A stretch of 64,000 bases of DNA from Bolinopsis microptera (taxonomy: Eukaryota > Ctenophora > Tentaculata > Lobata > Bolinopsidae): positions 14,623,340-14,687,339 of the forward strand of contig NC_087081.1 in NCBI RefSeq assembly GCF_026151205.1, written 5' to 3'. Under the pieces are notes generated by a model. That model was not told the origin of the DNA and ran no database searches. It worked only from the letters and a program-made list of their open reading frames with translations. Below are positions 1 to 64,000 of this stretch, piece after piece. The position numbers and the translations under genes are program-made. Position 1 is the first letter of the stretch; every line of letters starts with the position of its first letter.

Positions 1-414
1 AGTAGAGTTGACAAGGAGATGAAAGCATTCGCTAAGGAGTTGAACAAGGATAAGCCAGATATGAGCGCAGTAATTCGCAGCTACTCCAAGATGAACAAGA
101 AAGGAATGTGCTCAAAGAAGTGTTCGAACGAGATAGCGGATACATTCTACTCGTGTTGCAGTGTGGAAGCGCTTGACTTGGCAAAGGAACACAAAGTAGG
201 AAAGAATATTGGCAACATCATGGAAAACGTTTGGGGTCTGCTCTCCACATTCTCCCAGGAAATGGGCGATGCACCGATCACCAAGGAGGATCTCCGTGTG
301 TACATGGCTACATACGACCCTGAGATGATGTGCGGAAAGAAGAAGGGAAGTGTGTTCAAGAAGCAGAGGGACGAATGTGAGGAGGAGAAGGAAGAGTATA
401 GGTATGGAATGTAA
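1..414 (+). CDS. Lysine- and cysteine-rich protein, probable last exon (partial)
   Basis: The frame is open from base 1 and ends at TAA 412-414. The first in-window ATG is at 19, but the open frame before it suggests that this is the 3' exon of a gene entering from the left. The 131 residues after that ATG are highly charged and contain two cysteine clusters (CSKKCSNE and YSCC) and a basic tail (KKKGSVFKKQ, then EEEKEE). No membrane segment is visible. A polyadenylation signal AATAAA at 637-642 fits a 3' UTR of about 230 bases. The family is not recognised. Even codon use and downstream poly(A) signalling make it likely to be a real host gene. Confidence 0.55.
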   Translation, partial: SRVDKEMKAFAKELNKDKPDMSAVIRSYSKMNKKGMCSKKCSNEIADTFYSCCSVEALDLAKEHKVGKNIGNIMENVWGLLSTFSQEMGDAPITKEDLRVYMATYDPEMMCGKKKGSVFKKQRDECEEEKEEYRYGM

Positions 415-636
415 AGGGACTAGAATAGCTGTTTAATGAACTGTGGATGTTGAAACAAACCGTGAAATTTCGATTCTATTTATATATTACGATCTGTGTA
501 TCATGTATATTTCTTCAGCATTGTGAAAAAAATGTATGTCATATATTTATCGGTGTGTTTCACATCACAATGTAAAAGACACCCATTTTTCCCCTGAAAG
601 AAAATGGTTTACCAAGTTGAAGGACGAGAATCTAGA

Positions 637-642
637 AATAAA
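637..642 (+). promoter_or_regulatory. Polyadenylation signal AATAAA
   Basis: A canonical hexamer lies about 225 bases after the stop of the left-edge gene, in an AT-rich 3' UTR. It is placed by position only; no cleavage site was identified. Confidence 0.4.
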
Positions 643-2740
643 GTCAAATAATTTCTAACCCGGGTGGCAGTAAAGATATTTTCCTGTGTCGACACAGAAC
701 TCGTCCTCAACACATGGCCAGGTACTGCACGTGTGTCTTGTGCACGTGGGCGCGGCCTGGTCCCACCTCATCTTATCTGTATTTAGAACACATGTGTTAC
801 TTTTACTTCTGTGCACGTGCCAAATCACAAATGTGGTGATTTGAGGTATTCAAAGTTCTATTCATAAAGAAACCTTCGATAAACGGAAAATCATCGGAAT
901 ATAAAAAGAGATTTTGGAAGATTTTTTAAGAAGAGCTTTTCTGCCGTCCCCTTGACCGAAATTTCGCGGTTTTGACTGAAATTTGTACCAGTTACCAATC
1001 AGTGAGGTCGGCGAGCGTGACACAAGTCGCCATCAAGGTACTGGAAGCAGTATATCCGGAGAAAACTTTGACGCAATGAAAATTTTGAATATGTCCTACC
1101 AGTAGGACATATTCGAATTTCAGCCTTCCGCGGCCCAAATTTCGCTGTTTTTACTGAATTTTACTTGAATGACCAAAACAAAAGATTAGCAATTCATACC
1201 GTTTTTGCCAGTGACACAGTTGAGGGAGGTAGACCCAGTCAAGTAGTAGTATTTGTTACAAGTTATTTCTGCGGAGTACCTTGACAGGGTGGAGGAGCCA
1301 TTTGGGACATCTGGTGGTGGACACACTGAAAATAATTAATATTACCACATATTATTACCATTTACCACATATTACCACATCGTGATCGTGTTTGTTTTTC
1401 CAGCCCCTGATCGATCACTGCATTAGATAAAATAGCACAATAACATGTGATATTTAACTATTTCTTGATGTTTGATCTCACAGCGAATCATCATATTATT
1501 CATAAATTTCTCATTCCTCTAGCTCTGTAAATAATAATTAAGACAGAACAAGGTTTCATGCCAAATGACATCATTGGATGTGTTCTATAAATTCCCCTGG
1601 AAATTACAAAACTACTTGATTCCATCTACTTTGAGGACGTTACCCGGAGAGGTGGCTGAACTCAGCCAGACTGAACACTATTAACTCACTCTTTAAGTAG
1701 CCCTTATAATCTGTTGAAAATTCGGCTCGTCATTTTACAAATTACATGAGGTCGTTATGGTATCATTGAAATTGGTTTTAAAATGTTTTCTGAAACAGAA
1801 GAATAGGAATAACCCTGGCTGTCCGCTGTGGCCCGCATAAACAACACCTCACTGACCTTCCATCTGCCACCTATCAAACAATCTCTAGGATTTCATAGCT
1901 GAAGATGGAAAATAAACGAATCTCTAATGAAGTAACATTAAAACGTTCGAGAATTTTCCTTTGTCGGGTGAGTAAATTGGATTTACTCCGTGCTAACTAC
2001 ATTACAGTATAAATAATTCTGCTTCTCAAGTAACACTCAGCTTTCACACGTACAGTTTCTACCACACGTACAGTCTCTACCTCCGTACGTTATTTTGTTT
2101 TCTTTACCATTTTGTGTACCACTGACTAGCACTCCAGGCCCGTCACAACCAAAAACAATGTCTGCTCTCTACCCGACAGCATATGGTTGTAAAGAAACCA
2201 ACAAACGCCCGACTTCTACAACAATGATCTTGCAACCAACTGAAAACCAGCGGAACATCTCGCCACTTAAAATCTTCAATCCTCAATCTCGAGATGTAGC
2301 GGTGATAAAATCAAAGAAACAGGTTAGTGATATTGAATACTTTTCGCCATTACATAGCCGAAATTCTAGATATTATCTCCATCAAATATGATGGTTAAAA
2401 AATCATAGAGTCATAGTGAAATTCTCGCCATTTTCGGCATTCTTGCTACCGAAATTATGGCCAAATTCTCGCCAATCTTGCCATCAATGACAATATAGTG
2501 ACAAACATCAAGGCGAAATTGTCGTAATTTCTAATTTCTAAGATAAGTCTTTATTCTTTTATTCCAGGGAACAAGGCTGTCGGAAAAAGAGCCAGGCTAC
2601 ATCTGGATTCAGTCACCGCAAAACAGGAAGTGAAATCTGTACTAGTCCACTTCAAAGTTGAGGTTCCGAGTTTTAGATCGGGATGTGCAAGAAGAGAGCA
2701 TCACAATAACAACGTAGATTTAAAGGTATTATATTAACCC
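643..2740. other. No recognisable gene
   Basis: AT-rich non-coding sequence. A 98-codon open frame at 2095-2391 has no recognisable motif and low-complexity composition, so it is not called. A short inverted pair around 1092-1108 (ATGTCCTACC / GGTAGGACAT region) and the doubled phrase near 2050-2080 (cacacgtacagt) are minor. Confidence 0.5.
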
Positions 2741-2741
2741 A

Positions 2742-3040
2742 ACACATGGACCCCACTAGATGGACCCCACATGGACCCCACATGGACCCCACATGGACCC
2801 CACATGAACACCACATGGACCCCACATGGACCCCACATAGACCCCACATGGACCCCACATGGACCCCACATGAACCCCACATGGCCCCCACATGGACCCC
2901 ACATGGACCCCACATAGACCCCACATGGACCCCACATAGACCCCACATGGACCCCATATGGACCCCACATAGACCACACATAGACCCCACATAGACCCCA
3001 CATGGACCCCACATGGACCCCACATGGACCCCACATGGAC
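2742..3040. repeat. 11-bp tandem satellite (ATGGACCCCAC)n
   Basis: About 27 copies of an 11-bp unit ATGGACCCCAC with occasional ATAGACCCCAC or ATGAACCCCAC variants. The period is not a multiple of 3, so all frames stay open on both strands and create spurious 80-140-codon open frames on either strand; these are not genes. Confidence 0.95.
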
Positions 3041-3540
3041 ATTGAACTTGCTCGAAGTACAATAAAATTACAATATAAAATGACACAATGTTTTCTTAAG
3101 ATTTTAAAAGTGAACTGTCGTTAGGGGGGGGGGGGGGGGGGGTCCAACTACATTTTTGTACAATAATTTAGCGTACATTTGGCAAAAATCTGATGGCCAT
3201 GTACAGGGTGGGCCAAAAGTCAGTGGGCATACGTTGGCCTTAATAGCTCAGTCACAGAAAGAATTGTAACAATTCTTTCTGGTATGACTTACTACTACCA
3301 CTGGTTCGAGGAATTTGTCAAATCGATAAATATTCGAGTTAATTTGTTTCAAATGAAGGTTCATTTTTGCATTTATTTGATAGTTTAGATAGTCGAATCG
3401 AGCTAAATTTTATTGAATTGTGTTTGGCCATTCGAATTACGTTTGTCCTGAAAAAATTAGAACTGTAGCTTCTCAGATAACAGAGATATGAAGCATAACG
3501 AGTTTATTCATTACGTGTGATCAGGTGATTGGTTTACCTA

Positions 3541-3800
3541 ATCACGTTATTAGGTGACCAGGAGGTGACCGGGACATGATTTCAGGCCTGACCGGGACAG
3601 GGATACAAAATGTGACTTGACCGGGACCGGGACCGGGACTGAGATTATCAATTTACCGGGACCGGGACCGGGACCGGGACCAATAATTTCTATCTTACCG
3701 GGACCGTGACCGGGACCGGGACCAACAATCCAATTTTACCGGGATGACCGGGATGACCGGGATTTGACCGGGATGACCGGGATGACCGGGACCAAAACTG
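3541..3800. repeat. GACCGG-type short tandem repeat, left array
   Basis: Degenerate tandem hexamer GGGACC (read as gaccgggaccggg) with gaccgggat variants towards the right. It lies inside the mariner-like element and shares unit and orientation with the array at 4232-4365. Confidence 0.85.
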
Positions 3801-4231
3801 GTATTCTCATATTGAAAGCTGCAACTTTCATTTACATTATAATTGAACAATTTGAATAAGTAATAACTAGAATATTAAATTAGAAAAAACTAGAAAAAAC
3901 CCGTCAATATGGGGCATGGGTCTAATGTACTACACCAATAATGTTCATGTACTGATTACTCAAGTTCACCCTCATTCCTCATACCTCAATCAATGATCCC
4001 TCAAATTATTCAACAGTTTCATTGTCCAATTCCAATTGACAATTGGGCTTAGCCCGAGTTGACAACTTGATGTTACTTTGCACTTATGAGTTATGTAACG
4101 ATATTAGTTTATTTGGCTCAGAGGTTGTTTAAAGATGAAATTCACAATGAATGAAAGTAAAAACTTAAAATCACAGTGAATGAAATTATGTAAAAGATCG
4201 CGGTCAAAATTCCGGCAAATTTGAGTGATTG

Positions 4232-4365
4232 ACCGGGACCGGGACCGGGACCGGACCAAGAATCCTGAATTAACCGGGACCGGGACCGGGATCATAAATC
4301 AGCATTTGACCGGGACCGGGATGAAAAATGTGACTTGACCGGGACCGGGACCGGGACCGGGACCA
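4232..4365. repeat. GACCGG-type short tandem repeat, right array
   Basis: Same hexamer unit and same orientation as 3541-3800, separated by about 430 bp of unique AT-rich sequence. Direct, not inverted, orientation argues that the arrays are internal satellites rather than long terminal inverted repeats. Confidence 0.8.
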
Positions 4366-4907
4366 GGATAGCTCAAAATTGCCAATCCCGGTCACTTCCT
4401 GTAGGTGACCCCGTTAACCACTCCGTTAAACATTATGGGAATTGTTAAGGGTGCCCAATTAAGGTGTCGTTTCAAGGTGTCATATAATCACCCAGTCAAT
4501 GTTGTTAACGAGATACAGAAAATGCCTGATAACATCGTCCTATCTAATCCGTTTTTGCCTCATGTGTTTCAGATCAAATGCAACATTCAATAATCTACCG
4601 TCTCTGAAAAAATAGGCGTTCAGCATGTTCAGAGAAAACAATATAGGGTTTTAAAATCGAATGGGTGTGGCTAATATATTCGGAATTTTCCAAATTTAGA
4701 CGACGGAATCCTCGAACAGTAAGTACAGTTGCCATAGCAAAAGCAACAGTCTCAAATGTAAAACACGGGAGCTTTTAGGGCAACGTATGCCCACGGACTT
4801 TGGGGCCCACCTTGTACATTAATGGTCATAAAAAAATGAACAACAAAATCGGAAATCCCTGAAACGGAACAGGAAAAACGGAAAAAACATATTTTGTAAT
4901 CATTTAT

Positions 4908-5095
4908 GTATATATGTACATTTGGCAAAAATTGGTTGCAAACAGGAAAAAACATATTTTGTATATTTTTGTACATTTTTGTACATGTACATTTGGCCAA
5001 TCTGGTGGCCAAACAGGAAAAAAATATTTTGTACATTTTTGTACATTATTAGTACATGTACATTTGGCAAAAATCTGGTGGCCATGTACAAAAAT
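4908..5095. repeat. Tandem repeat of ~65 bp (gtacatttggcaaaaa unit)
   Basis: About three imperfect copies of a unit that starts gtacatttggcaaaa and contains aaacaggaaaaaa and ttttgtacattttt. A related piece is found on the other side of the nested mariner element (3172-3203), so the mariner element interrupted this array. Confidence 0.75.
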
Positions 5096-5136
5096 GTTTT
5101 TTAGGGGGTTTTTTGGACCCCCCCCCCCTGTCGTTA

Positions 5137-6000
5137 CATAACTGCATGATTTAAGAATATCTTAGTGATGCTGCTTTGATGTTTGAGTCCCTTTTAGCTT
5201 CATTTACTTTTAAATCTCCCTATTTTCTTTGTGGTAACAAATTCATTCTTTCATTGAAATACTTAATCGAATAGTTGACATATTTACAAACTATGCTTAA
5301 CTTAACGACGTTTTAAATAAAACTATATCAGTCAAGATTCTCAATAATTCATTGTGGTACCAGTTTCCAAAAAAGGTTTAAAGTAATTAAATTTTCGATC
5401 GGTTTTACGATCATTTGGAACAGGAGAAAACAAAATAGTGTTGGTTTGCCTGGGTCTCACGCACAGATTAAAATGATCGTGATATTTCTTTTGTGTCCCG
5501 TCATCAGAAATGATATGTTCCATCTGAATTGTGAAATATCATAAATCTTATAATAACAATTATCCTCTTTTCATATAACCACAATTACCCAACAACGCGT
5601 TCGCTTGTTTTATTTTATACAAAGCGTCTCCCCTTACCTAGCGATAATGTTGATCAGGAGGAACATAAATATCTAAATGTTTCTGGTATGTTAGCAGCAC
5701 ACTGTACGTTCAGCTTGCTCTATTCCTCAGAAATGCTGTTCTCCGTTCTATTCGAAATTACAAATCTAATCCAAATTTAACACGTACGTTAACTGTCAAT
5801 CTTAGAGTATCATCTTGTTCGACTCCATACTTTGTTGAAGAGAAAATAAAAGACAATTTCTTTATTTATTGAGCATCCAGACTTTCATCAAAAAGTCACC
5901 ATGAGCCGGACAATGTTATCAGCCACACAATTCCAGTTAACAATAACTAAAATTCCAGCTAAATTGATTATACGGCCAGTGGAAATTGCGGAGGCAGACA
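5137..6000. other. No recognisable gene
   Basis: Non-coding AT-rich sequence. Short open frames (for example 5341-5523, - strand) have no family signature. It could be intron or downstream sequence of the sushi-like exon at 6010-6172, which reads on the - strand. Confidence 0.4.
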
Positions 6001-6009
6001 AGAACCAAC

Positions 6010-6172
6010 CTGACTTGAAGCAGCAGGAACCTTGACACATTGAGCGAAACCACATGACAATACCGGTACTCGATACAAGGCCATGCTTCTGCTCCTTCGC
6101 AGGTGCGTAATTCACATTTGGGTAGTGTCCCCTTCCAATCACCATCTTCTAGACACTGCACAGTCTCTTGCT
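6010..6172 (-). CDS. Sushi/CCP-like exon (part of a larger gene)
   Basis: On the minus strand a good acceptor (pyrimidine-rich TTCTTTCAG ending at 6173) opens an exon encoding EQETVQCLEDGDWKGTLPKC, the C-x(n)-G-x-W-x(n)-P-x-C pattern of the second half of a complement-control (sushi) module. It continues with a further cysteine-rich stretch (RTCEGAEAWPC). A donor CAG|GTTGGT at 6010/6009 is one candidate 3' boundary; CCG|GTATTG nearby is another. Sushi modules are extracellular adhesion or complement-like units, sometimes split over two exons as here. Partner exons were not found. Moderate certainty on the domain, low on the boundaries. Confidence 0.42.
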
Positions 6173-6613
6173 CTGAAAGAATTTGGTTTTTATTCCACAA
6201 CTGCATGACGTCAAACAATTGGAAAATGATATAAATGATTGTAAATTGAGTTGCTTTTGAACTATGACAGACACCTCAGCTCACTTCATTTATAATCATT
6301 TACAGCCGGGCTATGACAGGGGATGTAGCCTGTATTTAAAGAGGCTCTATAAGGTATAACCTGCAGAGTCTGTGGAAAATGATGTGACCTCTAGAGTCTA
6401 GTTTGAGTAGGGCGTGGCAGCATCTCAAAGAATTTTCACAATTATGCTGAGCTCAGATAACCTACTCCAAAGCATGAGTCGTGTAATGACGATTTAATGC
6501 GGTGTCATGTGCTGGTTGGGTAATTAATCTAGGCTCTAACAGAGCTGCTGACTAGATAGAATGCCAGTGAGTACGAGAAGAACCTATAGAGTTGATCAGC
6601 CGATCCACAGATG

Positions 6614-6631
6614 AGGGGGGGGGGGGGGGGG
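6614..6631. repeat. Poly-G tract
   Basis: An uninterrupted run of 18 or so G. Similar G or C runs lie at element borders elsewhere in the window (3124, 5118-5128, 18347-18362, 28270-28280, 63661-63671). Confidence 0.9.
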
Positions 6632-7261
6632 CTCGATCCTTTCACGTAAATGAACTGAGTTGCGATTCTTGGGTAAAATTATTCTAATCCCGGTTGATGC
6701 GACAAGTAAAAAATGCTCTTTTTCAATACAACAATGCGACTCATAAACAAAACTCAATCCGGATTTTACATGTACTGAGTAGGCAGCTTAATGAGTCTTT
6801 GGAAACCAATTAGTGCCATTACTGGACATAGCTTAGTTTAATATTAGAATTAGAATTATAATTTGAATTTACACGCAAATACAATAAGAATAAAAAATAA
6901 TTTAGAAGCTTCAATCTGCTGTGCAGGGCCATTGAAGTCAGTCCGAAAACTGTTAGCAGAACACCCTTCTAGGGACATAAGGATATAACATGTAAAAACA
7001 TATTAAGTAATAAATTAATGTAGTGATAAAATCAGATATATAGAATTAATGGGCCAAAAACAAGTTCCTGGAGGATTTTAAACCCAGCATTATTCATATA
7101 CCAAGACATTTATGCCTCTTGATTTATGCTATGTAGTAGTTCGAATGAGCAGAAAAATGTAAAGTTAAAATCTAGAAAGGAAATTTTTTGAGAAAATACA
7201 AAGTTTCACATTTTATTATCACCAATCAATCATTTTTTAGCACTAAATATTATAAATCACA

Positions 7262-7400
7262 TAACCCCGGCATGCGCAGGGATTATAATTCAATTTTTCC
7301 CGCGCGCGGGGAAAAGATTTTTATAATATTTCGAGTGCGAAGCCGAGGGAATATTATGAAAATAACCCGAGTGCTTTAGCACGAGGGGTTATTTTAATAT
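7262..7400. repeat. Cluster of small hairpins around an ATAACCCC inverted repeat
   Basis: Contains hairpins AATAACCC..GTGC-TTTA-GCAC..GGGTTATT (about 7362-7394) and ATAATATTTCG..CGAGGGAATATTAT (about 7324-7357), bounded by ATAACCCC at 7261 and GGGGTTAT at 7386-7393. It looks like a small foldback element; no target duplication could be fixed. Confidence 0.45.
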
Positions 7401-7428
7401 AACTTAACCGGCGGTGTTGTGTGTTATA

Positions 7429-8192
7429 AAAACCCCTCCGGGTTAGTGATAGGCACCAACAAATTTGACATTTTAATCTAAATATAGCTTATGAGATCAT
7501 TATGGAAAATATGAAATGAATTGGGGACTACCAAAAATATACAATAAGGTTACTATGACTTATGAAATTGGCGTTATATCTAAAAACCTTATTCTCAGTC
7601 AGAACGTTTTGAATGAATATGAAATATCGATTACGGGGCGTCGAGTTAAGCCCTGGCAAGCGATTGAAAGCTAATAACTGATATCGGTGTCTTGAGAAGT
7701 TTATCAAAAGTCGACGATATAATAATGGCTATATCAAACCGGACAAAATATAAACCGACGGACAAAAATCAAATGTAACCGTCGAGACCAAGTTTGGGAA
7801 ACTGGTTCCAATTAATGTAAGAGTTTAAGTAATGTAAGCAGAGTGCTGGAGTTTTCGCCAGCCCCTGCAATTAGGACGATAACGTAGATCGAGTGTATTT
7901 ATAGTTCTTAGTTAAGCCATAGGTCACGTGACATTTGTTACCAATTGCGCGTCGTAGTAGTTGTCACGTGATACACGTCATCAAAACACGTGAAGTACGC
8001 GGTTTTGAAATTCTCATGGAATGTCAAAACAAAACAAATCTTGTTGAGCCAAAATTAGCGGGGCGGGATTATAAAAGCTGTGCCTGGGTATTTATACAGC
8101 GGGAAAAAATCTAACAGCGGGAGCCGGGATTATAGAATTATTTAGCGGCGAGCCGGGATTTCAGAATCTTATTCTATTCCGGAGGGGTCTTT
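7429..8192. mobile_element. Putative MITE with ACCCCTCCGG ends
   Basis: ACCCCTCCGG near 7429 and the complement CCGGAGGGGT at 8183-8192 are inverted ends about 760 bp apart with no coding capacity between them. No clean target duplication is visible, so element status is inferred from the inverted ends only. Confidence 0.35.
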
Positions 8193-8199
8193 AATTATT

Positions 8200-9120
8200 A
8201 TATTAACCAAAGTCCCAGTTGGTAAAATTTGTATGGGACATCCTGTACCTTGCAACTATTATAGATGGCACATCAGCTTAATTATGCAGTTATACTCCCT
8301 AGCATTATCTCGTTTTAGAACATCCCTAGTGTTGGGATAGGCTACCAAGTCTAGCCTTGAAGATTCTACAAATTTACTGTTTACATCTAGCCTGGTCTAG
8401 AATCTTCCCTTCCAACACTTTGTACAAAAAAAAAAATACTGAATGGTAGATGGATCAAAATCCCTTCCACCGAGTTTATTGATATTGAGTTTGAAAGATT
8501 TACTGTGTATACTACCTGCAGGTACTAAGTAGTAATAATTATCCACAGGAGAATGTAGCGCTGGTTTCAGTTATCATAACTGTTCCATTTTCAAGTTATA
8601 GTTGATAGTGGGGCACGCTGAAGTAAAAACATTAGTGAACACATTTTTGTTGACTAATCATTTAAAATTCAGTGATAATATGATTTCAGAAGCGTTATGC
8701 ACTCATTGATGATGATACTGACGCTGAACAAAAATTTCAATTTTGTCAGTACCTTTTGGGCAGCAAAATGAATGAGGTTACACAGGAACACAAGCGTGGT
8801 CATTATCAGCTATTAGATTTGCTTCAGACATGTGTTTATGTTAATGTTGGTATTATATATAATAATTATATATTATTAGTCAGCCACACTATCAGTTAAA
8901 ACAATGCCGTGACTTCAAAATGTCGGTAAAATGTACCTTTACAGTCATCCTCAACTTATTTGTTATAAAGTAGTGTTGAAAGTAATAAAACTATATATTA
9001 TTACTCATCCATTCCGGTGGTCGACGGGATCAAGAGACAGGGAGTCGGTCTCAGTCTTTCAAAAGAATCAGAAACTCCCTGATATCGTTCACTCCCCACC
9101 TCGGAGCGGGTTTTTTTACT
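8200..9120. other. No recognisable gene
   Basis: AT-rich non-coding sequence with an A-run at 8426-8437. It could be the 5' flank of the decayed LINE that starts near 9120. Confidence 0.4.
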
Positions 9121-9129
9121 GCTAGGCTC

Positions 9130-11890
9130 ATAGTAAGCAAATCAACATCTCTGTTGTTGTGGCCTATGCTCCAACTGCGGGTGCAGAGGAGAGTGAGAAA
9201 GATAAGTTTTATAGGGACACTCACAGATACATTTGATGGCTACCTCGTCACGATATCAAGTTACTGCTCGTCGTTTTTAATGCAAAGAACATCAGGCAGA
9301 TATGGACTGAAGCGGTCATCGGTGGGAATCACTCCATTAGCTCATCAAATGACAAGGGACAAGACTTGTGGATTTTCTGTTGCGATGTGAACCAGCTTGT
9401 CATCGGGGGAACTCTCTTCGAGCACAAGAAACATTCACAACGGGAACATGGCGGGGGTCCAACGGGCATCACGGTCAATCAGACTAGATATATCTGCATT
9501 GGGAAAGCGGTTTCGACAGTCACTTTTTGTTGTTAGGGTAAGTCGCGGGGCAGACATCGGTTTCCCGATCATTATCTGGTTTAGGACTGCTGAAAATCAA
9601 ACTTCAGTCAGTGACAACGATCAAACGCCACCAGGCCAATGTTGCCTGCCATTGAGCGCCTGGGGAAGTACTACGGTACAGAGTTACAATGGTGGCTCTT
9701 CAAAATCGAATTTGCAAGTCTGGCTAGTGAGGTCAACCTCGAGGATATGTGGGTAAATCAGACAGGACCGTCACTGATGTTCTCATAGAGGGTACTAGGC
9801 AAACGACCCCGGAAGGCAAAGCAGCAACACACCGGTCACGGAAAAGACCAAAGGATTTATTGATTACGCGGGCACCAGTTTAAGCGCAACGACCCAAAAC
9901 TCGGACGCTAACAGGTCAAGGAGTATTCTAAACTTAATAAGTTAGTCAAGAAAGCAGCAAGCTAGACGACAATAACTGGGGCAGTTAGAGTAGCAACTGA
10001 TCTTGAGAAGCAGCGAGCAAAGGTCAGCAGCGTGACGTTATGGGCAAAGAATCAGAAGATCTCTGGTAAGAACAAGAAGCCTCCAAGCATCTTGTGTCCG
10101 GGACAGGACGGTAGGAAGATCACGGATCCCCCAACAGCAGAGGGATAGGTGGAAGGAGCACTTTACTGACTTCTGACTGAACCCTCCATTATCAAGGTCG
10201 ACCTTGAGGACTTGATACAGTACCACCCAACCCCGCTTTAACTCTCTCTCTTGGTTCGGATGGACACCACCAGAGACGAGATTAGTTATTCCCTGACAAA
10301 GCTTACGAACAACAAAAGCCCAGGAGTGGACGGATAAACTAACGAGCAACTGAAGTATGGTGCGAGTACTCTTGTTGACCAATTAGAGTGTCTATTCAAG
10401 AAAGTTGGGAAGAGAGACTGTTCCTGAAGTATTGGTTAAGGGTGTGATCCATTGTTATTGGGAGAAAGGAGAACTTCAGTCTGCGGGACAAACAGTGGGT
10501 CACCTTAAGGTCTACAGCATCCAAGCTTTTTCAGCCATATGATTCTTCTTACGCGGTCTACAAGCTGGGTATGGGTGTCTTCTCAGGGCTGAATCAGTGC
10601 GGATTTAGGCGAAACCGCTCATGTATTGCATCAGATTTATTCTCTCCGAACTATTATTCATAACTGTTCTTGAGTTTAACAATTCTCTTTACCATTAATT
10701 TTGTCGAATTTCAAGGCAGGTTTGATTCTATCAGAAGGGACTTTTATTTTGGTGCAGTATGAGAAACCTATGGGCTGCCTGAAAAATATGTCAGAATATT
10801 ACAGTCATTTTTGGGGGTACCATGAGTGCCGTGAGGGTTAATGGGGAGCTGACAGGACTGGTTTGATGTTAACTCAGGCACAGGTCAGGGTGACATTCAA
10901 GCACTCTGTCTTTACTTTCTGCCTAAAATTTTCTGCATTTCTGGCTGAGACCAACAAGATCATCGTCCAGGCGCAGTGCTGCAGAAAGGAGATGAAGACG
11001 GTCGAGGAAAAGGTCATTTGGAACACCGATTGTGCGAGACATGGCATATTATGGACACTCAGGGGAAGGCCTACAGGAGTAAACCAGATCTATTAGTTCA
11101 TTGGCAGCTCCGACGCTGGGCTGTCAGAATTAAATGCAAAGAAGACCAATGCATGGCTGTAAGCTAAGTGCGCCTCCATCGACCTTTCATCAAGGGATGA
11201 TTGTATTGAGCTGAGGTTGAGGGTGAAACCGTCGAGGCAGGTTAGAACTTTGTCTACCTGGTGTGCAAACTTCAGGGGATGGGACAATCAACAAGAGACC
11301 TGGATGTCCGTAATCAGAAGGCTATAATGGCGCCTTTCATCAGCTCTGGAACATTAGGAATAGCCGAACTATAAGACCTCCAACAAGATCAGGATTATAG
11401 GGGGCGGCTGTCCTCACCATCTTGTTGTCTGGAGCTGAAGTCTGGACACACCAAAAAGCAGCTGAAACGCTTCGGGTTTTTCCACCAAACCTCTTGAGAA
11501 GGACCTTCGGGATTAAATGGTTCTTTCATTTGACCAACGACGAAGTTCTTAGGAGGGCTGGCATCAAGTCAGTTGAGACATTCATCAGTGCTGCCAGGCT
11601 ACGTTGGTATGCGACATGTAGTTAGAATGCCGACTTAGGACTACCGAGGTTTCTTGTGTGAACTGGAAGCCAAATTATGGAAAGGGTCAAGGGGCAGACC
11701 TCGTATGAAACTGGAAGTCCTGCTTACTCGAAGATGCTGCTAAGTTTACAGGTGTTGAAAACTCGACAACGCCACAACAGAAGCTTTTGGCTACCAACGA
11801 GTACAGTGGAGACATATGTTACGCCCAACGCGATTGTGTGTGATGCAGGCCACTCACGACTAGGAGGGAGACCTTACCATGTAACATGTA
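9130..11890 (+). pseudogene. Decayed non-LTR retrotransposon (endonuclease-RT)
   Basis: Pieces of one polyprotein can be followed in order, in shifting frames, with many stops. About 9150-9240: endonuclease (VVVAYAPTAGAEESEKDKFY). About 9280-9330: FNAK, the GDFNAK-type motif. About 9450-9560: endonuclease end with NQ.DYICIGKRF-like residues. About 10270-10440: start of the RT (DEISYSL..LTNNKSPGVDG). About 10720-10930: RT with KAGFDSI and GTGQGDIQ. 11422-11625: an intact 67-codon stretch with LLSGAEVWT...RRTFGIKW...TNDEVLRRAG...RLRW, typical of RT C-termini. About 11640-11870: RGRPRMKW and LATNRVQWR. The element encodes reverse transcription and target cleavage in its family; this copy is dead. 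Confidence 0.8.
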
Positions 11891-11899
11891 TGGGTAATA

Positions 11900-13430
11900 T
11901 TTATATTTTAATATTTCAACACTACTATTATAACAAATAATTTTAGCATGTACAATGGCATGAAGGGCTAGGAAGTACAGCGATCTCCTGGTATGCGGGA
12001 GCGCTGGGGTTCTGAAGTTCGCCTCTGAGATTGGGCTCCTCTCGCCCAGTGCTTGCATGGGCAACAACACCTTAAAAAGATGTAAGTTTCTCTTTTACTT
12101 CTTTCTCATTGATAGCTTATTATGAATTGTGAATTTTTATCTTGATATTGCCCCTTCTTAATCCTTACTCTAGCTATATTTTCACTGCAAATTTTCACTT
12201 TACTCCGACCAGCAGTTTCATTACACATTTTCTCGTGCATTTTCCTTCCAGGTCGTGTTTAGTGTTGTGGGAGGTTGCCTTTCTGAGGTGTTACGGATGG
12301 TTCCCTGGCAACTTTGCTGCCAGGACTCGACAATCTCTGACAAAAATGATAACCTTCAGAGATTTTCGACTATGTCAAAGGCTGCCTCAGTTTGAGGATC
12401 TACGTTCATATCCTTAACTCTGTTCAAAAACGAGCTGCCAAAGCGTGAGGGAAAGGTGGACAATTTTGTGTTACTATAGCGGACTTGGCGAGGATGTTTT
12501 AGGTTCTCCGAGATGCGGTATGGGTTGAATGTGCGTCCCTGCAGAAATGAACACCGAGGGAAGACACAAGGCAACAACAGCTTGGTTGTGCTCACAGGAT
12601 GCACCCTTATTTACACTGACAAAATTACAGTGCCCCACCACCGGATATCAGTGGTTTCCTAATATCAAAAGACTCCTGAGTCTTGGTAAACTCGAGTACA
12701 AGTTGGAGTATGGAGATACAATGGACCTGGACTCATGTCTGGTCATCAAGTATTGGAAACCAACCAAGCGGTACTTCAATCACAATTACGGTGAGAAACT
12801 AATGGACCAGGAGAAATCGATTTGCTCTTTCTCACTGGATGTGAACGGACGCTTGAGTTCTACGAGGGTACAACTGGGAAACCTTAATTGTGTCAAGACG
12901 ATAAGGATGAAGAACAAACATCTTGTTGTAATGCGGCCTGGGACACAGCAGAATCTGAGGCATGCTGTGCGAGCAGAGCGTCCACAAAGGGAGAGCCTCC
13001 AAAGAAATCGGAGCAAGTAAGATCCTCCCTGTCATTTCGAGCTATTGTGATATCTGGTGGCAGTAGCTCCAGAATATCAGCACAGAGACTAGTTACACCA
13101 GCTTATGGCACCGAAGCCCAAAGAGTACCTGCGCCAAGAGTCACGTTGGTTGTGGAGACTCTTAGCTAAATATTTGGACTCCGCAAAGCTGGGAAAGGGA
13201 AAGTCACGTCGTAAATGTTGCAGAAGGCGGAGCAAAAATGGACAAAGTCCAGAAAATGTCTTTAATCATATTAACTATAAAATTCTACCAATTTTTATGA
13301 AACTTTTACAGTAATGTTTGCCAAATAATTTGCAATCACATTGTATCATTATTAATAACTCAAATAAAAAGTTGTTATTTTCATTCGGCTACAAAACGTT
13401 TCCTATCAAAATAGGCAATAAAACGTCCAA
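11900..13430 (+). other. Unassigned region with an open frame and a possible second LINE tail
   Basis: A 163-codon open frame at 12529-13020 reads as an ordinary-looking protein fragment (TTGYQWFPNIKRLL... YGDTMDLDSCLVIKYW), but no family is recognised and there are no clear splice sites. Around 12400-12450 the phrase HILNSVQKRAAKA resembles the tail of a LINE reverse transcriptase, so part or all of this stretch may be another decayed retroelement. Not called as a gene. Confidence 0.3.
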
Positions 13431-13454
13431 AGGAGGTCCCATCTGCGCGTGCCG

Positions 13455-14833
13455 GGGTGAACTTTGAAAGTAAAAGAGTTGGAGACTTCCGGTTTTTTGT
13501 AACATGTTCCTCTTTTAAAAGTAACGTTACCTCTCCAGGAGGAAAATTCAAGACAACGTAATTGTTGAGTTATATCAAAATCTCCAGAAAAGTCCCCTTT
13601 TGGGCCGATCAAAAGTTTGCAACTTTAACTTTGCGGATTCCTGTACTCTGGTTGGCTGAATTGTGTCACGTGGTAGCTGCCTGAACATTGGAATACGCCA
13701 CGCGTGCAAATCATGCTTGTTTGTTGTTGTCGCGCGCGAGGTCAAGCCGTCTGTTTAAATTAAACCAACTCTAGTACCACCACCAGCCGGTAACTTTTCA
13801 TGGGTACGAAGTAACCAATTAGGGCTATTAAAAAAGTGACGTTAAGTGAGACCGTGAGCACCACTTCTTGCCAATTTGCTTTTGAACTACGGCCCAATCA
13901 TGAAGTTAAACAGTTCAAGTTGTGTTTTAACGGCAAAATACAGCGAATTCTAGCCCTTGAAAGTTGTAGGTTTGGAAGATCAATACAGCTGCTTTAATTC
14001 TTAAAAGTCTTAAGTTAGAACGGCCAGAACACCCTATTTGGCGTCAGCCAGCTACATGTACTCATACGTTGTATGACCCGCCGCGCACGAAGTGCGCGGC
14101 TCCCCCTGTATCGTCGATAGTGAAGTGACCTATAGTGAAGCGACCGTGGGGGTCACCACGTGATACAAATTGGAGATTATATCTATAGTTATAGTGAATG
14201 AAATCTAGCGTCCGCCAAAACGAAACAACGGGCGCAATTCTTGTTGCAATGATGATGTTCATAATATACTCAACTCTGTACCCGTGTCAATATGTTCATT
14301 ATATGCAAGCCTCTTGATTTATATAACCTGTAATAGACTAATACTATTCTGTATATATCTAATTTCGTTTTCCAAAAAAAATTTATGGCTTAAAATGCCT
14401 ATATCTCAAAAAGAATCAGTTTTTTTTGAAATTTTTTTTGAAATTTTTTTACAGAATCGTAATCAACTATTTATTCATGTAATAAGAAAATCACTTTTTC
14501 TTCAGATTGTGTTTTGTTGGATAATTACTCCTCATACTACTTAACAGGTACACGGAGTAATTGTTTATTTATTTTCGAAACGAAATAATAAAGTAATTTA
14601 AGGAAAGATGATGTATTAAACAATTCACATTATACAAAACATCATTTTAACATATCTATTTAAATCTTGTTTTTGTCAACTTAGAAATATCACTTTGCTC
14701 AGCTTTACCAGAGTTCTTGCTAATTACAAAGAATTAAGCAAGGACAAGGTTTACAAAGCTGGAAGTGAGAGCCGTTATACCAAGGTTACTGAGCGGTACA
14801 ATTAGAGTTTGTATTAGAATAAAATTAGAGTAC
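13455..14833. repeat. 1.4-kb dispersed repeat, copy A
   Basis: Almost identical to 19968-21319 (copy B) over its whole length, differing by a few substitutions and a 15-bp or so insertion near 14116-14135. Partial copy C is split around the Kolobok element (52968-53054, 57546-57900). It includes a GC hairpin GCCGCGCACGAAGTGCGCGGC (14081-14101), tandem TTTTTTGAAAT blocks, and at about 14250-14390 a segment matching the 3' tail of the RLE retrotransposon (38386-38466). No gene is visible; the open frames on both strands are non-coding in character. High identity implies recent copying. Confidence 0.85.
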
Positions 14834-14880
14834 GTGTGTGTTATATTTATATATATATATATTATATTTATGGTGTCTGT
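14834..14880. repeat. (TA)n microsatellite at a junction
   Basis: Short tatatttatatatatatata tract exactly where repeat copy A meets the broken LINE ORF2. It marks the breakpoint between the two. Confidence 0.8.
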
Positions 14881-15054
14881 GTCAATAGTATCATTAAGAT
14901 TCATCTCATTTAGGGAAAGTATGTCTAATTTATGATCTCTAATAAGTTGGGAAAGTTCATTACTTTTAGCTAAATTGAGAAGCCCTCCTTGAATGTTACA
15001 ATGACCAATGCAGAGGTTGTGAAACCTATAAGCTGCATTATTAAAATTTGTCAT
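14881..15054 (-). pseudogene. LINE ORF2 start (endonuclease N-terminus), truncated
   Basis: The minus-strand frame starts with ATG at 15054 and gives LCIGHCNIQGG, then LSQLIRDHKLDILSLNEMNLND, the first strands of an apurinic-endonuclease-like (EEP) domain with the N (HCNIQG) and E (SLNEM) motifs. It follows ORF1 (15210-16862) by 155 bp in the same direction, as in CR1/L2-type LINEs. After about 57 residues the frame runs into the TA repeat and repeat copy A, so the rest of the endonuclease and the whole RT are gone. Confidence 0.7.
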
Positions 15055-15209
15055 CTTGTGAATCTTATCAATTCACAATGGAATGAATAAAAGTTGTAAA
15101 GTTGTGTTTAAACTAAAAAACAGAATAAAAGCAGGTTGTATTTGTCTGGATGTCGTACTGTAAAAATAAAACTGATGGTAGGAGTGTTATGTCAGTATTC
15201 AGCAGTATT

Positions 15210-16862
15210 CTAATGGTGTGCACGATACTTCAAGTGCCTTGCTAATTTAACTATGCCATAATCATTGAGATGGACATTATCCTCTCCATAACTACTAAAA
15301 AATGACGATTTTCTAAAGCCTTTCTTATCACTAAACAAGAAACGATTTGTCTCGGTTGAGAGCAGTTTTACATAGGTGTATTTTCTTTGCAGATTTGATA
15401 TACACTCATTGATATCAGTTATAACCTTGTTTCTGGAGAAACTCTCCCGAGGTAATAAGTTAACAATTTTAATATCAGCTCCAGGTGCCCACTTGTGAAG
15501 GAAAAGTACAAGTTTTTCAATACAATTGTTTGTAAAGTCAAGAGCTCTAGCATCACCAGAAAAACTATCAGGGCACAGAAGTTTAGTCCTCATGTTGCGA
15601 GGGCTGTTCAGGATAGAGTCCACGTCATTTGTACCACACATAAGTACAATGCTTTTCACATTATTGGTATTAAGAGTGTCTTTTCTTACATCTGATTGAA
15701 ACCGTTCATTGATTGCATTGGCTGTGGCACCAGGGTAGCTGAATACATGTGCCTCATGATGTTTGGACGATAGCTTTTCTCCCTCTAATTTGGAGAACAT
15801 ACTAGAGCTAATGTAGACACACAAAGATTTACCAGAATGTTCTATTGATCTAGTCTTAGGGGCCGAGGGTTCAGTGTTCTTAACTTGACTGGAAACATCA
15901 GACAGAGTAGATAAGGTTGCGCTGCCATCAATTAGGCGCAGAGTAATGCTTATTCTCATGGTTTCAGACTTGTCCTGGATGAGGCTGTGTTCAAAGCTGG
16001 TCTGGGATTGTCTGGTCATATTCATTATGTCACCATGGGAGAGGGTGAGGTCAGCAATATGAGCTCTAAGTTTGGATCTGAAGCTTAGGACTCTAGTAGC
16101 CCCTAAAGAGATGGTGGAGATCATGGAGCCTGGTGAAATTGACCTCTCGTCATCCGAGTGAAAGGGAATTCCTTGCTGACCATTTCTATACTTGGTAATC
16201 ATAGCACTATTGAATTTCAATTTTGGGAACTGTGAGCGTAAGCGTTCTAAAATAGACTTTAGGTATGGATTGTCTGCTACTGGCCTTGTGTTATGAAAGC
16301 CTCCATTGTAAGCGTAGGGAAAGTCCCCGTAATATGCAACTGCCCTATTCTCAAACTTATGAGTATAGTGGGTTTCTATATCTAGCTTGGCAGTGTCAAC
16401 AAACTGAAAAACTCCTCGACTCAAATCTTGGTATGGATTGATAGAGTTGGTCACATCATTGTCACCATTTACAGAGTGTTTGGGATTTTCCAAATTGATA
16501 ATTTCTGCTGAATGTTCACTGTCTTCTGCTAATTTGGATAGCTCTTGGGTTAACTCAGAAACAAGATGCGAGGATGACCTATTACTGAGGGGAACATTGA
16601 TAGACTGTTCACAGTGATCAGGTACCTGGGGCAACACAGGGATAAGTGAACCATCGCTGAGGGGAACTTTGAGTGCACTGTCACTTTCTGATAATTGTTT
16701 ATAGAGAAAAGAAATTTGCCGACGAAGACTATCATTATCTCTTAATAGAGTTAAACAATTGGAACATTTATCAGTAGGACAAGAGCCGTTGCTGGGGAAT
16801 TTAACAGAATTCCCTCGATATCTCAGATTGTAATGTCTTGAGCCAACTGGTATTCTAGACAT
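15210..16862 (-). CDS. LINE ORF1 protein: AlkB-like dioxygenase fused to SGNH hydrolase
   Basis: Intact 550-codon frame. Residues 1-165: basic and coiled-coil-like region with a CxxC pair (DKCSNC). Residues about 172-312: AlkB-type 2-oxoglutarate/Fe(II) dioxygenase, starting with AVAYYGDFPYAY. The iron ligands are H235 and D237 (FHSD) and H292 (FEHS). The 2-oxoglutarate-binding arginine pattern is R-I-S-I-T-L-R (303-309). Residues about 345-550: SGNH/GDSL-type hydrolase with a Ser block (YISSSM), CGTND (409-413) and DNVHLND (D528, H531). It lies directly ahead of an ORF2 endonuclease fragment, so it is the first protein of a CR1-like LINE. SGNH domains are known in CR1-type ORF1; an AlkB domain there is unusual. 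All metal ligands are kept, so repair or demethylation of element RNA/cDNA is a reasonable inference. Confidence 0.85.
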   Translation of the reverse strand: MSRIPVGSRHYNLRYRGNSVKFPSNGSCPTDKCSNCLTLLRDNDSLRRQISFLYKQLSESDSALKVPLSDGSLIPVLPQVPDHCEQSINVPLSNRSSSHLVSELTQELSKLAEDSEHSAEIINLENPKHSVNGDNDVTNSINPYQDLSRGVFQFVDTAKLDIETHYTHKFENRAVAYYGDFPYAYNGGFHNTRPVADNPYLKSILERLRSQFPKLKFNSAMITKYRNGQQGIPFHSDDERSISPGSMISTISLGATRVLSFRSKLRAHIADLTLSHGDIMNMTRQSQTSFEHSLIQDKSETMRISITLRLIDGSATLSTLSDVSSQVKNTEPSAPKTRSIEHSGKSLCVYISSSMFSKLEGEKLSSKHHEAHVFSYPGATANAINERFQSDVRKDTLNTNNVKSIVLMCGTNDVDSILNSPRNMRTKLLCPDSFSGDARALDFTNNCIEKLVLFLHKWAPGADIKIVNLLPRESFSRNKVITDINECISNLQRKYTYVKLLSTETNRFLFSDKKGFRKSSFFSSYGEDNVHLNDYGIVKLARHLKYRAHH

Positions 16863-17149
16863 AGTTTATCACAAAAAGATGCTACTGTTCGAAATTTAGT
16901 TAATGATTACAGTACCTTTGTAGCACTCCGGAGGATAAGGATAAGTGATGTCTGATAATCTTTAGGTGATAGATGGGAGTAAACTGCTTTAAAAACCGAT
17001 GTCTGATAGTCCTTAGGATGTCTTTAAGATAACTTTATCGTGCAACAACCATTTACATTGACATACAACCTGTAATGGTCGTTACATTTACCGAGGCATT
17101 AGTTCCCACTGGGGGTCCTCAATAAATGTAATAGATTTGTAGTGTTGTA

Positions 17150-17945
17150 ATTAGTTTAAATTCCATGGCTCTGTCATTCAGCCAGGAGGACCTAGTTGGT
17201 AGGATGGGTGAGACTATAACTTTAGAATATGGACACAAATCACAAATATTCTTGAGCTTCTTCGTCAGCTCATCAGCCCAATGTTTAACATCACCCCTCC
17301 CCTTTTAATATTATTTACACCACAGTGTACTACAACGTTCTTGTATCCTACACAAATAGCAGGGTCTAACTGATCTATTGTGAAACATTCAACTCTTTTT
17401 CCAGGCAGTTTGTGACCAAATGTCCCTTTCCCTGCACCAAACCGGAGGAACCGGGTGTTTGAGTCACCAATAATCAATGTTGCATTGGTGCTGTTGCTAA
17501 CATAACGGAACGTTATACTGAATCTTATGTCCCTCTTCTCAGTGCTCTTATCTATTCTGTGGTCCCAGAGGAACTGGGACTGCTTGCTCATGATATAAAG
17601 ACTGCGTCCCTCTATCGTCTCAATGACTTCCTCATTTGTTGAGCCTTTCATTGAGAACTTAACCGAGCACTGGCTTCCTAAGGATACTGTGAAAATCGAA
17701 CTGTCATGCACAAGCGAGTTCTCGTTGTCCGAGTGTTTGGGGAGAAAGCTGCTCTCATCATTGTACCGGTTGATCAAGCATCGATTAATAACTGTACCAG
17801 GGCAATGCTTCTTTATTCTTGAGGCAAGTTCAACAAGAACATCGGGAAGGTCTTCTGATTTGGGCTTAGCAGCTTTTGCCCCAGGGTAATCATATGCTTC
17901 TCCAAAGCTTATAACTCCATGCCCATTGGAGTTGTGTCTATAGAC
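17150..17945 (-). pseudogene. Second AlkB-SGNH LINE ORF1 fragment, frameshifted
   Basis: Open on the minus strand from about 17945 to 17265. The AlkB part begins GVISFGEAYDYPG, then has the ligands in KHSDNE (H-x-D) and DHRIDK, and the arginine motif RFSITFR. It is followed at once by an SGNH domain with intact block I (IIGDSNTRFL) and HCGVNNI. Near 17290 (aaaaggggaggggtgatg) a frameshift ends the frame, but the next frame continues with KHWADELTKKL and VIVSPILPTRSSWLND down to about 17150. No ORF2 follows. The N-terminus is missing. The protein differs strongly from that at 15210-16862, so it belongs to a different LINE family with the same domain order. Confidence 0.8.
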
Positions 17946-18346
17946 TTGTCAGTGTGTCAGTCTATAGATTCTTATTATAATTTCTATATAGCTATGATAT
18001 TTCACATTCTTCTTCACGTTACTCATTATTATACTCTATACTACTCTTCTCTCTTCCAGGCTCGGAGGCCTGTCTGACGGGACACCACCCCGAACGGTTC
18101 ACCGCACAGTGTGCCCGTGAGCCCAATTTTCTGCAAAAAGTCAGTTTTTTTCTTCAACCAGCCTATTTTCAATTTAAAACCACCCTATCCACCCTAAAAT
18201 TGCATGAGAAATCGTTTAAAGGGGTTTTCAAGATGATTTGAAGGATTTTTGACCTCATATATTGATTTAACTTGATTTTTTGTGTAAAATTACATTTTTT
18301 TGCCGTTTTTTGCCATATTTTTGAACAAATTACAGCACCGGCTACC

Positions 18347-18362
18347 CCCCCCCCCCCCCCCC
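18347..18362. repeat. Poly-C tract upstream of the PHD ORF1
   Basis: A run of 16 or so C ends 11 bp before the ATG at 18373. It could be a non-templated or slippage-prone 5' boundary; it is reported as a landmark only. Confidence 0.9.
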
Positions 18363-18372
18363 TCTACTCACA

Positions 18373-19268
18373 ATGGTTAAACAAACAGAAAAAAATCGCA
18401 ACGCAAGATTCACCGTCCCACCCAAGAAGAAGCTCAGCCTGAATAGCCCAAAGTTCAAGACGCCTGAAATCCGGAGTCCAATGGAGGGAAAATACCAGGG
18501 TAGTACCACACGGAGTAGATCCAAGAGTGAAGGTGACCAGAAGAATGTTATTATTAACTCAACATTAGCTACCACACCGACAAGTTCAGAGAACCAAAGC
18601 CTTCTGCAAATATCCCTTCCCAGCCGCACAGGAGTATCACCACTCACCAGGAATATCACCACTAGCAATCCCTTCTCAGATACTGAAGCAGAGACCTCAG
18701 CCTCAGACAGCAACAGTGCTCCACCGAAATCGAAGCGCAAGAAGAGCAAATGCCCCTGCAAGGCAACTTCAGGCGGGAAGTCTTGGCTCTTGACATGCTC
18801 GCACTGTAACCAAGTCTGGCACTCTGCCTGTGCAAACCTTAAGATAAGAGCAGTGAACTAGCTGGCCAGAAAGCCATTGATGAAATACTTAAGAGTTGGG
18901 AATGCCCTTGGTGCTTCACATGCCCTCATCCCTGCCCAAAAACACATAAGTCTGCCAAACTTGCATTAAAACTGGAGTCAGCATCAGAAGCAAATCAGGT
19001 GTCAGCATCAGTTATTGAATCTCTTGACGGCATGCTTAAGGAAAGATTTGCAGAAATCACCCAACCATCCAACAATCTGATTGATAGTATCCAGGAACAA
19101 CTCAGCTCCCTGTCAGATCAGGTAAAGTCCGTGCAGATCTCTCAGCCACCACCCCCACCACCCTCTAATATGCCCTCCACGTATGGACAGCAGCATCATC
19201 CAAGAGCACCTCCATCAGTTCCAAGGATTAGTAGTAAACCCGCGATGGGGTGGCATGTGCCTCAATAA
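18373..19268 (+). pseudogene. PHD-finger LINE ORF1-like protein, one frameshift
   Basis: ATG 18373 opens 162 codons: a basic, Ser/Thr-rich N-terminus, then a PHD-type zinc finger (CPCKATSGGKSWLLTCSHC, NQVWHSAC). The frame breaks near 18850, but the adjacent frame continues SSELAGQKAIDEI, the closing WECPWCF and then CPHPC, completing the Cys4-His-Cys3 pattern. It goes on to a coiled-coil-like stretch (18999-19268) with proline-rich QPPPPPPS. PHD plus coiled coil is the usual layout of CR1-like LINE ORF1 N-termini, where it is thought to bind nucleic acid or chromatin. It lies head to head with the AlkB-SGNH fragment at 17150-17945, so the two may be inverted halves of one element. Confidence 0.7.
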
Positions 19269-19412
19269 AAATATTACAATCATTTATTATTAAATCAATT
19301 TACCATTAAATATTTCAACAATATCAATAACGTATGGTTGATCCTTCACACTTAGTAAAATATGTAAAAATAAAGTTAATCTACACTAAAGAATAAATAA
19401 TCTATTTTATAT
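19269..19412. other. AT-rich spacer
   Basis: Non-coding spacer between the PHD reading frame and the short GGGCCGCGCTC repeat; nothing recognised. Confidence 0.4.
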
Positions 19413-19504
19413 TTACTGGGCCGCGCTCAGCCTGTCATTCCGCCTAATCTCTAATCTCTATTCTTCTATGTTTACCAACATTAAAGCCTGGGGTCCTCAG
19501 GTAA
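19413..19504. repeat. Short dispersed element, copy 1
   Basis: Starts TTACTGGGCCGCGCTCAG, continues CCTGTCATTCCGCCTAATC, and ends GCCTGGGGTCCTCAGGTAA. The same outer sequences occur at 35526-35602 and 41908-41989, while the middle varies in length and sequence. The ends TTAC..GTAA are inverted. GC-rich blocks stand out from AT-rich surroundings. Function unknown. Confidence 0.8.
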
Positions 19505-19967
19505 TCTTATATAAATCAACAATATTAACTCCCCATCTTCTTGTGGTCATTTTATTAAAGCGGTAGAAATCCAAGTAATTTTAATACGCGGTGCGCAAGG
19601 AATTTCGTTTAAAAATGTGTAGGCAAGATAAGCTTGTAGCGCGATGCGTTACTGTGCCGCTAGATCGGCAATGCGTTACTGTGCCGCTAGATCGGCGAGA
19701 TGCGCTACTGTGCCGCGCCGAGCTGCCATGAATTGACATCGTCAATTAAAGATAAGCCTAAGTGTGGCAGTGAAAGTTGAAAAATAAGTTGCAGAATAAA
19801 TTGCAGTGACTGACTGTCAAATGCATTATCGCAGTTCATTATTTTTTATTTAGCCCAAAATCAGACTTTTCGGTTTAATTCAAAATCTAAGTTGTCCCAA
19901 ATTGTGCTCCTGAGGAGCTAACTTTGAATTCCCAGGAACCCTGACCGGATGGGGCTTAACTTTGAAA
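19505..19967. other. No gene; small satellite of cgatgcgttactgtgccgctagatcgg
   Basis: A unit of roughly 28 bp is repeated about three times at 19637-19717 (gcgatgcgttactgtgcc.., with atgcgctactg variant). Otherwise nothing recognised. Confidence 0.6.
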
Positions 19968-21327
19968 GTAAAAGAGTTGGAGACTTCCGGTTTTTTGTAA
20001 CATGTTCCTCTTTTAAAAGTAACGTTACCTCTCCAGGAGGAAAATTCAAGACAACGTAATTGTTGAGTTATATCAAAATCTCCAGAAAAGTCCCCTTTTG
20101 GGCCGATCAAAAGTTTGCAACTTTAACTTTGCGGATTCCTGTACTCTGGTTGGCTGAATTGTGTCACGTGGTAGCTGCCTGAACATTGGAATACGCCACG
20201 CGTGCAAATCATGCTTGTTTGTTGTTGTCGCGCGCGAGGTCAAGCCGTCTGTTTAAATTAAACCAACTCTAGTACCACCACCAGCCGGTAACTTTTCATG
20301 GGTACGAAGTAACCAATTAGGGCTATTAAAAAAGTGACGTTAAGTGAGACCGTGAGCACCACTTCTTGCCAATTTGCTTTTGAACTACGGCCCAATCATG
20401 AAGTTAAACAGTTCAAGTTGTGTTTTAACGGCAAAATACAGCGAATTCTAGCCCTTGAAAGTTGTAGGTTTGGAAGATCAATACAGCTGCTTTAATTCTT
20501 AAAAGTCTTAAGTTAGAACGGCCAAAACACCCTATTTGGCGTCAGCCAGCTACATGTACTCATACGTTGTATGACCCGCCGCGCACGAAGTGCGCGGCTC
20601 CCCCTGTATCGTCGACTATAGTGAAGCGACCGTGGGGGTCACCACGTGATACAAATTGGAGATTATATCTATAGTTATAGTGAATGAAATCTAGCGTCCG
20701 CCAAAACGAAACAACGGGCGCAATTCTTGTTGCAATGATGATGTTCATAATATACTCAACTCTGTACCCGTGTCAATATGTTCATTATATGCAAGCCTCT
20801 TGATTTATATAACCTGTAATAGACTAATACTATTCTGTATATATCTAATTTCGTTTTCCAAAAAAAATTTATGGCTTAAAATGCCTATATCTCAAAAAGA
20901 ATCAGTTTTTTTTGAAATTTTTTTTGAAATTTTTTTACAGAATCGTAATCAACTATTTATTCATGTAATAAGAAAATCACTTTTTCTTCAGATTGTGTTT
21001 TGTTGGATAATTACTCCTCATACTACTTAACAGGTACACGGAGTAATTGTTTATTTATTTTCGAAACGAAATAATAAAGTAATTTAAGGAAAGATGATGT
21101 ATTAAACAATTCACATTATACAAAACATCATTTTAACATATCTATTTAAATCTTGTTTTTGTCAACTTAGAAATATCACTTTGCTCAGCTTTACCAGAGT
21201 TCTTGCTAATTACAAAGAATTAAGCAAGGACAAGGTTTACAAAGCTGGAAGTGAGAGCCGTTATACCAAGGTTACTGAGCGGTACAATTAGAGTTTGTAT
21301 TAGAATAAAATTAGAGTACGTGTGTGT
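19968..21327. repeat. 1.4-kb dispersed repeat, copy B
   Basis: Near-identical partner of copy A (13455-14833). Its right edge (..attagagtacgtgtgtg) stops at about 21327, only 18 bp beyond the stop codon of the GPI-anchored protein gene on the opposite strand, so it probably supplies most of the 3' UTR of that gene. The left flank (gaaccctgaccggatggggctt) is shared with copy C at 52971-52992 but not with copy A, whose 5' flank was replaced. Confidence 0.85.
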
Positions 21328-21344
21328 CTAGAAGAGTACTGTGT

Positions 21345-24309
21345 CTAGAAGAGAGCGTATATAGCTGCGATGAGGGGCAGGAGTAGAGCTGTCATGCTCA
21401 CTGCACTGTTCACTTCAGTGCTCGTTTCCGCGCACTTTTTATCGGTCTTTTCTTGTGCAACTGAACAGGGTCCACATCCTGCGTTTGCTGCGGTGAAATC
21501 TGCCTCTAAATCTGCCGCTGTACCGGGCCTAGAAGTAAATTTATTTTTAAATTACAAGCTATTACGTACAAGCATTTCAAATTTTACACACAAAAAGTGA
21601 CCATGCCATGACTTATACCTGTAAAGTTACTTGCTCCTTTATAAACTTACTTGTTGCACACGTGTTCTGTCATGCTCGCCTTACTCTTGCAGGTGGTCAT
21701 CGCAGCATTTGCCACAAACTCGTCAGTTTTCCACTCGTAATTGGCACACTCGAAGTCGTCAGCCGCTACCTTTTCCACGTTACAGCTTGCAGTGGCACAT
21801 TCTTCACACCCTTCTGCACCATCGCATTCACCACAACCGTACGCGTACGAAGTAATTCCTGCTGCGTATGTAAATTCCGGCCTGAAATTAAACATTGATA
21901 ATATCGGCTTCATTGTAACATAATTAAATTATTAAGATTTTAAAGAATTCGATAATTCACTTATTGATAAAGCGCTCTCAAATCATGAATATGATTTCAT
22001 ATTATTTCATTAAGGGGAGATACACCAAAAACGTTTTTGCTCCGAACATCGATTTTAATTTATATTATGGTTAAATAGACAAACAGAATAAAATTGCACA
22101 CCTTCAAAATTTTCTAAAAATATTCCCTCATCGAGAAAAAAAAAATTTTTCTTTTTCGAAAATTTTTAAAATTTTGAGAAGTCTGTCACTGTAATACCGA
22201 TAGTTCGGCCATTTTAAAAGTTTTTTGGTTGATTTTTTTACTGAACATTACTTACAATCCGTACAAGAAGCCATTGAAAGGATTATATAATTAAACAATA
22301 AATGACGAAGTCACAGACCAAACAAGGTCGAAAAAATAAAAATTGAAATTTTTCCCACTTCTAAAGTTGTACATTTCACCAATCACCCGGGTCAGCAGAT
22401 ATCGCTTCAAAAATTCTTGTGAGTGTAGCTGATGATCATATCAAACTTGTTGGAGTAGGATTTCTCTCAGATTTGAGTTTTAAGCTATGCAATGTGGCCT
22501 CAAACGACTTTTTTTGAAAATAATTTTTACAGAATCGTAATCAGCTTGGTAAGACGAATCTTTTAGTACCAAATAGGTGCTTTTAGAAGACAAATTGTCT
22601 TGAATAATTTTCTAGCTCGAACACAAGGGTCCCCCCTTGTATAAATTTTGTACAAATTGTACACATTTTTTTACAAATTTTGTGTCTTTAAATATTATAA
22701 ATGTCGTACTAAAAGATTCGTCTTACCAAGCTGATTACGATTCTGTAAAATTATTTCAAAAAAACTGATACTTTTTGGTGGTGATTGGTGAAATGTACAA
22801 CTTTAGAAGTGGGAAAAATTTCAATTTTTATTTTTTCGACCTTGTTTGGTCTGTAACTTCGTCATTTATTGTTTAATTATATAATCCTTTCAATGGCTTC
22901 TTGTACGGATTGTAAGTAATGTTCAGTAAAAAAATCAGCCAAAAAACTTTTTAAATGGCCGAACTATCGGTATTACAGTGACAGACTTCTCAAAATTTTA
23001 AAAATTTTCGAAAAAGAAAAATTTTTTTTTTCTCGATGAGGGAATATTTTTAGAAAATTTTGAAGGTGTGCAATCTTATTCTTTTTGTCTATTTAACTAT
23101 AATATAAAATAAAATCGATGTTCGGAGCAAAAACGTTTTTGGTGTATCTCCCCTTAAATCCTTATTAACACAAAAAGAGAAAAGAGTAGTTTGTCTCAAA
23201 CTTGCGAATATAATCAGTTTGCATGTTATGTGCATGTTGGCTACGTACCCCTTGCATTTTGTAGCAGCAGCATCATCTCCCGCACACAACTTATCTTCGA
23301 CCTTATCACCAACAGTTTGGAAGCACTTGATGGCTGAAAAGTTAACTTGTATGAAGGAGTATTACACCATTTTATATGTTATAGATATTTTGGTAACCTT
23401 TTTTTGCTCTTATGAGTGGGTCAATCATTTATTTTGAATTGTAGTTGACGAAGTGAGAGTCTCCACAATATCTATATTTTGGTCAAATATAGATATTTGA
23501 CCAAAACCCATAATCATGGGTAGAGTGGACCGCTGCCAGTGTCTCTCTTTTCCAAACAAAAGGAAATGATATTAATTTGATTGACCGTTCTCAAATGCAA
23601 ATTGATATCGAGAATGAAATTGGTCGCTCGCGTTTCCCATTCAATAAGCTTTATTACAATCCGTAAGCCGTGAATATGCAAATTTCCTAAAAAAAACGAA
23701 ATTTTATGATGAAATCAATATTTTTCAACGGGTCATAAATTTACTTCTGAATATCGAAAATTAAAAAACTGGTCTGTAGACAATCGTTCGAACTTTTTCT
23801 TGGTTTCAGAATTTTGTGTTGATCTTAGATCAACACAAAATTCTGAAACCAAGATCAACTTGATCTACTTCACAACCCATAATTTAGGCCGTTATTTAAA
23901 GGGTCGATTCCAAACTTGGTAGATTTATGATCTAGTATAGTAAGAAACTATAGCTTTTTAAAAATTTCTGTTTCCCCCCTAACTGATAAAAAAAAATTTA
24001 CTCGAGCGGACTCATCCCGGAATTCAGGGGATACAGCTGAAGCTGAAGGCTTAAAGTCAAATATTTTCTCTTTCGTCGGGATTTTAGACTGAATTGAAGT
24101 TTAAAGGATTACCTCTCGAATGATCAAGACTGCATAGTAATTGTAACTTAACCCTCAGAAGTCAAGTAATGATTCTAAAAGCTTGGGTAAGCTAAAATTT
24201 CACGCAAAATTGTCGACGCGCCAACAATTATGACACCCTGCTGTAGCTTACCATCACAGTTGACGAATGCAAGCATCCCGATGAGGGCGAGGAAAGTGAA
24301 CAGCTTCAT
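21345..24309 (-). CDS. Secreted cysteine-rich GPI-anchored protein (four exons)
   Basis: Exons read on the minus strand: 24309-24252, 23333-23249, 21881-21651 and 21528-21345, 558 nt, 185 residues. Donors are G|GTAAGC, GG|GTACGT and AA|GTAAGT; acceptors are TTTTCAG, TTTCAG and CTTCTAG. Phases agree at every junction and the stop is TAG. The N-terminus MKLFTFLALIGMLAFVNC is a signal peptide. The mature part has 14 cysteines, beginning AIKCFQTVGDKV and including HVCN and GCGPC. The C-terminus has small residues (NSAVS), then a hydrophobic tail MTALLLPLIAAIYALF, the classic GPI-attachment layout. The beginning and the CN motif recall Ly6/uPAR three-finger proteins, but the cysteine number is higher, so the fold is uncertain. 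Surface receptor or ligand role is inferred. All coding joins are clean, so the gene appears functional despite being full of transposons. Confidence 0.85.
22014..23153. mobile_element. Foldback MITE with TTAA target duplication, in intron 2
   Basis: Two long inverted arms (22014 to about 22577 and about 22709 to 23153) meet around a short spacer. The termini GGGGAGATACACCAAAAACG match on both sides and are flanked by TTAA (22010-22013, 23154-23157), the target of Kolobok and piggyBac elements. The left arm has about 120 bp (22388-22510) that the right arm lacks. No coding capacity. It sits wholly in intron 2 of the GPI-protein gene, so the transcript would contain a very long hairpin that splicing must remove. 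Confidence 0.85.
23396..23475. repeat. Fragment related to the hairpin MITE at 38687-39047 and its flank
   Basis: gagtgggtcaatcat... gtgagagtctccac matches, in reverse orientation, the sequence from about 39110 down to 39040 next to the hairpin MITE. It is a solo piece of that repeat in intron 1. Confidence 0.55.
23799..23853. repeat. Perfect palindrome, 27-bp arms, 1-bp centre
   Basis: Left arm 23799-23825 (CTTGGTTTCAGAATTTTG on) and right arm 23827-23853 are exact reverse complements around T23826. It lies in intron 1 of the GPI-protein gene. Confidence 0.9.
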
Positions 24310-24447
24310 GTTTAGGAACTTAGCTAAAATAGAATGTGTTACATCCAGCAAATATATTTGTACAAAATAGGTTTTGAACCATGCCGGCTCGATGAAACAA
24401 AACATTTGTCAATGACATGATTGTTATGAGGGTTTTATGGGGTCTGA

Positions 24448-24454
24448 TATATAT
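24448..24454 (-). promoter_or_regulatory. Possible TATA box of the GPI-protein gene
   Basis: TATATAT on the minus strand about 140 bp before the ATG at 24309, leaving room for a short 5' UTR. It lies only 17 bp from the edge of the TIR element at 24471-25869, so transposon sequence starts immediately upstream of the putative core promoter. Position-based inference only. Confidence 0.3.
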
Positions 24455-24470
24455 GAGGTTTTAGAAATTA

Positions 24471-25869
24471 CAGTGGGGTGACATATGTTTTCGTCACTTC
24501 TGAATGCGCGCATTTTAGCGCGCGAGTTTGCGTGCACGTCACATGATATTGTTAGCAGTGAGTGTAATCACGAGTCTGGAGAATTTGTCTAGTACAAGGC
24601 CCAGACCCTTTGGCGTATCTGTAGTAAATTTTGTGGCGATGTAATATCTATGACACCACTAAAAATTGAGGAATAGGGAAGTGTTCACAATATCCAACTT
24701 AGCATGGTAAACTTATGCTATCTCTGGCTGAAGATTAACAACTCTAACAGTATTTATTTTAATCAACTGAGAAACATTTGGTCTTGTTTGAGAAACTGCT
24801 TTGCAACAAACTTGCTTATAAGAAGAAGCAGAATTACAACGATATTATAAATTTTTATCGGTGTAAATTATCATTTTTAATTAGGAAATTAATTTTATTG
24901 TGTATTAGAGGATCAAGAAATACCTCAAACAAAACTTACGAATTATCTAACATGGATGATTTAGAATTTAACTCTTTCGAATCGAAAGTCAACTAATTTT
25001 TTCAGTCCCATGGACTGGGTTTTATTTTTGCAATGATGATGTTCATAATATATAACCTGTAATACTATTCTGTATATATCTAATTTCGTTTTCCAAAAAA
25101 AAGTCTTGTTACCTTATCAATTTTATCGAAATCGAACGATGCAGTACAAAGATATTCCGTTTTAAAATTCATGGTAATATTGAAGTAGAGAAAAGTTCGT
25201 CGCTTGCTATTAAAACATGTGCTCCTTCATAAATAGTATCATTATCGTGATCAAACCCCTTATTTATGGGTCTGCCAGTCTCTTCTGAAGCACGAATGAA
25301 CTTAATTTCTACTGTCCGAGAAAAGTTCAGAATTTTCTCTAAACACCCATTTTTTCCATCCACCATTTTGAAAAAATATAAAGTGGAAGGTTACGAATGG
25401 ACGTTTTTGCAGAAAAACGTGGATTTTGGGGATTGCGGTAGGTGGGTCAAATATATGTCGTGTTCCTTGCTTCCGTTCGTTACTATGCAACGAAAAAACC
25501 GCGCGCGCAGAAATTTAATCACTTATGAATTGTACTTCCTACAGACTATGGCTCTATGGGTCTACTTGGACTCTCGTGACGTCACGTTAATGCCATTTAA
25601 TCACCACGCAACATAGTTAAATCTTTCCGCAAATTACACGCCACGTTACGTTTACATTCTTTTCAATTTAAATTATCAAACTTTTCACCGTAATTTAATG
25701 AAGTACAAGTTGTTAATCATTCTCTAAACACCCATTTTTTCCAACACCCATTTTTGAATTTTGTAAATCGGTGGTCCGGAAGTGGAGTTATGGTTTAATT
25801 AAAATTGTTAGTTTAACGCTGTTTGTATTGTCATTATCAGAAGTGACGAAAACATATGTCACCCCACTG
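24471..25869. mobile_element. TIR element with CAGTGGGGTGACATATG ends
   Basis: The left end CAGTGGGGTGACATATGT (24471 on) and the complementary right end (to 25869) match for about 33 bp. CAGTGG..CCACTG termini are usual for hAT elements. An 8-bp duplication is not clean (agaaatta against cagaaaat). The interior holds a 3' fragment of the RLE retrotransposon (24770-25104) and no transposase. A clean minus-strand frame (25366-25169) and a plus-strand frame (25266-25616) were seen but not recognised. Confidence 0.65.
24770..25104 (+). pseudogene. 3' fragment of an RLE-type retrotransposon
   Basis: Encodes FEKLLCNKLAYKKKQNYND... RGSRNTSNKTYELSNMD to the stop at 24994, then a 3' UTR (gcaatgatgatgttcataatatataacc..) and a short A-run. 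It is nearly identical to 38138-38460, the C-terminus and tail of the fuller copy. It is nested in the TIR element. Confidence 0.75.
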
Positions 25870-26090
25870 CAGAAAATGTTGGTATCAAGGGTAATTTAAT
25901 CTGCAAACGTAAGTAAAATCAAAAAGGCGAAAATGACACTTGGGTGTACCGGGACGATTATGCAAGCGATTTGCGCGCGAAACTATCACGCGTCACGTTA
26001 TAGGTCACGCGTCACGTCACGTTTAGCCAGGACTAAATACTTCATCATGTAACGCATCATGTACAGTCTACAGATTCTATGGAGCAGCTC
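25870..26090. other. Spacer with no gene
   Basis: Short region with a cacgcgtcacgtta-type repeated phrase (25988-26025). Nothing else seen. Confidence 0.4.
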
Positions 26091-26869
26091 TTGAAGAATC
26101 ATCCAGTACTAATACCAATAGTGGGGAATGGTTTGCCTTTTACGCCGATCGAAGAAGTAGAAGAATCATTGTTTTATAATTTATTAAATATAGATGAGAC
26201 AATGGTATTTAGGGCGGCGAAAATGGGTCTGCTGATTCATCACCAGGAAAGAAACTAAAAGAGGAAATAGCTAAGTTTGCAAGGTTGATCTCTTCAAAAC
26301 CGTATAAACTGATATGATCGACTCCTACAGTAGACTCATTCCGCTTAACAAGTGCCAAGGAGTGAGCTGAGGCCAATAGGGATACGGGGAACTTTTAGAT
26401 GAATAGTGGACACTGGACATTGGACAATTGCTTGAGTTGGGAATTGAAACTTTTGACGCATAAGAATTTTAAAGACAAAGGAAAGAAACTGAGAGATGAG
26501 ATTGCTAAGTTTGCAAGGTTGATCGCATCAAAACGGTATAATCCTAATCTGTTGGACTCTTACGTTAACAGTAGACTCATACCGCTTAAAGTTAACAAGT
26601 GCCCAGGGGTGAGGCCAATAGGAATTGGGGAAACCTTTAGTCTTAGACGAATAGTGGGAAAATGTTTGAGTTGGGAATTGAAAACAGCCATCCAAGTTGC
26701 TGCTGGACCACTGCAGGTTTGTACAAGACTAAAAAGTGGATCGGAAACTGCAGTGCACAGTGCTCTACATGCAAAATCTACGGAAACGGTGATTTTAATT
26801 TTTAGTTGATGCCAGTGCAAGTGACGCTTTCAATTCCGTTAACAGATAGGCTCTTTACACAACGTGAGA

Positions 26870-27262
26870 GTCAGTCCCACTAAATCCCGCTCTCCCAAAT
26901 TTTTCAAAAATTCTTTTGAAAAGGCACTGAGAGCATGAAAGTAATCGTTTCGGTGTATTTTGGACGCTGATTCCGAATCACTCCCCATGACATAGGGTAA
27001 AACTAAAAATGCTTCCCTGGAGAGTTATGGACAAAAACTGTTTTGGTCACGTGACAAACACGAATTCGATTGTTTAGGGCTCGGGTTGGGGTTAGGGTTG
27101 TGGTTTATACGGTTATGGAAAGCTTCGGGGTTATGGTTAGACTTAGGGTTCCGGTTAGGGTTGGGATTAGAGCTTATGTAAAACCGTTTTGTTCGGCTGC
27201 AAAACCATAAAAACCAAAGTCACGTTATTATTTTTGGGCGAGCGAATTAGTAAAAGCCTGCG
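26870..27262. mobile_element. MITE with TACTAAATCGCTCGCCCAAA-type ends and a telomere-like core
   Basis: The left end cccactaaatcccgctctcccaaa is the imperfect complement of the right end tttgggcgagcgaattagta. The centre (27068-27170) is a degenerate TTAGGG-like array (gggttggggttagggttg). A second copy lies at 42111-42540 in reverse orientation, and a fragment at 39412-39520. It is inserted in the RLE retroelement copy. Confidence 0.7.
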
Positions 27263-28008
27263 AGAGTACTATGCCCGGATTTAAGCATGATTGCAATCAA
27301 TATTTATTGGAAACTGGTACAACTCACGGTGAAGTCTAGCAATGTGGCTCTTTGTCATAGCAACTCTACCAATACTATAGAAATTAGAGGATCATGAAAA
27401 AGTGGCACAAGTATGGCTTAAGCAGATAATGCCACAGGGGTGGGTACTCTTCACCTACTTTTAGGATGGTGGAACTGGAAAAATATCATTGTAGAAGGAC
27501 CTTAAGTATGGCTACTTCGTGAACCAAGAAAAGTCTTGCTTAGCCTTAATCTTAAAAAATCCTGAACATTTACATTCAGCGCAGGAAATCTTTGCCGACT
27601 GCAATATAGATATCAGGATAGACGGTCAAATGCAATTGTGCTGGGGAGTGGGGACTGAATTCGAGGATGCCAATATTAACAACCTTGTAGTTGAGTGGAG
27701 TGATATGTTTAAAAAACTAGTTGAGTTTGCCAAATCACAGCCTCAGGCAGCCTACGCTTGTTTTACGCACGGTGTCCGCCACAAATTTACATATTTTATG
27801 AGGACACTATATATCAGCTCTTATATGGGCCCTCTTGACAAAATAATCACTCATGAGCTTATTCCAACTATATTTGGTTGTCCAGTATCTTCTATACGCC
27901 GAGAGCTTATGTCATTACCATTAAACTTAAAGAACGGAGTTATGGAAATGCCACAGTTAGAGTATTTAGCAAAAAGAGAACAAGCTGCATCGCTTTCGGT
28001 TACGTGGA

Positions 28009-28318
28009 CAGTGGCGTAACGTTGCCTGTTGAAGCCCCCTCGCCGAAAATGCGCACGCCACCCCTGTTGGCACCCCCTCCCCTTTTGGCGCCCCTCCCTA
28101 AAATTGAACAAATTAGGTGATTTTAGAGCACACCGGTAAAATCTTTAAAAAAGTGTGTTTCTAGAGCAAAACGCGCAGTTTTGCTAGTAGTAGTATACCT
28201 CAGTTAAGTTTTTCAAAATTGTCCCACATTCAAACGACGATTTTGCAGTTTTGCGCCCCCTAAGATGGCCCCCCCCCCCCGCACAGCGGGGTCAGCGGGA
28301 CCCTTCGTTACACCACTG
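28009..28318. mobile_element. hAT-type MITE with perfect 8-bp target duplication
   Basis: The ends CAGTGGCGTAACG and CGTTACACCACTG are inverted and flanked by an exact TACGTGGA (28001-28008 and 28319-28326). These are textbook hAT features. Removing it restores the reading of the host RT copy across the site. GC-rich, no coding capacity; includes a C-run at about 28270-28280. Confidence 0.9.
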
Positions 28319-28539
28319 TACGTGGAGACCGGTAAATGCCATGAAAGGTTAATCTCTCGCCACAACCTACAAAGAATCAACAGATGCGCTTCAAGTTCAA
28401 ATAATACTAAAACACCGTGTTTCTGATTATCAAGAACAACAACAGCACATTTTAGAAAAGGTTAATAAAAAGACTGCAAGGGTTTTAATGCAGTTTGTCG
28501 GTAAAATATTTGCTTAAAATCCGCACATGAACAATAAAC

Positions 28540-28960
28540 AATTCTGCGCGAGGAAACATCTTGCTTTAAGTTTAAAATTATTTCGTTTCTCCTTCATAAA
28601 TATATGTAAAAGTTTTGTTATAAGAGTTTCGTTAATACAAAAATGCGTGCGTTTCTGCGCGTCAAAAAGGTTTCGATTCTTTTAAAAGAGTTTCGATTCT
28701 CTTAAAAGAGTTTCGATTATATTTCTTTTAAATGCGCGCGACAAATTGCTGCGAGTCAAAACAGTTTCGTTTCTCCAAAAAGAGTTTCGATATTACAAAA
28801 ATGCGCGCAACAACTTGCTGCGAGTCAAAACAGTTTCGATTCTTCTAAAAGAGTTTCGATATTAAAAACGCGCACTGCACGACAAGTTGTTGGGAGTCCA
28901 AACAGTTTCGATTCTTTAAATCGTTTCAATTCTATAATTCGAATGCAAGACAATTTAGCT
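28540..28960. repeat. Tandem repeat of ~80 bp containing CAGTTTCGATTCT
   Basis: About four to five degenerate units with aaaagagtttcgat, aatgcgcgc, ttgctgcgagtcaaaacagtttcgat. No gene. Confidence 0.75.
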
Positions 28961-28989
28961 ATCATTTAAAAAACTACGCATCTGCACGG

Positions 28990-29245
28990 TAATGTTTTAA
29001 AATATTTGGTTTATGAAGAAGCTCTTATCTATTTTTAATTAGGAAATTGATTTTATTGTTCAGAAGAGGATCAAGAAAGACCTCTAGATAGACCATCAGT
29101 ATTATAGTAATAGTATCAAATATCAAATAAAACTAACGAATTATCTACTATGGGTGATTCAGAATCTAACTCTTTCGAATGGAAAGTTAATCAATATTCT
29201 CAGCCTGAGCCAGTCACCTGAGCCAGTCGCTAAAGAGGCTTTAGA
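28990..29245 (+). pseudogene. 3' end fragment of an RLE-type retrotransposon
   Basis: Matches the C-terminus and stop region seen at 38220-38350 (tttttaattaggaaattgattttattg... actaacgaattatctactatggg... tctttcgaatggaaagttaa), with small insertions. It has no complete frame. Confidence 0.6.
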
Positions 29246-29660
29246 TCAAGACATGGAAGGATATGAAGCTATGGAAGCACAGTTTCATTTCGGATTCAAA
29301 GAGGACTCCTCTAATGAAAGCTTGCCTTGATTTTCAATTGATTAATATATAATTATAAATAGGTTTGAACATGGTTATATTTTATTTCTGTTTTTATCTT
29401 AAGGGAAGCTAGTTTATAGTTTATTCATCATCAGATCTATTTTACGGTTATTGTATATGAGTATACCCGTGTTTTCTATTATTTACTAGATAGAGGTAAA
29501 ACAACTAGATAATAAGGATAAAATGCGCTCCTATAAAATGAGTAAAATAGTAATACAAAGTATAATAGTAATATAATTATAAATTATAAGTAAAGGCATC
29601 AATCGTCTGCAGGACGGCTCTCATAAATGATGAGGCAATTAATCGTCTGGACTCCTTTTT
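29246..29660. other. Spacer, downstream flank of the two-exon gene
   Basis: AT-rich non-coding sequence. The phrase aatcgtctgcaggac / aatcgtctggact is doubled at 29600 and 29640. Confidence 0.4.
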
Positions 29661-29663
29661 CTG

Positions 29664-30474
29664 CTATCCCTCGAGATAGTAGAACTGCTTCGCCGTCAGG
29701 TTGAATCCCTCCAGATTGCTTGCAAAGACCACATGGCAGAACAGCTGCCCATCCTGTTTGAAGTATAGTCGCGTTCTCAGCTTTGACTGTGCGATCCTCG
29801 CCAACTCCCAACACCCGATGAGGTGGTTAGCCTCCTCCTCACTCCACGAGCATACTTCAGTCATGGTGGTATATTTGAAGCATGTGCTGCATGCCTCAAA
29901 TGCGTACTCCCGGGCATTTATGAGTTTCTTGTAATGTCGCGAGAAGTGTTCCACCTGAAGAAATGTCTGGTTAAAGATGTTATAAGTTTATCTAGTGTGA
30001 ACAGCAATCATTATATATAATAAAATAGGTAATATCTAAGATTATCGTGAATAATAATGTAAATAATTAGTTAACGGCTAAATTTACCTTGACGTCTAAC
30101 TGCATGTCCTCCTTGATTGTCGTGTAGAGAGGATGAGAGGAGAAGAGGTTGAAGCGGAAAGTCCTCAGCCAGTAGCCAACCTCTTGTTTCACCTTGATTG
30201 TCTTGTAAAGACCCATCGTTCCATCCCGAACTACAATACGTAGGACTCTCACCAGACAACATTCATAGTTTTCTGAGCCATCATCAGGAGCAATTTCTTC
30301 GGCAGAGTGGTTACTCATCATGGGTGCTGTCGAGTCATTCGGGATAGTTCTCTTCTTGGTGTCGGATAGAGGGGTAGGTTTAATCCGATTCATTGCTGTA
30401 CGTACTGTTGAGACAAAGGTACGAAGAGCGCATTGTTCCACGGCAGAGAATTGAGTAGCATTTGTGATAGACAT
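29664..30474 (-). CDS. Unknown protein, two exons, next to the polymerase
   Basis: Exon 1 30474-30088 starts ATG (MSITNATQFSAVEQC) and ends AAG|GTAAAT. Exon 2 29954-29664 follows acceptor TTTCTTCAG and ends TAG. Phase 0 is kept and the joined protein has 225 residues. It is mostly hydrophilic, with GYWLRTFRFNLFSSHPLYTT before the junction and FEACSTCFKYTTMTE after it; no membrane helix or catalytic motif is recognised. It follows the polymerase gene in the same direction (about 185 bp after its stop). Linkage suggests that it belongs to the same mobile element, perhaps a structural or DNA-binding protein. Function unknown. Confidence 0.6.
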
Positions 30475-30529
30475 GATTGAACGAATAAAGTAACTGAACG
30501 TGAAGATGGTTCTAGAGAATAATATCATA

Positions 30530-30645
30530 AGTTCTCGTAAACAGATGCGAACAAAAATGAAATAATATAAGTTCCTGTGAACAGATGCGAACAAAAGTAA
30601 AATAATATAAGTTCCTGTGAACAGATGCGAACAAAAGTGAAGTTC
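30530..30645. repeat. 43-bp tandem repeat, about three copies
   Basis: Unit taagttcctgtgaacagatgcgaacaaaag with ataata spacer, just before the ATG of the two-exon gene on the minus strand. Its position would suit a promoter or origin-proximal iteron, but that is a guess. Confidence 0.75.
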
Positions 30646-30658
30646 CCTAAGAATAATT

Positions 30659-33600
30659 TAAACCATATCAATATCGCAATGCATCTCATACTGGTTAAGG
30701 TGGTGCCCCAAAGCTCTTGTGCTAACTAAATCAGATAGGATATATCTCTTGTTGTCAATGGCAGAAAGTCACTAAAGTGCACATATATTCTGTTGAACAG
30801 TATAAATCGTGTGATTGTAACTTCTAAGGGTGGTCTGGTTTACATGAACCTCTTCACCTCCAAACAAAACATCCTTGAGGACAACTCTCATGTCTCAAAT
30901 CACGCCTAGCTACTTTACGTTTAACACCCGCTGCTGCCATCTTACCATCAGCTTCATGAATCTTACAACTATATAATTTACTTCGTAATCCTACAAACTC
31001 TGAGCCATACTTGCCCGCAAATTCATCCTTCATTAAACCTGGTACTGCCTTGTTAGTTGAACTGAACAAATAACGTTCCTTGGGATAATTGCTTGAGTCA
31101 AAGTGACGTCCCATATCCTTGAAATCTTTATGCAAATCTGGAGTTTCAACCGAATAAAGTAAACTATCTGTATCCGTAAAACATAATTTAATGTCACTAT
31201 ATTTAACCTTGAGAACATCATACCAGAATCTATACATTAACAACTTTGACATATCCAGAATAGCAGCCCCTAAGTAAATCGGCTTATCTAAAGTTATTGT
31301 GGGTTTTACCATTTCCAGTCCAACTAACTCTGGTGAAAATATCGTGAACCTCTTGAATCCAGGTTTGCTAGTCTGGAACTGATGCTGCTTTCCGTTCTGT
31401 ACCAATCTAATGTTGACCCTCTTCCTAACAGATTCCATACTCTTGCCGAAGAACGAGTTGTTGAGTAGTTTGTAGAAGTCTTTTCCGAACTGTGAAGTAG
31501 CAGCCTGTCGTTTAGCGGTGTTAAAATCAATATATTTCTTTAACCAATCAGTCTGTTCAAACTATAGTACCCTATGAATCCTATCGCAGACACCACCAAT
31601 AGATAAATAATATTGTAAAGCGGCAATGTGAATCTTATGCTTTAACTTTGGAAACAAATTAGGTGCAAGCTTCTTTTGAGGAGCAGCAAAGTTAACCCCT
31701 CTTCTATTCATTGCTATTTGCTTTACGAGTAGCATCCGATACCATACCGTCCTCTATCATCAGAGATTCAGGGAAAGGAGGGAGATCATTGAATCTGTCA
31801 TGGTCTTCAGGATTCGTATGAACGTCACACTCGATGAAGTATCCCTTATCGCTGTCGGGGTTCCAGGCCATGTTGTCACTGACCGTGAGAAGTTTATCCT
31901 GCCACTTGAACTTCGAAGTAGGAAGTTTCTGACACATTGCCCAACCGTAGAGGTTGTTTGCATCAATGTATCCGAGGTAGCTTTCAGGTAATTCAGGATT
32001 GTAATCTGGGAGATGATGGTTATTTGCCTTTGCATACCGATACGTGATTGTACTGATTCCTCCTCGAATAGCCTGCTCAATGAAAGTATAGATATCAGGA
32101 TCACTGAATAATTCTAACTCGACTTTAGTAAATTTTAAGCCTGCATCCCACGTAAGACTTGGAGCGGTATAATAATGAACAGGATCTAAATTATAAGATG
32201 ATAAACACTCTGTCCTATACTGCTGCAGCACCGAATCCAGGAGAACAACGTCAGAGGAAATGTAGAGGTGAACCATGTTTCATTGAGACTCTTCAGAACT
32301 CCTTCCAGACTTTCTGTGCGTGAGCGTAGTCCTCCTCTGTACAGGCCTCTTTGCTGAGATCGTTATAGAAGGCTTCGATGGGTGGTAACTCAGTTTTATC
32401 AAAGACTTCGAAGGATGTGATGTACGAATAGGGATAGACACCTTTACGTAGGAGGAGCTCTAGCTTAACAGGATCTACTACACCATACTTTAGTCGAAGG
32501 AATCGTTGGACCGGTTCGAAGGCTGCTGCAGGTCCTGATGAGCTGAAATTAGCTAAAATATTCTCCAATGAAGCGTTGAGATGCGCATATGAATCAATGA
32601 ATCTGAACTTAGCGGTACTGAATGCTATATAGGACTCCCTGGATTTAATTGAGGTATGATGTTGATATCCCATGGATCTTGTGTGCGTTTTGCAAGTGCC
32701 TTAAGTTATCTCATGTGAGTCATAACCCTTAAGATTGTGGAAGAAAATGGGTATATACTTCGATGTCCGACGTTCTAAGTTACATAACGGGTGAGTGTAT
32801 CCTAAGACTTTGCCGGTGACAATGATCCAGATGTTTCTTATCAGTATGCTTTGATTCACAAATAACACAATTAGGATTTAAATCAAGAAGTGCCCAAGTT
32901 GCCTGATCTACTTTCTCCATTAGTTTTACCATCTCCAATACTGGTCTAAGACGCTCATACAATACATTAAGGGATTCCAGGAACTCGTCGTTAGAATCGA
33001 TTCCATGGAAGACCTGTACCTGCTCATCTTCATACCCTGGTAGATGAGACGATAGTAGATATGCGGCCGTGCGGGGGATATGAACTGCAGTCTTCACGGT
33101 AGCGGCATCACTCTCATCTGCATCGTCTTTAGGCTCTAGGATGCATCCAATGTCAGTGACGATGGTGAATGGATGCTTGATGGTCTTCCTGTAGCTCTTG
33201 AGTCTTGAACTTTAACGTAAGTTGCTCCTTTTCATACTCTTCCTTACTCTTAGGCTTACGTCCTGGAGGGGTCTTTCTCTGCTTCACGTCCTGTGGCATT
33301 ATCACTCGCTGTGGCTTAAACTTACTACAATCTATTTCATGATCCTCCAACCCACTCTTCTTCATAAATCCTCTGAAACATCTCAGACAATAGTATTTCT
33401 CTTTACAGTTCGATGACTTCCTACATAGTTTCGATACGTCCTTCACCTCTTCACTAAAAACCAATGACTTGTCCGTGAGTTCTCCAACAGCAGCATTGTG
33501 ATTGTAGATTCTTCGTTGGGTTCTGTACATAATCTAAGCGGGAAAAATCCTGAGTGTCTCCTGTCCGCCTTTCCGTAGGATATTGAACCGTCATCCCATC

Positions 33601-34841
33601 CTATTACGTTGATCTTGCAGTTGTTTTGTTCCTCTACTCGTCCAATCTGAAAAAATATATGGTTACATTTTTTCTTAACGATGGGGGCTTGTCAATGGGG
33701 ACCTGTAGTAATGTAGGGACCGTTCAACCAACATTTTGAATCGAACCGGGGCCGGAAGTGATCTAATTAAAACTGATAACGACAAATTTGACTAGTATAG
33801 AAATTTCTTAAATACGATAATTATATTTCTAACCTGTGTGATTGGGGTAGGGAAATCAACACCTGTCATGATCAGTTTCAGTGAATGCTTCCTGTAGTAC
33901 TCCGGTCTTGTACGGATGGTTTTCCTTTCTCCCAAACCAAGCATGTGTTCCAATCCTGCGACGAGATTCCACTCCAGGCATCGATCGTCTGACATGTTTC
34001 TAATGTTGAGCAGCGTCTTATGTGCTATTGGTCCAGGAAGTTCCATCCAGCTGCTTCCCGATAGGGGGTTGTACCTGATGAGATCTCTCATTTAAAATCA
34101 AATTAAAGGGTAAAATGATGTCAATCTTATAATTAGAATAATTATCTAAATAAGAACGGTATAGAAAAGAAGTAACAAATTTTATTCTTACTTGGTAATC
34201 CTAATAGAAACACTGTTTACGTCTATCACAGCCCATCCGCTTCCATCTCTGATTAGTATCTCAATCCTTGCGCAGATGATATCGATTTGCATCCGTATAA
34301 CTGGCTCAACTGGATCTGTAAGTAACAACGGCATCATTTGAAGGTGTCTGCTGATATTCAGACTTATCTCTAAACCAAACTTAATCCCAGTTTCTAGATT
34401 ACTTTCAATGATCTCCGTAAATCTATCAATCGAATGAATCAAAGCGCCGTGGAAGTCAGTACCAATCTGCGATGGAGGCGATAAAGTATATTTACGAAAC
34501 AATCCATCTAATGCTGTGATACTCGTTACCGTGTGATTTTCCTGTTCAGTGTTGCTGTTCAGTTCTCCTGCTCCAGCTGCATCACAGAAAGCTAGTTGAA
34601 GCTGTTCATTGATAGAATTCTGAAGACAATAAACAACCATCTCTGGCTTAAACTGATGCACAATCAAAGGATTCGATTCAAAACGAGCACCATTTGTTCC
34701 AACTGCACTAAGCAAAATTTCTATAGGGTAATTATCCCTGTCACGCCATATGACCTTCGATATTTGGTCAATAACTTTATCGAAATCACCACTGAACTTA
34801 TAGTTCGTGGACGAACCGCGAACATACTCTTGTTCGGTCAT
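30659..34841 (-). pseudogene. Family B DNA polymerase of protein-primed (Maverick-like) type, intron-containing, decayed
   Basis: Read on the minus strand. Exon 1 34841-34192 (MTEQEYVRG.., unknown N-terminal region). Exon 2 34086-33834 (RNMSDDRCLEWNLVAGL). Exon 3 from 33646 (IGRVEEQNNCKINVIGWDDG). Donors CAA|GTAAGA and CAG|GTTAGA and acceptors are in phase. Then follow a C2H2-like finger (YYCLRCF..HEIDC, about 33400), an endonuclease VII-like CxxC..HLDHCH (about 32860-32830), exonuclease strands (KFRFIDS; ISSDVVLLDSV), polymerase motif A (DANNLYGWAM, about 31955), motif B (KLLNNSFFGKS, about 31450) and motif C (TDTDS, about 31170). The tail RYILSDLVSTRALGHH leads to a stop near 30660. At least six frameshifts and two in-frame stops break it, so it is not functional now. 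Confidence 0.8.
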
Positions 34842-34859
34842 AGCAATTTCAAACGAGAC

Positions 34860-35070
34860 CCGGCTAACAAACGTTTAAACAGGGACCTCACTCGATAATT
34901 CAACCAACGAATTCAATCGAGAAGGCAGGTAATCAATCGTTCAAACAATGATTTCACTCGATAATTCAACCAATGAATTCAATCGAGAACTAACAATCAA
35001 AAGTTTAAACAATGATCTAAATCGATAATTCAACCTACGAATTCAATCGAGAGATCAATAAGCAAATACT
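34860..35070. repeat. ~62-bp tandem repeat (tcgataattcaaccaa..gaattcaatcgag), three copies
   Basis: Three direct copies start right after (upstream of) the polymerase start codon. They mirror the small tandem repeat upstream of the companion gene at 30530-30645. No gene. Confidence 0.8.
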
Positions 35071-35525
35071 AATCAAAGTTACAATAACTTGCTTCTTATA
35101 TAAGTAGGAGTTTAGTCGAATATGACAAAGGACTAATATATTTATTTTGTAAATTATCTGGTTTATATACCTATCCAGCCATATATCCCTCACTAACAGG
35201 CATCACCTTGACCGTTAACACCTCTATACGGATAATAATTGCACAAGACCATTTTACACGGTTGACTGGCTGCAATCCACTGACTGATCCACTGTCTGGT
35301 TCACGGTCACCGATCAGATTTTTACGTCTCTTGTTATCGGAACCCTGGATCATTTTTTACTCTAACCCAATTATTATACACCATAACCCTAATGAGATAT
35401 ATCTATACTAATTAGGGTTAGCCCAACAGCTCCAATTCAAACACACTACTATATCATTTAGCTGTCAGATCTCAAGCTGTTGAGCACGTAAAAATTTCAA
35501 GGTCCTGCACATATCCTATATAACC
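35071..35525. other. No recognisable gene
   Basis: Contains a phrase of ccctaatgag / attagggttagccc type near 35390-35425 that is telomere-like but very short. Nothing else. Confidence 0.4.
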
Positions 35526-35602
35526 TTACTGGGCCGCGCTCAGCCTGTCATTCCGCCTAATCTCTATGTTAATGAACACAATAGCCTGGGGTCCTCAGGT
35601 AA
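35526..35602. repeat. Short dispersed element, copy 2
   Basis: Same TTACTGGGCCGCGCTCAG start and GCCTGGGGTCCTCAGGTAA end as 19413-19504, with a shorter middle (tatgttaatgaacacaat). Confidence 0.8.
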
Positions 35603-35639
35603 ATATAACCCGGAAGTATACAGCAAATATTTTATTTTT

Positions 35640-35990
35640 TCGTAAGGTCTTTGTGATACTATTAGACGCCGTAAAATCTCTTGGAGCAGGCGACTTGGAG
35701 CTCGGTACATATTGATGGCAATTTGTGAAAATCCAGCCGCTGGATGTTATGCAGCATCGCCAGTCGATGAACAGCATTGAAAGCATTTGTCGTGTCAACC
35801 AATATACATGCTTCAGGCTTCAGCTGATTCAGCTTGGAATTGCTGTCTAATGAAATGGACTGCAGCTGCTTCAGTACCAGATTTTAGCCCTGTACATATT
35901 TGTAATGGTCCCGCTGTTTCTTGAATATCCATCTTAAGTGCCCAAACGATAGCTTTTCCCACTATCCTTCTCACATTCAAGCCAAGGCAA
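35640..35990 (-). pseudogene. RLE-type retrotransposon RT fragment, inverted relative to 37346-38466
   Basis: Minus-strand residues NVRRIVGKAIVWALKMDIQETAGPLQ (read in two parts) and, in the same frame, RT motif A (ILVDTTNAFNAVHR) at about 35800. Ends in frameshifted sequence near 35640. It abuts the left end of the Merlin element. Confidence 0.65.
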
Positions 35991-36004
35991 TTTGGTAATT
36001 GCGC

Positions 36005-36250
36005 TGGGCACACTTGGGGCACAGTTGGGGCACACTTGGGGCACAGTTGGGGCAAAAAGTTACTTGGGGCACACTTTGGGCAGAAGCAGTTGGGGCACAG
36101 CTGGGGCACACTTGGGGCACAGTTGAGGCAAAAAAGTGACCTGAAGCACAGTTTTTGTAAACTAAACACACTTGGGGCACACTTGGGGCACACTTGGGGC
36201 ACAAAGTTACTTGGGGCACACTTGGGGCACACTTGGGGCACACTTGGGGC
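36005..36250. repeat. 11-bp satellite (ACTTGGGGCAC)n, left arm of Merlin
   Basis: Tandem copies of CACTTGGGGCA with CAGTTGGGGCA variants. Repeated translation as CPKCAPSVPQV in the reverse frame is an artefact of the repeat. Confidence 0.9.
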
Positions 36251-36280
36251 AGATATGGTTGAAAAGTCTGCCCTACCTCT

Positions 36281-36970
36281 ATGTTTAGCGACGGCTACTG
36301 CTGGACGTGCCCAGGAGCCCCTCACCATCTATCCATTCGAGAAGGAAGTATTCTTCACAAACGCAAGATATCACTCTGCAATTTCCTGCACCTCCTCTGG
36401 ATGTTCTGCAACAGCATCAGTGTCTTGGATGCCGCCCGACTACTGTCCATGAACACGAAAACAGTCCGATCCCTTTTCAACGCCCTTCGTCAGTGCATGG
36501 CTGAAGACATCCTGGAGGACGGAGCTCACAGAAAAATTTGTGGACCAGGCCATATTATCGAGATCGATGAATCGAAATTTGGAAAGAGAAAATACAACCG
36601 AGGAAGAAGAGTTGTTGGTAAATGGATACTTGGGGGATTTTGTAGGACTACAGACGAGTGTTTTCTAGTGTAATGTCCTAACAACCGGAGGGACCACAAC
36701 ACTCTCCTTCGCTTGATAAAGCTTTACGTTGCCCCAGGGACCACCATCTTGACTGATAAGTGGAAAGGCTACAGTGCTCTTCCACGGCATGGATTTGTAC
36801 ATCTAGTGGTCAACCATTCGAGAGGATTCGTTGACCCCCTAACTGGCGTCCACACGAACACGTGTGAAGGCATGTGGTTTCACGCCAAGAAACATATGCT
36901 CCGTGGCCATGGAAGGACCCGGGCAGACTCCGAAGCCCTGAAGATAGCCCTCTGTGAGTTGAATGTATAA
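36281..36970 (+). pseudogene. Merlin/IS1595-like DDE transposase, one in-frame stop
   Basis: One frame of 229 codons, broken only by TAA at 36671-36673 between FLV and CPNNRRDHN. It begins with the weak zinc-finger-like start (YCWTCPGAPHHLSIREGS), then a helix-turn-helix-like part (DAARLLSMNTKTVRSLF). The catalytic triad is IIEIDESKFG (D1), TILTDKWKGY (D2) and NTCEGMW (E). Ends with ALKIALCELNV. Merlin transposases cut and paste their element using 8-9-bp duplications. A single stop suggests recent inactivation; whether the true start is further left inside the satellite is unclear. Confidence 0.8.
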
Positions 36971-37107
36971 TTTTATTAATGTATTAGTTGTTTAAAGTAT
37001 TGGTATTCAGGAATTAGATTGATTAATTAATTAAGTTAAAAATTACGTATTCATTGTTACCTATTATTACACCAGAAGATTAATTACCTTAGTCATTTTT
37101 GTCCCAA

Positions 37108-37330
37108 ATGTGCCCCAGCTGGTCCCCAACCGTATCTGCCCCAAGTGTGCCCCAAGTGTGCCCCAAGTAACTTTGTGCCCCAAGTGTGTTTAGTTTACAA
37201 AAACTGTGCTTCAGGTCACTTTTTGCCTCAACTGTGCCCCAAGTGTGCCCCAAGTGTGCCCCAAGTAACTTTTTGCCCCAACTGTGCCCCAAGTGTGCCC
37301 CAAGTGTGCCCCAAGTGTGTCTCAAGTGTG
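37108..37330. repeat. 11-bp satellite (GTGCCCCAAGT)n, right arm of Merlin
   Basis: Complement of the left-arm array, giving the element long satellite-built inverted arms. Confidence 0.9.
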
Positions 37331-37345
37331 CCTAGCGCGATTACC

Positions 37346-38466
37346 AAAGTGCCGGAGTATCTAGCGAAAAGAGAACATGCAGCATCGCTTTTGGTTACCC
37401 GGGGACTGGTAAATTCCACGAAAGGAAAATCTCTTGCTACAACTGACACGGAATCGAGAGATGAGCTTCAAGATATGTTAAAACAGCGTGTTTTGGAATA
37501 TAAAGAACAACAAGAGGAGATACTTAAAAAGGTTGACAAGAAGACTGCAAGGGTTTTGGAGCAGATTAGCGAACCAGGGAGCTCAAATTGGCTCTCATGT
37601 CTACCACTAAGAAAACATAGTTTCGTTCTAAATAAATCTGAATTTAGGGATTCTATCAGATTGCGGTATAACTTAGATCTGGATCGTTTACCTTCACACT
37701 GTCCATGTGGAAAAACGTTTGATGTGAACCATTCTCTAAATTGCCATCTTGGTGGCTACATCATTATCAGACACAACGAGATTAGGGATTTTTTAGCTGG
37801 CTTGCTGAAGAGTGTTTGCTCGGACGTGGAAGTTGAACCTCAGCTTTAAGAACTAGAAGGAGAGCAGTTCACGAGGTCATCAACACTTACGGGTGACCAG
37901 GCAAGACCCGATATTAGAGCTCGTGGTTTCTATAGGCCGGGCCAAGTGGCTTTTTTCGATGTTAAGGTAATTAATCCCAATTCTAATTCCTACCTTCAAC
38001 ATTCGACAAAGAAGACTATGGAGAATGCCGAGAAACAGAAATCACGATGTTACAACGAGAGAATACTTAATGTAGAGCACGGATCATTCGCTCCATTAAT
38101 TTATTCAGAAACGGGTGGCATGGGACCTCAAGCCAGGACATTTGAGAAACTGCTTTGCAACAAACTTGCTTATAAGAAGAAGCAGAATTACAACGATATT
38201 ATAAATTATTATCGGTGTAAATTATCATTTTTAATTAGGAAAATAATTTTATCGTGCATTAGAGGATCAAGAAATACCTCCAACAAAACTTACGAATTAT
38301 CTAACATGGATGATTTAGAATTTAACTCTTTCGAATCGAAAGTCAACTAATTTTCTCAGTTCCATGGACTGGATTTTATTTTTGCAATGATGATGTTCAT
38401 AATATATAACCTGTAATACTATTCTGTATATATCTAATTTCGTTTTCCAAAAAAAAAAAAAAAAAA
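37346..38466 (+). pseudogene. C-terminal half and 3' tail of an RLE-type retrotransposon
   Basis: One frame from 37346 to 38350, broken only by TAA at 37846-37848. It carries EYLAKREHAASLL, NWLSCLPLRKHSF, a CxC..HxxxC knuckle (CPCGKTFDVNHSLNC), RHNEIRDFLA, then RPDIRARGF and VAFFDVKVINP. The last motifs match the R-H-N / PD..D-x-K layout of the restriction-like endonuclease of early-branching LINEs. The 3' UTR (gcaatgatgatgttcataatat..) ends in a 20-base A-run at 38449-38467, a normal LINE tail. The N-terminal part is lost at the Merlin insertion. Confidence 0.75.
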
Positions 38467-38686
38467 ATTTATGAAGGAGCAATCATGGTAAACTTTTGTA
38501 ATTCATATTTCATGAAATTTTTATGCTTGGTTACGTTTGTAAATTCTTTTAACAATTTGTAATTTTTATTTCAAGAAATTGTTTGTTATGTTTGAATTGT
38601 ATAAATTTTTGTTATGAATTTAAAATTATTTTACGTTATTGTCTGTTAATTTTTGTAATTGAAATATTGTAGGTAATATGTATTTT

Positions 38687-39047
38687 AGAGTCTCCACTCA
38701 GTTTTTCAAACTAATATGTAATAATTGTCGACGTTTCGGCCCACGCCTTTGTGCTTTGTCAATTGTCATGGACGAGACGTTATGGTTACAATTACGTTAC
38801 GTAGCTTATAGCTGCAATTTACAATGTTAATAATAATTTGTTATATAACTATGATCAATATCGTGAAATACTATTTCGTGAAATACTATTTCACGATATT
38901 GATAGTTATATAACAGATTATTATTAACATGGTAAATTGCAGCTATGAGCTACGTAACGTAATTGTAACGTCTCGTCCATGACAATTGACAAAGGCGTGG
39001 GCCGAAACGTCGACAACTATTCGTTTGGAAAACTGAGTGGAGACTCT
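38687..39047. mobile_element. Hairpin MITE, 361 bp
   Basis: Left arm AGAGTCTCCACTCAGTTT... and right arm ...AAACTGAGTGGAGACTCT are near-perfect complements over about 165 bp each, around a centre of repeated cgtgaaatactattt. It includes cgacgtttcggcccacgcc in both arms. No open frame. No clear target duplication. Confidence 0.85.
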
Positions 39048-39411
39048 CACTTTGTCCCCAAAAATTACCAATTACATGATCGACCCACTCAAGAGAGTAA
39101 AAACAGATTATCATAATGTACAAATATTCATTGTTCACATTTTTGATTTTCTTCAACATAATTTAAAATTTTATAGGTGCTGTTAAATATGGCTGCGATC
39201 AAAACTCACCAATCATTGAGGAAAGCGGATCCAAATCACAAAATATGTATCTTCGGGCCCAAATATTGCATGCCAGGACCATTTCAGATCAATATTGGAT
39301 CTGACCGTCACAATATCACTGATGGTAATGGAAATACGTTTTTTCTTCAAGTGAGTATGAGTTTCAAAATGCTTTATCACAATCATATCTCAGTAGCTGG
39401 GCTTTTACTAA

Positions 39412-39520
39412 TTAGCTCGCCCAAAAATTTCACGTGACTTTGGTTTTTTATGGTTTTGCAGCTATACAAAACGGTTTTAAATAAGGCGCAGTTTATATCT
39501 CCACCAAAAGCAAATTTGTA
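39412..39520. repeat. Fragment of the telomere-like MITE family
   Basis: ttttactaattagctcgcccaaaa followed by cacgtgactttgg and ggcgcagtttatatctccaccaaaag matches the ends of 26870-27262 and 42111-42540. The telomere-like core is missing. Confidence 0.65.
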
Positions 39521-39654
39521 ACCACTCACGCGCATTATAACCAAATGTGATTTTAAATTTTCGCATTGGATCGTTGCGCATTGGATGGTTAGTGGTTACT
39601 ATGCTCCATGCAGGATTACAATTCATTCCTTCCTGTTACCTTTCAGGCCAAGCA

Positions 39655-39765
39655 AATTTGTTGCTTATTATACTTCTCTTAAATCAGCTTATTGTTTAAC
39701 ATTTGATCAATTATTCTGTCATATTTTGTTCCATTTTAAATTTTACGATCAGTTGTGATCAACCA
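39655..39765. repeat. Satellite unit cttctcttaaatcagcttattgtttaacatttgatc, copy 1
   Basis: Matches the units at 41138-41225 and 41315-41400. The LINE RT at 40044-41042 lies between copy 1 and the others, so it probably inserted into the array. Confidence 0.7.
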
Positions 39766-39939
39766 AGTTAAAATGAATCTAATTTACATACTTTCCACTA
39801 CAATATAAGTTGATAAAGCGTTTTTTAGCAACATGAGGATTACACACAAGATATTCATTGTGCTTCTCTTTATTAGTAGCATAATTTAATCCCTCGATCT
39901 TTCCTAATACTTCGTCCGAAACATACCAAAAAATGACTA

Positions 39940-41050
39940 TCATTTACAGATCCGTTTAAAATAGTCTCTTTTTTGAAAGCCTCTAATCTTATTTTAAAAC
40001 TTAATACAGTCCCACAATTCTTGACATCCGAGGGGAGTTTGTTCTAATATGGTCTCACCCTCTCCGGAAGAAAAGAACTGTGGACTTTCTTCATTTTACT
40101 GCTACTTTTACTGCATCTACTGTTTGATACCACATTAAGACCAGATCTGCTCATACTGAACAAACCAGCTCCGTTATTGGCCAAACCACTTATCATTTTA
40201 AAAGATTCAATGAGGTCCCCACGTATTCGCTGCTCTGCCAGCGTTGTTAAATTGAGGATTTCCAGTCGACGACTGTATGGAAGAGTACCCACCTCGTCAA
40301 TCAGACGGGTAAACCGCCTCTGGACGCTCTCCAGCTCCAAGATGATCCCCCAACTTCCATGAGCCGCAACTGGACTCCACAATTGAACACAATACTCTAA
40401 ATGGGGTCTTATCAAAGCTTTGTAAATGGATATCATCACAGATTTTTCCCTGATAATCAGATTTCTAACAATCCAACATATCATTCTGTTGGCTTTAGAT
40501 ATTGAAGCCTTAATCTGTTCATTCCAAAGCAGAGAGTTATGGGTTATAACTCCCAAGTCTTTTTCCTGTACAGATTCTGCCAATGTAACTCCATTAAGAG
40601 AATAACTTGATCTTGGGTTATCGTTAACATCTAAATGCATTACCGAACACTTAGTAGGATTAAACTTTAAAAGCCATTTACTCTCCCACATCTCTAGTTC
40701 GTTCAGATCATTAACTATAGTTTCATACTCGGAGGCATTAGCTATAAGCTTAAGATCATCAGCAAATATTTTAACTTTACTTTTAATGCTATCTGGTAAA
40801 TCATTAATAAATAACACAAATAGTAATGGTCCAAGGACTGATCCCTGGGGAACTCCTGACCATAAAATCTTCCACTCTGAAGTTTCACCTTCTACACACA
40901 CTCTCATAGTTCTATTTGAGATAAAATCTGTAATTGCATCTAAAACTTTACCAGTTATCCCTAGACTCTCTAGCTTGTTAATCAAGCGATAATGGAGAAC
41001 AGAATCGAAAGCTTTACTAAAATCAAAATAAAATAAGTCCACAGGAGCAC
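39940..41050 (-). pseudogene. CR1-like LINE reverse transcriptase, 5'-truncated
   Basis: Open frame 41042-40044 with RT motif A (YFDFSKAFDSV), GVPQGSVLGPLLF, catalytic FADDLK, and thumb (KDLGVITHNSLLW; RPHLEYCVQLWSP). A TAG at 40044-40046 replaces the Trp of the usual WN-LP motif: the same frame continues NKLPSDVKNCGTVLSF to about 39940. The endonuclease and the start of RT are missing at the 5' end, typical of truncated LINE insertions. The nonsense change makes it a pseudogene. Confidence 0.85.
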
Positions 41051-41051
41051 C

Positions 41052-41400
41052 TTCATTTATTAAATTAAGTGTGTTTTATACACATTTGAGTTCACAGTTG
41101 TGAACTTTATCAGATTAGAATTTCAGTTGACTAATATTTTCTTCTCTTAAATCAGCTTATTGTTTAACATTTGATCAATTATTATTCTGTCTTATTTTTT
41201 CCATTTTACACTGTACGATCAGTTGTGAGTGTGTTTTATATACATTTGAGTTCACAGTTGTGAACTTTATTTCCAGTATTTTATGTGACAGAGATTAGTT
41301 TAACTAATATTTGCCTCTCCTAAATCAGCTTATTTTTTAACATTTGATCAATTATTCTGTCTTATTTTGTTCCATTTTAAACTGTACGATCAGTTGTAAT
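41052..41400. repeat. ~170-bp tandem repeat (gtgtgttttatacacatttgagttcacagttgtg)
   Basis: Two and a half units, each with the gagttcacagttgtgaactttat palindrome-like phrase and the cttaaatcagcttatt block. Confidence 0.75.
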
Positions 41401-41880
41401 TGTGTATGAAAATTATAATGATTGTCACGAGATGTTTGATTTAGTTATTAGAGTTGAGCTATTTCTAGTCCTTATAATGACAGTATTAAAACTATAATAA
41501 TTGTCACGAGGTGTTTTATCTAGTTGTTAGAGTTGAGCTATTCCTAGTCCTTGTTATGACAGTATTAAAACTGTAATAATTGTCGTACGAGATCTAGTCA
41601 TTAGAGACTAGAGTTGAGCTACTTCTTAACTTCTATCCATTGTTATGATAGTATTAAAAATATACTTATAGTCATTTTTACAAGATGACTATAATTATAA
41701 AGTCTAGTTATTATTATTAGAGATGAGCTACTTCTATATATTATTTTGACAGTATTAAAACTAAAATGATTGTCACGATCAGATGACTATAAAGTTAAGT
41801 TATTAGAGTTGAGCTACTTTTTAAATTCTATTCGTTGTTATGACAATAATATAACTCAGAATGTTAACAATTTTTTGAAA
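41400..41880. repeat. ~110-bp tandem repeat (ttagagttgagctactt..gacagtattaaaac)
   Basis: About five units with ttgtcacgag, attagagttgagcta and tgttatgacagtattaaaa. No gene. Confidence 0.8.
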
Positions 41881-41907
41881 AGACTGTAGAAGAAGATATA
41901 TCATACC

Positions 41908-41989
41908 TTACTGGGCCGCGCTCAGCCTGTCATTCCGCCTAATCTCTATTCGTTGTTTACCAACATTAAAGCCTGGGGTCCTCAGGTAA
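41908..41989. repeat. Short dispersed element, copy 3
   Basis: Same ends as copies at 19413 and 35526. Middle attcgttgtttaccaacattaaa is close to copy 1. Confidence 0.8.
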
Positions 41990-42110
41990 TGTTTTGCTTC
42001 TTAACTGGTATGTAAGGAAGCAAAAGAGGCTGTTTAATGTAACTTCAGGAAGGCGCAACTGTGAAAATAGTTGAGAAAACTACGCGCATTAATGCTAAAA
42101 TGTGATGCTT

Positions 42111-42540
42111 TTGGCGGAGATATAAACTGCGCCTTTACATAAACCCTAATCCCAACCCTAACCCTAACCATAACCCCGAAGCTATCAATAACCCTTACCA
42201 CAACCCCAACCCTAACCCGAGCCCTAAACAATTAACGGGTGATACTCGTAAAATATCTGTTCCATATATTGGGACGAGTCCAACTCGGCGCGCGTCCTGG
42301 AATGTTATAAACCTACAACCTAAACAATCGAATTCATGTTTTATTAGCCTGTCACGTGATCAAAACAGTTTTTTCCCATAACTCTCCAAGGAAGCATTTT
42401 CACCCTACGTCATGTAATGGGGGTAATTCGGAATCAGCGTCCAAAAATATACCGATTTATCAATTTCATACCCAAAGGGCTTTTTCACAAGAATTTTCTT
42501 AAAATTTGGGCGAGCGATTTAGTAGGAGCGGAGTAACTGT
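42111..42540. mobile_element. Telomere-like-core MITE, second copy (reverse orientation)
   Basis: Complement of 26870-27262 with core taaccctaaccctaaccat (about 42145-42230). It carries an extra ~90 bp (about 42235-42330) absent in the first copy. Ends at gggcgagcgatttagtagg (42515-42533). Confidence 0.7.
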
Positions 42541-42689
42541 GAATACCTTGACATACGTTGCATGCCACTTTTCGCGTAACATGTATCAATGAATACCTTA
42601 GGGCCAACAAATTTGGGTCACGATCAATTTGGTTATTTTAATTTTGGTTACCACAATTTTGGGCACAAATTTCGGAAATTTTTAGTCTA

Positions 42690-42800
42690 CCTTACTCGGG
42701 AATATTATAGCGGGTTAATTTATGACTGGGAAAATTAATGACCGGGAAAAATATGGCGGACTTTCCCAAAACCCGCCAAATTATCCCGGTCATGTATTTA
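42690..42800. repeat. TACCTTACTCGGGAATATTATA repeat, copy 1
   Basis: Contains taccttactcgggaatattat, gactgggaaaat, gaccgggaaaaatatggcgga and cccggtcatg. A copy at 52670-52785 shares the middle and has the first motif at its opposite end, so the complete element probably has this motif as a TIR. Confidence 0.6.
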
Positions 42801-43310
42801 CCGGTGGCCGACCTTTCAAGTTTTTTTTCAGAGGTCAACAAATTTTCAACCGAAATTTCTGTTTTTGTTACTTGTTAAAGAAGTTATTTCAATTTACAGT
42901 TATTGATATTACTCAGAAATAGAAAAAAAAGACACGTCTATTTAAAGGAAAATAAATCTAAGCAATTTTTTATTTTTATTGAAATCTTTCAAATCAGTCA
43001 ATTACATACAAGTTTACACAATGAATTAGTTAAATATAATATTGTCCTCTAAGCATGGATTGTCAAAGTTGAAATTGTCTCGGACAAAATGTATGTAACC
43101 AAAGGACCTGAGGGTCACCAAAACACAGATATTGAGTGCAAATGCAGCTCCTGCACAAGCATGGGCCCTTATAAAATTGTAATAAGTTACTTTAAACAAA
43201 ATCACACACCCATTCAATCAATTCATAAAATATTGTGCTGTGAGATGAAATTGAGAAATATGTGAATGCAGACAGCAAGAATAGATAATCTTGAATAAAC
43301 TATTTTACGG
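42800..43310. other. No recognisable gene
   Basis: AT-rich 3' flank of the LINE at 43314-44940; a short minus-strand frame at 43026-43217 has no family signature. Confidence 0.4.
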
Positions 43311-43313
43311 ATT

Positions 43314-44940
43314 TGTTTCTATTGAATAGTCAAGTTCAGAGTCCGAATCCACCGGGATAATTTTCCCCCACATGTAAGTGGAAAGTTTACTTTTAAAATC
43401 AGTGATACTCTCTATCTCACGGATATCTAGAGGAATGTGATTCCACTTAGTGTGGGTCCTATAGAAGAAATTCTTGGCAAAAGCAGGAGCTTGCTCGAGG
43501 TGAGATAGAGCTTACAAAACATAGAGAGTCCATGTGACTATTTCTGAGCCTTGAGTGGCCTTGAAATGGTTGCAAATATGAGGGTAAAGTGACAGGTATA
43601 TGTTGCTTCACAATTTTAAAGAAGAAGATGAGATCCAAGAAGTCAAAGCGGTCTTCAATCGGCATAATCTTCAGCTGTCTGCATTTTTGAATGTATGTGG
43701 ATGGTGGATAACTCATATACTCCTCGTGAAGAATCCACTTAATAGCACGCTTTTGGAGGCCCTCCAGCTTGCTTATCTGGGATTTTGTGACTGGTCTCCA
43801 TATAACCGAGCAATGCTCAAATAGGCTCCTCACTAAAGTGAGATACAGTACTCTACGACGATTTACGTCTTGGACAAAATAACAATTTCTTCTCGCCATG
43901 CCTAATTTTTGGTTTGCCTTAGAAAGGACTTTGGAGCACTGATCTTTCCAATCGAGATTTGATGTCACAATTACACCCAGATCCTTTTCATGATCAACAT
44001 AGTCAAGTGTGATTCTTCCCATGGAGTATACAAAGTTAAAGAGTGGTAGGACACTAAGGAGGGAAACTGTTTCGGATATCCTTCCTGCGACGGTGAGGAC
44101 CTTACATTTGTCGGGATGAAATCTCATTTTATTAGAAAGTGACCAGTCATGGAGATAATCAATGTCCTTCTGCAGTCGCAGGATATCAGACTCCGAAACA
44201 ATCTTACGCCAAATTTTAGTATCATCGGCATACAGTGACAGTTGTGTGCCTGGTGAAATCCCCACTGATATATCATCAATGAACATAATGAACAGCAATG
44301 GTCCCAAAATTGACCCTTGAGGTACACCAGACTGGGCGTTTCTCATAGAAGAAAACTTGCCACTTATCAAGACCTGTTGTTGCCTGTCTCTTAGATAATC
44401 AGTGATGAATTTCAGTAGCCTCCCATCAATACCAAATTTGCTCTTTAGCTTAAATAATATAAGATCATGGTTAACCGAGTCAAATGCTTTGGCAAAATCA
44501 AAGTAGACTACATCTGTTCTCATATTTTCATTCAGTGAGAGCGCTAGGCTGTCGCACAGTCCTACAAGATTAGTTGCACAAGATCTCTCAGCTCGGAAAC
44601 CATGCTGTTTGTCATTGATCATGCCATTAGTAAGTGCCAATAACTCATCTCTTATTATGCGTTCAAGAACTTTTGTGATTAAGCATGTAAGAGAAATTGG
44701 CCTATAATTTGAAACCTCGTGTTTATCCCCTTTCTTGAATATTGGTACAATGTGCCCCAGTTTCCACTCCCTTGGTAGTGTCCCAATGTTGTAGCATGAA
44801 TGAAAAAGTATTGATATAGGGTATGCGAGCCCAACCGCACAGTTTTTCAAAAGTTTCCCATGGATACCATCAGGTCCATAAGCTTTATTAGCATTAATAA
44901 TAAGTCAAATCTTCATTAAAGCGTATTCTCATTCTCATTA
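43314..44940 (-). pseudogene. CR1-like LINE reverse transcriptase, 5'-truncated
   Basis: Begins near 44940 with NANKAYGPDGIHGKLLKNC, preceded by a stop or indel around 44905. The main open frame 44850-43459 gives RPISLTCLITKVLERII, YFDFAKAFDSVNHD, SGVPQGSILGPLLF, catalytic YADDTKIW, and the thumb (EKDLGVIVTSNLDW; RSLFEHCSVIWRP). A frameshift near 43475 ends it, but the adjacent frame continues KNFFYRTHTKWNHIPLDIRE to a stop near 43314. It is close in sequence to the ORF2 at 46011-49598, yet a separate insertion. One or two lesions only. Confidence 0.85.
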
Positions 44941-44989
44941 TCGCTAATGTCCCCGCCATTATCATTATTGATATCCCCCTGAGCTGCTG

Positions 44990-45303
44990 ACCGTCAAATT
45001 CGAAGTTGTATTGTTGTCTTAACAAGACTTTCATTTTGTTCGCTAATGGGGCTACTGCTCTGAAGGTCAGCCGGAGCTTAATTTCCTGCCCATCGCTTGG
45101 TATTGGGGAACGTCAAGTTGGCTTTTCATCTTTAACTGCTCCAGTAATCAATCCACCGTGGACCATGAAATAGTGGCACAGTTTACTCACTTCTAGCGGG
45201 ATGTGGCCACAAGTTACTTTAACGGGAAAAACTCCCTCTTTCTTTAGTCTACACACTGCACACGAGAAGCGATCAATCTTTAGAGACATTATTATTATCA
45301 TAT
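44990..45303 (-). pseudogene. Unrecognised gene-like remnant with one in-frame stop
   Basis: Minus-strand frame from about 45288: MSLKIDRFSCAVCRLKKEG, FPVKVTCGHIPLEVSKLC, GGLITGAVKDEKPT, then TGA (45113-45115), and onward in the same frame RSPIPSDGQEIKLRLTF, LANKMKVLLRQQYNFEFDG. The composition is that of a globular protein, with a possible CxxC and CGH. The second half, ending FEFDGQQL, loosely recalls ubiquitin-like folds, but this is weak. It stops where the LINE at 44940 begins. Could be a host exon, processed pseudogene or LINE linker. Confidence 0.35.
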
Positions 45304-46010
45304 ATTTTTTTTTAATCAATAAACTTTCAAATTGTTACACAAATACATCATTTTATTTCAAAGAAAATATCGCCGAATGACCTTACATGCCTTGACAAGT
45401 GACCGAGTGTAAACAAAATAAGGGACACCGAAACACCAGTTGACCAGTAAACTGATCATAGAAATTACATCGGGCCCTAAATGCACCTATAAGTGAAGCG
45501 ATGCTGCAACCAAGGCATGCTAGGTTTATTCCATCTTACTATATATAAAGCGAGACGATATATATATATATATGTGTATATATCCGTGCCATTTTACTGA
45601 CACCACGGCATCAACTTTAACGCGACTTTCCGCAAAAACCGTAAAAGATATACAACTGAAACTTTTTTGACTGGGTCAAATGCTTTAATGGCCTTCGAAT
45701 CAGCATGAAAAAATAAAAAATTGGCCAAGGAATAATAATTTTAGTGCCCAAAATTTGGACTCTCAAGTGGTGTCAAAAACGCGAATTAAATAGGTAATAA
45801 TTATTTTAGTCTCTCGAGTCTTGACACCACTTTAGGGTAAGACGGGTTCCTGCTAGTTGAACTAATAAGGTTACAGCCTAAAATATAAATATAATAAATA
45901 AAAATGTACCATAAATCATAATTATAAACACACTTTTTTAAACATATTTTATTAATTATACTTTTTATCAATTTATATTTAGACAATATAGTTACATTAA
46001 GGTAAATTGT
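45304..46010. other. LINE 3' flank and spacer
   Basis: Contains a TA microsatellite (45558-45590) and AT-rich sequence downstream of ORF2. No gene recognised. Confidence 0.5.
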
Positions 46011-49000
46011 TTAACTGTCAGAGGATGTTATATGGTCGTTTAGAACTGTCCAGAGGTACTTAATTAAATGGGTTTTAAACACGGATGGCCTTGAGATTTC
46101 CCTTAATTCATAAGGGAGTTTATTCCAAAGAATGTGTGCTCTGTAAAAGTAAGACTTAGATATGCCTGAACATCTGGTCTGGCTTGACGTAAGGTTTTGT
46201 GGAACTTGAGGAGAAATGTCACTAATCATACTGAGATCGTCTAGATGTGATCGCCTTAACCTACTTCCCATGAAACGTCGTAAGTAAGGTGGAAATGTCA
46301 CAACTGACATGTCATAAAAAATATTATGAAAATATAATATATCCTTGTAATCAAACCTTACCGAGAGTGGAAGGATATTTAGTTCCTTACACGCTATGAA
46401 ATACCTTTTTTTGTCCCTAAGGCTCAAGTAAATATCATTAAGGATCCACTTCTTGATACCTCTTTTTTGTATCGATTCAAGTTTCTCCACCGAGGTTTCT
46501 GAATGAGGCCGCCAGACAATTGTGCAGTGTTCGAAATGACTTCTAACCTGAGATAGATAGAAGGCCCGACGTTTTTTAGTGTTCTTGGTGAAGTAACATG
46601 TTCTTTTTATAAGGCCTAACCTCTGACTAGCCTTAGAGTATATCATATCACAGTGATGTGACCAATCTAACTTACTATTGATATGTACTCCAAGATCTTC
46701 TTCAATGTCTGTGTATTCGATAGCCGTTTCATTCATTGAGTACACAAAATTAACACTACGATTCATAGAATATGCTCGGGTAATAGAAAGAACGTGACTT
46801 TTTGAAGGGTGAAACACCATCTTATTATGATGAGCCCAATTTTGAAGACTGTTAATATCCCGCTGGAGCAGCCAATGGTCATCCTGGGACGTGATTCTAC
46901 GCCATATTTTTGTATCATCAGCATACATGGTTATATTTGTTTCCGTTGACAAATCCTCTGTAATGTCATTAAGAAAAAGTATAAATAAAGTAGGCCCTAA
47001 AATTGAGCCCTGGGGGACACCTGATCTAACCTGACAGGGAGCAGACATTTTATTTCCAATGACAACCCTTTGGTATCTGTTTTCAAGGTAGCACTTGAAG
47101 AATCTCAGTAGAGATGCATCAATGTTATATTGTTCTTTGAGCTTCAACAGAATTATGTCGTGGTTGACAGAATCAAAAGCTTTTTGGAAATCAAAGTATA
47201 TTATGTCAGTGCGAACATTGTCATTGAGAGATAGGGCTAAGCTGTTACAGAAATTTACTAGCTGAGTTGTACATGATTTCCTACTCATAAAACCATGTTG
47301 ACGTTGATCAATAAGATGTTCACATCGATTGAGCAATTCATCCCGGATTACTTTTTCGTAAACTTTCATAATAATGCTTGTCAGAGAAATTGGCCTATAG
47401 TTGTTAACTTCAATTTTAGAGCCTTTTTTATGAACTGGAACAACGTTTGCCATTTTCCAATCTGCTGGAATACATCCAGTTTTATAAGAGGCTTCAAAAA
47501 GGATAGCAAAAGGCTTAGACAGGCTCACTGAACAGTACTTTAAAATTCTTCCATGGATATTGTCGGCCCCTTGCGCTTTACTTGGATCAATATTTTCAAG
47601 TAAACCTTTGATTTTACAAGCGTCGAAATTGACCTGAAAATCACGGTCACTGGAAAAGTCGATATCTATATCATAATCACTACCCTCTGTAAACTGTTCG
47701 TTAAAATATTTATTGAATAACTCACACTGTCCTTGCGGATCGGACCGTAGGCAACCATTGTAGCTGACTGTTTCAGGAATGCGATTAGAGTTTGATTTAG
47801 ATTTCACAAAAGACCAGAACTTTTTGTTAATGAGATTTCTGTTATCATCATCTTCAAAGTTTGCGTCCAATTTTGCATCAACGAGATTTTTAAAATCCCT
47901 CCTAGCTTTGGAAAATTTTAAATATTTTTTTGGATTAGAAGACTGTTTCCATTCGTCATGTAGTCGCTCCTTTTTTCTACATAAATCAAAGACATCTGAG
48001 TCAAACCATGGGGGTTGAAATTCATCGGAGACAGATATCTTAGGAATATGTGAATTACAATGAGAAGAGAAAATAGTATTGAAAACTGACCAGGCCTCTT
48101 CGACTGGTTTACCACTAAGTAGATGTTCCCAGTTTTCAGAATTCAGTGCATTATTTAAATTGGTCCAATTGGCCCTTTTGAAGCTATAGATTTTTCGTTT
48201 GGTAGACTTTTTCTTTCTAGCGTTAAGTCTTATGTCAAATCTTATCGCATAGTGATCCGACCCACAAATACCATGTTTACTGTCAACAATTAATTCTGAT
48301 ATAATTTCTGGCTTATCCGTCAAAACTACATCTAGAACATTTCCCCTGTAATGTGTAGGGTCTGTTACCAGCTGCTGTAAAGATAAATCATTAAACGTAT
48401 CAATGAATGCTTGTTCAATAGGAACAGAGGAGGAGCCCTCATCCCATCTGACCTGGGGCATATTCAAATCACCAACCAAGGTAATGCTCTGTACTCTTCT
48501 ACGCCTACGGATGTTATGTAGGTATTGCTTGACTCTATCGTGGTTATCATTGCCAAGTGTGCCAACTCTGTAGAACGAGCTAAATATGGATTTTCTTCCT
48601 AACTTGTCAGAAAGCTCAATACTCAAAATCTCGGCTCTACATTTGACAGGAATGATTTTAGATTCTATGTCAAGACAATGTTTTATGGCAATAAGGACAC
48701 CACCCCCATTTACTCTGAATTTCCGACTATTCTGGGGGTCCGGGGGATGAGTAAAGCTAGAACGGTCAAGTCTAAATACTTTGTAATCAGCTGTCGAGAT
48801 GATTTCACTATCATGGATATTGTCCTTTAACCATGTTTCATTATAAACTACAATATCTGGTTTATTGATATAAATAAAATGGTTTAGTTCGTGAATTTTT
48901 GTAGAGTGGAGAGTGGGATTTGCATCTCCAAGTTCACCAAAAGGGATCAAGCCCTGAACGTTACAATAAAAAACTGAGCAGTTTCCCGGGGGTCCTGGAT

Positions 49001-49598
49001 TTTTCATGCTAGGGTTACAAATAAAGATAAGGAGAAAGTTTATGAGTAGTATCCAAAGGTAAAGTGATGCAGTTATATTTTGTAGATATGGGATTAAGCC
49101 TCGTTTGGGATTGTATTTAACAAACAACGTATGTAGTTTTTTACCTCTAATAATTAAGCTACTCATTGTACGTCTAATTGCAATACCAAAGATAACAAGG
49201 TAGAAATTGCAAAGTAAATTACCAAGACTGTTAATATTTAGTAGGAGTGGAGATTTAATAAGCTGTATCAATTTAGCAGGATTTGTAGGTGGGTTTTCCA
49301 AAATACAGGTGGTAAAACAGAGTAACATAACAAGAACGAAATAATAGTACATAAAAGGAAGACATATGTGATGTGGTTTGAATGAGTTTTGAACGGGTGT
49401 GGAGTGTATTACTGAATTCTTTGTTCTCTTCTTGTTTGAGTGGCTATTATTAAAGTAGCCAATACGTTTTCTATATGTTTCTAACTCAATCATGTGAAAT
49501 CTAACAATAAAACGACCGACTGTGGAGCAATAATTCCCTTTACGGTGTGTAATTTGTACTTGTATTATTGTCCGTGTCCAGTTTGTATGCGTGATCAA
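46011..49598 (-). CDS. CR1-like LINE ORF2 (endonuclease-reverse transcriptase), intact
   Basis: An uninterrupted 1195-codon frame. Residues 1-206: N-terminal region with two hydrophobic stretches (MYYYFVLVMLLCF, about 83-95; LYLWILLINFLLIFIC, about 179-194) and NPGP at 200-203. From 207: apurinic-like endonuclease (FYCNVQGL; NETWLKDN; LVGDLNMP; GSDHYAIRFDI). RT follows: NYRPISLTSIIMKVYEKVI, YFDFQKAFDSVNHD (about 804), SGVPQGSILGP, catalytic YADDTKIW (about 892), and the thumb EEDLGVHINSKLDW. The C-terminus HILWNKLPYELRE ends at the TAA/TGA region near 46011. CR1-type ORF2 nicks target DNA and reverse transcribes element RNA. No lesion seen, so the enzyme may be active; the true start may lie inside residues 1-206. 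Confidence 0.9.
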   Translation of the reverse strand: MITHTNWTRTIIQVQITHRKGNYCSTVGRFIVRFHMIELETYRKRIGYFNNSHSNKKRTKNSVIHSTPVQNSFKPHHICLPFMYYYFVLVMLLCFTTCILENPPTNPAKLIQLIKSPLLLNINSLGNLLCNFYLVIFGIAIRRTMSSLIIRGKKLHTLFVKYNPKRGLIPYLQNITASLYLWILLINFLLIFICNPSMKNPGPPGNCSVFYCNVQGLIPFGELGDANPTLHSTKIHELNHFIYINKPDIVVYNETWLKDNIHDSEIISTADYKVFRLDRSSFTHPPDPQNSRKFRVNGGGVLIAIKHCLDIESKIIPVKCRAEILSIELSDKLGRKSIFSSFYRVGTLGNDNHDRVKQYLHNIRRRRRVQSITLVGDLNMPQVRWDEGSSSVPIEQAFIDTFNDLSLQQLVTDPTHYRGNVLDVVLTDKPEIISELIVDSKHGICGSDHYAIRFDIRLNARKKKSTKRKIYSFKRANWTNLNNALNSENWEHLLSGKPVEEAWSVFNTIFSSHCNSHIPKISVSDEFQPPWFDSDVFDLCRKKERLHDEWKQSSNPKKYLKFSKARRDFKNLVDAKLDANFEDDDNRNLINKKFWSFVKSKSNSNRIPETVSYNGCLRSDPQGQCELFNKYFNEQFTEGSDYDIDIDFSSDRDFQVNFDACKIKGLLENIDPSKAQGADNIHGRILKYCSVSLSKPFAILFEASYKTGCIPADWKMANVVPVHKKGSKIEVNNYRPISLTSIIMKVYEKVIRDELLNRCEHLIDQRQHGFMSRKSCTTQLVNFCNSLALSLNDNVRTDIIYFDFQKAFDSVNHDIILLKLKEQYNIDASLLRFFKCYLENRYQRVVIGNKMSAPCQVRSGVPQGSILGPTLFILFLNDITEDLSTETNITMYADDTKIWRRITSQDDHWLLQRDINSLQNWAHHNKMVFHPSKSHVLSITRAYSMNRSVNFVYSMNETAIEYTDIEEDLGVHINSKLDWSHHCDMIYSKASQRLGLIKRTCYFTKNTKKRRAFYLSQVRSHFEHCTIVWRPHSETSVEKLESIQKRGIKKWILNDIYLSLRDKKRYFIACKELNILPLSVRFDYKDILYFHNIFYDMSVVTFPPYLRRFMGSRLRRSHLDDLSMISDISPQVPQNLTSSQTRCSGISKSYFYRAHILWNKLPYELREISRPSVFKTHLIKYLWTVLNDHITSSDS

Positions 49599-50016
49599 CG
49601 CCCGTCCGTGATTAGTTATACTATCATAATCAGTTATGTGATATAATCACGTAACTGTAGAATTCATTTTCATCTATTTAAATTGAGAAAATAAGCAATA
49701 TTCTGAGAAACGGAGATAACTCGTCTTAGATTAGATAAGATGTGATCAGCCAATCAGCTCATTCGAAGAGTGATGGACATAGATGCTGGACTAATATTGA
49801 TGCTCATGATGAATTAAAATTATACGTGATATTATTTAGGTATAACTATAACTTAGGCTGAAATTTGTCCGAATTTAGTTTACAGGTTATTATGGTGGAT
49901 TTATAAGGTGACCATTTCCGCAGTTTGTTCTGTCAGCTACATGCTTGTTTAGTCGGTCTTGTTCTGTTCTTGAGTGAAATTGTTAAGTAGTGCAGCAATT
50001 CTATCATAAAGATTAA
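49599..50016. other. Inter-ORF spacer of the LINE
   Basis: About 420 bp separate ORF1 and ORF2 on the minus strand, longer than the 155 bp at 15055-15209. Nothing else seen. Confidence 0.5.
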
Positions 50017-51422
50017 TCACTTAACACGAAAAGAAAACTGACATAATGAATTTCTATACTGGCGCCGCAGGGGCAAATATCCTCTCTTTAGTCCTAGAGA
50101 AAGTAGAATGCAGTGAACCCAACACTCAGATAGCACGGATTGACCAGACAAATTAAAGTGAAGGCCATCTCGTGCCAGGTGTGAGGTGCCAAATTTCAAG
50201 TTATCAAACAGTTTGAAGTTAGAAGTATGAACTGAAAGTTCGAACAATGTCATGTTCAGCTGGTCGATAGATTTGTTCATGTTGTTGAATCTATCGGCGC
50301 TCATGTTGAGAGGTGAAATTGAATCAAAAATGAACTTAGTGTTTTTATATTGATTCACTGAGCGTTCAACAAAGTTGTGTAGAGTCGAGGGGTGAACGCG
50401 GTGTTTTCTGAGGTCGTTGATGCCCGCAGAGAGGAGACCAACATCAGCCTGCTCAATGGATCTGCAGTGCTGGTGTAGATCCCGCAGATGAAAGAGATCC
50501 TCTCTGAAGGCAACAACTGGCTCATGCAATGTGGAACAATCAAACGACTCATTCTTCGAATATGAAAGAATCAACACCCTTTTAGATATGAGATATGGTT
50601 ATCATATTTGGTCACGAGGAAACTGTTGAACGGTTTGGCCTGGTCAGGGAATAGGGAGTTCAAATGATCAACAATATTCGCCAGATAAGTGTTGGTACTG
50701 ATTTCACGTGCCAGATGGTGGCCTCCAGCATACTCATAAGGCATGTTCCCATAGTAGGCAACTTTCCTATTTCCAAAATTGCGGTCATATGTTGTGTTGT
50801 TGTCCAAATGCGCAGCTTGAAACTGTTTAAATAAATTTTCTGCATAAAGTGTATAAGGCATGATACCTTCAGGCTCCAGGTTACTAGTACTGCGAGTTGT
50901 TGAGGATGATGTGGGTAGGAAGGCAGGAGTCGGCAGGAGGGGGACGTCACGGGCTGCAGGAGCTGCTGGCTGTTGTAGGTCTTTAACGAGCGTCTGGGCA
51001 CGGACTACGTTCTCCTTCAGCTGCTCCAGTTGTTTGTTTGCTTCCGACACGTGCCTCGCAAAATTAGAGGTTAATTTGTTGAGATCGTGTGTTAAGTCGG
51101 TACTGTCTTCTATGACTACTTGTTTAAAATGTTCAGTAAGCGCGTTACTTTTACGTATTTTGCCTCGAGCTTTGATGAGCTTCTCATTACAAGTTCTTTC
51201 GAGTTCAAGTGTCATTTGATCTTCCGAGAGCTGATCAACAAGGTCAAGGCAGAGTTGTGGACTAAATGGGTTCATGGTAGTTTGAGTGCCCCTATCTACC
51301 GTACCTGTGTAAAGGGGGTCTGCCAGGTAGCCCTTAGAGTCTGCGGTAGCGGTGGGCGTGCCGCTACCTGGCAGCCCGAGAGTCCGTTGAGAAGAAGTTG
51401 GAGTGTTTGTAGTGGTATCCAT
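50017..51422 (-). pseudogene. LINE ORF1, AlkB core deleted (coiled coil + AlkB start + SGNH end)
   Basis: First frame 51422-50571: MDTTTNTPTSSQR.., a heptad-like coiled coil (about residues 75-160; NKLTSNFARHVSEANKQLEQL), a Pro/Ser linker, then the AlkB start (KVAYYGNMPYEYAGGHH) up to VTKYDN. There the AlkB core with its HxD, H and arginine motifs is missing, and the frame shifts. The second frame (about 50577-50017) resumes in an SGNH-type domain: SAGINDLRKHR (GxND-like) and RDGLHFNLSG (catalytic D-x-x-H). Compared with the intact ORF1 at 15210-16862, more than 100 residues are lost. It lies upstream of the intact ORF2, so the two form one LINE. Confidence 0.8.
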
Positions 51423-51437
51423 GGTCAGTCAGTAATA

Positions 51438-52294
51438 GTAGAGGCTCTTACGGGCATTGTCTGCTCGATACGCTTGGGACCCCATATACACCTTTCTAGA
51501 CGTATTTTTGACCGTAGAATCGATTAAAAGTGGTTTCGAGATGATTGGACTGAGTTTACGCAGGTAAAATCGCAAAAAACCGATTTTTGGGCCAAAAATA
51601 GGCCAAAAAACCATGTTTTTTGATATTTTGAACAAGTTAATTTTGTTGGCATGTCGGCAAAACTTGCATGGAAATAGCTAAAACACAGCCGCACAAGATG
51701 GTTTAAAAATTTTAAAAATCCCTCTGTTTTTACGCGGGTAAAAATCCAAAAAAGTGGTAAAAATTTTGACTTTTTTGCTTGAAGTTTGAATAATTTTTTG
51801 CAGTTGTATTAAATCATTCCAAAAATAGTCACATCGTGTTTGCCTAAATTTTTCCTTTCCGAGAAGTACCCACTTCATTTACTTTATCGAAGTTTGAATA
51901 TTGTCACTCCGCAAGCGTTTTTGCCAAATTTTCGACGCGCACTACGCGCAAAAGCATTTAGTTGTTATCAATTGGCACCCGCGCGTTCATCATAAATTTC
52001 AAACAGCTATAACTCAGCGAGATTATGTCCGTTCTAGCTCATATTTTCACACTAAATAGAAAATAATGTGATCTTATTGCTGACAAAATATGAATATAAT
52101 TACTCCATTTGCCTTAGAGTAATAGACTGTCAAAGTTTAAAACGCGCATTGGTATAGCACGTGACTAATAAGGCCAAATTTATACTTCTTAACATATTAT
52201 CGATCCTTAGACATCATACTATTGTGTCCAATTAGCGGTTAGGTTTCTAAACTCGTAGCAGAAAACACGTCTTTTTGCCCGTAAGAGCCTCTAC
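51438..52294. mobile_element. MITE with 19-bp perfect TIRs and TA flanks, just ahead of LINE ORF1
   Basis: Ends GTAGAGGCTCTTACGGGCA (51438-51456) and its exact complement (52276-52294), flanked by TA (51436-51437, 52295-52296). The length is 857 bp with no transposase. TA target and TIRs suggest the Tc1/mariner group. It sits 15 bp upstream of the ORF1 start codon, so it has split the LINE 5' UTR or promoter from its ORF1. Confidence 0.8.
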
Positions 52295-52296
52295 TA

Positions 52297-52669
52297 TAAG
52301 GAATCATTCGCGTCGCACAGTCGGTCTTCTTATCAGTTTTAATCCATTAGCGAATTTAAACAAACGTATTAAAAATTGCAAATGAGTATATATTATATAT
52401 TATTATTATTTTCGTTTTCTTCTATAACATATAAACTGTTTTCTTCTCTACGATTCATTGATTCATGGGCAAGAGAAGTGAGAATCACGGTCCACCCTGA
52501 AATCTGATTTCTGTAACCAAATTGTGATTTTTATAACGAAATTATGGTAGCAACCGCCAATAAAGTAACAGCCCTCCATCCACTGCTTCAAAAGTCTTCT
52601 CTAGCACATATACATATGAGACTTCAGGTAAAATATGATGATCACCACCCCCTTGGAACCCCATAATCT
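52297..52669. other. No recognisable gene; probable LINE 5' UTR on the minus strand
   Basis: Upstream sequence of the LINE beyond the MITE. AT-rich, tatata tracts, no gene. Confidence 0.35.
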
Positions 52670-52785
52670 GAGTCGGCGGTTTTTTTTATGACTGGTAAAA
52701 TTTTTTACCGGGAAAAATATGGCGGAATCTTCCAAAACCCACCACTTTATCCCGGTTATAATATTCCCGAGTAAGGTACACCAAT
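52670..52785. repeat. TACCTTACTCGGGAATATTATA repeat, copy 2
   Basis: gactggtaaaattttttaccgggaaaaatatggcgg.. ends ttataatattcccgagtaaggta. See 42690-42800 for the partner. Confidence 0.6.
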
Positions 52786-52967
52786 TTTAGTCGCATTTTT
52801 GACTTTTTGAAACCACTTTCCATTCCATTTATTTGATTTTTCCATTTTTAAGCTAGTTTTTTTTCAATTTCGCATATAAAGTCATACTTTTAACATTTAA
52901 ATAGTTTAACGTTAGGCGTGTTAATTAATTTTAAATGATTTGTTGCAATAATGAATAAAGAAATAAA

Positions 52968-53054
52968 ACCCAGGAACCCTGACCGGATGGGGCTTAACTT
53001 TGAAAGTAAAAGAGTTGGAGACTTCCGGTTTTTTGTAACATGTTCCTCTTTTAA
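52968..53054. repeat. 1.4-kb dispersed repeat, copy C, left part
   Basis: ggaaccctgaccggatgggg.. acatgttcctcttttaa matches copy B from 19934. The copy is cut here at TTAA by the Kolobok element and continues at 57546. Confidence 0.9.
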
Positions 53055-53591
53055 AGGGGGTGCAAACCACAGAACTGGCAGTGATATTTTGAAATAACGC
53101 TCTATGATATATGATAATAAAGTTACGGTGACTCAATAGGTGAAACAATTAGCTCTCTAGTGCAAGTAAAAATAGATTTGAGGAGTCGCGAGTGGCCAAC
53201 AATGATACGTCATTTACATTCAGTCCTCAGCCGCTCCATCACTTGCCTACATAAATACTCGACACTCGCCTGACAATCAACAATTAAACTAATATTACAC
53301 TCATTTTGATCGATCCTAATGTTTCTTTTGTCGTTGTGTAAACAAATATGATGCATTTGAAGTTTTGTGTAGTTCGTGTTTATTGTGAAAGTTGTTCACT
53401 TAGTCCACTAACGGTACAACGTTATATTGTAATTTTACATTAATCCCGCAATTCCGTCATTGATAATCGCCATTATAACAGTAGTTCACGATTGCATGTA
53501 TTCATTTGGTATGGCAGTGAAGTTCCAATATAAAGATATTAAAGATCCAATATAAAGATATGTAAAGATATTACAAAAGTATAAGAATCAT

Positions 53592-54275
53592 TCAAAAAGC
53601 TCGCAAAGTTTCACTGCCACCCTGGCCTCCCTCTCCAACATCGACTGCTGCCTTGAATCCCGTATACTCGTTCTTTGAACTAGGATATCGTTCTCGAATC
53701 TTGTTGACAACACATGCTGGCAGGCCATATCGTCGGTTTTTGCCTAAACCGTTCAAGTCCAAGATGTTCAAGAAGGACTTATATCCTGTGTATCGCAACA
53801 TTTTGTTAAACTTTTCAGTTTTCTCCTCTTTGATACACCCATTTTTATTTACCGAGTACGATACAAGGTGCAGCACTTTTTTATTAAGAATAAGCTCATT
53901 GAAATCGTCTGTCAGTGTTATACACTTTCGATCACTCTTCATAACTTCAACTCGCTCAATGTCACAACAACAAAATAATTCCGTTCCAGCGTTTGTAACC
54001 AATGCACATTCGCCACAAGAACACCATTCACTCGGGTCTCTAAGATTTTCGCTTAGCTCCTCCACCTTCTTCTCCTCATCGGATGAACGCTCTTCATACG
54101 AGTCATTATCGCTGGAATGGTCACTCATGTCGCTATACACTGGGTCTTTTGAAACGTCATACCACCTAGGCACCTGTGGTCTGAACTCGTCAGTTTCCTC
54201 CTGGGATGAGTCTTCGTATGAACTTGAATCTTTAGAGTTAGAAGACTCAGATGAATCGCTACCAGTGGATGACAT
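53592..54275 (-). CDS. Kolobok-borne protein with a P2X7 C-terminal-like zinc domain
   Basis: ATG at 54275 (MSSTGSDSSES) to the stop at 53592, 227 residues. Residues 1-85 are Ser/Glu/Asp-rich and acidic. Then follows WCSCGEC, ELFCCC, KCITLTDDFNELIL, KKVLHLVSY, LRYTGY, KNRRYGLPACVVNKIRERYP and YTGFKAAV. This order of motifs is that of the cytoplasmic cysteine-rich ballast domain of P2X7 receptors, known as a zinc-binding domain that also occurs in stand-alone invertebrate proteins. No transmembrane segment is present, so it is not a channel. It is transcribed away from the transposase, with about 250 bp between the start codons, suggesting a shared bidirectional promoter. Role in transposition unknown. 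Confidence 0.8.
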   Translation of the reverse strand: MSSTGSDSSESSNSKDSSSYEDSSQEETDEFRPQVPRWYDVSKDPVYSDMSDHSSDNDSYEERSSDEEKKVEELSENLRDPSEWCSCGECALVTNAGTELFCCCDIERVEVMKSDRKCITLTDDFNELILNKKVLHLVSYSVNKNGCIKEEKTEKFNKMLRYTGYKSFLNILDLNGLGKNRRYGLPACVVNKIRERYPSSKNEYTGFKAAVDVGEGGQGGSETLRAF

Positions 54276-54527
54276 AACCTTGTTGTTGAACAAGAACTTG
54301 TACCTAGATAAAATAGCTAATAGTAATTACATTTTGAATTGCCATTATTCATACACTCAATAACATAATAATTATAACCATTACATCCAAACGATGCCCC
54401 ATCTCATCACTAATATTCTAAAATATCTGTAATTTTTCCGCTCTTTCGAGCAAAAATATAAACTCTTCATAAACATTTTCTTACCCAAATTTCTCTTTTT
54501 GCAGTTCATAACTAGGTGCACCAAATG

Positions 54528-56954
54528 TCTAACTGTTGTGTTGCACATTGCAACAAAAAGCAAGGTACTCCCAGCGGTGAAAGTGATTTTAGGCGTTTTA
54601 TTCGTTGGTACCGTTTTCCCAAAAAGAAAGCTATGCAGAAGAAGTGGACTGCCCGGGTATTACGCCGTATTGCAGACGTTAACCCTGAATCTATGTACGT
54701 ATGTAGCGAACATTTTGAGGATGAAGACTTCGTTTACAGAAACCTACTTGAGGCCGACATGTTCAGTGATGAGCTCCTAGTTGGTCACCATATGAAACTG
54801 AAAGCCGATGCTGTACCCAATACCGATAGAAAGACTGGACTCCTGCGCAAAGGACGACCTCTTGCCACGAAAGCTATAAAACGTATCCATGATGACATTT
54901 CCCAGAATTTGGCAACTGAACAAGCTGAACCATCGTCCAGTTCGTTGGGGTCGAGGGCACCCAAATGTGTGCGAAGATCTATGGGTATGGAGGACATTGA
55001 CAAACTTATTGATCAGAATCAATCGATAGTTGGATCTTTTACTGATGAAATGGAGGTCCTGGTTGATGAACCAATAGTGGAAATTCTTGAGGCTAGTCAC
55101 AAGGATAAGGCTGTACAGCATAGTTTACGAAGCAAGTCGAAGCAGACACAAATTGGGGGATCCTTTAATTCACTTGATAACACTTCATACCTCGACGACT
55201 TGGAAACTTCGGGTTCTGAGTCAGATTTAAACGAAGTTGACGATGACCCTGATTATACCCTGATCAATTCCAGTACCTCTAAAGAACTAGATTTCTCTAG
55301 AAACCATAGTTATAAGAGAAAAAAGACGGGGAAAATGACTCACGTGACGTTTCCTATTTCTAAAGTTATAGGTAAATAGCATGATGATCAAAGTAAACCA
55401 TGTTTATTGTTTATTTATTCGAAAAATCTCTTAGTGCACTAGATTTCGGACTTACTCCTTTTATTCTTGAACTTAATCGATAATTTTCTAGTTGACTGCA
55501 AACGATTGAAGGAGCTATTCAACTATTGTAGTCAGTGTGGGGCTGCTGCAGAGGACAAATCTGTGCACTATGAAGGAGCATTCGTGTCTGTTAGGTATAG
55601 GTGCAAAGGAGGGCACAGTAAAGTTTGGCGTTCGGGAGAGATCAAGCACCAGCAGTCTCTTATTAACGTTGAATTGGTCGGGTCTGTAAAAATGAGTGGC
55701 ATCGGATTTACTGCGCTCCAAGAACTTTTTAGAACTCTGGAAATGCCGATAATGTCGAGCAGTACATTTTATGAACTAGCTAACAGGTGGATTTATCCGG
55801 TTTTTGTGAGAGAATTCACAAAAATGAGAACGGAAATAATATCTGAGCTAAGGGTGACAAAAAACCTGATACTGTGCGGAGATGCACAGTTTGATTCTCC
55901 TGGGTTTTCTGCAAAATTCTGCACATACACCATAATGGATTGTGAGAATAATAAGGTAGTTGACACTATCATTGTGCAGAAGGGACAGTACGAGGGAGAA
56001 CTGGAAAGGCAAGCTTGTCAGGAGCTATTGGATATTCTTATAACAGAGGACAAGCTTGACATTGCCAAATTCGTTAACGATAGACATCAGGGAATTGCCA
56101 AAATGATACGAGAGCAATATCCTGATATCTATCACGGATACGATGTATGGCATATGGCAAAGAATCTGCGAAAGAAATTAAACAATGCAGCTAAGAAACA
56201 TCCATTAATAGGCGCCTGGAATCGCCAGCTTGTGAACCATTTGTGGTGGTGTGCTGAGAATTGTGGTAAAGATCCAGAGCTGCTGGTGGAGATGTTTCAC
56301 TCTTCACTGTTCCACGTATTAAATATACATACATGGGGCAGGAGGACCGAGATACACAAACAGTTTAAGGTTCTCCGTGGTAGGAGGCCATATCCGACGC
56401 TACCTGTCCTGAACAAGAAGTGTTGGCACCCGACCATAAAAAAAGGTGACGACAGAAAGATCAAGTGGTTCAACGTCACTGAAGATGATTTCAAAGCGCT
56501 CTTCAAGATCATAACTGGAACAAAGTTTTCCAACGACATGAAGCAATGCAGCGAATTTCTCCACACAGGTGCACTGGAGTCACTACACAGCACCAAGATC
56601 AAGTATGTGCCAAAATCCACGGCATATAATATGAAAACCAATATTGTGATGATGATGTTCGTTGTGTTAATTCATAATAACGTGTTGGGTATGACCCCGA
56701 CCAAACGATACGAGGTTAGAGATTACTCTCGAGCCAGTAAGCAATACCGTATCAAGACGAAGGTCGTCAAGGACATCATACCTTTCAAGAAGAGTTTGCT
56801 ATCAGACATTACTGGAAACATAGATCTAAATGTAAGGCTCCCTCTTGATCTGTCACGCTACATGAGGCGACCAGTCCCTAAGACCTTTCATAGTATCGAA
56901 AAACCCACCTTGGAGGAATTAAAGGACAAGACATTTTCTAGAATGGGGAAATAA
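54528..56954 (+). CDS. Kolobok THAP-DDE transposase (two exons)
   Basis: ATG 54528 (MSNCCVAHCNKK; an in-frame ATG also lies at 54516). Exon 1 54528-55371, donor G|GTAAAT; intron 55372-55491; acceptor TTTTCTAG; exon 2 55492-56954, stop TAA. The 768-residue product is in phase. Residues 1-90: THAP zinc finger with C-x4-C (CCVAHC), the invariant W (KKWTARV), VCSEHF (C-x2-H) and the AVPN end. Then an acidic linker. The catalytic domain begins with a zinc-knuckle-like FNYCSQCG; triad candidates are LILCGDAQFDS (D), NDRHQGI (D) and GALESLHS (E), with YDVWHMAKN after the second. The protein binds element ends through THAP and does cut-and-paste at TTAA. No stop or frameshift, so it may be active. 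Confidence 0.9.
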
Positions 56955-57545
56955 TTGTAGACCAACAATTTTTTACGCTATTTGTGCAAAACCTCGTTAA
57001 TCAAAACATTATTAATACATATGTTATATTTTAATTCCCATTTTCCTGTAGTGTTACGATTTTTAAAGAATTACTCCACGTCTGTTCCAATTCTTATTTG
57101 TCACCAGTTACTAAAAATTACGTCTCAGTTTACACTACACTTCTTCATCAATAAACTATACACAAATAACACGCCAAGAGTAAGACTGAACATAAACCAC
57201 ATGTATAATCTACGCTATAGGTGCTGTGGTGGATAACGAAAAAAAGTGTGAGGTTACCAAATTAAAACACTATTCAACATGTCGGACACGGTGCAAACTG
57301 CAAACCTAAAGTAATCAGCCGAAAACTGTACACACAAACACTGTGTTTGCATAGCAAGCAACACTCACTGGGGAGTGCGGGGGGAGGGAAGAATGCAAAT
57401 GACGTCACAGCGCGATATCTAATTATGGCTCTAACTTATGATAGGAACATAATAGAAGTTTGAAACTTTCAGAATTTGTTCTTGTCATAGTTACAGTCAA
57501 GTTATCGAAGTTTCAAAGGTGGTTAGTGGGAGGTTTGCACCCCCT

Positions 57546-57900
57546 TTAAAAGTAACGTTACCTCTCCAGGAGGAAAATTCAATGTTCAAGACAACGTAAT
57601 TGTTGAGTTATCTCAAAATCTCCAGAAAAGTCCCCTTTCGGACCGATCAAAAGTTTGCAACTTTAACTTTGCGGATTCCTGTACTCTGGTTGGCTGAATT
57701 GTGTCACGTGGTAGTTGACATACGTTGCATGCCACTTTTCGCGCGCGGTGCCACTTTTCGCGCGCGGTGGTAGCTGCCTGAACATTGGACTGCGCCACGC
57801 GTGCAAATCATGCTTGTTGTCGCGCGCGAGGTCAAGCCGTCTGTTTAAATTAAACCAAGGCCAACTCTAATACCACCACCAGCCGGTAACTTTTCCTGGG
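57546..57900. repeat. 1.4-kb dispersed repeat, copy C, right part
   Basis: Continues copy C after the Kolobok insertion (tttaaaagtaacgttacc..). It has a ~45-bp insertion at 57717-57765 with a doubled gccacttttcgcgcgcggtg. It ends at ccagccggtaactttt. Confidence 0.85.
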
Positions 57901-58274
57901 TTTACGAGACGGAAATTTTGTTGAAAACCGGACGGTTCTATTTATTTTACTTTTGGAGATATACCCCCAACCGGTAGGGTTTGCTGGGTCTAACCTACAC
58001 GCGCGTTTAAAAGAATTTGCACTTTCATTTTGAAATTGCTCTAACCAGAGCCCTCTCGCTTGCAGTAGCGCGCGACCGCCGTAGGCGGCAAAGCACAAAG
58101 GATATATATATTCAACTTGTGAAACAAGCGCGTCACGGCAGTACGCGTATACACATGGCTATGTGAATTTTAAAACGTTCACTTTGACAAACTATAACTC
58201 TCCACCAATCAAGTCAAAGTTCGATTTTAAAATATCAAAAGAAAGTAGAGAATTTCGCCAACACGAATGGGGGT
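57901..58274. other. No recognisable gene
   Basis: Replaces the part of copy C that would follow. A short minus-strand frame (58098-57850) has no family signature. Confidence 0.4.
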
Positions 58275-58352
58275 CCCTTGTCATACGTTGTATGACCCGC
58301 CGCGCACGAAGTGCGCGGCTCCCCCTGTAGCGTCGAAGACGCTACAGGGGGT
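58275..58352. repeat. GC double hairpin, fragment of the 1.4-kb repeat family
   Basis: catacgttgtatgacccg, then hairpin GCCGCGCACGAAGTGCGCGGC and hairpin CCCCCTGTAGCGTC-GAAG-ACGCTACAGGGGG. The first hairpin is identical to that in copies A (14081) and B (20579). The second is complete only here. Confidence 0.8.
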
Positions 58353-59290
58353 CATAGCCGTTTTGCAAACAATAACAAACCAAAAGGGAACTCAGTCAGT
58401 TCCCTCCATAATAAAGCGCCGCGCCATACGTGATTGTACTGAATATTTGTGTGTCGCCAATACGAAATGCTTGCGGAGAACATGTTTGTGGCTTTTGACT
58501 TGGATCCAGCTTTATTAATTATAAATTCGATCGACCTTTATTACTATTTTATTCGTAATGGTTTTGAACTTGAATTATTCTAGTTTATCTACTCGATCTA
58601 CCGTTAGTTATTTCGATCCTTGATTGCTGCTGTTTAGGTAGGATTATAGGATAGCTTTCGCTTTTAGAGCCATCTGCACTGTATACTAGTATTGTTAATG
58701 CAAGTTGAATGAATGTATATTTTAGGGGATTGGGTCTTGTTTAAGCATTTCATATCATTTAATTGAAAGGTATACCGGTCGGACCTGTTTGTGTATAAGT
58801 ATAAAGGCACATAATATTTTGAACCTTGAAAACACAGTGTTCGGTTTCTGTAGATATTTAACTTTACTGTAACCTGCTCATGCCTATCCTGATCCCAGAA
58901 ATATTATCAGTTTTATCATATCAGTATGTTCAACAGGTCAGACGTTTTAGTAATATATAATCGACAATTGTGACTGGTTTAACCTGCATAATTTCTTATT
59001 GGGCGACAGCTGTCCGGCAGCGACATCTGTCCGACAGCCGAATTGGGGATTTCGGACAGATTTCGCTGTCGGACAGGAGCAGTTTTTGGCGACATTGTCC
59101 GAATTTCGGATCATTATATATTGTAACTTCGGTTCACATTCGTATTTCACAAGCTCACAGGTAATCTCGTGACGTTGCTCCCATTGTTCTAATGCTGATG
59201 TGATCTGTTGAGATCTGATCAATCGATACGTGATTGACCAGTTGCGGACAGGATCGTGCTAGCCGTACACTAACAAGCTGTCGATCACAT
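58353..59290. other. No gene; inverted cluster of CTGTCCGACAG motifs
   Basis: Around 59005-59080 the motif ctgtccgacag / ctgtcggacag recurs four to five times on both strands. Otherwise nothing recognised. Confidence 0.45.
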
Positions 59291-59293
59291 CAC

Positions 59294-60455
59294 AGGTGTT
59301 TCTAATATGTCTCATATGTTTTTTTACACTCTGTGTTTACTCGACGATTTGCTTAATTATAACAGTAAACCATTTATGTGGAATTAATATTTGATCGTAC
59401 CTTTACCATTTAAGCCCTCGAACATTGATATTAAAACAAAGAGCTCAGTTTGTATTATAGATTTAAACATCAAGTGGGACGTTGAATACGTGACTTGTGT
59501 GGAGGCTCCTGCCTGCCCTTTAAATCAACGGTTTAAGTGTATACGTCTTTATTAATGTTGCCTCCGATTTCACTACACTGACAACATTCACTTTTTATTT
59601 TTTGTGTTATTTTTTACTTGGGATCTCATATCATAAAATTTTATCATCGCAATACGGGTATTAATTTACCTCCCAGCGGTGAGACACCGCTTCCCTCCAT
59701 CGCCATGTTTGAAGCTCTCCCATCATCTGTTCTACTTCAGAGGGAAGTGATTTATTTTATATTTTAAAATTATTATTATTCCAGTATAACAAATACATTT
59801 TTTAATCGTGTAAAATCGTCTAAATTGTTTAACCACTCCCGGACGAATTGCCATTATAATAGGCCCGACAGAATGTGAGGGCTTATTATACCTACATCAC
59901 ATCGCTGCTAGGAAACCAGTTATTAAGTGTTTCTAATATGTCTCATATATTTGTTTACACTCTGTGTTTACTCGACGATTTGCTTAATTATAACAGTAAA
60001 CCATTTGTGTGGAAATAACATTTGATCGTACCTTTACTATTTAAGCCCTCAAATATCCCTCGAACATTGATAATGATATTAAAACAAAGAGCTCAGTTTG
60101 TATTATAGATTTGAACATCAAGTGGGACGTTGAATACGTGACTTTTGTGAAGGCCCCTCATGCCTGCCCTTTAAATTGTTTAACCACTCCCGGACGAATT
60201 GCCATAATAATAGGCCCGACAGAATGTGAGGGCTTATTATACCTACATCACATCGCTGCTAGGAAACCAGTTATTAAGTGTTTCTAATATGTCTCATATA
60301 TTTGTTTACACTCTGTGTTTACTCGACGATTTGCTTAATATTATAACAGTAAACCATATGTGTGGAAATAACATTTGATCGTACCTTTACTATTTAGGCC
60401 CTCAAATATCCCTCGAACATTGATAATGATATTAAAACAAAGAGCTCAGTTTGTA
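59294..60455. repeat. ~350-bp tandem repeat, three copies
   Basis: Unit starts gtgtttctaatatgtctcatat and contains ctctgtgtttactcgacgatttgc and caaagagctcagtttgtatt. Starts near 59294, 59929 and 60280. The first unit is longer because of about 300 bp of extra AT-rich sequence (59535-59830). The array is broken at 60455 by a LINE fragment and resumes at 62090. Confidence 0.85.
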
Positions 60456-61159
60456 TTGAATGTAATGAGGTAACTTTCACAATCAAAGAGTGCAAAGAGA
60501 CAAAATATCTTGGCCTCATTCTAGATAGTAAATTAAACTTCAAAAGCCATGTAGATTATATTATTAGGAAGGTCATGAAGAGAATTGGTGCCATGTATAG
60601 AAGTAAAGCACTGCTACCCATTAAATATAGGAAAATGTTTGCCAATGCACTCATGTTACCACAATTCGATTTAGACACGATCTATTGTAGAGCTGGCAAG
60701 ACAAAACTTGCTGAACTTGACACTCTGTACAAAAAGGTAGCCAAAATAGCTCTCAACGTTCCACAAACAGAGAGCAGCCTTAATGTTTATAGAGACATGA
60801 AATGGTTACCACTCCATCTTAGACGACAACTCCATCTGTCAAATTATATGTTTAGAATCATCCATGACAATTGTCCTACAAACTTTATGAACAAATTTAG
60901 TTACATATCAGGAGGTAGTAGGAGCGGCGAAAGCTGCAACTTATATGTTAATAGATCAACATCACATAAAAACTTTCAATACTTGGGGGCAAAATGTTGG
61001 AATAATGTTCCAACAGATCTACGAAATCTGCCCGATGTTAAAAGCTTTAGTGATTCGTATAAGAAACAGCTACTCTCATCTATAACAACAGACCCTAATT
61101 ATACCGTCGACAATTCATATGACAAATTTTACACTGCAATCATAGTCGACGATAACTAA
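60456..61159 (+). pseudogene. CR1/L2-like LINE reverse transcriptase C-terminus, 5'-truncated
   Basis: Open from about 60456 (ECNEVTFTIKECKETKYLGL) through ILDSKLNFKSHVDYIIRKV, RIGAMYRSKALLP, AELDTLYKKVAKIAL, MKWLPLHLRR and the terminal CWNNVPTDLRNLPDVKSF to the stop at 61159. This is the thumb/connection part after the YADD motif; catalytic RT motifs are missing. The 5' end abuts a repeat unit at the phrase tcagtttgtatt and the repeat resumes at 62090, so the fragment plus 3' UTR (to about 62090) is an insertion into the array. Confidence 0.85.
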
Positions 61160-62089
61160 GTATCTTCTAATTCTTTTAAATCTGAGGCATATATAATTGA
61201 TGTATCGAAAGGATATTCTCTTTTTTTACCACCTTACCATTCTGATTGATTTTGCACATGACTGACATGTTTTAACTGGAGAAGGGGTTCGCACAGTGGT
61301 AGTTTTATAAACCACTTTTAATTTATTGACCTATTATACCTAGTGGTAGTTTTATAGACCAAATTTAATTTATTAACTTATTATACTTAATATTTATTTT
61401 TGGTGACTGTATCACCCAGTTTTAACATTTGATAATTGTACAGTTTATTGACGACACATTGACTGAATGTTATTTTATATTCTAATTTATATTCTAGATA
61501 TTTTATTTATTTTTCAACAGACGACATCTTCCTGTTTTTTCTTTTCTATATTAGTTACTCATATCTCTTGTACAGACTGTTTTACAAGGACATTGACAGA
61601 TGATACTCACATTAGGCATTCATTATTGCATCTAAATTATTTCACTTGCATTAGGTTTAGAAATTTATTCTCTAGTTAACAGATTCAAATGTATAATTAA
61701 TTTGTAGTATGACAGTAAGGTATCGTATATAAGAAGTTATTGAATTTTGCTTGGGCTATTATATTGACTATTGAGGTTTAATGATGATATGGAATTTGAA
61801 TATTATATATTAATTTACACTGTGTGGTTGGGGCATTTTGCATAGTAAATATGGTTACTACTCCTATATATCATATTATTTGATTGGTATTCGATTTCTG
61901 ATTATTTTCCTAGGAATATGATTATTATATCTCAATTTGGCTTTAGGTAGGGTGCCCCGCTAAAAAGCTAAAAGAACTGGATTCTTCCAGGAAGCATCCC
62001 GTGCACAGAGCTTGGTCTACATATATATTAAATTATTAACCAATAACCATTCATTCTGTATGTGCACGAAAATTTATTTCGATCATTTA
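61160..62089. other. AT-rich 3' UTR/flank of the LINE fragment
   Basis: Holds a doubled phrase gtggtagttttata (61300, 61343) and no gene. Confidence 0.5.
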
Positions 62090-62425
62090 TAGATTTAAAC
62101 ATCAAGTGGGACGTTGAATACGTGACTTTTGTGAAGGCCCCTCATGCCTGCCCTTTAAATTGTTTAACCACTCCCGGACGAATTGCCATAATAATAGGCC
62201 CGACAGAATGTGAGGGCTTATTATACCTACATCACATCGCTGCTAGGAAACCAGTTATTAAGTGTTTCTACTATGTCTCATATATTTGTTTACACACTGT
62301 GTTTACTCGACGATTTGCTTTATTATAACAGTAAACCATTTGTGTGGAATTAACATTTGATCGTACCTTTACCATTTAAGCCCTCGAACATTGATATTAA
62401 AACAAAGAGCTCAGTTTGTATTAAA
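62090..62425. repeat. ~350-bp tandem repeat, fourth copy
   Basis: tagatttaaacatcaagtgggacg... gtgtttctactatgtctc... caaagagctcagtttgtatt. Continues the array of 59294-60455. Confidence 0.85.
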
Positions 62426-63660
62426 TTTTATTTGAATTAGGTATTTTTAAACCCAATTAGTAATGTTGCTTTTAATTATAATTTTCCATAGCAAGGACTA
62501 ATCAAGTGTAATATGTAACAAGATAACATCAGTATTCTCTAAACTGTATATTATGCAGGCAAGTTATTTGACTTTAAGTGTCTATTTAAATTGACCATAG
62601 GTCATTTTCAAGGTCGCAGACGGTTGAATTTTTGCATTTGAAGGTTTATATTGTATGTTATCACAAGTTATCACTTGAGTTACAATCAGTACAATGCGCT
62701 TATTTAATTCAATACTCAGGTAACGTGTTGACTCTTGGCCCGGTAATAACTTAATAATGAGCCGAGAATAAGGGTTAAAGTTCGGTATCCATAATGGAGA
62801 CTGAGAGGAAGATATTGTCGAAGTATCCCCTCACTTGACTCATCGGTATGATATCTGACCATAATGAAAAAAAAAGACTTCGCACATGCAGTCCATGTTC
62901 TAGTTCTTGGTCTGCACTCTGCAATCTACCATGTAAGTGAATTTTATTGATAAGTTATTTGCGATCTGATCAGCTAACAACGCTTTTAGTAAAACCAAAA
63001 ACTATGTTATCACAAGATGTACACATGATGATCGCAATTAGGTCACTACTTAATTACTACGATAGGATGTCAATCTATATACATTATCTTATTCTACACA
63101 CATACCTTAGGGTGCGGTTGGCCGTCGCGGGGCTCACACGTGGGCGGATTCCCGCGTAATTTTCGAAGTAAATTTGTACAAAGTGTAACTTTCGTGAGCA
63201 CTATCTCAATCTGTGCGCGTACATTACATTTACATATTATTTTGTCGACAAAAATATGAATTATAGCGAGGCCGATGTTTTTTTTTGGATAACTTTTTAT
63301 CCATTTGTCTAAACTTCACTCTGTAAAAAGTTATTGGTAGTTCTAACTTCTAAGGTTTAAAGTTGTTCTAAGAACTTGAAAGAACACCGTGTTCTTTCAA
63401 GTTTTTACGTCACCATTTGCATTGCCCATCATACTCCATAGCAACCGCAACGGGTCCCCTAGCAACTGTTTCAAAATTTTGACTTTCTATCATCGTCTAA
63501 AGCATTACCTTTTATTTACTATAGCCTTGTCGAAGCCTTGTGATTTACAGTCATGATCTGGTGAATCTTTTGATTGGTCGGTGGCTTTCACAACGCGTCC
63601 CCATTCTCCAACTCCTGCTGCTGGAGAGAGAGACTCCCAAATTATATACCATAGATATAT
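62426..63660. other. No recognisable gene
   Basis: AT-rich sequence. Contains a perfect small palindrome acttgaaagaacac-c-gtgttctttcaagt (63376-63404 region). Confidence 0.45.
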
Positions 63661-63689
63661 TGGGGGGGGGGGTGACATGTCTCCAATGT

Positions 63690-63895
63690 CTCCCGCACCT
63701 TATCTTTCCGAAAAAGACAAAGACATTGGAGACATTGGAGACACAGCTTTTGGAGACATTGGAGACATTGGGGACATTAGAGACACAGCTTTTGGAGACA
63801 TTGGAGACATTGGGGACATTGGGGACATTGGGAACATTAGGGACATAAAATGGATATTAGGGGCATTGGAGACATTGGAGACACAGCTTTTGGAG
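63690..63895. repeat. 9-bp tandem repeat (GGAGACATT)n
   Basis: ggagacattggagacattggggacatt units interrupted by acacagctttt. The 9-bp period keeps a frame open (LETLGTLGT), producing a spurious open frame at 63540-63848. Confidence 0.9.
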
Positions 63896-64000
63896 ACTCC
63901 TCCTCCTCTTTCTCCTTCCAGTCCTCCTCAGTCATTCTCCTCCTCCTCCTGGGTCCTCCTCCTGGGTCCTCCTCTTCCTCTTCATCCTCCTCCTCTTCCT
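63896..64000. repeat. CTCCTC-rich simple sequence at the right edge
   Basis: ctcctcctcctgggtcctcctc-type low-complexity sequence running off the window. Confidence 0.9.

What the first reader, a model, noticed from the sequence alone, without database searches (positions are those of the whole stretch)
15210..16862. LINE ORF1 with a complete AlkB dioxygenase domain fused to an SGNH hydrolase
An intact 550-residue ORF1 carries all AlkB ligands (H235, D237, H292, R303, R309) followed by an SGNH domain, and sits ahead of a LINE ORF2. SGNH in CR1-type ORF1 is known; an AlkB demethylase/dealkylase in a LINE is, to my knowledge, not a described standard domain. Plant RNA viruses carry AlkB to repair RNA, so an analogous protection of element RNA from methylation is a reasonable hypothesis.
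Basis: partly seen in the sequence, partly recalled or inferred. Interest (0 to 1): 0.88.

Follow-up and report, generated by a model that had tools for sequence, protein, structure and literature searches.

The report
AlkB repair enzyme inside a LINE
A family of self-copying genomic elements (LINEs), present as many near-identical intact copies in what is likely a comb jelly genome, encodes in its first protein an AlkB-type domain with a conserved iron-binding active site that is predicted to strip methyl damage from nucleic acid, likely keeping the element's own RNA readable when it is copied back into DNA.

The parts
14864..17160 (-). Type A LINE copy: complete 5' end, intact ORF1, ORF2 cut off after about 70 codons
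   Evidence: blastn to full-length copy L021: 99.7% over 2297 nt; element ends from the comparison of copies L021-L037
15210..16862 (-). Intact ORF1, 550 aa: coiled coil, AlkB, SGNH
   Evidence: 22 stop-free full-length copies at 95-100% in the same genome, this one counted (lower bound)
16674..16763 (-). Predicted N-terminal helix, taken as coiled coil (residues 34-63)
   Evidence: AlphaFold2 secondary structure, blocks 31-60 at pLDDT 74-89
15924..16448 (-). AlkB (2OG-Fe(II) dioxygenase) domain, residues 139-313; iron ligands H235, D237, H292; R303, R309; base-recognition E239, Y183, Y185
   Evidence: Pfam, fold, conservation, ALKBH2 residue roles (PMC12295762 passages; mapping is my reading of the alignments)
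15213..15833 (-). SGNH hydrolase domain, residues 344-550; S354, G378, N412, D528, H531
14864..15054 (-). Remnant of ORF2: N-terminus of the EEP endonuclease
   Evidence: PF03372 E 7e-4, below cut-off; 97% identical over 70 aa to intact ORF2 of L021
17268..17948 (-). Type B relic: AlkB C-part plus start of SGNH (block I GDSN present)
   Evidence: PF13532 3e-18; 78% identical to P0210, 74% to P0213
18325..19265 (+). PHD finger plus coiled-coil N-terminal part of a P0117-like type B ORF1, opposite orientation, frame-broken
   Evidence: PHD weak (E 0.007, below cut-off); tblastn to P0117 E 6e-20; blastp to P0117, P0120
50017..51422 (-). Type C ORF1, broken by an internal deletion of about 105 residues that removes the AlkB core
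   Evidence: matches P0225 23-176, 177-284 and 390-573 with 285-389 missing
46011..49598 (-). Open ORF2 behind the type C ORF1: EEP endonuclease plus reverse transcriptase
   Evidence: PF14529 E 9.5e-11, PF00078 E 1.5e-29

Best explanation
The ORF1 protein of this LINE family carries an AlkB-type domain with conserved iron and 2OG ligands next to an SGNH hydrolase domain, and the AlkB part likely works as a demethylase that would clear N1-methyladenine and N3-methylcytosine from the element's own RNA (or its single-stranded cDNA) inside the ribonucleoprotein, so that translation and reverse transcription would not stall. Shown by the calls: the domain matches and predicted fold, invariant iron ligands and arginines, low dN/dS, many near-identical copies with an open EEP-RT ORF2, and the same AlkB-SGNH pair in three LINE lineages. 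Inferred: that the enzyme is active, that its substrate is 1-meA/3-meC rather than m6A or a protein, that it acts in cis on element nucleic acid, and that it acts together with the SGNH part, for which a lipid or membrane role was proposed in ZfL2-1 (abstract and title of PMC3905857). The 5' part that holds ORF1 has been swapped between elements that keep the same ORF2, as expected if ORF1 is under pressure to change while its AlkB core must stay; that cause is inferred.
Against: No assay, no expression data, no substrate. The Asn of the usual N-x-Y 2OG-binding pair is mostly Thr or His in type A (T 84, H 21, N 5, Q 4 of 114 rows with a letter), though Asn in type B (N379 106 of 112). Among the youngest copies the domains are not ranked firmly: pN/pS rests on 49 two-state sites among 16 sequences, 29 of them nonsynonymous (AlkB 0.17, SGNH 0.63, N-terminal part 1.02), and codon-model omega among 17 A1 copies is 0.35 for AlkB, 0.71 SGNH, 0.39 N-terminal. 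The dN/dS of 0.087 is one pair. The mechanism does not explain why SGNH is paired with AlkB here.
Confidence: 0.5

Rival explanations
1. The AlkB part erases m6A from element RNA to escape a host m6A reader or silencing pathway, as proposed for the orchid Gypsy AlkB.
For: A TE-encoded AlkB with m6A demethylase activity in vitro is published (PMC9289625, abstract, passages and section 14).
Confidence: 0.15
2. The AlkB part acts on DNA: it repairs the target site or nascent cDNA, or removes 6mA or other base methylation from genomic DNA at new insertions.
For: The nearest PDB relative by single-sequence search and by fold is the dsDNA repair enzyme ALKBH2.
Against: The ALKBH2 intercalating loop V101-F102-G103 is not conserved by my reading of the sequence alignment (positions 164-166 are mostly T, variable, Y/F), but a conserved aromatic lies one position away, so this is weak. 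ORF1 proteins of LINEs bind element RNA (general knowledge, no call).
Confidence: 0.2
3. The AlkB part is a nucleic-acid-binding or structural module without catalytic use.
For: ORF1 proteins need RNA binding, and AlkB folds bind nucleic acid (general knowledge). The 2OG-binding Asn is not kept in most type A rows.
Against: Iron ligands and both arginines are invariant in three divergent lineages, and dN/dS of AlkB is 0.09 for one subfamily pair.
Confidence: 0.08
4. A chance or assembly artefact, or a host ALKBH gene next to LINE debris.
For: The window copy is truncated and lies among rearranged repeats.
Against: The 14 copies with open ORF1 and open ORF2 lie on 8 large contigs, and most share the same element ends.
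Confidence: 0.01

Closest known systems
CR1/L2-type LINE ORF1 with an SGNH esterase (ZfL2-1; PMC3905857, abstract and passages) and with PHD plus esterase (Kapitonov and Jurka 2003, title seen in a reference list, text not held)
   Same: Coiled coil plus SGNH in ORF1, some with PHD, upstream of an EEP-RT ORF2; profiles with types A and B match 4c1b, the solved ORF1 esterase (1.6e-5; 0.002 for type B alone)
   Different: Here an AlkB dioxygenase lies between the coiled coil and the SGNH domain; AlkB has 0 occurrences in PMC3905857. PAF-AH-like SGNH proteins score better than 4c1b (2hsj 7.7e-13), and the type C profile finds no SGNH chain at E 1 or less
Orchid Ty3/Gypsy elements with an AlkB ORF (PMC9289625; abstract, passages, section 14)
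   Same: Retrotransposon-encoded AlkB with conserved iron and 2OG ligands
   Different: LTR element, separate extra ORF, plants, ALKBH5-like and m6A; here a LINE ORF1 fusion, ALKBH2/3-like, likely ctenophore
AlkB domains of plant RNA viruses (Flexiviridae; PMC544882, passages)
   Same: Genetic parasite with an RNA stage carrying AlkB; RNA protection proposed
   Different: Viral replicase polyproteins, no reverse transcription
Cellular ALKBH2 and ALKBH3
   Different: Host repair enzymes of about 200-290 residues without SGNH (size recalled); here fused to SGNH in a mobile element

Membership tests
AlkB family (PF13532), ALKBH2/3-like | Double-stranded beta-helix AlkB fold | tested here: met
AlkB family (PF13532), ALKBH2/3-like | HxD...H iron ligands and RxxxxxR | tested here: met
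   H235, D237 114 of 114; H292, R303, R309 115 of 115 type A rows with a letter, 116 rows in all
AlkB family (PF13532), ALKBH2/3-like | N-x-Y pair that stabilises 2OG | tested here: inconclusive
   Tyr kept (105 of 114), Asn replaced mostly by Thr or His in type A; Asn kept in type B
AlkB family (PF13532), ALKBH2/3-like | Demethylation of 1-meA or 3-meC | not testable with these tools
   Needs an enzyme assay
LINE (non-LTR retrotransposon) | ORF2 with endonuclease and reverse transcriptase behind ORF1 | tested here: met
   Open in 14 of 17 type A1 copies read and 1 of 3 type A2 copies at full length; PF03372 and PF00078 in L021 and L038
LINE (non-LTR retrotransposon) | Multiple dispersed copies with a common 3' end | tested here: met
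   Shared 3' end with a short CAAT-type repeat tail instead of poly(A) in most of 17; L035 and L036 end earlier
LINE (non-LTR retrotransposon) | Target-site duplications | tested here: inconclusive
   13 of 17 copies testable; 4 of 13 share 7 nt or more against 13 of 156 mismatched pairs
CR1/L2-group LINE | SGNH esterase in ORF1 with S, G, N, D, H | tested here: met
   S354 116 of 116, G378 115 of 116, N412 116 of 116, D528 107 of 109, H531 107 of 109; 4c1b match
CR1/L2-group LINE | Place of the reverse transcriptase in the LINE tree | not tested
   No reference RT set was on hand
Orchid Gypsy AlkB element | ALKBH5-like AlkB | tested here: not met
Orchid Gypsy AlkB element | Gypsy-type pol between long terminal repeats | tested here: not met
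   ORF2 is EEP-RT; long terminal repeats were not sought as such, none showed in the comparison of copies

The most novel reading that the evidence does not exclude
Ctenophore LINEs carry their own nucleic-acid repair enzyme: a two-enzyme ORF1 protein (AlkB demethylase plus SGNH hydrolase) that travels with the element RNA, erases reverse-transcription-blocking methyl lesions or host-placed methyl marks on it before target-primed reverse transcription, and is exchanged as a 5' module between elements in an arms race with the host.
Probability: 0.4. Interest if true: 0.9.

Novelty: new variant of a known kind. Interest (0 to 1): 0.82.

Why it matters
LINEs must keep one RNA copyable from end to end. 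A LINE lineage that encodes a demethylase in its ORF1 protein would show that base methylation of RNA, as damage or as a host defence, limits LINE movement enough to select for a dedicated eraser. It makes that question directly testable: intact near-identical copies exist, the likely active site is known residue by residue, and an iron-ligand mutant is the natural control. It would be an animal counterpart, in a different class of element and nearer to a different AlkB branch, to plant viral and orchid Gypsy AlkBs, i.e. likely independent capture. The genome gave 151 AlkB-domain matches, a capped count that includes some likely host genes; for comparison, human has nine AlkB-family genes (abstract of PMC4051686 in the listing).

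Tried and rejected
Artefact and lone-locus readings were rejected. Viral contigs: two scans, and prokaryote genome contigs: one scan, gave no relative confirmed by tblastn. A target-site-duplication test was inconclusive. A claim that the domain lacks ALKBH2's DNA-intercalating loop was dropped because an aromatic is conserved one position away. The codon-model omegas were not printed at first and were read from the logs; that run left out L007 (internal stop) and, through my start filter, L019 and L020; one search left out L036 and L037; one search used 96 of 289 proteins (250 had the AlkB pattern, 207 a clear A/B/C label, 193 enough SGNH). On that tree type A is not one clade and the two outgroup rows fall inside it, and type C has support 41, so single capture of AlkB is not tested. 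NCBIfam gave only sub-cut-off matches. Six fold rows that join both domains with rmsd above 11 (carbohydrate and xylan esterases) were not used. Repbase and Dfam are not on hand, so an earlier description there is not excluded. One search found 2,214 papers and showed 20, so it excludes little.

Full report

It is a LINE. The window copy spans 17160-14864: the 5' end is complete, ORF1 is intact, and ORF2 breaks off after about 70 codons. In the genome that holds the window (G000, 264.65 Mb) one search lists 82 matches (a lower bound). 23 of them cover residues 1-550 at 95% identity or more, the window copy counted, and 22 of these 23 have no stop; the rest are shorter, more diverged or degraded. 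I read 17 of the near copies with flanks (L021-L037): 17 of 17 have an open ORF1 and 14 of 17 an open ORF2 of 996-997 codons, on 8 large contigs. In L021 the first ATG of ORF2 lies 155 nt after the ORF1 stop, and ORF2 has EEP endonuclease (3.6e-7) and reverse transcriptase (6.3e-36) domains. Most copies share a 5' end about 260-300 nt before the ORF1 start and a 3' end about 5690 nt after it, in a CAAT-type short repeat rather than poly(A); L029, L037 (5') and L035, L036 (3') depart from this. ORF1 identity to the query is 98.7-99.6% in 16 of the 17 and 96.7% in one, which suggests recent activity.

It is not one family. The first search of a 5.8-billion protein set returned 116 relatives, 115 with a precomputed PF13532. 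One of them, P0117, has a PHD-like finger and long coiled coil in front of AlkB-SGNH; a search with it returned 118 proteins, 109 with PF13532. A third search with a mixed alignment returned 83 and brought out a third branch, type C. In all, 288 proteins besides the query. Pieces of all three types occur in this one window: type A at 15210-16862; a type B relic at 17268-17948(-), with a PHD-coiled-coil piece at 18325-19265(+) in the opposite direction; and a type C element at 51422-46011(-), whose ORF1 has lost about 105 residues including the AlkB core but whose ORF2 (EEP 9.5e-11, RT 1.5e-29) is open. In the genome, one search lists 65 matches to a type B protein and one search lists 82 to a type C protein (some of these are type A copies). 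The ORF2 proteins of types A and C are 25% identical, and the RT pieces of A and B 39% over 237 residues, so these look like old, separate lineages. A type B locus (L041) has a 710-residue open frame with AlkB-SGNH followed by ORF2 pieces in three frames, i.e. a broken ORF2. Pfam at E 0.01 on the members: AlkB in 27 of 28, GDSL in 17 of 28 and PHD in 11 of 28 of the type B set; AlkB and GDSL each in 26 of 26 of the type C set. A second model, of P0117, shows both enzyme domains at high confidence; it was not searched against PDB.

Selection. In the 116-row type A alignment the iron ligands, both arginines and E239 are invariant among rows with a letter (114-115), and the SGNH residues nearly so. 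In 19 of 19 type A1 loci of 550 codons all 11 checked residues are kept (L007 among them has an internal stop; L018, with one extra codon, was not scored). Between subfamilies A1 and A2 (one pair, L001-L038) the AlkB part has dS 1.16 and dN 0.10, ratio 0.087; synonymous sites of SGNH and the N-terminal part are saturated. Codon-model omega over 20 ORF1s (17 A1, 3 A2): AlkB 0.114, SGNH 0.103, N-terminal part 0.167. Among 16 near-identical sequences pN/pS is 0.17 for AlkB, 0.63 for SGNH and 1.02 for the N-terminal part, but on few changes; the codon model on the 17 A1 copies gives 0.35, 0.71 and 0.39, so the young copies alone do not rank the domains firmly.

A swap. L021 (A1) and L038 (A2) are 0.35-0.83 identical by window along the 5' UTR, ORF1 and the start of ORF2, then 0.95-0.99 identical from position +1935, about 145 nt into the ORF2 frame, to the end. 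The same holds for 3 of 3 A2 copies read: ORF1 pieces 71-81%, ORF2 part 96-98% identical to L021. ORF2 dS from there is 0.041, against 1.16 in AlkB. One ORF2 backbone therefore carries two different AlkB-SGNH ORF1 modules; template switching or recombination is the simplest cause (inference). On a tree of 96 AlkB domains with two ALKBH rows, labels taken from the SGNH motif need 3 changes (four groups), the least possible, against a shuffled mean of 43, so AlkB and SGNH have mostly moved together. On that tree type B is one side of a branch (support 100), type C too but with support 41, and the ALKBH rows fall inside type A; with two outgroup rows this does not test how often AlkB was captured.

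How it most likely works. ALKBH2/3-type enzymes remove 1-meA and 3-meC. Alanine at ABH2 F124 or E175, which fall on Y185 and E239 by my reading of the alignments, cuts product to about 10% (m1A) or 5% (m3C) (PMC12295762, passages). These lesions interfere with reverse transcriptases, and AlkB treatment raised capture of most 3' tRNA halves, with modest change for intact tRNAs (PMC12140624, passages). A LINE RNA packaged with an ORF1 protein that carries this enzyme would be kept readable. Inferred, untested: activity, substrate, action in cis. A contrary detail is the loss of the usual 2OG-binding Asn in most type A rows.

What is known. AlkB in an orchid Gypsy LTR element, nested among ALKBH5 homologues with m6A demethylase activity in vitro (PMC9289625: abstract, passages and section 14); AlkB in plant RNA viruses (PMC544882, passages); SGNH in LINE ORF1, with activity shown for ZfL2-1 (PMC3905857, passages); SGNH shared among bdelloid retroelements (PMC5408684, passages; 0 occurrences of AlkB). 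My eight searches on AlkB or SGNH and retroelements or ctenophores listed no title or abstract opening that reports AlkB in a LINE; one search showed only 20 of 2,214 papers, most listed papers were not opened, the library lacks most subscription papers, and Repbase and Dfam were not available.

Host. Inferred: a ctenophore, probably Bolinopsis microptera (PMC10232365 passages: 13 chromosome-scale scaffolds, about 254 Mb).

Noticed in passing
L021 against L038-L040, from +1935 relative to the ORF1 start: Two LINE subfamilies share a 97.6%-identical ORF2 protein but have ORF1 modules with AlkB dS above 1: a sharp 5'-module swap.
   Followed up: partly
   Followed up: no
window 13454-14841 and 19952-21327: A 1.39-kb direct repeat, 98.9% identical, flanks the 5.1 kb that hold the type A element, the type B relic and the PHD piece.
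   Followed up: partly
G000:C3:2791255-2793992: The same type A plus type B pairing as in the window, nearly the same span (2737 against 2735 nt), suggesting a duplicated segment.
   Followed up: partly
L041, start of the ORF2 frame (reverse strand 2269 on): The type B ORF2 frame opens with a Cys/His-rich stretch that looks like a zinc finger (seen in the translation, not tested).
   Followed up: no
P0223 (861 aa): A further architecture with a long N-terminal part before AlkB and a divergent SGNH-like C-terminus, outside types A, B and C.
   Followed up: no
window 43492-44898(-) and 40314-41075(-): Two more reverse-transcriptase remnants, 50% and 32% identical to the type C ORF2.
   Followed up: no
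window 54516-55376(+), 55443-56951(+), 31707-32279(-): THAP domain, Mutator-like transposase, and a DNA polymerase B (organellar/viral type) fragment.
   Followed up: no
window 22010-22387 and 22780-23157: A 378-nt inverted repeat, 98% complementary, 392 nt apart.
   Followed up: no
P0287: A protein named as AlkB of a Planctomycetes MAG on a 1363-base contig is 57% identical to type C P0225 over 48% of it; probably animal contamination.
   Followed up: no
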